Origin: a virus
Direction: 5' to 3' (one strand)
IMG/VR virus record: IMGVR_UViG_3300030389_004382
Span: 1 to 22,637 of that record
DNA length: 22,637 nucleotides
Translations under genes and position numbers: made by a program
Shown: piece by piece, positions 1-22,637 of the stretch
Layout: each line of letters starts with the position of its first letter
Numbering within the stretch: position 1 is the stretch's first letter
Notes under the pieces: model-generated
What the model saw: only the letters and a program-made list of their open reading frames with translations
Told to the model about the DNA's origin: nothing
Databases searched by the model: none

Positions 1-1038
1 TGCTATCTTTGGATTTTTATTTTTTATTGACCAGGTCATTTTATTAAAATCAGGTTTTCCCTTAAATCCAGCTCTAGCTAATAAAGCATCGAGTTCATCC
101 AAGTCTTTATTTGTGCTACCTCGTTTTAGTTTGTATACGGCTTCAGTCACATCCTCTTTTTTGATACAATTTCTATATCTTTTACCAAACATAATTTTTG
201 TCTTACGAGTAGGATGTGTCATGTATCCTTTTTGACAAGCCTCACACAAACATAAATCTTCTAAAATTGTATCGACATATTCATCTATTTCTTTTTTAAT
301 AAACTTATCTTTAATCCTTTGAAAAATACTTTTAGCTTTTTTGTGAGCAGCAGGATCTTTATCAGCATAAGATTTGTTTTTTGCCGTCATGACTGACACT
401 TTTTTTCCATCTTTATTTTGTACAACCATCCTTTGTGCAGCGGCTATGGCAGCTGGATTTTCATTAATTACACTTTCTTTCTTCAAACGACTCTTTTCAG
501 CTCGTCCTCTGTTGGTTGACTCTTTTTCAAACCCCACGATTTTTCCTCCCTTATGAGAAGCGTCTTTTCCATCCCCATTCCCATAAGTGCCTTTTTGTCT
601 GTTGTATTTATTTAACTCGGCTCTGTATTTTTTAGCTTTTGTTGATGATTGAAATTTTTTGTATTCTGCTTTGTAATCTCTATCAGCAGCCTCACCCAAC
701 TTACTCATCCATTCTAAACCAGGTATTTCTATGTCCTTTACTTTGAATTTTTTTTCAAATTCTTTTTTACCCTTTACTATTTTTTTCAAATGAGGTGGAA
801 GTTCACCTGTTTTATCAAACTCATCTCTCATTTTTTTAATTTGTGATTTTGATAAGGATTCTTTTTTAACAGGTAAATCATCGTGTTTAGTTTTAGCATA
901 TTTCTTCACACTACTCTTTTTCATTTTTTTGGCAGCATCTTGCGCAGCTTTGGAAAATTTACTTGCGGGTTGTTCACCCTTTTGGATTGACCGAACAATT
1001 CCCATGAACTTCTGTTGTTTCTTGGAAACCGATGGCAT
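1..1038 (-). CDS. DUF3008-headed protein, 3' end beyond window
   Basis: The frame is open from the ATG at 1038 to the left edge, giving 346 residues with no stop, so the C-terminus is missing. Residues 1-62 or so resemble the small phage family DUF3008, with the start MPSVSKKQQKFMGIV and a later TKHDDLPVKK; family members are usually little longer than that segment. Here it is followed by about 280 extra residues, very rich in Lys, Ala, Glu and Asp. They include a cysteine cluster (C263, C265, C268, with C301 further on) that could bind a metal. A good Shine-Dalgarno (GAGGGG) lies before the ATG, and the protease gene ends one base upstream. The place after the protease is where T4 carries its scaffold gene 22, and the charged composition would suit a core protein, but I see no specific gp22 likeness. 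I-N-E at about residues 191-193 is a possible gp21-type cleavage site. The function is unknown. Confidence 0.8.
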   Translation of the reverse strand, partial: MPSVSKKQQKFMGIVRSIQKGEQPASKFSKAAQDAAKKMKKSSVKKYAKTKHDDLPVKKESLSKSQIKKMRDEFDKTGELPPHLKKIVKGKKEFEKKFKVKDIEIPGLEWMSKLGEAADRDYKAEYKKFQSSTKAKKYRAELNKYNRQKGTYGNGDGKDASHKGGKIVGFEKESTNRGRAEKSRLKKESVINENPAAIAAAQRMVVQNKDGKKVSVMTAKNKSYADKDPAAHKKAKSIFQRIKDKFIKKEIDEYVDTILEDLCLCEACQKGYMTHPTRKTKIMFGKRYRNCIKKEDVTEAVYKLKRGSTNKDLDELDALLARAGFKGKPDFNKMTWSIKNKNPKIA

Positions 1039-1039
1039 T

Positions 1040-1642
1040 TTATCCCCTCATTATAGAGTTGATAATAGATTCAATTTTTGTTTCAGGTTTTTGTTTTTCC
1101 ACACCTTCGTTAACTGGTCTCATAAAAGCACCGTGTGTGGATGGATTGGATACAAAATCAAAAGCGATTAGTTCGAAGTCTGGCTGAACCTCAACAGTTC
1201 CATCCTCACCATTCTTTTCATTTACTGGTTCTACACTACCTAATCCTCTTGATGAAATACCAAGTTTAATTCCTGATTTAAACAGTTCTTTTAATATATT
1301 TCCACTCGGCGTTGACAGAACTTCTACAGTCCCTAAAAGGTCGTCACCATCCCAATGCATCTCAATAACATTATGTGATGCATTATTTAAATTAACTACA
1401 GAAGATTCTGGATGGTCGAGTTCTCCGAGTGCTCTTCTTTCAGCTACCTGTTCGTCTAAATATTTAGAAACTTCTTTTAATAATACTTCTCGTGGGTAAA
1501 CTCGGCCATTTTGATTTTTTGATTCAGCTCTCTGTAGTACACCCTTTACTATTAAACGACCATCGTTTTCTTTGATACTCTCATCAATCTTTTGACGAGA
1601 TATCTCGAATGGTCTTACATCTACTAATAATTTTTTATTCAT
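1040..1642 (-). CDS. 21: Prohead core protease, T4 gp21-like (peptidase S80 type)
   Basis: This 200-residue serine protease is expected to act inside the prohead, cutting scaffold and capsid proteins after (L/I)-x-E before DNA packaging. The family signature is clear: N-Q-N-G-R-V-Y-P at residues 43-50, G-E-L-D-H-P at 73-78 with the probable catalytic His77, and G-I-S-S-R-G at 128-133 with the catalytic Ser at 130 or 131. The length matches T4 gp21 (about 210). The start ATG follows AGGG at a suitable distance. Four bases separate it from the 105-residue gene upstream, and one base separates its stop from the DUF3008 gene. The position downstream of the portal is that of T4 gene 21. I am confident of the family; the exact substrates in this phage are inferred. 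Confidence 0.93.
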   Translation of the reverse strand: MNKKLLVDVRPFEISRQKIDESIKENDGRLIVKGVLQRAESKNQNGRVYPREVLLKEVSKYLDEQVAERRALGELDHPESSVVNLNNASHNVIEMHWDGDDLLGTVEVLSTPSGNILKELFKSGIKLGISSRGLGSVEPVNEKNGEDGTVEVQPDFELIAFDFVSNPSTHGAFMRPVNEGVEKQKPETKIESIINSIMRG

Positions 1643-1646
1643 TTTA

Positions 1647-1964
1647 TTACCCTACGTTTCCTGTGTACACAAATGTTATGTCACCAGTCTTTCCACCATT
1701 ACTCGTCCAGGCAATGGGATTTATATCTATCCTAACAGGACCTCCGGCAACATTTTCGATTTTAGAACCACTTTGATAAGTGTCCAAACTACCAGATTCG
1801 TATGCAAAAGAATAATCTCCAATAGTATTTATCAAAATATAATTAGGTCTATCGTGTCTAGCTGGATAGGGAGCCGGTGTGATTGCCTTACCATAAGCAC
1901 TTAATGGAATAGATTTTGGTTGTTGTTTTTTACTATTGTTAGGATCTGCTTCGTATCTTGACAT
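1647..1964 (-). CDS. Unknown 105-residue protein in head module
   Basis: I do not recognise this protein. It has a Pro/Lys-rich N-terminal third with no obvious fold, then a segment that looks beta-rich (R-P-N-Y-I-L-I-N-T-I-G-D-Y, later V-R-I-D-I-N-P-I-A-W and D-I-T-F-V-Y-T-G), with no Cys, signal peptide or membrane helix. It is translated from an ATG directly after the TAA of the upstream gene, with a very strong Shine-Dalgarno (GGGGAGG) inside that gene's last codons, so high expression is likely. Lying between portal and protease, it could be a small virion or prohead component in the place of T4 67/68, but no sequence likeness to those is visible. A compact beta protein with a flexible leader would also suit a decoration or completion protein. 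Confidence 0.8.
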   Translation of the reverse strand: MSRYEADPNNSKKQQPKSIPLSAYGKAITPAPYPARHDRPNYILINTIGDYSFAYESGSLDTYQSGSKIENVAGGPVRIDINPIAWTSNGGKTGDITFVYTGNVG

Positions 1965-2276
1965 TTATTTGCCTCCCCAAGAGCTTCGTTTAACCCAAAT
2001 ATCAAAAAGGATATCGGATACTTCTTTTCTTATTTCTTTCTTTATCTTTTTGATATCGTCATTAGATAAAGCTTCATCAACAAACTTATATCCAGTCTGT
2101 TTCTCAATATCTTTCTTCCTTTTCTTTTTCATCCCCTTCTTACTGAAGGCATAAGGTGTCATTATAGGATCAATACTTGCAGTTGTAGTTATTTCTTTTA
2201 GTTTTTTACTAAATAAACTACTTGCCAGTTCCTTGACTATGGAATCAAACTTTGTTGAGTTCTTTATCGAGTTCAT
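1965..2276 (-). CDS. Unknown 103-residue basic protein in head module
   Basis: This is a small, strongly basic, mostly helical protein that I do not recognise. A Lys-rich run at about residues 47-55 (K-K-G-M-K-K-K-R-K) is followed by a helical half with alternating Lys and Asp/Glu and a short C-terminal tail, R-S-S-W-G-G-K. The ATG overlaps the end of the upstream gene by 32 bases in another frame, with only a weak GAGAT as ribosome site, so translation is probably coupled. Its stop abuts the ATG of the 105-residue gene. T4 places the small prohead core proteins 67 and 68 between portal and protease, and a charged helical protein would fit that job, but that is inference from position only. 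Confidence 0.75.
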   Translation of the reverse strand: MNSIKNSTKFDSIVKELASSLFSKKLKEITTTASIDPIMTPYAFSKKGMKKKRKKDIEKQTGYKFVDEALSNDDIKKIKKEIRKEVSDILFDIWVKRSSWGGK

Positions 2277-3090
2277 AGTATCTCAACAATTGAACAACAG
2301 AGTTATCGTCTGTTTGTTTTGATTCATTTAAACAGAACTTATCAACACAGTTGATTGCTTCCTGTAATTTAATTTTTAATACTTTATCTTTTACTTTCTT
2401 AACTTTACTATTCAACTTCTTTTTAAGTTTTGGTATTTGTGTTTCTACAAATATCGAAAAGTTATTAGTATTTGAAATATTACTAATGTACTCTTTAAGA
2501 ACATGTTTTTGTTCATCAGAAAGATTAGTGTATTTTTTATTGAACTTTTCTAAAAGTGTTTTATAAGAAAGTATTCTTAAATCTTTATCTTTAAACTCTT
2601 CAGGTATATAAGATTTATTTTTAGTATGTTTTACAGTTGTAACATTCTCTACAATAATAAAGTAACTTTCAGTTTTTTCATCAGCTCCCATTTCATTTAT
2701 ACCTTCGAATAATTTGTATACAGAAGCAAATACTTTATAGTTTGGTACTTTAGAACTGAATAACTGATTTACATCATAAGATTCTTTTATAGAAGCAATA
2801 ATATTGTATTTTTCTCTACGAAGTGTAGCATTATTTAATCTACCCCTTTGTCTTATAACTTCAGATAAAAAGAAGTCGGCTTTTTTATCTGACTTAAACT
2901 TTTTTGTCATAATTAGATTGTACAAAGCCAACTCTTTTCCTATCTCAGTATGTTCATTAAATTGTTTTTTAATGATTTTGAGAGCTGGTGATTCCTTTTT
3001 CTTGTTCAAAACATCTACGGTCACTTGTCTTAAAAGGAACTCAAAGAGTAGTCCCGTATTCCTTAACTTACTATGCTTAAATTTGCTCAT
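2245..3090 (-). CDS. Unknown 281-residue helical protein after portal
   Basis: This protein is Lys-rich and predicted helical, starting MSKFKHSKLRNTGLLFE. I chose the ATG at 3090 over an in-frame TTG 27 bases upstream because the ATG has a TTGGAA site about eight bases before it and the TTG has none. The N-terminal half has a conserved look (R-R-E-K-Y-N-I-I near residue 92, then S-K-V-P-N-Y-K-V-F-A-S-V-Y-K-L-F-E). I recall similar uncharacterised proteins from marine T4-like phages but cannot verify this here. The C-terminal third is a run of Lys-rich helices with two cysteines near the end. It overlaps the next gene by 32 bases. A role in the head or the portal vertex is plausible from its place; no enzyme motif is visible. 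Confidence 0.8.
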   Translation of the reverse strand: MSKFKHSKLRNTGLLFEFLLRQVTVDVLNKKKESPALKIIKKQFNEHTEIGKELALYNLIMTKKFKSDKKADFFLSEVIRQRGRLNNATLRREKYNIIASIKESYDVNQLFSSKVPNYKVFASVYKLFEGINEMGADEKTESYFIIVENVTTVKHTKNKSYIPEEFKDKDLRILSYKTLLEKFNKKYTNLSDEQKHVLKEYISNISNTNNFSIFVETQIPKLKKKLNSKVKKVKDKVLKIKLQEAINCVDKFCLNESKQTDDNSVVQLLRYYELDKELNKV

Positions 3091-3126
3091 ATAATATTCC
3101 AAAGTATTTTGATACAATTATTCATA

Positions 3127-3135
3127 TATAAATAT
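3127..3135 (+). promoter_or_regulatory. TATAAATAT element in portal downstream gap
   Basis: The nine bases match the T4 late promoter core TATAAATA, but on the plus strand, opposite to all genes. They lie 37 bases or more upstream of the 281-residue gene, in a 70-base gap with no hairpin. Real promoter function is uncertain. Confidence 0.25.
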
Positions 3136-3160
3136 AACGTAAATTAGATAAAGTAGTGAA

Positions 3161-4921
3161 TTACTCTTTTATTATATTATCTTCACTCAACATAGATGGT
3201 TTCTTTTTAGGAAACTTATCTTTAAGTTGGTTTAAGATACCCTCACGAGCAACTACTGTACTAGCTTTTGATGTGGCAAGAGGTGATTTACCTTTGAATT
3301 CTCTTTTTCCATATGACCTATCAACGTCTTTTAGACTTTCGTGACCGTATTTATCTGTCATCGTTTCCTTATCTTTAAAAGGATCTTTTTCACTACCACC
3401 CCATTCGCCTTTTCTACTTACTTCGAAATCGTCTTCTTCTCCACCCTCCTCTTCAGGTGGTTCTGTAGCAGGATCTTTACCTTCTGTTTCTATGGCCTCA
3501 AGTCTAAACTTTTGTTTAGTGTCTTCTACAATACCTTCATAGATGTTAATCTTTTGTTCATCACTCAAATCGAAGATATTATCATAAACCCATTTTCTAC
3601 TAAATAGTTTACTATCTATTGCCTTTTCAGCAATGTCAAGTTGTTGACTCATTAACTCAATCTTTTCTTGTTCGTGAATCATCGATGGATTCTGTAGTTC
3701 TAATGTAAAATCAATTAAATCAGAATCATCAAATCCTTGTGAGTAAAGATGAACAATACCAATTTTAGTTAACTCACTTACGATAATCTTTTGTAACCTT
3801 TCAATTGTACGAGCAAAACGAACATCCTCAGCAGCAAGTGTAGCTTTACCACCACTTAAACCTTCCTCATATCCTAAGAAAGCTTTTGGTATTCTTAAAC
3901 TAGCCATCAACTTGTTTCTAAGATATTCGATGTCTTCTATCGCGTCATTGTTAGAAAGACCTGGTAGAGTATCAATCTCTGTTCCACTATCCCCACCACG
4001 AACAGGTAGAAAGTAATCTTCTGTGACCGACTCTACATTATATTTCAAATTATACTCACCTGTGGTTTGATCGATGACAGGTGTCTTCTTCATCTTATTG
4101 ATGATTCTTTGCATAAACTGTTCGACCTCTCTTGGTGGTATGTTTCCAACATCGACCTTAAATATTCTTTTTTCGGGCGCTCTCATAATTCTGTGAATCA
4201 ACATAGCGTCTTCCATCAAAGTCAATTGTTTGAATATCTTTCTTCCATTCTCTAACATTGAGCGCCCATACGGTAAAAAGTTTGTATCGGATAAAACACG
4301 AAAGTGAGCCATCTCATAATTTTCTTTTATTTCTTTCTTCTCCATGTTTATTTCAAACTGAATTAATTGTGGATTAGCAGGATCGTGGTCTTCTAATCGT
4401 GTGATATCATAAGCAGAAATAGGTTTGACATTTACCACTCCATACTTATCTACAATATCTAACTGAAGATAAAAATCACCATACTTAGTCATATTACGAA
4501 TCCAACTCCATAAATTATATTCGATGTTTATGACATCATAATATAAGTTGTGTAAAATCTTTTGTACTTTTGTATTTTCACTTTTTACTTTTAAAATTTC
4601 CCCTTCAATATTTGTAACTGTGCTTTCGTCTGAATATATGTCAAGAGCAGAAGCAATAATCGGGTCTTGATCCATTAACTCGTAATCTTTGAACAAGTCG
4701 TGTTTTCTAATCTCATAAGCAGCTCGTCTGTTTTGAGCAACCGAATATGGATTTGAATATGTGTTTTGTATCAACCTCTGATATCGGTCAATAAAATTCG
4801 ATGTTAAACTTGTTTGTGTAAAGTCTAAATCCTTTACCACCAAACGATTATCGTCTGTTTTTCTAATGATTACATTAGATTGAAATAATCTTCCAAGTCT
4901 TGTAAATAAATTATCTGCCAT
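3161..4921 (-). CDS. 20: Portal vertex protein, T4 gp20-like
   Basis: The portal protein forms the dodecameric ring at one capsid vertex. It nucleates head assembly, docks the terminase and passes DNA in and out. The 586 residues compare with 524 in T4 gp20. The N-terminal region has the typical gp20 text: R-Y-Q-R-L-I at about 45-50, Y-E-L-M-D-Q-D-P-I-I-A-S-A-L-D-I-Y-S-D-E near 80-99, and the acid/aromatic wing with W-S-W-I-R-N-M-T-K-Y-G-D-F-Y. The middle has R-I-M-R-A-P-E-K-R-I-F, L-P-G-L-S-N-N-D-A-I-E-D-I and K-A-F-L-G-Y-E, all usual in this family. The C-terminal 100 residues are acidic, then basic, and low in complexity. The start has a GGGGT site, three bases after the terminase stop. 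No sheath or tube gene lies between terminase and portal, unlike T4. Confidence 0.95.
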   Translation of the reverse strand: MADNLFTRLGRLFQSNVIIRKTDDNRLVVKDLDFTQTSLTSNFIDRYQRLIQNTYSNPYSVAQNRRAAYEIRKHDLFKDYELMDQDPIIASALDIYSDESTVTNIEGEILKVKSENTKVQKILHNLYYDVINIEYNLWSWIRNMTKYGDFYLQLDIVDKYGVVNVKPISAYDITRLEDHDPANPQLIQFEINMEKKEIKENYEMAHFRVLSDTNFLPYGRSMLENGRKIFKQLTLMEDAMLIHRIMRAPEKRIFKVDVGNIPPREVEQFMQRIINKMKKTPVIDQTTGEYNLKYNVESVTEDYFLPVRGGDSGTEIDTLPGLSNNDAIEDIEYLRNKLMASLRIPKAFLGYEEGLSGGKATLAAEDVRFARTIERLQKIIVSELTKIGIVHLYSQGFDDSDLIDFTLELQNPSMIHEQEKIELMSQQLDIAEKAIDSKLFSRKWVYDNIFDLSDEQKINIYEGIVEDTKQKFRLEAIETEGKDPATEPPEEEGGEEDDFEVSRKGEWGGSEKDPFKDKETMTDKYGHESLKDVDRSYGKREFKGKSPLATSKASTVVAREGILNQLKDKFPKKKPSMLSEDNIIKE

Positions 4922-4924
4922 GTT

Positions 4925-6505
4925 TTACCCCAATAGCCAACTTAAATCCTCTTCCTCACCGTTTTTAAGTTTTACCTTATACGGATTATCCTTCGGAGCA
5001 GATGGTGTCATCACAGTTGTATTACCATTCAGGTTTCCAATTGCACCAACCAAACTACTCTGAAACTCGTTTCTCTCTGATTGAATACGGATAGCCGTAT
5101 CCCTTATCCACAGAAGAATAGAATAAGACATAACAAGGTCATCATTATATCCATCTAATGCTTCAGTTTTACTATTCTTATATATAAATACAAAAAGTTC
5201 ATCAATTAATCGTGTAGATTTTATCTTTACCATTTTTTCACGAGTATATTCTTCCATTTTAGCGATAATTAATGGCTTTGATTTCATTGTTGTAGTAAAA
5301 CCTGGTATCTTGTTTCTATCTATACTTCTATATTTGTTTGTGTGTTGAATGTCCTCATCTACGATTAGATGATTTTTTTCTTGATAAAAAAGGTTTTCAT
5401 ATCCCCTATCAATGATAGTTTGTAAAGTTGCCCATCCAATATTGTTGTTTTCCACAACAAGTAGAGCATCATTATATTTGGTTGCTAATTCTATAAGAAA
5501 GTTTCCAAACTCGGTTGTTCCTAATTGACCTTTATATTCAGCAACTTGTTCCATGTCTTCTATATCAAAAACTTGTGCGGCTGAGTAATCTGTCCCATCT
5601 CCACGAGCTACGTCAGCACATATTAAATAATTCTTATCATAATTTGGATAATCCCATATCCAAAGGTTTCTATCAAATCCACTCTTCTCATTTGGCTCAC
5701 AACATATGTTTTCTTTATACCATTCTAATATGGCAGGATCAACAACTGAACGACCAGAACTTAGAAAGTCGGCATCACACTCTTGAGCTGCCTTACTTGG
5801 TCCTAATATTCGGTCTTGTTCTCGTCTCCAACTTTCATCTCTTTCAGGATGATCTGTCCAATGAAGTTTAACAGTATTGAATTTATTTAAACCATCTGTA
5901 GCATCCATCCAAGTTTTATGAAACCAATTACCCACACCATTAGGTGTAGATATGGCAATACACTTACCACCGGTAGCAAGTGTCTGTTGAGCAGCAGTCC
6001 ATATCGTATCAATCTTGTCTATGAAAGCAGCCTCGTCTAAGATGAGTAAAGATAGTGCCTCAGAACGACCAGCTGACTCGTTAGAAGCAATAGCTTTTAT
6101 CTGACTACCATTCTTGAAAATAAGTGATAGTTTATTGTTTTCAACAATAGCAGTTTTCAACCATTGTGGTAATCCCTCATACATAATACGAACTTTTGTA
6201 ACCAAGTTCTTTGCTGTATCTTTTGCAGTGGCAATACATAGAATATTTTTGTCTGCATTAAATAACATCATCCATAATGAGTAAGCGGCAGTTAGAGTAG
6301 ATATACCTAACTGACGAGATTTTAAAATGACATTATAGTCGTGTTGAGCATACTCATCTAACACATCATACTGATAAGGAAAGAGTTTAAACTTTATCTT
6401 ACCCCTTTGAGGATGTTGTATCACACAAAACTCATTAATAAAATATGAAGGATCTTTAGCGCACTTCAAATAGTTTTGTTTTATTGCTTGTTTTAGATTA
6501 CTCAT
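4925..6505 (-). CDS. 17: Large terminase subunit, T4 gp17-like
   Basis: This is the DNA-packaging motor: an N-terminal ATPase that pumps DNA through the portal and a C-terminal RNase H-like nuclease that cuts the concatemer. In the 526 residues I see Walker A S-R-Q-L-G-I-S-T at 63-70, Walker B L-L-I-L-D-E at 153-158, and coupling motif S-T-P-N-G at 186-190. The nuclease acidic residues are Asp298 (A-D-V-A-R-G-D-G-T-D), Glu352 (V-V-E-N-N-N) and Asp455/456 (G-Y-N-D-D). It is intact, with no intron or inserted nuclease. The ATG overlaps the upstream stop as ATGA and has no clear Shine-Dalgarno, so translation probably depends on readout of the zinc-ribbon gene before it. It is somewhat shorter than T4 gp17 (610), mainly at the N-terminus. 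Confidence 0.97.
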   Translation of the reverse strand: MSNLKQAIKQNYLKCAKDPSYFINEFCVIQHPQRGKIKFKLFPYQYDVLDEYAQHDYNVILKSRQLGISTLTAAYSLWMMLFNADKNILCIATAKDTAKNLVTKVRIMYEGLPQWLKTAIVENNKLSLIFKNGSQIKAIASNESAGRSEALSLLILDEAAFIDKIDTIWTAAQQTLATGGKCIAISTPNGVGNWFHKTWMDATDGLNKFNTVKLHWTDHPERDESWRREQDRILGPSKAAQECDADFLSSGRSVVDPAILEWYKENICCEPNEKSGFDRNLWIWDYPNYDKNYLICADVARGDGTDYSAAQVFDIEDMEQVAEYKGQLGTTEFGNFLIELATKYNDALLVVENNNIGWATLQTIIDRGYENLFYQEKNHLIVDEDIQHTNKYRSIDRNKIPGFTTTMKSKPLIIAKMEEYTREKMVKIKSTRLIDELFVFIYKNSKTEALDGYNDDLVMSYSILLWIRDTAIRIQSERNEFQSSLVGAIGNLNGNTTVMTPSAPKDNPYKVKLKNGEEEDLSWLLG

Positions 6506-6963
6506 CTTTTGTGTTCGTGATTAGCAATAGCATTTGCCACAGTTTTATCAAAGGCACCCTTACTACTATCTTGTAAATTCATCTCAGATTCGTATTCAGC
6601 AAGAACAGCTTCCCATCTTTTTTCTTCCATTTCTTTTACCCAATCTTCCCACTGACCTTTTCTTTTTAAATTTGCTTCGAACTCCATTTGACAATATTTA
6701 CATTTTTGAAATCTATCATAAGTTTGTTGGTCAATTGTTTTCAAAATAAGTTTTTCACAATCGTTACATTTATCAAATCCTCTTGGTGGGATTTTGGTAA
6801 TCTGTTTTCTTTTACCATCTTCTATCTTCCAACTACGACCACGAGCATCTGTCCATTCTTCACCCTCTTTTCTCTGTTGAACAGTTTTACTCTCATAGCC
6901 AGTTTGTATGGGACGATTATAAATACCCTTTACCATCTTTTGAATTTTTTCTATATTACTCAT
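6502..6963 (-). CDS. Zinc-ribbon protein, candidate small terminase
   Basis: This 153-residue protein has a likely four-cysteine zinc site: C66-N-D-C69 and C88-K-Y-C91, separated by 18 residues and followed by a charged helical tail. The N-terminal 60 residues are basic and include E-E-W-T-D-A-R-G-R-S-W, which looks like a small beta unit. The gene runs straight into the large terminase through an ATGA overlap, which links the amounts of the two proteins. In T4 the gene in this place is 16, the small terminase, which has no zinc ribbon. I therefore propose a packaging-partner role from position and a nucleic-acid-binding look, not from sequence likeness. A zinc-ribbon transcription or nuclease cofactor would be an alternative. 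An AAGG site precedes the ATG. Confidence 0.85.
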   Translation of the reverse strand: MSNIEKIQKMVKGIYNRPIQTGYESKTVQQRKEGEEWTDARGRSWKIEDGKRKQITKIPPRGFDKCNDCEKLILKTIDQQTYDRFQKCKYCQMEFEANLKRKGQWEDWVKEMEEKRWEAVLAEYESEMNLQDSSKGAFDKTVANAIANHEHKR

Positions 6964-6973
6964 AACCTTATCC

Positions 6974-9496
6974 TTAAAAAAACATTAAACCTGTTATTTG
7001 ATTTATAGGAGCAAAAGCACCTGTAAACTTATAAATATTTCCATTATACTTAAATACTAATCCTTCGGTTGGGACAATAGCATCAAACCCACCGATAGCA
7101 TTTAACCTATCCAATTGTATCTTTAACTTATTCAACTTCTTTAAGTTACCACCACTTCTTATATCAGAAATAGCAGACTTAAGTTTCTTTCTCATATTTT
7201 GTACAGACTTTGCTGGATTAACAGCCAACCACCCATCCATATTTTTCATTATTTCGGCACCGACTTCAAAGAACAATTCTTCGAATGGTTTCATATTTTC
7301 TTTGACCATCCTAGCATGGTCTAACTTATCTGTAGTCAAAGACCAATCTAAAAACTTATCGTTCTTTATTGTTGCTTTCATATCTCTTACTGAATATGAC
7401 TTATCAAAAAAAGCCCATCTCATCGTAAGTCTTTTGAGAACATTTGCTGGTATCTTATATTTAAATTGTTTGGCAGCATTAAAGATATACTCTTCCCAAA
7501 ACCTCTGATGATATAATCCAAGTGTGTCGTTATCTTTTAGTGCATACTGACTTTGTAATTTAGATAAACGACCATGAAACTTTTTCTTCATTTTACCAAA
7601 GTCTTGATGTTTAGGAACAGTAACAAAGTTAGGTTTGGATATTTTATAATGTTTCTGTATGTGTTGATTAACTTGCTTAATCATACCTTGTAACATTCTC
7701 GCACTATCCTTTGCCTGTCCTATTGGTCTACCACTATCATCATACTCTATTGCTCCATGAAAAAGTAACTCTGTAATATCATAGTTTACGACATTCTCAC
7801 TAGCAGGCCACATTACTTCTAAACTCATGAACTTACTACCATTACCAAAAATTTTATCTTGTTGTTTTTTAGATAGAGCACCGATTGCCTTTGATAAGTC
7901 CCTCATCGCATATACAAAAGCATTTCGTATAGCACCTCTACCTTTAAATTTTTTCTCTACATCTTTTATAGATAATGCTGTTTGACCTTTATTTTTAAGA
8001 TGTCCTTTGTTACGAGCAGCGATAAGTTTACCATCCTTGTAACTTATCATTAAGTTTTGACCATCAGTTTTCTCAGTAACATTATCTTCTCGGTCAAGTT
8101 TACCACTTAAACCTAACTCAATTATTTTTTTTAAATCTCCAAATGTCAAATCTTTATCGTCAAATGGATGATTCATGTGACCGTAAGCTCCTCCCATTAA
8201 TAATAACTCCTTTCCGTTTCTTGGTAAATCACTTGTGAGTGATAAAACTTCTTTTACTATTTCTAAATCATCATGTTGCTCATCACCTGTTCTAATTTTA
8301 GTTTCTTCTGGCTCCTCACTATCAAGTTTTTTTAATGTTTTGGGTGAATCATCAATCGTTATTTTTCTGGCTTTCTTCATAGGATCAACATACTGATAAT
8401 CTTGATTCGCAAGTATTTTATCAATGTGGTCTAACCAATGATTCCACAATTCACTTCCTACCAAATCCAAATCATTACCAGCACTTGGTTCAGCAACTCC
8501 AGCAGGTCCATATGATACCGAACCAATAGGACCATTTGGATATGCAGTATCCTTATAGAATGATGTGTCTTGACTGTTATAAGCATCTGTATCAGTTATG
8601 AGATTTGCTAACTCCCAACCCAATCTACCAGCCTCTACTTCTGCCCTATTCATATATGATCTCAAACTTGAAAACATACCAGGCCCATCATCTGTATCTA
8701 CACTTGCAATCTCACTCCCCTCAAAGAGGCCATGATAAACCTCGTATAATTTTCTAAATTTATTTGTCATCATATTATACACACCTTTATCGAAATATCC
8801 AAATGTTTTTTTAAAAAACTTTTGCCTTTCTTTATCGTCTATATTTGGATTACCCAACATATCCCTTGTTTTTGTTCCACTTATATTTCCAAATTGTGGA
8901 GCAGTAACAAAGTATCCGTGTTCTTCAAACCCTCTTATATCACCTTTACTTTTTTTATAATCTTGATAATAAGTTTTACCACCACCCTTTTTAGTTCCAG
9001 CTTTTAAACGACCAGCATCTTTTTGACCGAAAGCATAAACCACTGCCGTGGTTTCAGGATCAAACTTTTTAAGTAAGTTAGTTGCCACATAAGGTGTCTT
9101 TTCCTCAATAATACGATTCTTAGGAATACCAACCTTTACCATGTGACGAACTTTTTCCTTGAAGTTCATTGGATGTCGTGGTGGTTTCTTAATATTACTT
9201 GTGGTTATATAGGCTTCATCTACTTGAGATGCCAACCATTTATATGTGGCAAGATGACCTGAATGAAATGGTTGAAATCTACCACCGAATACACCGATAG
9301 TTTTTTTTATTTTGGTTGGTTGTTCATTTACTTTCTTATAACCACTACCATAAGGAACTGAGGTGTGTCCTTTCTTTTTCATCTTTTTTATTTTAGAGTA
9401 TCGTGAACCACCTTTGATAGTTCCATCACTAGCAACGATACCCATCTCGTCAATAACGGGTTTGGTTATTTCTTCTACTAACTTTTTTAAACTCAT
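6974..9496 (-). CDS. Fused HxGH adenylyltransferase and KxDG ligase-like protein
   Basis: An 840-residue protein with two nucleotidyl-transfer domains. Residues 67-215 or so form a cytidylyltransferase-like domain of the NMN adenylyltransferase type: G-V-F-G-G-R-F-Q-P-F-H-S-G-H at 68-81 and the C-terminal signature I-S-G-T-K-T-R at 205-211. Residues 430-840 look like an ATP-dependent RNA/DNA ligase catalytic domain: motif I E-K-T-D-G-Q-N at 475-481 with the likely adenylated Lys476, F-M-S-L-E-V at 556-561, motif IV E-G-L-V-F-K-Y at 811-817 and motif V around Lys823. About 200 residues between them are unassigned. The start overlaps the Nudix stop (ATGA). The leader S-L-K-K-L-V-E-E is loosely like that of the two genes before it. 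Similar fusions exist, as I recall, in marine T4-like phages; the substrate of either domain cannot be read from sequence. Confidence 0.9.
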   Translation of the reverse strand: MSLKKLVEEITKPVIDEMGIVASDGTIKGGSRYSKIKKMKKKGHTSVPYGSGYKKVNEQPTKIKKTIGVFGGRFQPFHSGHLATYKWLASQVDEAYITTSNIKKPPRHPMNFKEKVRHMVKVGIPKNRIIEEKTPYVATNLLKKFDPETTAVVYAFGQKDAGRLKAGTKKGGGKTYYQDYKKSKGDIRGFEEHGYFVTAPQFGNISGTKTRDMLGNPNIDDKERQKFFKKTFGYFDKGVYNMMTNKFRKLYEVYHGLFEGSEIASVDTDDGPGMFSSLRSYMNRAEVEAGRLGWELANLITDTDAYNSQDTSFYKDTAYPNGPIGSVSYGPAGVAEPSAGNDLDLVGSELWNHWLDHIDKILANQDYQYVDPMKKARKITIDDSPKTLKKLDSEEPEETKIRTGDEQHDDLEIVKEVLSLTSDLPRNGKELLLMGGAYGHMNHPFDDKDLTFGDLKKIIELGLSGKLDREDNVTEKTDGQNLMISYKDGKLIAARNKGHLKNKGQTALSIKDVEKKFKGRGAIRNAFVYAMRDLSKAIGALSKKQQDKIFGNGSKFMSLEVMWPASENVVNYDITELLFHGAIEYDDSGRPIGQAKDSARMLQGMIKQVNQHIQKHYKISKPNFVTVPKHQDFGKMKKKFHGRLSKLQSQYALKDNDTLGLYHQRFWEEYIFNAAKQFKYKIPANVLKRLTMRWAFFDKSYSVRDMKATIKNDKFLDWSLTTDKLDHARMVKENMKPFEELFFEVGAEIMKNMDGWLAVNPAKSVQNMRKKLKSAISDIRSGGNLKKLNKLKIQLDRLNAIGGFDAIVPTEGLVFKYNGNIYKFTGAFAPINQITGLMFF

Positions 9497-9927
9497 AAGT
9501 TTAATTCCAACACTTGTCTCATTCTATCTTCAAAAGGTCTTGGTAAACTATCTTTATCATAATAACCATAATCAACATGTTCATGGTCTAATGTAGGTTT
9601 AGGTTTACCATCCACCTCTGCTTTGAATATTTTTGTTAGACGATTATATACGCCGTCTTTTATCGTTCCTAAATATACTAAACTTTTAGGGTTAATGTCA
9701 AGCATTGTTTCTTCTTTTAATTCACGAGCAGCACCCTCTTTAAAAGTTTCTCCCTTTTCAACACCACCCATTGGAACAGACCAGAAGTTCGGATATTTGC
9801 CTTGGGTTTCAGAACGTTTTACACAAAGGACTTGACCTTCAGATACAACTGCAACACCAGCAACTTTTCTTGGCGGTTTTGTTAAATGATAGTCTCTTTC
9901 GTTCAATAAATCTTTCAATTTAATCAT
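9493..9927 (-). CDS. Nudix hydrolase with possible head-targeting leader
   Basis: A 144-residue pyrophosphohydrolase acting on some nucleoside diphosphate linked to X. The Nudix box runs from Gly54 to Leu76: G-x5-E60-x7-R68-E69-L70-x-E72-E73, with Met75 where Gly is usual. All metal-binding glutamates are present. Before it stands the usual strand G-V-A-V-V with the aromatic pair N-F-W. What is odd is the extra start, M-I-K-L-K-D-L-L-N-E-R, which is not part of the fold and is repeated in the gene upstream. L-L-N-E fits the (L/I)-x-E cleavage rule of gp21-type proteases. It overlaps both neighbours, eight bases upstream and ATGA downstream, with AAAGGA before the ATG. Next to an NMN adenylyltransferase-like protein, NAD-type compounds, dinucleotides or capped RNA are reasonable substrate guesses. 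Confidence 0.93.
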   Translation of the reverse strand: MIKLKDLLNERDYHLTKPPRKVAGVAVVSEGQVLCVKRSETQGKYPNFWSVPMGGVEKGETFKEGAARELKEETMLDINPKSLVYLGTIKDGVYNRLTKIFKAEVDGKPKPTLDHEHVDYGYYDKDSLPRPFEDRMRQVLELNL

Positions 9928-10162
9928 TTGTCATATCCTTTATGTCTTGATAAGATTTACTTTTAGTTATCATTCTTCTAATCATCATGGATTGTTTTTC
10001 TAAAGTGCGAGATAACAATCTTTCTTCTGGTGCGTGTTTTTTAATTAAATCAGATAAGTCTTCTAATGAGTCTACTGCAGATTGATATACATCTTCAATT
10101 GTATCAGACCTTTTTGATACATATCTTTCATTTAGTAAATCTTTTAGTTTTGGTATAGACAT
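9920..10162 (-). CDS. Unknown 80-residue protein with shared leader
   Basis: I do not recognise this protein. After the leader M-S-I-P-K-L-K-D-L-L-N-E-R, the rest reads as two or three amphipathic helices with many Asp, Glu, Arg and Lys and no Cys or Trp, ending D-M-T-N-D. Its first nine leader residues from Lys5 are identical to Lys3-Arg11 of the Nudix protein encoded next. A good Shine-Dalgarno (AGGAGA) precedes the ATG, and the stop lies inside the Nudix start region, so the two are translated together. Small, basic-to-neutral helical proteins with a cut N-terminal leader are what T4 internal head proteins look like, so that is my best guess, based on the leader and location only. Confidence 0.85.
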   Translation of the reverse strand: MSIPKLKDLLNERYVSKRSDTIEDVYQSAVDSLEDLSDLIKKHAPEERLLSRTLEKQSMMIRRMITKSKSYQDIKDMTND

Positions 10163-10179
10163 AGATATTCTCCTACATC

Positions 10180-10188
10180 TATAAATAT
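10180..10188 (+). promoter_or_regulatory. TATAAATAT element before the 80-residue gene
   Basis: The same nine bases in the same antisense direction, 18 bases upstream of the ATG at 10162 in a 42-base gap. The sense strand reads ATATTTATA just ahead of the AGGAGA ribosome site. Confidence 0.25.
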
Positions 10189-10204
10189 ATAAGTTTCAAA
10201 AGAA

Positions 10205-10681
10205 CTAAACTTCTAATGCTCTTCTAAACCAACCAAAGTAAAACTTTTCCAAGTCTGGCTTACGAGTTACCAAATCGGCATAATACTTCACACGATAAGC
10301 ACGAACTCTGTCTAACTCGACACCTTTCATAGCACCAATCGTTTTAGGGCCTAATCCACCATCTACTTTAAGTCCAGCACCTTTGGCATTGGCTGCTTTT
10401 TGTAGAATTTTGACAGCTCTACCTCTACCTTGATTTACACACATATCAAAATAAATATGTCTGAGTTCTTCAGGTAGACTTTCAACTTTATTACCATTCC
10501 AATAGTGTTCTTTGTAGATTTCTTTTGCCCCATCTTTTGTGAGGTTTTTTATATCCACATCAGGATGACTTCTTTTGGCTATACCAAAATTAGTTTCTCC
10601 GCCTGGATCTTTTGGATCGTTAACGTATCCACCCTCGTGGTGTAATACTACTTCTATTATTTCATCGAATTTTACTAACAT
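10205..10681 (-). CDS. Lysozyme, GH108-type N-acetylmuramidase
   Basis: This 158-residue peptidoglycan hydrolase carries the family signature H-H-E-G-G-Y-V-N-D-P-x-D-P-G-G-E-T-N-F-G at residues 14-33, with the catalytic Glu16. It is followed by the usual Y-W-N-G-N and F-D-M-C-V-N-Q-G-R segments. The last third (V-D-G-G-L-G-P-K-T-I-G-A) matches the peptidoglycan-binding half normally joined to GH108. There is no signal peptide, SAR segment or membrane helix, so if it is the endolysin it needs a holin, and none is visible in the window. Alternatively it could ride on the tail, since fibre genes lie directly upstream. AGAGGAAAT precedes the ATG. It stands between two gaps, of 58 and 42 bases, so it may be expressed somewhat apart from its neighbours. 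Confidence 0.93.
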   Translation of the reverse strand: MLVKFDEIIEVVLHHEGGYVNDPKDPGGETNFGIAKRSHPDVDIKNLTKDGAKEIYKEHYWNGNKVESLPEELRHIYFDMCVNQGRGRAVKILQKAANAKGAGLKVDGGLGPKTIGAMKGVELDRVRAYRVKYYADLVTRKPDLEKFYFGWFRRALEV

Positions 10682-10739
10682 AACTATATTTCCTCTGTGA
10701 TTATATTAAAGATTACATATTTTCTATTTTCATACATAA
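10682..10739. other. 58-base gap between fibre and lysozyme genes
   Basis: AT-rich spacer without a hairpin and without the TATAAATAT string. It holds the lysozyme Shine-Dalgarno (AGAGGAAAT on the minus strand). Its isolation of the lysozyme gene suggests a boundary between the fibre block and the block that follows. Confidence 0.7.
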
Positions 10740-11849
10740 TTAACCTCTTGTTAAAATTGTATCTGTTTTTACTGCTAACCCAATTTTAATGCCTCTTGAG
10801 TGAAGAGAGTGACCTTCATTAACATATTGAGCTGAACCCGTTAACCAATGTATTTCATTTGAAATAGATAGTTGATCAGCAGAAAAACCGGAACTAGGAG
10901 TAATTAAACTAGCAGGTATATCACCTCTAATTCCACCCCTTAAAGTAACATTGCCTGATGAATCTTGAGATATACTCTGATTAGTTATACCTAAAAATTC
11001 ATTCCCATCTTCTAAAGCAAATATTTTACCACTTGAAGACATTTGAACAGGCACATAAGCATCAAGATTCTCTGCTGCAGTAAATGATGCTACTTTTGAA
11101 CTAACAGCTGCAGCTAACGAATTACCCGACAGTTGAACCTTGTCACTAAAAGACGCCGATTTTGTTAAAACTCTATATGGCATTGCTTTTGTAGTTTGAT
11201 CTCCTGCCCATAAATTATTTAGTCCAAAACTTTGAGCTGATGTATGATCGCTAGGTTCATTCTCACTAACAATACCATATCCAGCATCATTTGAAGTCCA
11301 TGCAGAAAATCGAGGATCATTATAATCAAGCAAAGAAGCAAAGGTTATGGCTTTACTGGCAGATATTTGTAAATTAGAACCTGTTAAAGAAACTTGTATA
11401 TCTAAAGTTTCATCTAATAAAGAAGAACCGCTTGGCAAATTATTACTTGTTACTATTAATTTAGTATTAGGTAAATTTATTGCTTGAAATATTCCTCTAT
11501 AATCAACATTTCCATTTCCAACAGTAGCATAAGAAGTATCATTCAAAGTGTATCCAGCTAAATCAATGTTCGCACTAAGTTTTGGACTTGTATCAGTCAC
11601 CACATCTTTGACTATATTAGTTATACTACCAATACCATCACCAGATATAGAACCAAATGAACCAGTTGAAGTTGATGAACCGCTTATATTATAATTACCA
11701 CTAGAAAAGTCAACGTCACCTGATAAATTTATACCAAAACTAGAAGTTAAATTCGCACCAATGTTTTCTAAAGGTAAAGTAATTTGGTCAATTGACATTG
11801 AAACAAAACCATCAGACAATAAACTAGCATTATTTTTTACTTTACTCAT
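10740..11849 (-). CDS. Fibre-like virion protein, S-D-G-F family, 369 residues
   Basis: This is the last of three consecutive proteins sharing an N-terminal layout: S-D-G-F near residue 12, a beta-rich stretch, a full I-S-G-S-S-T-S-T-G-S-F-G motif around 55-66, then G-D-G and D-T-S-P-K-L-S-A-N-I-D-L. The body is Ser/Thr/Gly/Asn-rich, as in phage fibres. The C-terminal 120 residues form a separate beta domain (V-P-V-Q-M-S-S-S-G-K, F-L-G-I-T, G-N-V-T-L-R-G-G-I-R-G-D) whose counterpart appears at the end of the 295-residue protein. Its ATG overlaps that gene's stop (ATGA). I infer an N-terminal virion-attachment part and a variable distal part. There is no chaperone-type C-terminal domain. Which structure it decorates, tail or capsid, cannot be told. 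Confidence 0.85.
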   Translation of the reverse strand: MSKVKNNASLLSDGFVSMSIDQITLPLENIGANLTSSFGINLSGDVDFSSGNYNISGSSTSTGSFGSISGDGIGSITNIVKDVVTDTSPKLSANIDLAGYTLNDTSYATVGNGNVDYRGIFQAINLPNTKLIVTSNNLPSGSSLLDETLDIQVSLTGSNLQISASKAITFASLLDYNDPRFSAWTSNDAGYGIVSENEPSDHTSAQSFGLNNLWAGDQTTKAMPYRVLTKSASFSDKVQLSGNSLAAAVSSKVASFTAAENLDAYVPVQMSSSGKIFALEDGNEFLGITNQSISQDSSGNVTLRGGIRGDIPASLITPSSGFSADQLSISNEIHWLTGSAQYVNEGHSLHSRGIKIGLAVKTDTILTRG

Positions 11850-12733
11850 TCTATAGGCCTCAATATTATAGTTTCTCCGTCAATAGCATTTCCAGCAACA
11901 ACTGGTCCAGATGCTAAGTCTATGGATGCCGTTTGATAACTTCCGTCACTTTTAATAAAATACTTACTACCAGTTATAAATCCGACACCATCAGGAGTTA
12001 AACTTCCAGTTACATTTGCTTTAAATCCTCTTAAAATTATCTTGGCAGTGCCAGAACTAGCATAATCATCTTTTGAAACTCCTAAAAATGTTTTCGTTAT
12101 ACCATTACCTAATTTTGAAACTGAACCACCTGAGTTTATTTTTACTGGATCACCTTTTATTAAAGCATCTGTAGTTACAAAAGTTAAAGTTGATGTGGAT
12201 TCTATTGTATCATCGAGACTATCTCCGTTAATATCAACAAAGTCAGACTCTAAATTGATGTGTTCACCACCGGCTTGAACACCCATTGTTTTGAATTCTT
12301 CAACATAAAAATCTTTTGCAAAAGTCTCATCATACAATTCTACTTTTTTCCAAATATTTATGTAATCACTTCCGCTTATTTCTTTAAAGAAAACACTACC
12401 AGAAGGAACATCTAAATTAAAAGATCCAGATAATTGAAAATTACCAATATCTAAATGACCACCTAATTGTGGTGATGAATCATCTGAGGTAGATACTGCA
12501 TCAGTTGTAATATTTGCACCATCACCTATTAATTTTCCAAAAGAAGCAGTAGACCTAAGAGAACCAGAAATATTCGTTCCTATAGTGATGTCATTATTAC
12601 TGATAAAGTTACCACTAGCTGTTATATTAAGAGTTGTTTTTATACTACTAGTTGATGTAAGCATATCGTTAGCAATGTTGGTTGTTAAAAAACCATCACT
12701 AACTATTTTTACTCTATCTTGTTGTTTACTCAT
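11846..12733 (-). CDS. Fibre-like virion protein, S-D-G-F family, 295 residues
   Basis: The middle member of the trio. The start reads K-I-V-S-D-G-F-L-T-T, nearly the same as the 1505-residue protein (N-L-V-S-D-G-F-L-T-T). It then has a diverged S-G-S-L-R-S-T-A-S-F-G-K-L-I-G-D-G and D-S-S-P-Q-L-G-G-H-L-D-I. The C-terminal half is a beta domain (G-D-P-V-K-I-N-S-G-G, F-L-G-V-S-K-D-D, A-K-I-I-L-R-G-F-K-A) typical of small phage decoration or fibre-tip units. TAATG joins it to the gene before and ATGA to the gene after, with AAGAGA as its ribosome site, which suggests tightly linked synthesis. I infer a short fibre or a head decoration protein that uses the same docking region as the giant neighbour. 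Confidence 0.85.
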   Translation of the reverse strand: MSKQQDRVKIVSDGFLTTNIANDMLTSTSSIKTTLNITASGNFISNNDITIGTNISGSLRSTASFGKLIGDGANITTDAVSTSDDSSPQLGGHLDIGNFQLSGSFNLDVPSGSVFFKEISGSDYINIWKKVELYDETFAKDFYVEEFKTMGVQAGGEHINLESDFVDINGDSLDDTIESTSTLTFVTTDALIKGDPVKINSGGSVSKLGNGITKTFLGVSKDDYASSGTAKIILRGFKANVTGSLTPDGVGFITGSKYFIKSDGSYQTASIDLASGPVVAGNAIDGETIILRPIE

Positions 12734-15700
12734 TATCTCTTTATTTGTAATAATAATTCAGTTTCACTTGTAGCAATACCCACTTCTAATGAAGAAGAAT
12801 TGTGAGTATAAATGCCAGTGCCATCTTCTATAAATACTCTTTTACCAGGAGTAAATGTATTTAGTGTGTTGTCTACATCGGCTTGTTCACCGAAAGAACC
12901 TGAAGTAAATTCTCCTGTTTGTACGGGTATTAATCTATTTCCTGAACCACTTATTAAACTACTTGTAACTTGTAAAATTTGACCTTCAAATTTTAATTTC
13001 ACCCTACTTCCAGATTGCATATATTCAGGAATTTCAGTATTAATAGAGTCTGTTGCTCCTATAATTTTGTCTTTAAAATCATCATTTGTTCTAGGATCGT
13101 CTATCACACTCGTTATGTAAGCTCTATAATGATTATCTTGACCTACATCAGTTGAAAGGTCACTTGGTAAAAATTGTTTCTGATAACTTCCCCAAGAATG
13201 AAATATAAGTGTATTACCATCATCAGAGTATATTGGAACCAGTGAATTTGGTCTGTATGTTTGAAGTTGGCCGTTCATGTTAAAAAAACAATCTATTAGT
13301 GGTGCAGGAGATTCTCTATGTCCATTATGAGTTCCACTTGGTGATATCTCAGCAAGATTAGCCTTATTTGTATCATCACCTTCCATCTGTCCCGAAATTT
13401 GATTACCATAATCACTTTTATCCATTGACCAATAAACACCAGTTAGTTCATGTGTGTGACCGTCAGTATCCGAAGGACTAAAGCCGTGAGAGGAGGGTTG
13501 TCTGTTAAACAAATTACCAGTGTTAAAACCAGTGTTCCCGTTTATTTGGGCTATTAAAGGAGGATATTCCATACGATAATCATCATTACTGTAATCAGGT
13601 CTTTTATGATAACCACTTTGTTTTGGATGGTCTAAAAATATTCTATAAGTTACGAGGATTTGTTTGATAGAGTCATTACTGCTAGAATTGGTTTCATTTT
13701 GAGTCCCAACAATCATATGAAGAAAAATACAAGTTGTTCCATTCCACTTTTTTATAGTAGGAGTAAGTATCATAGGAATGCCTGTGCTGCAAAATGTATT
13801 TGAAAATTTAGTTCTTGAACTGTAATCTGAATACCCAAAAGCGAATGCAGGCGGTGAAACAGCAAAAAAACCAATTCTTCCTCTTTCTTTTTCTATAAAA
13901 CCCCAATTTGACCATATATAACTGTATCGATTACTACTGGTACTATTACTTCTCTGTAATGCATTTACATAAACTACACCATTGCTAACTTTGACATCAA
14001 CGGCAGTTAAATAATCGTTTAAACTGGTAGAAGGCACACCTTCATCAGACATTTCTAAAAGTGATTGTACATTTAATATGTTTCCGTTTGATAATGCTAA
14101 GGCATATTTCCATCCATTATTGTATAGTGCACTATTATTATAGCCACCACCACCTAATACAAATACAAATCTATCCGTTGTTTTATCATATGCTACTTTA
14201 TTTAACCTACGAGTAAAATCATGATATTTTCTGCCATATATAGTGCTAGTATCTGAAACACTATCGGTTTGACCGCTAGAAAATTGAGACAAACCAGGAA
14301 AATTATAGAGTGTTCTAGAATTACCATAAGCATCTTTATCAAAAGAAGCACTTATACCATAATCAAAGGTTCCCGATACTGAACCTGTGTATGGACTTGG
14401 TGCAGAACCCATACTGCCTGTTAAAATCATATCAGAACCGGAAGTTATTGTTGTTCCATCAACAAAACAAACATTATATTTTCTAACATCACCATCATCA
14501 CTTGACCGATATGAAGTAACACCAGAGAGATAGTTTTGCCAAACGTTAACGAAAGCACCAGAACCACTTGTGCAAAGACCTGGTCCTCCTTGTATACAAC
14601 CAAAATCTTGTAAAGAAGACGATTGTGCTCCATAACTCAATCGATAATCAGCACCAACACTCCAAGTATCATTTGTTTCATCAACATCAAATATTTTAGC
14701 ATGAAGTGGTCCTGTTGTACTACCACTCAAATATGTTATTACAAATTTGTTTACTCCATCAAATTTTGCGACATTAGCAAAATACATACTTGCCGTATCA
14801 GGTGTTAAGACTTGACCTAATGAATGACCTAATCCTATTGAACCAGAATGTGGTATTTCTTGTTGATATAAATCAGCTGCATTTGACCTTGAAACATGGA
14901 GTTCCTCAGGAGTAACTTTCATTTGTTCACTATCGTAGCTGGCAGTAGTGTAGGAATAAAAGTCTATTTTGTAACAACCAAACTTTGGAAATTGAGATGG
15001 ATACAAGTAAATGTATTTATCGGCATTTGTTAAACCAAACCCAAAAGATAGTTGTCCATGTTGAGCCTCATATACAGATTTTCTAAATCTGTAATCAAAA
15101 CCAAAATAATCATTTGCATCAACTGTGGTATTATTGGTTGTGTCTAATTGACCAAAATGAGGTATGTTTGATGATGGTAAAGATGATGGTAAATCAAATG
15201 ATCCTTGCCCAACACCAAGTTTTGGATTAAATCCATAACATGTTTGATTTTGACCGCCATGATGATGACCAGATAACACCGATTCTAATCTATCTGTACT
15301 TGGATTCCTATAAACTAAAGAGCTTCTATATAATGGACTAGCAACATGATGGCCCGTTGTATTTGATGTACTTGCATTTATGGTATTATTGAGATCAGCC
15401 CCACCTAACGTTATTTTATCAAACGAACCTGTTTTAACAGTTAATTTATTAGAAACGTTTATATGTGAACTTGCAGTTACTTCATTTTTAAATCTTAATT
15501 TATGTGCAATTAAATCATGTCGTTTAGAATTTACTGGTTGTGGTCCAGAACCAATTGTTTCAGCTGAATATCCTCTACCCTCATCATAGGAAACTTGAAC
15601 CATCATGTGGGTTGAACTAGAACCTGAACCCATAGAAAAAAGTAAATCCCCATTCTGTAACACATGCATGTTATCTATGAATCTACCATAAGTATAACCA

Positions 15701-17250
15701 GGTCTTGCATTGTTAACGTCAGTCAAAAGTTGACTTCTTTCATTTTCTGGAAAAAAATCAAAAATAGATTTTGAAACTGTTGTTTTTGCCATCATTGTTC
15801 TGATATTCCAAGGAATAAGCAAATCTGATTGAAATAACATTGTTTGTAATCTTGGATTATTTGTGGCTATATCGCCTTGATAATTATCCTGCTCTTGAGT
15901 ACACCAAATAATTCTTCTACCATCATTAACTACTTGAAATCCTCTAGTTGAGTACCAAGTACCATTACCAGTTATCGTAGGTTCATCATCTGCAAAATCA
16001 GCAAAAGCAGAACCATATCCTCCTGGTATATCTGCATAAAAACTGTTTACATCTGCTCCACTCCAGTATATTGTATTATCTACTCCTTGAATTTGAGACT
16101 CGAAAAAAGGATCTGAAAAGAAGAATTGTTGAAAATCTACTACTCCGTCAGTCGTATCTTCATAATCAATAAAAGCAGGACCCATTTGAGTTCTTCCGTC
16201 TGGTTTCATGATTAAATTAGCCCATCTTCTTTCGTATCGTGAATTATAATCATGAGTTGAAAGTTGTCTACTATCTAAAAATAAACCTTTATAATTGTCG
16301 CTATCTTGACTGTAATCATCATTAGCATCAGTTTGACTTCTAAAAAAATTAGTTAAACTTCCTATATGTCTATCAGTTGTACCATTTGGACTAAAAATAC
16401 TTTCAGAATTATAATTGTAATCTGAACTAGCACTATAAAAATCGATATGAGGTCTATAGTAATTTGTGCTACCACCTGACCTCATATGAAACACACCGTA
16501 AACTTTTCCTTTTGCTTTGTCCACTACAATATTAAAATCTTGCATAGCCGCGTTTCCACCTAATGCAGCAGCTGATGTATAACTTCTAGATGTAGTAGCT
16601 CCGAGTGTGAATATTTGGTTACCAACTTGGCCAGTAAAACCTCTTATATCCCATTTACCACCGTAATTATCATAATCATAACCAGCTAATATACCAACGA
16701 GATGAGCATGTTGTGAATATAATATTCCGTATCTTCCATTTCTCTCAAGTGGTGATAAAATTGAGTTTTGGTAATTATCTTGATTAAAGGGCACGTAATT
16801 ACCACTTCCCCCTCGAAGATCCCAAAGATCTCTTGTTACGGCACTTTCATCTTTTAAATTTCTTAAATCCCAACCACCACCAGAAATAGCTTTAAAATTT
16901 AAATTAGCTGTTTGAGATGTTTCTAAAGTTTTATCAACACTACTGGTAGTAAAAATTTGATTCTCATTTAAGTCTAAATTAGCACTTAGTTTTGGAGTAG
17001 AATCACCTGACATTTCAAATGTCATATTTGTCAATTCACTACCATCACCAATAATCTTACCAAAAGAACCTTCAGATGTTACATGCAAATCACCACTTGT
17101 TATATCTATATTACCATCAACTTTAAGACCACTTCCACTAAAGCTAGCACTAACTAAAAGACTTCCAGTATGATTTATTTTAGTGTTGGATAAATCTGTT
17201 GTGAGAAAACCATCAGAAACTAAATTTGCCTGTTGTCGTGTTTTGCCCAT
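12733..17250 (-). CDS. Giant fibre or adhesin, S-D-G-F family, 1505 residues
   Basis: This is the largest gene in the window. Residues 1-100 hold the trio's docking layout: N-L-V-S-D-G-F-L-T-T, a weak motif copy S-E-G-S-F-G-K-I-I-G-D-G, and D-S-T-P-K-L-S-A-N-L-D-L. The 1,300 or so residues after it are rich in Tyr, Asn, Ser, Gly and Asp, with no motif copies and no membrane segment. They look like one or more large beta structures. S-Y-D-E-G-R-G-Y near residue 555 resembles a sialidase-type Asp box, and S-S-D-D-G-D near 917 is weaker, so a propeller is possible but unproven. The C-terminus (R-V-F-I-E-D-G-T-G, V-G-I-A-T-S-E-T-E-L-L-L) is a small beta unit recalling the ends of the two smaller proteins. 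AGGATATAGGG precedes the ATG. It is probably the main host-contact protein. Confidence 0.88.
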   Translation of the reverse strand: MGKTRQQANLVSDGFLTTDLSNTKINHTGSLLVSASFSGSGLKVDGNIDITSGDLHVTSEGSFGKIIGDGSELTNMTFEMSGDSTPKLSANLDLNENQIFTTSSVDKTLETSQTANLNFKAISGGGWDLRNLKDESAVTRDLWDLRGGSGNYVPFNQDNYQNSILSPLERNGRYGILYSQHAHLVGILAGYDYDNYGGKWDIRGFTGQVGNQIFTLGATTSRSYTSAAALGGNAAMQDFNIVVDKAKGKVYGVFHMRSGGSTNYYRPHIDFYSASSDYNYNSESIFSPNGTTDRHIGSLTNFFRSQTDANDDYSQDSDNYKGLFLDSRQLSTHDYNSRYERRWANLIMKPDGRTQMGPAFIDYEDTTDGVVDFQQFFFSDPFFESQIQGVDNTIYWSGADVNSFYADIPGGYGSAFADFADDEPTITGNGTWYSTRGFQVVNDGRRIIWCTQEQDNYQGDIATNNPRLQTMLFQSDLLIPWNIRTMMAKTTVSKSIFDFFPENERSQLLTDVNNARPGYTYGRFIDNMHVLQNGDLLFSMGSGSSSTHMMVQVSYDEGRGYSAETIGSGPQPVNSKRHDLIAHKLRFKNEVTASSHINVSNKLTVKTGSFDKITLGGADLNNTINASTSNTTGHHVASPLYRSSLVYRNPSTDRLESVLSGHHHGGQNQTCYGFNPKLGVGQGSFDLPSSLPSSNIPHFGQLDTTNNTTVDANDYFGFDYRFRKSVYEAQHGQLSFGFGLTNADKYIYLYPSQFPKFGCYKIDFYSYTTASYDSEQMKVTPEELHVSRSNAADLYQQEIPHSGSIGLGHSLGQVLTPDTASMYFANVAKFDGVNKFVITYLSGSTTGPLHAKIFDVDETNDTWSVGADYRLSYGAQSSSLQDFGCIQGGPGLCTSGSGAFVNVWQNYLSGVTSYRSSDDGDVRKYNVCFVDGTTITSGSDMILTGSMGSAPSPYTGSVSGTFDYGISASFDKDAYGNSRTLYNFPGLSQFSSGQTDSVSDTSTIYGRKYHDFTRRLNKVAYDKTTDRFVFVLGGGGYNNSALYNNGWKYALALSNGNILNVQSLLEMSDEGVPSTSLNDYLTAVDVKVSNGVVYVNALQRSNSTSSNRYSYIWSNWGFIEKERGRIGFFAVSPPAFAFGYSDYSSRTKFSNTFCSTGIPMILTPTIKKWNGTTCIFLHMIVGTQNETNSSSNDSIKQILVTYRIFLDHPKQSGYHKRPDYSNDDYRMEYPPLIAQINGNTGFNTGNLFNRQPSSHGFSPSDTDGHTHELTGVYWSMDKSDYGNQISGQMEGDDTNKANLAEISPSGTHNGHRESPAPLIDCFFNMNGQLQTYRPNSLVPIYSDDGNTLIFHSWGSYQKQFLPSDLSTDVGQDNHYRAYITSVIDDPRTNDDFKDKIIGATDSINTEIPEYMQSGSRVKLKFEGQILQVTSSLISGSGNRLIPVQTGEFTSGSFGEQADVDNTLNTFTPGKRVFIEDGTGIYTHNSSSLEVGIATSETELLLQIKR

Positions 17251-17263
17251 ATAACCCTATATC

Positions 17264-18322
17264 CTATGGAAGTGCTAAAACATAGGCAAGAGGAGCACAC
17301 TCATCACCACCCCAATCTAAATATACAGTATTGCTACTAGTTCTAGCAAATAAATCATAAGTATATGATTGACCAGGAGTTAATCCAGTAATTATTCTTT
17401 CAGGATGAACTGTTTTATCATCTGCTTCTCCATCACTATAGGTCGTATAGTCAGAATAAGTTGTACTTGGACTTGTTCCTTGTAGAGCCCACTTAAAATA
17501 AACTCTTCTACTAGTAGAGGAAAAGTCTATGTGTATTTGAGCATGAAGTAAAACTTTACCACTTGCTGGTGCGTCAAATGTTAATCTATAGTAATCAGAA
17601 TTAAAAGCAACATAACTTGTAGTTAGCGTATATGTAAGAGTTCCAGAAGTAGTATCGCTATAACCATCTTGTGCAGCAATTATCCCACCACCACTACCAG
17701 CAGAAACTTCCTCTCCACCTAGTAAAATTTTACCAAAGGAAGCAGTCGAATTTACAGAACCACTTACTCCACCATCAACATATAGTTTACCCGTTGATGG
17801 TGTGAAAGATAAGTCATCTGTATTAATACTAGCGCTTACTAAATTACCACTTGTAAAATCAGGATCAGATGTAAACATTGGAAATAAAGAAGATGTAGTA
17901 GCAGTATCAGGTGTTATATTTAAATGAGTACCAGTTGATATAGTTTCAAAAGCAACAAATTCTAAAACATCATTTACAGTTGCACCAGATGATAAAACAA
18001 CAGAAGTTCCGTTTGTTGCGGTTACTTCAGTTGAATCTAATTTTATACCATTTTGATATACATCAAGTAAACTAGCACCGTAATTTACATTAAATGTAGT
18101 TTGTCCAGAAGTAGCAACAGACCTTGTGACAGTTCTTGAAGTTGATGTTCCACCACCAGAACCGCCGCCTGTTCCAAAACCACTAGCAGCTGCTGATTCT
18201 GATACAGCAGTTGTAAAGTTGTTTCCACCAACCATGACATGTCCAAAAGAACCAGTTGAAGTTAATGAGCCGCTTATATCTCCAACAATTGAACCAGTAA
18301 TATTGGGTGTGTGTATTTTCAT
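17264..18322 (-). CDS. Modular tail-fibre protein, 352 residues
   Basis: Four parts can be seen. Residues 1-55 carry one S-G-S-L-T-S-T-G-S-F-G motif and a spacer ending S-G-F-G-T-G-G-G-S-G-G-G. Residues 60-130 match a domain I know from many marine phage fibres (T-S-G-Q-T-T-F-N-V-N-Y, V-Y-Q-N-G-I-K-L, A-T-N-G-T-S-V-V-L). A second, altered motif S-G-S-V-N-S-T-A-S-F-G follows near residue 190. The C-terminal 130 residues (G-K-V-L-L-H-A-Q-I-H-I-D-F-S-S, I-T-G-L-T-P-G-Q-S-Y-T-Y, Y-L-D-W-G-G-D, ending A-L-P) are a beta domain seen at fibre ends. The glycine run is a likely hinge. A TGGAAAA site precedes the ATG. The first 55 residues share long exact DNA with the partial gene at the right edge, which suggests gene conversion. 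Confidence 0.85.
   Translation of the reverse strand: MKIHTPNITGSIVGDISGSLTSTGSFGHVMVGGNNFTTAVSESAAASGFGTGGGSGGGTSTSRTVTRSVATSGQTTFNVNYGASLLDVYQNGIKLDSTEVTATNGTSVVLSSGATVNDVLEFVAFETISTGTHLNITPDTATTSSLFPMFTSDPDFTSGNLVSASINTDDLSFTPSTGKLYVDGGVSGSVNSTASFGKILLGGEEVSAGSGGGIIAAQDGYSDTTSGTLTYTLTTSYVAFNSDYYRLTFDAPASGKVLLHAQIHIDFSSTSRRVYFKWALQGTSPSTTYSDYTTYSDGEADDKTVHPERIITGLTPGQSYTYDLFARTSSNTVYLDWGGDECAPLAYVLALP
18192..18235 (-). repeat. 44-base exact repeat shared between two fibre genes, copy 1
   Basis: Identical to 21239-21282 in a different gene about 3 kb away. With one or two mismatches the match extends through the following motif copy and back into the glycine-rich hinge. It encodes V-G-G-N-N-F-T-T-A-V-S-E-S-A. 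Confidence 0.95.
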
Positions 18323-18341
18323 TTACGATTTTCCATTTTAA

Positions 18342-18350
18342 TATAAATAT
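18342..18350 (+). promoter_or_regulatory. TATAAATAT element before the 352-residue fibre gene
   Basis: Third copy, again on the plus strand, 20 bases upstream of the ATG at 18322 in a 28-base gap. Three of the four gaps in the window carry this exact string. Confidence 0.25.
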
Positions 18351-18599
18351 TTAGCCTGTATGTGGATACCATAAGTATTTTGTTATCTCTGATGCGCTTT
18401 TTAACAAATTTTCTTTAGTTGTGCCATGGTCATTAACTCCAAATTCAAATAAATCTAACCATGCTTGTATTTCAGAAACAGTCCATGAATCATCTGGTTT
18501 TGTTCCTTTAATTGTTCCGATTTCTACATACTCTTTTAACATCAAATAAGTTGTAAAATCAAGTTCCCTTCCAAATTCACCTTCTGTGTATTTAAGCAT
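18351..18599 (-). CDS. Unknown 82-residue protein between fibre genes
   Basis: I do not recognise this protein. It is acidic and helical, with W-T-V-S-E-I-Q-A-W-L-D-L-F-E-F-G-V-N-D-H-G in the centre and an aromatic end, K-Y-L-W-Y-P-H-T-G. It contains neither the S-T-G-S-F-G motif nor the Ser/Thr/Gly bias of every neighbour, so it is probably not part of the fibre shaft. The start overlaps the preceding stop as TAATG with GAGGTAG upstream, so it is made together with the 383-residue fibre. Small unrelated genes inside fibre clusters often encode fibre assembly helpers or caps; that is the most reasonable guess here, without sequence support. Confidence 0.8.
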   Translation of the reverse strand: MLKYTEGEFGRELDFTTYLMLKEYVEIGTIKGTKPDDSWTVSEIQAWLDLFEFGVNDHGTTKENLLKSASEITKYLWYPHTG

Positions 18600-19750
18600 T
18601 AATCTACCTCTTCAGTTTTGATTATTATTTGTAAATTGGCCATGTACCAATCATTACCACCACTATCTTGAGTTCCATCATGATGATGTTGAATTCCACA
18701 TACTATTAGATCACCTTTTTCTAAAATGAGACTACCAGACCTATGTAGATAATCTTTCATATTACCAGGCACGGTTCCTGTAGCAGTTTGTTGGGTAACA
18801 TGATATTGTGGATCTGTCCAAGTAGAGGCTTCTGCTTTAAAGTAAAATTGACCATCTGGTTCATGGAAGGCGGTACTTGTATCAGAATCCCAGCTTGGAT
18901 GTTGGAATACATTTGTATTACCTGAGCTAGATACTAGGTTTCCACCACCACCGCCAGTGTCTGTCAGTCCAAATTTTTGTATTATATGACTTCTACTTGG
19001 TTGCATTTGGTCAGAAGTAGGACATGACCAAAACCCTATAGGAGTGTCGCTACCCATTGTATTTGTTGCTGAGCCACTATTGTTTAAACTTACAGAATGT
19101 CCGCTAAATATGCTTCCAGTTTTACAACCCCTAGACCACGCATTAGCAGTTGGGGCGTCTGCATTACCACCAGTGAAAACTGCCATACCAACAGGTATTC
19201 GTGCTTGTGCCTCAGATGTTGTGCTAGTATAAGGCCTGTAAGCATCTGCGTCATTACAGATTAGAAACATCAAAACAAGATTATTTTGAGCTCTTAGGTA
19301 ACAGCTTCCTGCAGCAAATACTTCTTTGATTTGCACTTTTGTTGGAGCCACATAATTAGCACCTGATTTTCTAGTTATATGATACTCAAAAAGACTGTAA
19401 GGACCAGTACTGGTGGAGGTGCTTTCATCCAATTTGTATAGCCATCCGGCCGTTCTACTTGTATCTGATTCCTGATATTTCACTTTCGCATTGTAGCTAC
19501 CCCAAATAACATCCCAATAATCTCCGCCGTAGCTATCAGTACCTGTGGCAGACAATATGCGATGAGTTTGCGTTACTGTAGAAATACCACCGCCGCCGCC
19601 TGTCCCAAAACCACTAGCAGCTGCTGATGAAGAAACTGCTGTATCAAAATTATCTCCACTAACTATTAAGTGTCCAAATGAACCTGTTGTATCAAGAGAA
19701 CCACTAACTTGACCACTTGCCGTAATATGTGATGATGCTATAATTGGCAT
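18599..19750 (-). CDS. Modular fibre or adhesin, 383 residues
   Basis: The N-terminal 55 residues repeat the neighbours' pattern: S-G-S-L-D-T-T-G-S-F-G-H-L-I-V-S-G, then S-S-A-A-A-S-G-F-G-T-G-G-G-G-G, a probable virion-docking part plus glycine hinge. The remaining 325 residues form a distinct domain that I do not recognise, with several cysteines (in G-S-C-Y-L-R-A-Q, F-L-I-C-N-D, F-W-S-C-P-T), a His-rich H-H-H-D segment near residue 358, and a beta-strand ending L-Q-I-I-I-K-T. The His and Asp cluster could hold a metal. The ATG overlaps the stop of the partial gene (TAATG), with GAGGAAA upstream. I infer a receptor-binding tip that has been swapped onto a common base. Confidence 0.85.
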   Translation of the reverse strand: MPIIASSHITASGQVSGSLDTTGSFGHLIVSGDNFDTAVSSSAAASGFGTGGGGGISTVTQTHRILSATGTDSYGGDYWDVIWGSYNAKVKYQESDTSRTAGWLYKLDESTSTSTGPYSLFEYHITRKSGANYVAPTKVQIKEVFAAGSCYLRAQNNLVLMFLICNDADAYRPYTSTTSEAQARIPVGMAVFTGGNADAPTANAWSRGCKTGSIFSGHSVSLNNSGSATNTMGSDTPIGFWSCPTSDQMQPSRSHIIQKFGLTDTGGGGGNLVSSSGNTNVFQHPSWDSDTSTAFHEPDGQFYFKAEASTWTDPQYHVTQQTATGTVPGNMKDYLHRSGSLILEKGDLIVCGIQHHHDGTQDSGGNDWYMANLQIIIKTEEVD

Positions 19751-22637
19751 TACTTAATTTCCTCTAGTTTAAATTTATACTTTTTACCGTTCTTTCTATT
19801 CAATAAATATAAGTCATCTTCACCTTCCTGAATTGTCCATGAACCCGTTGTTCCATCTACTTCGTTTCCTTCTGTACCTTCATTGGATAGTTCTATATCA
19901 CCAATGTGAGCATTTGCCCATCTATGAGTTGATGAACCTAAATCATGAGTGTTATCAATACTAGGAATGAAATCATTACTATATACTCCAAACGAACCAC
20001 TTGATTGAGCAGAACCACTTAAATTCCCACCTACAGAGAAATGGGCTTTACCTGATACAGGCGAATCAAATGTTATAGTTGAACTAGATATTGTATTAGC
20101 AACGATACTACTCGGTATAATTACTTCATCATCACCATCGTAAACAGTCACATTTGGATATTGTGAGTTCAAATTATGAGTCACATTCCAAGTTGTTCCA
20201 GCAGATTCTTTTGAAAATGTAACTCCGCCAAAATCGGCAACAACAGTTTCTGGATTTTCTAAAGTTGTTACTCTCGTTGATATAGAAGATGATATTATTT
20301 TAATATCAGGTTGTGATAAATCAGCAACTCTTAGGTTACCAAACGAACCAGTTGAGGTTAATGAGCCACTTATATCCCCAATAATATTTACATTACCTGT
20401 ACCAGTAATATCATTAGAATTAAGGTCTAAATCTCCACCAAGTTGTGGTGATGTGTCATCAACAATATCAGACACTCCACCACTTCCACCACTAGCAAGA
20501 GAAGCAGATGTGAAGTGTCCACCACCAATCATCAATGAACCAAAAGAACCAGTTGAGGTCAATGAGCTGCTTATATTGCCAGTAGCAGTTAAGGAACTCA
20601 CATTAATTAAATTATTACCATCTAAATTAATATCTTGAGTTGCTGTATGATTTCCTAAATTATCACCACCAGCAACAGCAGCTGCCAATGAAGAAGACAC
20701 ATTAGGAAAACCTGGTATACTTAAAGTACCACCAATATTTGAAGCACCAGCAGTTTCTAATTTTCCAAATGAACCAGTTGAGGTTGATGAACCACTTATA
20801 GCTCCTCCTATTTGTATATTTTGACTGTCATCAATGATTAATCCGGCATTTCCACCATTTGTAGCTAAAGTCATTACATCATTTGTAACTTGAATATAAT
20901 TTCCGTTGTTTACTGAATTATTATCTTCTAATATTATTCTTGCAGTAGCATCGCTACTTTTAAATTTAGCAATATTATCTGCTGCTGTTAAAATGTGAAG
21001 ATCATTAAAAGGAGTTGTAGTTCCAATGCCTAATCTATCTGTAATATGAACTCTTTCAAATGAACCAGTTGAAGTTGATGAACCACTTATGTTTCCATTA
21101 ATGGTAATATTACCAGTGCCTGTAATATCATTAGAATTAAGGTCTAAATCTCCACCAAGTTGTGGTGATGTGTCATCAACAAGGTCATTCATATCACCAC
21201 CACCAGCTCCACCACCAGTTCCAAAACCACTCGCAGCGGCTGATTCTGATACAGCAGTTGTAAAGTTGTTTCCACCAACCATAACATGTCCAAACGAACC
21301 TGTTGAGGTTGCCGAACCACTTACTCTAGTTACATCATCTATCGTACCACCATTAATGTCAGGACTTGTTAAAGTTTTATTTGTTAATGTATCAGTTGTG
21401 TTTGTACCAATTAATGTGGTGGTTGTAGCTGGTAAAGTTACTGTTACATTTCCCCCAAAATCCGCATGTGCTGGTGCTTGTAGAGCTACATAATGAGCGT
21501 TGTTTACCTCACAATATAATCTAATTTGTGATTCAACACCTTGATTGTGAACACTTACATATCCACCATCTATATTTAAATTACCCGAAGCGTTGAGATA
21601 TCCGAATGAACCTGTTGACGATGCCGAACCACTAATATTACCACCAAAATTTGACAAATCATTTTTTAAAATATTACCTTGGTTACCCATACCACTATGA
21701 ACATTACATTTATAGAATAAACGATTTGCTGTAGTTTTATTTACCTGCAATTCTGTGTAGGCACCAGTTGTTCCAGGTGTTCCGTTTGTGGTAACACCAG
21801 TGGTGTAAGTAGAACCATCCTCTGTTAAACTAAATCTAAATGGATGACCATCATTTGAACTATCTGATTGGTCGAAACGATAAGTTTTTCCTTCACTAAC
21901 GACCAAATTTGGAGTGGTTGCACCTTCAAAAGCAAAATGATCACCACCATCGTCTACTACAGTCACTTTTATTATTTCAGTAATGTTACCGATTATTCTA
22001 CCTGGAGTTGTAGTAGTGACTTGTCCAAACGAACCAGTTGAAGCTGCTGAGCCACTTATCAGTTGTGCTCTCAGATGAAGTGTTCCAGCAGTATCCGATA
22101 CACCTATTCGTGTATTTGTTCCACTATGTCCATAAGATAAAAATTTATCACCAGAAGGACCTTTAATGTAAAATCCTTCAACTCCATCATATCTAGCTTT
22201 AATATAGGATGTGTAATAATTATTTGCATCTGCATTTGCAACTATAGCTATACCAGCTTCTGAACTTGCTCCATAAATGATTAATTCTTCTGCAGTTGTT
22301 CCATTGTTGGTATTATTTTGTGGTTGTATGAATAATTGTCCTTGTATATCAGCATGACTATCAGTAAATAATTTACCAAACGAACCAGTTGAGGTTGATG
22401 AACCACTTATGTTGCCACTCGCAGTAATATGTGTGATATTATTTATATCAAAACCACCAAGATTGATGTCTTGAGTTGCGGTATGATTTCCTAAATTATC
22501 ACCTCCGGCAACGGCAGAAGCTAATGAAGCAGATACATCTGAAAAACCTGAGATACTTAATTTACCATCAATATTAGAATTACCACTAACTTCAATCCTA
22601 CCAAACGAACCAGTTGAAGTTGCTGAACCACTTATTG
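19750..22637 (-). CDS. Multi-module tail fibre with cupredoxin-like insert, 5' end beyond window
   Basis: The frame stays open to the right edge, so the start is missing; at least 961 residues are present. A GTG at 21966 is internal, because the frame and the motif pattern continue upstream of it. Ten S-G-S-x-x-S-T-G-S-F-G motifs punctuate the chain, with modules of 67, 75, 78, 97, 104, 117 and 141 residues between them. Recognisable modules are G-D-N-L-G-N-H-T-A-T-Q (twice), T-D-T-L-T-N-K-T-L-T-S-P, D-T-S-P-Q-L-G-G-D-L-D-L (twice) and G-I-G-T-T-T-P, all common in phage fibres. The longest module (21640-22024) holds a cupredoxin-like segment. The last 40 residues are charged and end K-Y-K-F-K-L-E-E-I-K. 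It probably forms a long trimeric fibre shaft; that is inferred from the composition and repeats. Confidence 0.88.
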   Translation of the reverse strand, partial: ISGSATSTGSFGRIEVSGNSNIDGKLSISGFSDVSASLASAVAGGDNLGNHTATQDINLGGFDINNITHITASGNISGSSTSTGSFGKLFTDSHADIQGQLFIQPQNNTNNGTTAEELIIYGASSEAGIAIVANADANNYYTSYIKARYDGVEGFYIKGPSGDKFLSYGHSGTNTRIGVSDTAGTLHLRAQLISGSAASTGSFGQVTTTTPGRIIGNITEIIKVTVVDDGGDHFAFEGATTPNLVVSEGKTYRFDQSDSSNDGHPFRFSLTEDGSTYTTGVTTNGTPGTTGAYTELQVNKTTANRLFYKCNVHSGMGNQGNILKNDLSNFGGNISGSASSTGSFGYLNASGNLNIDGGYVSVHNQGVESQIRLYCEVNNAHYVALQAPAHADFGGNVTVTLPATTTTLIGTNTTDTLTNKTLTSPDINGGTIDDVTRVSGSATSTGSFGHVMVGGNNFTTAVSESAAASGFGTGGGAGGGDMNDLVDDTSPQLGGDLDLNSNDITGTGNITINGNISGSSTSTGSFERVHITDRLGIGTTTPFNDLHILTAADNIAKFKSSDATARIILEDNNSVNNGNYIQVTNDVMTLATNGGNAGLIIDDSQNIQIGGAISGSSTSTGSFGKLETAGASNIGGTLSIPGFPNVSSSLAAAVAGGDNLGNHTATQDINLDGNNLINVSSLTATGNISSSLTSTGSFGSLMIGGGHFTSASLASGGSGGVSDIVDDTSPQLGGDLDLNSNDITGTGNVNIIGDISGSLTSTGSFGNLRVADLSQPDIKIISSSISTRVTTLENPETVVADFGGVTFSKESAGTTWNVTHNLNSQYPNVTVYDGDDEVIIPSSIVANTISSSTITFDSPVSGKAHFSVGGNLSGSAQSSGSFGVYSNDFIPSIDNTHDLGSSTHRWANAHIGDIELSNEGTEGNEVDGTTGSWTIQEGEDDLYLLNRKNGKKYKFKLEEIK
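20405..20465 (-). repeat. 61-base exact direct repeat, copy 1
   Basis: Identical base for base to 21122-21182, 717 bases away and in the same reading frame. It encodes the D-T-S-P-Q-L-G-G-D-L-D-L-N-S-N-D-I-T module. Synonymous positions are also unchanged, which indicates a recent duplication or gene conversion. Confidence 0.95.
21122..21182 (-). repeat. 61-base exact direct repeat, copy 2
   Basis: Partner of 20405-20465. The flanks diverge within a few codons on the 3' side, while a motif copy follows shortly on the other side in both places. Confidence 0.95.
21239..21282 (-). repeat. 44-base exact repeat shared between two fibre genes, copy 2
   Basis: Partner of 18192-18235. A third, more diverged version lies at the start of the 383-residue gene (about 19595-19674). 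Confidence 0.95.

Follow-up and report, generated by a model that had tools for sequence, protein, structure and literature searches.

The window analysed here is the whole of a 22.6-kb virus record (IMG/VR IMGVR_UViG_3300030389_004382; 22,637 nucleotides), and two neighbouring genes on its minus strand, adjoining with an overlap of a few bases, encode a Nudix hydrolase and an 80-residue protein (Table 1). On the same strand lie genes for an 840-residue protein, a portal protein and a prohead protease, the last of which had been recognised as gp21-like in a first-pass annotation made from the sequence alone, an assignment borne out by the Peptidase_S77 match.

Table 1. Features of the window on which the analysis turns.
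Feature	Position	Strand	Match or remark
Prohead protease, T4 gp21 type	1040..1642	-	PF03420 (Peptidase_S77) 5e-32; PHROG 207; presumed cutter
Portal protein, T4 gp20 type	3161..4921	-	PF07230 3e-75
840-residue protein	6974..9496	-	NMNAT-like nucleotidyltransferase (residues 67-153) and RNA-ligase-like domain (residues 401-840)
Predicted cut site in the 840-residue protein, between GYKKVNE and QPTKIKKTIGVFGGRF	9323..9331	-	Cassette insertion point in relatives
N-terminal head of the 840-residue protein, MSLKKLVEEITKPVIDE	9446..9496	-	Same head on relatives with a different next module
Nudix protein ORF, MIKLKDLLNERDYH...	9493-9927	-	ORF present
Nudix hydrolase body	9493..9897	-	PF00293 2e-19; PHROG 1198 MutT/NUDIX
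Nudix leader, MIKLKDLLNE	9898..9927	-	Predicted cut after Glu10
80-residue protein ORF, MSIPKLKDLLNERYVS...	9920-10162	-	ORF present
80-residue protein body	9920..10126	-	Family-less (Pfam, PHROG, NCBIfam)
80-residue protein leader, MSIPKLKDLLNE	10127..10162	-	Predicted cut after Glu12
Upstream region of the 80-residue gene, TATTTATA element and GGAG	10163..10202	-

The first-pass annotation had also noticed that the two neighbours share the nine residues KLKDLLNER near their N-termini, and this holds: the codons at 9895-9921 (Nudix; AAA TTG AAA GAT TTA TTG AAC GAA AGA) and at 10124-10150 (80-residue protein; AAA CTA AAA GAT TTA CTA AAT GAA AGA) differ at five of 27 bases, all synonymous. The bodies that follow are unrelated, as was claimed, with a clear Nudix domain in one protein and zero matches in Pfam, PHROG and NCBIfam for the other. 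Across 19 Nudix homologues K3, L4, L7 and E10 are invariant, and 80-residue homologues with a readable start bear the leader in loci L003, L007, L018, L019 and L023-L028. When we looked for Nudix homologues that had kept the enzyme and lost the leader, we found 23 distinct leader-bearing sequences and 3 non-scoring ones, two of which retain a degenerate leader (MSIPKLIDLLE and MIKLKDVLLLE), while the third is embedded in a protein of the 840-residue type.

The same leader is found on other proteins of related phages, a search that the first-pass annotation had proposed. The loci were fetched via similarity to the Nudix protein, the 80-residue protein and gp21, never via the leader alone, with some search words overlapping the leader. 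In 109 such loci a strict regular expression found the leader at 110 N-termini, the bodies behind it forming 32 families, and a weight matrix at a threshold of ≥8 bits picked out 149 of 1141 gene N-termini against 3 of 5650 internal methionines, an enrichment of about 250-fold; the matrix was trained on the leaders of those same loci, which somewhat favours the N-terminal count, but this bias is too small to explain the contrast. An exact DNA pattern for MIKLK[DE]LLNE matched at least 119 stretches in IMG/VR. In a wider set of related IMG/VR contigs, which includes loci selected for the leader via that pattern, MIKLKDLLNE leaders stand on 349 proteins belonging to 105 body families (37 with at least two members), a few low-scoring families probably being there by chance, such as one in L127 that scores 11 bits and resembles peptide deformylase. 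The same gene blocks hold a second flavour of leader, MKLTKSKLKEMIREEL(L)NE, for which the isolates of the phage collection gave no match to the MKLTKSKLKEMIREEL form at E≤10, queries this short being weak. The isolates closest to this lineage, although diverged from it, are Flavobacterium phage immuto and Microcystis phage Mel-JY01.

Leader genes are situated in the late/head gene cluster. In contigs of 130 and 96 kb the high-scoring leaders are mostly confined to one or two blocks, the remaining genome being nearly leader-free, and in the gp21 loci all 79 of 79 leader genes lie on the gp21 strand, which most genes there share. As to the host, no relative of the terminase was found in 84,980 genomes.

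Among the leader-bearing bodies are Nudix, superoxide dismutase, Zeta/AAA_33 kinase, ART-PolyVal and Mom domains. The Fe/Mn superoxide dismutase (L102:14331-14966; PF02777 4e-35), with the leader MKLKTILKE, is possibly a packaged antioxidant enzyme. A leader protein with an ART-PolyVal domain (L244:8682-10241, minus strand; PF18760 5e-12) and two others with ART-like motifs seen by eye only (YRGV in L248:9629-10096 and YHAT in L152:482-904, both minus strand) are candidate Alt-like injected enzymes. The Mom DNA-modification protein (L195:2517-3263; PF25680 2e-24) begins with the leader MIKLKDLMLE, and Mom-like proteins without a leader occur elsewhere in the set. We do not claim an ART identity for the 300-residue WYPAHTK family, since its AlphaFold model (pLDDT 70) resembled no PDB fold significantly and ART folds came only at ranks 48-50, with E about 3.

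KLKDLLNE is encoded by 41 DNA versions that differ on average at 4.1 of 24 bases, which confirms the earlier proposal that the peptide rather than the DNA has been conserved and rules out a DNA-level element. The surroundings of the leader record exchange. In loci with the 80-residue gene, the 80-residue protein starts with MSIP (MSMP in L009) and the Nudix protein with MIKL. In the 11 loci without this gene for which upstream sequence is available (L005, L008, L010-L012, L014-L017, L020 and L021), the Nudix protein itself starts MSIPKLKD directly behind the 80-residue gene's own upstream sequence, CTTTTGAAACTTATATATTTATAGATGTAGGAGAATATCT. L013 is concordant with these loci, yet has only 29 bases upstream, and L006 is exceptional in having MIKL with a different upstream gene, as in L004. 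The leader codons of L008 begin like those of the 80-residue gene and end like those of the Nudix gene, which places the crossover within the leader. The leader is thus a seam for body exchange by recombination, and bodies turn over quickly among close relatives.

The anatomy of the leader is that of the T4 capsid-targeting peptide (CTS). In T4 IPIII the first 10 residues suffice, residues 4 and 7 acting in targeting and residues 8 and 10 in processing (PMC9026906, review); the leader is likewise hydrophobic at 4, 7 and 8 with Glu at 10. Across the 65 families in the MIKLKDLLNE register we found L4 in 65 of 65, L/I/F at position 7, L/I/M at position 8 and E10 in 64 of 65, although the matrix or the DNA pattern had in part selected for these core positions; from residue 11 onward, which is free of such selection, constraint is absent. 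The end of the leader, L-[LI]-x-E, matches QL[ILV]xE↓A (the arrow marking a cut or border), the putative site at which these phages cut their major capsid protein, which was placed by analogy with T4, aligning 19 distinct sequences to the gp23 cut to give [KR]Q[LI][ILV]xE↓A/N. When the T4 structural region was scanned with the leader matrix, gp24 alone scored comparably (7.8 bits, the next best of 57 reaching -0.1). Its N-terminus MAKINELLRE, at whose Glu gp24 is presumably cut, is the closest T4 peptide and has the same K-hydrophobic-x-x-L-L-x-E spacing, although gp24 is the capsid vertex protein whereas the leader here sits on cargo. A CTS-like propeptide of 10-20 residues has been described for gp24 (PMC5694885).

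Kinship to the T4 CTS is a matter of position pattern and not of identity, since the T4 IP leaders agree with it only in spacing and score poorly on the leader matrix (ipIII -5.3 and ipI -10.3 bits); the leader would thus be a capsid-targeting variant that has the CTS anatomy while sequence kinship with the IP leaders was not found. The T4-type capsid-targeting leader ending in an L-x-E site that was suggested at first pass is nonetheless strongly supported by the comparative evidence, because about 100 non-homologous bodies share the leader, the T4 key positions are conserved and its end equals the presumed cut sequence of the major capsid protein. A point against it is that [LIV]xE is no more than slightly depleted within leader bodies (observed/expected 0.96, against 1.16 in control genes), though folded domains may hide the sites that do occur there.

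The 840-residue protein extends this pattern to longer polypeptides. Its start, MSLKKLVEE, is present as reported at first pass but is better read not as a loose leader but as MSLKKLVEEITKPVIDE, a conserved and different head that precedes a kinase module in L057, L059 and L067. Its NMNAT-like nucleotidyltransferase domain matches PF01467 (4e-9) and TIGR00125. The C-terminal domain carries the nucleotidyltransferase motif EKTDGQNL, and the best 17 PDB matches of its AlphaFold model (pLDDT 77) are almost all RNA ligases (T4 Rnl1, Rnl2, archaeal); since these fold matches reach E values of only 0.02-0.2 with low TM-scores, we regard an RNA ligase as likely rather than proven.

Relatives insert zero, one or more cassettes between GYKK[VL]xE↓ and the nucleotidyltransferase (xxIKKTIGVFGGRF), among them a Zeta/AAA_33 kinase (L057, L059), a CCA-adding/PolyA polymerase head with HD (L049), HD (L241) and Nudix (L102), and L021 has the cassettes of L007 and L019 one after the other. 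Leader-family bodies also lie inside longer proteins. When we queried these with bodies stripped of their leader, an [LIV]xE in the subject ended precisely where the body begins in 47 of 83 distinct cases, other offsets averaging about 2. Collapsed by family and flank the count is 40 of 75, whereas null draws averaged 1.7 and in 2000 of them never exceeded 7, and 11 of 13 families contribute, about half of the interior borders being without an exact [LIV]xE. Typical borders are KESVSE↓KAERDYK and ESVDE↓AVSPKGW, whose likeness to the leader is limited to the site. Of 29 distinct insertions in the 840-residue family, 14 have in-phase [LIV]xE sites at both ends, to within four residues (null 0.2%), several others missing the phase because the aligner slid the gap further. 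A motif-blind test by all-against-all BLAST gave only threefold enrichment, since the shared V-x-E linkers themselves align, and the body-query test is the cleaner of the two. The 840-residue protein represents one form of a polyprotein-like series of cassettes, its relatives having gained or lost kinase, CCA-adding, HD or Nudix modules at [LIV]xE sites. Proteins encoded after gp21 that start MP[SF][VK]SK..QQ(K/R)F likewise hold many cassettes with KESVNE-type linkers (for example L034:9094-10710 and L044:4377-6629), and have cassettes, namely the VPGLEWM module, in common with the ligase-type protein of L023.

The compared genomes themselves display the modularity of the leader, its conservation as a peptide, its agreement with the capsid protein site, the borders between cassettes and the seam; packaging, cutting, injection and the task of the cargo are what we infer. 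We consider it very probable that KLKDLLNE is the core of a capsid-targeting propeptide of 10-12 residues. The amphipathic leader would recruit the newly made protein to the prohead core, where the gp21-type protease would cut after the leader Glu during head maturation and the peptide would leave. The freed bodies, here the Nudix enzyme and the 80-residue protein, would remain with the DNA and be injected. The same sites would separate the cassettes of long proteins such as the 840-residue nucleotidyltransferase-ligase, so that several cargo enzymes could be delivered as one polypeptide, the leader doubling as the seam at which bodies are exchanged.

Several known systems share parts of this arrangement. 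In T-even phages leaders common to unrelated internal proteins are already known, and T4 IPs block GmrSD restriction enzymes (PMC12373910, PMC3012670) and are injected (PMC12373910). As in the T4 CTS proteins (IPI, IPII, IPIII and Alt), an N-terminal peptide of about 10 residues stands on otherwise unrelated bodies that vary between close relatives, and a gp21-type protease is encoded. Changing E10 to D in T4 IPIII blocks the cut. The differences are the leader itself (KLKDLLNE versus KTYQEFIAE in T4), its breadth (about 100 body families versus 10 or so reported for T-even IPs), its enzymatic cargo (Nudix, SOD, kinase) and the occurrence of the same sites between the cassettes of long proteins. 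In phiKZ and SPN3US cleavage by the prohead protease follows the Glu of A-x-E type motifs, and the diverged gp53/gp54 have identical N-termini (PMC5694885); the ejection proteins of these phages thus resemble the present ones in the cut after Glu and in shared N-termini on diverged proteins, but their propeptides mostly exceed 100 residues, few proteins are involved, and cassette exchange is undescribed there. Polyvalent proteins also join several phage effector domains in one polypeptide, are thought to be packaged and injected, and include the ART-PolyVal domain found here; the 840-residue family, with its nucleotidyltransferase and ligase-like domains and the kinase, PolyA_pol/CCA, HD or Nudix of its relatives, fits this description. 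Their processing has been ascribed to an internal zincin-like or assemblin-like peptidase (Iyer et al. 2017; PMC5512222), whereas here gp21-type sites lie at the borders, and Pfam found no peptidase domain in the 840-residue protein or five relatives.

The alternatives differ in how much of the evidence they accommodate. The leader could target the prohead and be cut there while the proteins bearing it serve as core/scaffold or DNA-condensing parts of the head and not as injected effectors; the largest leader family (60 members) is indeed close to gp21 at most loci and resembles a conserved core gene, and many bodies are small and Lys-rich, but no structural role is apparent for Nudix, SOD, kinase, ART-PolyVal and Mom domains and the bodies turn over fast among close relatives, so we judge this unlikely, if far from negligible. 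It is improbable that the leader is a seam kept so that genes can be shuffled, with the recurrent [LIV]xE linkers as joints that stay uncut, a reading to which the leader-internal crossovers and the modular insertions of the 840-residue family lend weight, since a DNA seam would keep its bases rather than accumulate 41 versions and since the border motif is precisely a protease-type motif. We give little credence to a docking peptide for some other complex (membrane, portal or transcription machinery), unrelated to the prohead protease: short amphipathic peptides have many docking roles, and structure prediction models the leader as a detached low-confidence helix, but the location in the late/head block, the match to the putative capsid protein site and the gp24 N-terminus, and the sites at interior borders speak against it. 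Chance, or a gene start recently duplicated in tandem in this phage alone, would suit two adjacent genes overlapping by a few bases but is effectively ruled out, since more than 100 contigs carry the leader and about 100 body families bear it.

Injected phage proteins mostly go unrecognised, since they resemble hypothetical genes. With a leader that can be read in sequence, more than 100 unnamed families in uncultured phages become candidate injected effectors, a set likely to include enzymes of anti-defence and of repair, and the predicted start of each mature protein can be taken from the cassette borders. There is a good probability that the capsid-targeting leader marks a large hidden set of injected proteins, because it recurs on about 100 unrelated bodies and closely resembles the T4 head-loading tag. 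The open-access literature yielded no report of this leader, its breadth, gp21-cut cargo polyproteins or prohead-protease sites as cassette borders.

The cassette contents suggest RNA/tRNA repair or nucleotide/NAD defence early in infection, and RNA/tRNA repair by the cassette protein would counter host anticodon nucleases. More tentatively, we propose as a possibility that a widespread T4-like lineage injects interchangeable enzymes, leader-borne or in polyproteins, which the head protease frees as a kit for tRNA repair or nucleotide restoration; its contents (RNA-ligase-like, kinase, CCA-adding enzyme, HD and Nudix) would act in the first minutes of infection.

Three further observations concern the surroundings. 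TATTTATA occurs on the coding strand, usually as TTATATTTATATATG and often just upstream of genes (window positions 3127, 10180, 12829 and 18342; loci L029-L108), its orientation in gp21 loci being coding-strand in 197 cases and opposite in 41; it may be the late promoter in these phages, reversed relative to the T4 TATAAATA. At 10740-21966 on the minus strand of the window, neighbouring tail/fibre-like proteins repeat G.ISGS.TSTGSFG near their N-termini or internally, perhaps as a shared assembly module. Finally, Nudix domains were matched within annotated portal proteins of the Burkholderia phages Bcep43 and Bcep781 in the phage collection, a further hint of Nudix enzymes riding in virions.

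What the first reader, a model, noticed from the sequence alone, without database searches (positions are those of the whole stretch)
21640..22024. Cupredoxin-like domain inside a tail fibre
Between two S-T-G-S-F-G motifs lies a segment with Y-R-F-D-Q-S-D, D-G-H-P-F-R-F-S and Y-K-C-N-V-H-S-G-M-G. His (codon 21844-21846), Cys (21706-21708), His (21697-21699) and Met (21688-21690) are arranged like the type 1 copper ligands of plastocyanin-type proteins, including the closely spaced C-x2-H-x2-M. I recall related segments in other marine phage fibres, so the domain may be recurrent, but its role in a virion (metal-stabilised fold, redox-sensitive tip, or copper-dependent receptor contact) is not something I know to be described.
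Basis: partly seen in the sequence, partly recalled or inferred. Interest (0 to 1): 0.65.

Follow-up and report, generated by a model that had tools for sequence, protein, structure and literature searches.

The report
Copper-protein fold inside phage tail fibres
A module found in the tail fibres of many ocean viruses that infect bacteria has the predicted shape of plastocyanin-type blue copper proteins, and in nearly every copy it keeps the four amino acids that hold the copper atom, so these virus particles probably carry copper in their tails.

Summary
The His, Cys, His and Met codons lie exactly where stated, in a 109-residue domain (window 21658-21984, minus strand) of an STGSFG-cassette fibre gene. 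A deep AlphaFold2 model (pLDDT 97.2, pTM 0.90) matches cupredoxins: all 50 listed PDB hits are cupredoxins or cupredoxin-domain enzymes (best Foldseek E 1.1e-4; best VIA Z 9.7). In a 105-sequence alignment of viral and cellular relatives, the only invariant columns are those four residues. A search with the ligand-free N-terminal half found His1 plus CxxHxxM in 49 of 50 complete domains. The family links to plastocyanin/pseudoazurin through intermediates (hhalign 98.9% and 96.8%), but the domain itself does not reach Pfam Copper-bind.

It is recurrent: over 600 IMG/VR stretches, plus phages of Prochlorococcus, Synechococcus, Pelagibacter and Methylophilales, and also marine bacterial and archaeal lipoproteins and giant adhesins. 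A few phage copies (S-WAM1 clade, Sf-CH1b, L258) have lost the site.

Best explanation: a genuine type 1 copper-site cupredoxin module in the virion, most likely a metal-locked rigid knob in the fibre; redox or receptor roles are untested. No copper has been measured. I found no published description in the open-access papers searched. New variant of a known kind.

The parts
19750..22635 (-). STGSFG-cassette fibre gene, 961 aa in the window, 5' end cut by the window edge
   Evidence: Open frame to the window end; the relative L003 has a complete 1782-aa version; the domain matches phrog_30742 'tail fiber protein' at E 4.8e-25
21658..21984 (-). Cupredoxin-fold domain, 109 aa (P0001 residues 218-326)
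   Evidence: AlphaFold2 pLDDT 97.2, pTM 0.90; all listed PDB fold matches are cupredoxins; coordinates
21844..21846 (-). His1, first proposed copper ligand (domain H47)
   Evidence: Codon checked; invariant in 105/105
21706..21708 (-). Cys ligand (domain C93), the only Cys of the domain
   Evidence: Codon checked; invariant; 103 of 105 homologues have exactly one Cys
21697..21699 (-). His2 ligand (domain H96)
   Evidence: Codon checked; invariant in 105/105
21688..21690 (-). Met ligand (domain M99), short loop C-x2-H-x2-M
   Evidence: Codon checked; invariant in 105/105
22024..22041 (-). STGSFG linker motif before the domain
   Evidence: Direct reading; one of about ten such motifs in P0001
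21601..21618 (-). STGSFG linker motif after the domain
   Evidence: Direct reading

Best explanation
The segment is a complete cupredoxin domain with an intact type 1 copper site (His47, Cys93, His96, Met99 of the domain; short amicyanin-type C-x2-H-x2-M loop), carried as one cassette of a modular phage tail fibre. The shared four-ligand constraint implies that the domain binds one metal ion, most likely copper, probably picked up after lysis or from host Cu(I). In the virion I think the metal mainly locks the beta-sandwich as a rigid, proteolysis-resistant knob or spacer in the fibre or baseplate. Shown: sequence, predicted fold, ligand conservation, recurrence. Inferred: copper binding (about 0.8), presence in the virion (about 0.9), mainly structural role (about 0.45).
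For: Fold: pLDDT 97.2, pTM 0.90 with the secondary-structure placement of a type 1 site; the top 50 Foldseek PDB hits are all rusticyanin, pseudoazurin, plastocyanin, laccase or nitrite-reductase cupredoxin domains; VIA Z 9.7, rmsd 2.4 over 96 residues to the N-terminal region (residues 25-132) of 2dv6. Ligands: the only invariant columns in 105 sequences; 49/50 with a query lacking all ligands; cell copies chosen only by the C-H-M pattern keep His1 in 52/52, and those chosen only by the FDQ pattern keep C/H/M in 23/23. Homology: A3 to intermediates 98.9% and intermediates to plastocyanin/pseudoazurin 96.8% with Cys and His2 aligned in both steps (His1 aligned in the first step), direct 80%; a 148-aa Prochlorococcus protein scores over the Pfam Copper-bind cut-off and also matches A3 at 2.6e-10. 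A single Cys per domain leaves no disulphide within the domain. For a general rather than host-specific role: found in phages of unrelated hosts and in fibre, spike, baseplate-connector and other virion proteins.
Against: No metal was measured. The direct sequence match to Pfam Copper-bind is absent for the window copy, and profile matches to PDB cupredoxins are E 0.1 to 0.5. The residue after His1 is Pro in 96%, not the Asn usual in plastocyanins. Some phages keep the domain without the Cys-His-Met loop, so the metal is not always needed. Virions are assembled in the cytoplasm, where free copper is scarce. The AlphaFold2 coordinates could not be read, so the ligand-to-ligand distances are not shown.
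Confidence: 0.6

Rival explanations
1. The domain binds copper, but its main task is recognition: the metal-loaded knob contacts a host surface structure or exploits a host copper-uptake receptor, as proposed for iron in the 'Trojan Horse' (Ferrojan) idea for phage tails.
For: The domain sits in tail fibres and baseplate connectors. Metal in tail fibres has precedent: T4 gp37 HxH iron sites and the marine phage R22Y, as reported in PMC11705849.
Against: The same module occurs in phages of Prochlorococcus, Synechococcus, Pelagibacter and Methylophilales and in several kinds of virion proteins, which does not suggest one receptor. No HxH motif is present in P0001.
Confidence: 0.2
2. The domain is a redox or copper-handling site (electron transfer, copper buffering or protection from Cu/ROS) that acts in the virion or in the host envelope during entry.
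For: The full type 1 ligand set is kept. Cell homologues sit on lipoproteins and surface proteins in the compartments where cupredoxins work. Some carriers also encode plastocyanin itself (P-SSM2).
Against: No redox partner domain is recognised beside it; Pfam finds nothing in P0001. Pro after His1 should change the usual second sphere of the copper (knowledge of type 1 sites).
Confidence: 0.15
3. The domain is an Ig-like or other beta-sandwich with no metal; the four residues are conserved for folding or for chemistry other than copper (Zn, inter-chain disulphide).
For: Annotators called relatives Ig V-set (PF07686) in P-HM1 and P-HM2; a weak Pfam Cna_B match (E 0.07) exists; ligand-free copies exist.
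Against: Fold matches are cupredoxins throughout the list. The precise His...Cys-x2-His-x2-Met set is the only invariant feature of the family. One Cys per domain rules out a disulphide within the domain.
Confidence: 0.08

Closest known systems
Small type 1 blue copper proteins: plastocyanin, pseudoazurin, amicyanin, rusticyanin (cupredoxin superfamily; Pfam PF00127 Copper-bind, PF13473 Cupredoxin_1)
   Same: Predicted fold, order of ligands His...Cys..His..Met, position of Cys at the end of the penultimate strand; the C-x2-H-x2-M loop has the amicyanin spacing (amicyanin spacing from general knowledge).
   Different: Not recognised by the Pfam models; HP instead of the usual HN at His1; a long GVTTxGTPGxxGAY insertion region before the last strands; a module inside large fibre or adhesin proteins rather than a free electron carrier.
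N-terminal region (residues 25-132) of Hyphomicrobium denitrificans copper nitrite reductase (2dv6, Z 9.7)
   Same: Best fold match; a cupredoxin carried as a domain of a larger protein.
   Different: Part of an enzyme that moves electrons; 19% sequence identity.
T4 gp37 tail-fibre tip with HxH iron sites, and the proposed iron sites of Alteromonas phage R22Y (PMC11705849)
   Same: Metal bound in a phage tail fibre.
   Different: Iron held between three chains by HxH motifs in a needle; here a folded single-chain copper-type site and no HxH motif.
Second cupredoxin-like domain type in cyanophage tail spikes and baseplate wedge tail-fibre connectors (P-SSM2 YP_214529, S-SSM4 YP_007677250)
   Same: Same HPF...C-x2-H-x2-M plan; profile match 98.9%; 107 phage records.
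   Different: Closer to canonical cupredoxins in sequence (near the Pfam cut-off), without the FDQSD signature.

Membership tests
Cupredoxin superfamily with type 1 copper site | Greek-key beta-sandwich fold of cupredoxins | tested here: met
   AlphaFold2 pLDDT 97.2; Foldseek and VIA lists made of cupredoxins
Cupredoxin superfamily with type 1 copper site | Ligand set His...Cys-x2-His-xn-Met in the right order and strand positions | tested here: met
   Codons and predicted strand positions
Cupredoxin superfamily with type 1 copper site | Ligands jointly kept among homologues | tested here: met
   105/105; 49/50 with ligand-free query. Exceptions: S-WAM1 clade, Sf-CH1b and L258
Cupredoxin superfamily with type 1 copper site | Four ligand side chains within bonding distance of one point | tested here: inconclusive
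   Model coordinates are not exported; only strand positions are known
Cupredoxin superfamily with type 1 copper site | Bound copper with a type 1 spectrum | not testable with these tools
   Needs protein
Pfam PF00127 Copper-bind (plastocyanin/azurin) | Score over the curated cut-off (21.2 bits) | tested here: not met
   No match for the window domain; 6 of 56 homologues weakly, best E 0.019. Intermediates do pass
Plastocyanin | C-x2-H-x4-M loop and His-Asn at the first ligand (general knowledge) | tested here: not met
   Loop is C-x2-H-x2-M; Pro follows His1 in 96% of homologues
Phage tail fibre protein | Matches annotated tail fibre or virion proteins of isolated phages | tested here: met
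   phrog_30742; tail fibre genes of P-SSM2, Bellamy, Mosig, Melnitz, Baldr
Phage tail fibre protein | Present in the virion | not testable with these tools
   No proteomics available for this uncultured phage
Ig V-set (PF07686) | Match to the Ig profile and fold | tested here: not met
   Pfam finds no V-set match in the window copy or the listed homologue families; fold matches are cupredoxins

The most novel reading that the evidence does not exclude
A widespread class of marine phages carries true blue-copper (type 1) sites in tail fibres and baseplates, making the virion a copper metalloprotein particle whose adsorption or stability depends on copper and redox state, so that copper in seawater tunes infection.
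Probability: 0.25. Interest if true: 0.85.

Novelty: new variant of a known kind. Interest (0 to 1): 0.62.

Why it matters
If copper is really bound, a large share of ocean phages would carry a metal site in their host-contacting apparatus that present annotation calls 'tail fibre', 'hypothetical' or 'Ig-like'. It gives a directly testable handle on how trace copper could influence phage stability or adsorption, on phages as copper ligands in seawater (the iron version is already debated), and on the origin of a domain family shared by phages and surface proteins of SAR86, Prochlorococcus, Bacteroidota and marine archaea.

Tried and rejected
Direct Pfam and PDB sequence searches with the window domain gave no significant hit; only profiles and fold reached cupredoxins. 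A bare C-x2-H-x2-M DNA match is at chance level, so the motif alone was not used as evidence. Selection bias in the homologue sets was a concern, because the first search patterns contained ligand residues; it was removed with an N-half query. A structure prediction of the ligand-free S-WAM1-type copy (L275) gave only pLDDT 64.9, so whether that copy keeps the cupredoxin fold stays open. A disulphide was rejected because 103 of 105 domains have a single Cys. A cyanophage origin for the window was considered, but its portal is nearest to Flavobacterium phage immuto and Microcystis phage Mel-JY01. Literature searches for cupredoxin or plastocyanin-like domains in phage tails or virions found nothing relevant; subscription papers were not searchable.

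Full report
Observation. The window is a 22,637-base virus record. On the minus strand, 22635..19750 is an open frame of 961 aa, cut at its 5' end, made of cassettes separated by STGSFG-type motifs. The C-x2-H-x2-M spacing as a DNA pattern is at chance level in the window, so the motif alone proves nothing.

Recurrence. A single-sequence tblastn finds the domain in 42 phage records, from Synechococcus, Prochlorococcus, Pelagibacter and Methylophilales phages, mostly in tail fibre or virion structural genes. IMG/VR holds more than 600 stretches. P-SSM2 alone has five matching domains, including weak ones, as well as a plastocyanin gene. A second, related type occurs in 107 phage records, in tail spikes and baseplate wedge tail-fibre connectors. 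The family also occurs in cellular genomes. There it sits at the end of lipoproteins with an ACGGGG lipobox in Gammaproteobacteria, in marine group II archaeal secreted proteins with collagen-like repeats, and in giant adhesins of Bacteroidota and Photobacterium.

Ligand conservation. In 173 domains from virus and genome loci all four ligands are kept. In a 105-sequence alignment the only invariant columns are H47, C93, H96 and M99. Because search patterns could bias this, two checks were made. First, in the cellular set, domains selected only by the C-H-M pattern all keep His1 (52/52), and domains selected only by the FDQ pattern all keep C, H and M (23/23). Second, a query made of the N-terminal half without any ligand found 50 complete distinct domains, of which 49 have both His1 and C-x2-H-x2-M; one (L258) lost Cys and His2 but kept His1 and Met. 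Among isolate phages, S-WAM1 and Sf-CH1b have lost Cys, His2 and Met but keep His1, and S-WAM1 has a clade of IMG/VR relatives with the same loss. So the site is kept as a unit, with rare losses in which at least Cys and His2 go together.

Fold. AlphaFold2 with the 105-sequence alignment gives pLDDT 97.2 and pTM 0.90. His47 lies before strand 49-52, Cys93 ends strand 88-93, and His96 and Met99 lie in the loop before strand 104-108. Foldseek against the PDB returns rusticyanin (E 1.1e-4), pseudoazurin, plastocyanin, two-domain laccases and copper nitrite reductase in all 50 listed rows. VIA gives Z 9.7, rmsd 2.4, 96 residues to the N-terminal region (residues 25-132) of 2dv6. In the viral structure library 69 proteins match at E 0.001 or better. 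Coordinates are not exported, so ligand distances were not measured.

Homology. Direct sequence matching to Pfam or PDB cupredoxins is below significance. Profile comparison links the family to an intermediate group at 98.9% and the intermediate group to plastocyanin/pseudoazurin at 96.8%. Cys and His2 are aligned in both steps, His1 in the first; the direct comparison gives 80%. A 148-aa Prochlorococcus protein is over the Pfam Copper-bind cut-off and matches the A3 profile at 2.6e-10. I therefore place the domain in the cupredoxin superfamily, not in the plastocyanin family: the Pfam cut-off is not met, the ligand loop is the short C-x2-H-x2-M form, and Pro, not Asn, follows His1 in 96%.

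Mechanism. The constraint on exactly the type 1 ligand set, one Cys per domain, and an extracellular setting in both virions and cells make copper binding the likely reading (about 0.8). Virions are built in the cytoplasm, so copper would be taken from host Cu(I) or, more likely, from the medium after lysis; preformed cupredoxin sites permit this (knowledge of apo-cupredoxins). Because the module appears in many fibre, spike, connector and other virion proteins and in phages of unrelated hosts, I favour a general structural role as a metal-locked rigid module over recognition of one receptor. The occasional loss of the site shows that some fibres do without the metal. A recognition role, similar to the iron 'Trojan Horse' idea discussed in PMC11705849, and a redox role are not excluded.

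Context and literature. Nearby genes encode prohead protease, portal, large terminase and endolysin. The portal is nearest to Flavobacterium phage immuto and Microcystis phage Mel-JY01 at 49 to 54%, so the window phage is a T4-like myovirus of uncertain host. Searches of the open-access library found no description of a cupredoxin or plastocyanin-like domain in phage tails or virions. Relatives in P-HM1 and P-HM2 are annotated as Ig V-set, which the fold search does not support.

Noticed in passing
window 6974-9496 (-): An 840-aa protein begins with a cytidylyltransferase-like domain (PF01467, with GRFQPFHSGH) and later holds EKTDGQNLMISYKDGKLIAARNKGH, which resembles a KxDG nucleic-acid ligase motif: a possible nucleotidyltransferase-ligase fusion, with a NUDIX gene (9493-9927) directly upstream of it in the same orientation.
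   Followed up: partly
window 10740-22635 (-): Five of the six genes in this stretch (all but 18351-18599) share STGSFG/STASFG cassette motifs; relatives such as L003 carry different cassettes between the same linkers, as expected of module shuffling in fibres.
   Followed up: partly
L190 3001-3342 (P-SSM2 tail spike) and L191 1501-1785 (S-SSM4 baseplate connector): A second cupredoxin-like domain type is common in cyanophage tail and baseplate proteins (107 records) and lies close to the Pfam Copper-bind cut-off.
   Followed up: partly
L274-L278, L282 (relatives of S-WAM1): A clade keeps His1 but has replaced the Cys-His-Met loop by a longer loop without metal ligands.
   Followed up: partly
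L176 (Prochlorococcus marinus MIT 9201 genome, 148 aa): A small free-standing protein is over the Pfam Copper-bind cut-off and also matches the fibre-domain profile; it may be near the cellular origin of the family.
   Followed up: no
L185, L186 (P-HM1, P-HM2): These copies are annotated as PF07686 Ig V-set, probably a mis-assignment of a cupredoxin domain.
   Followed up: partly
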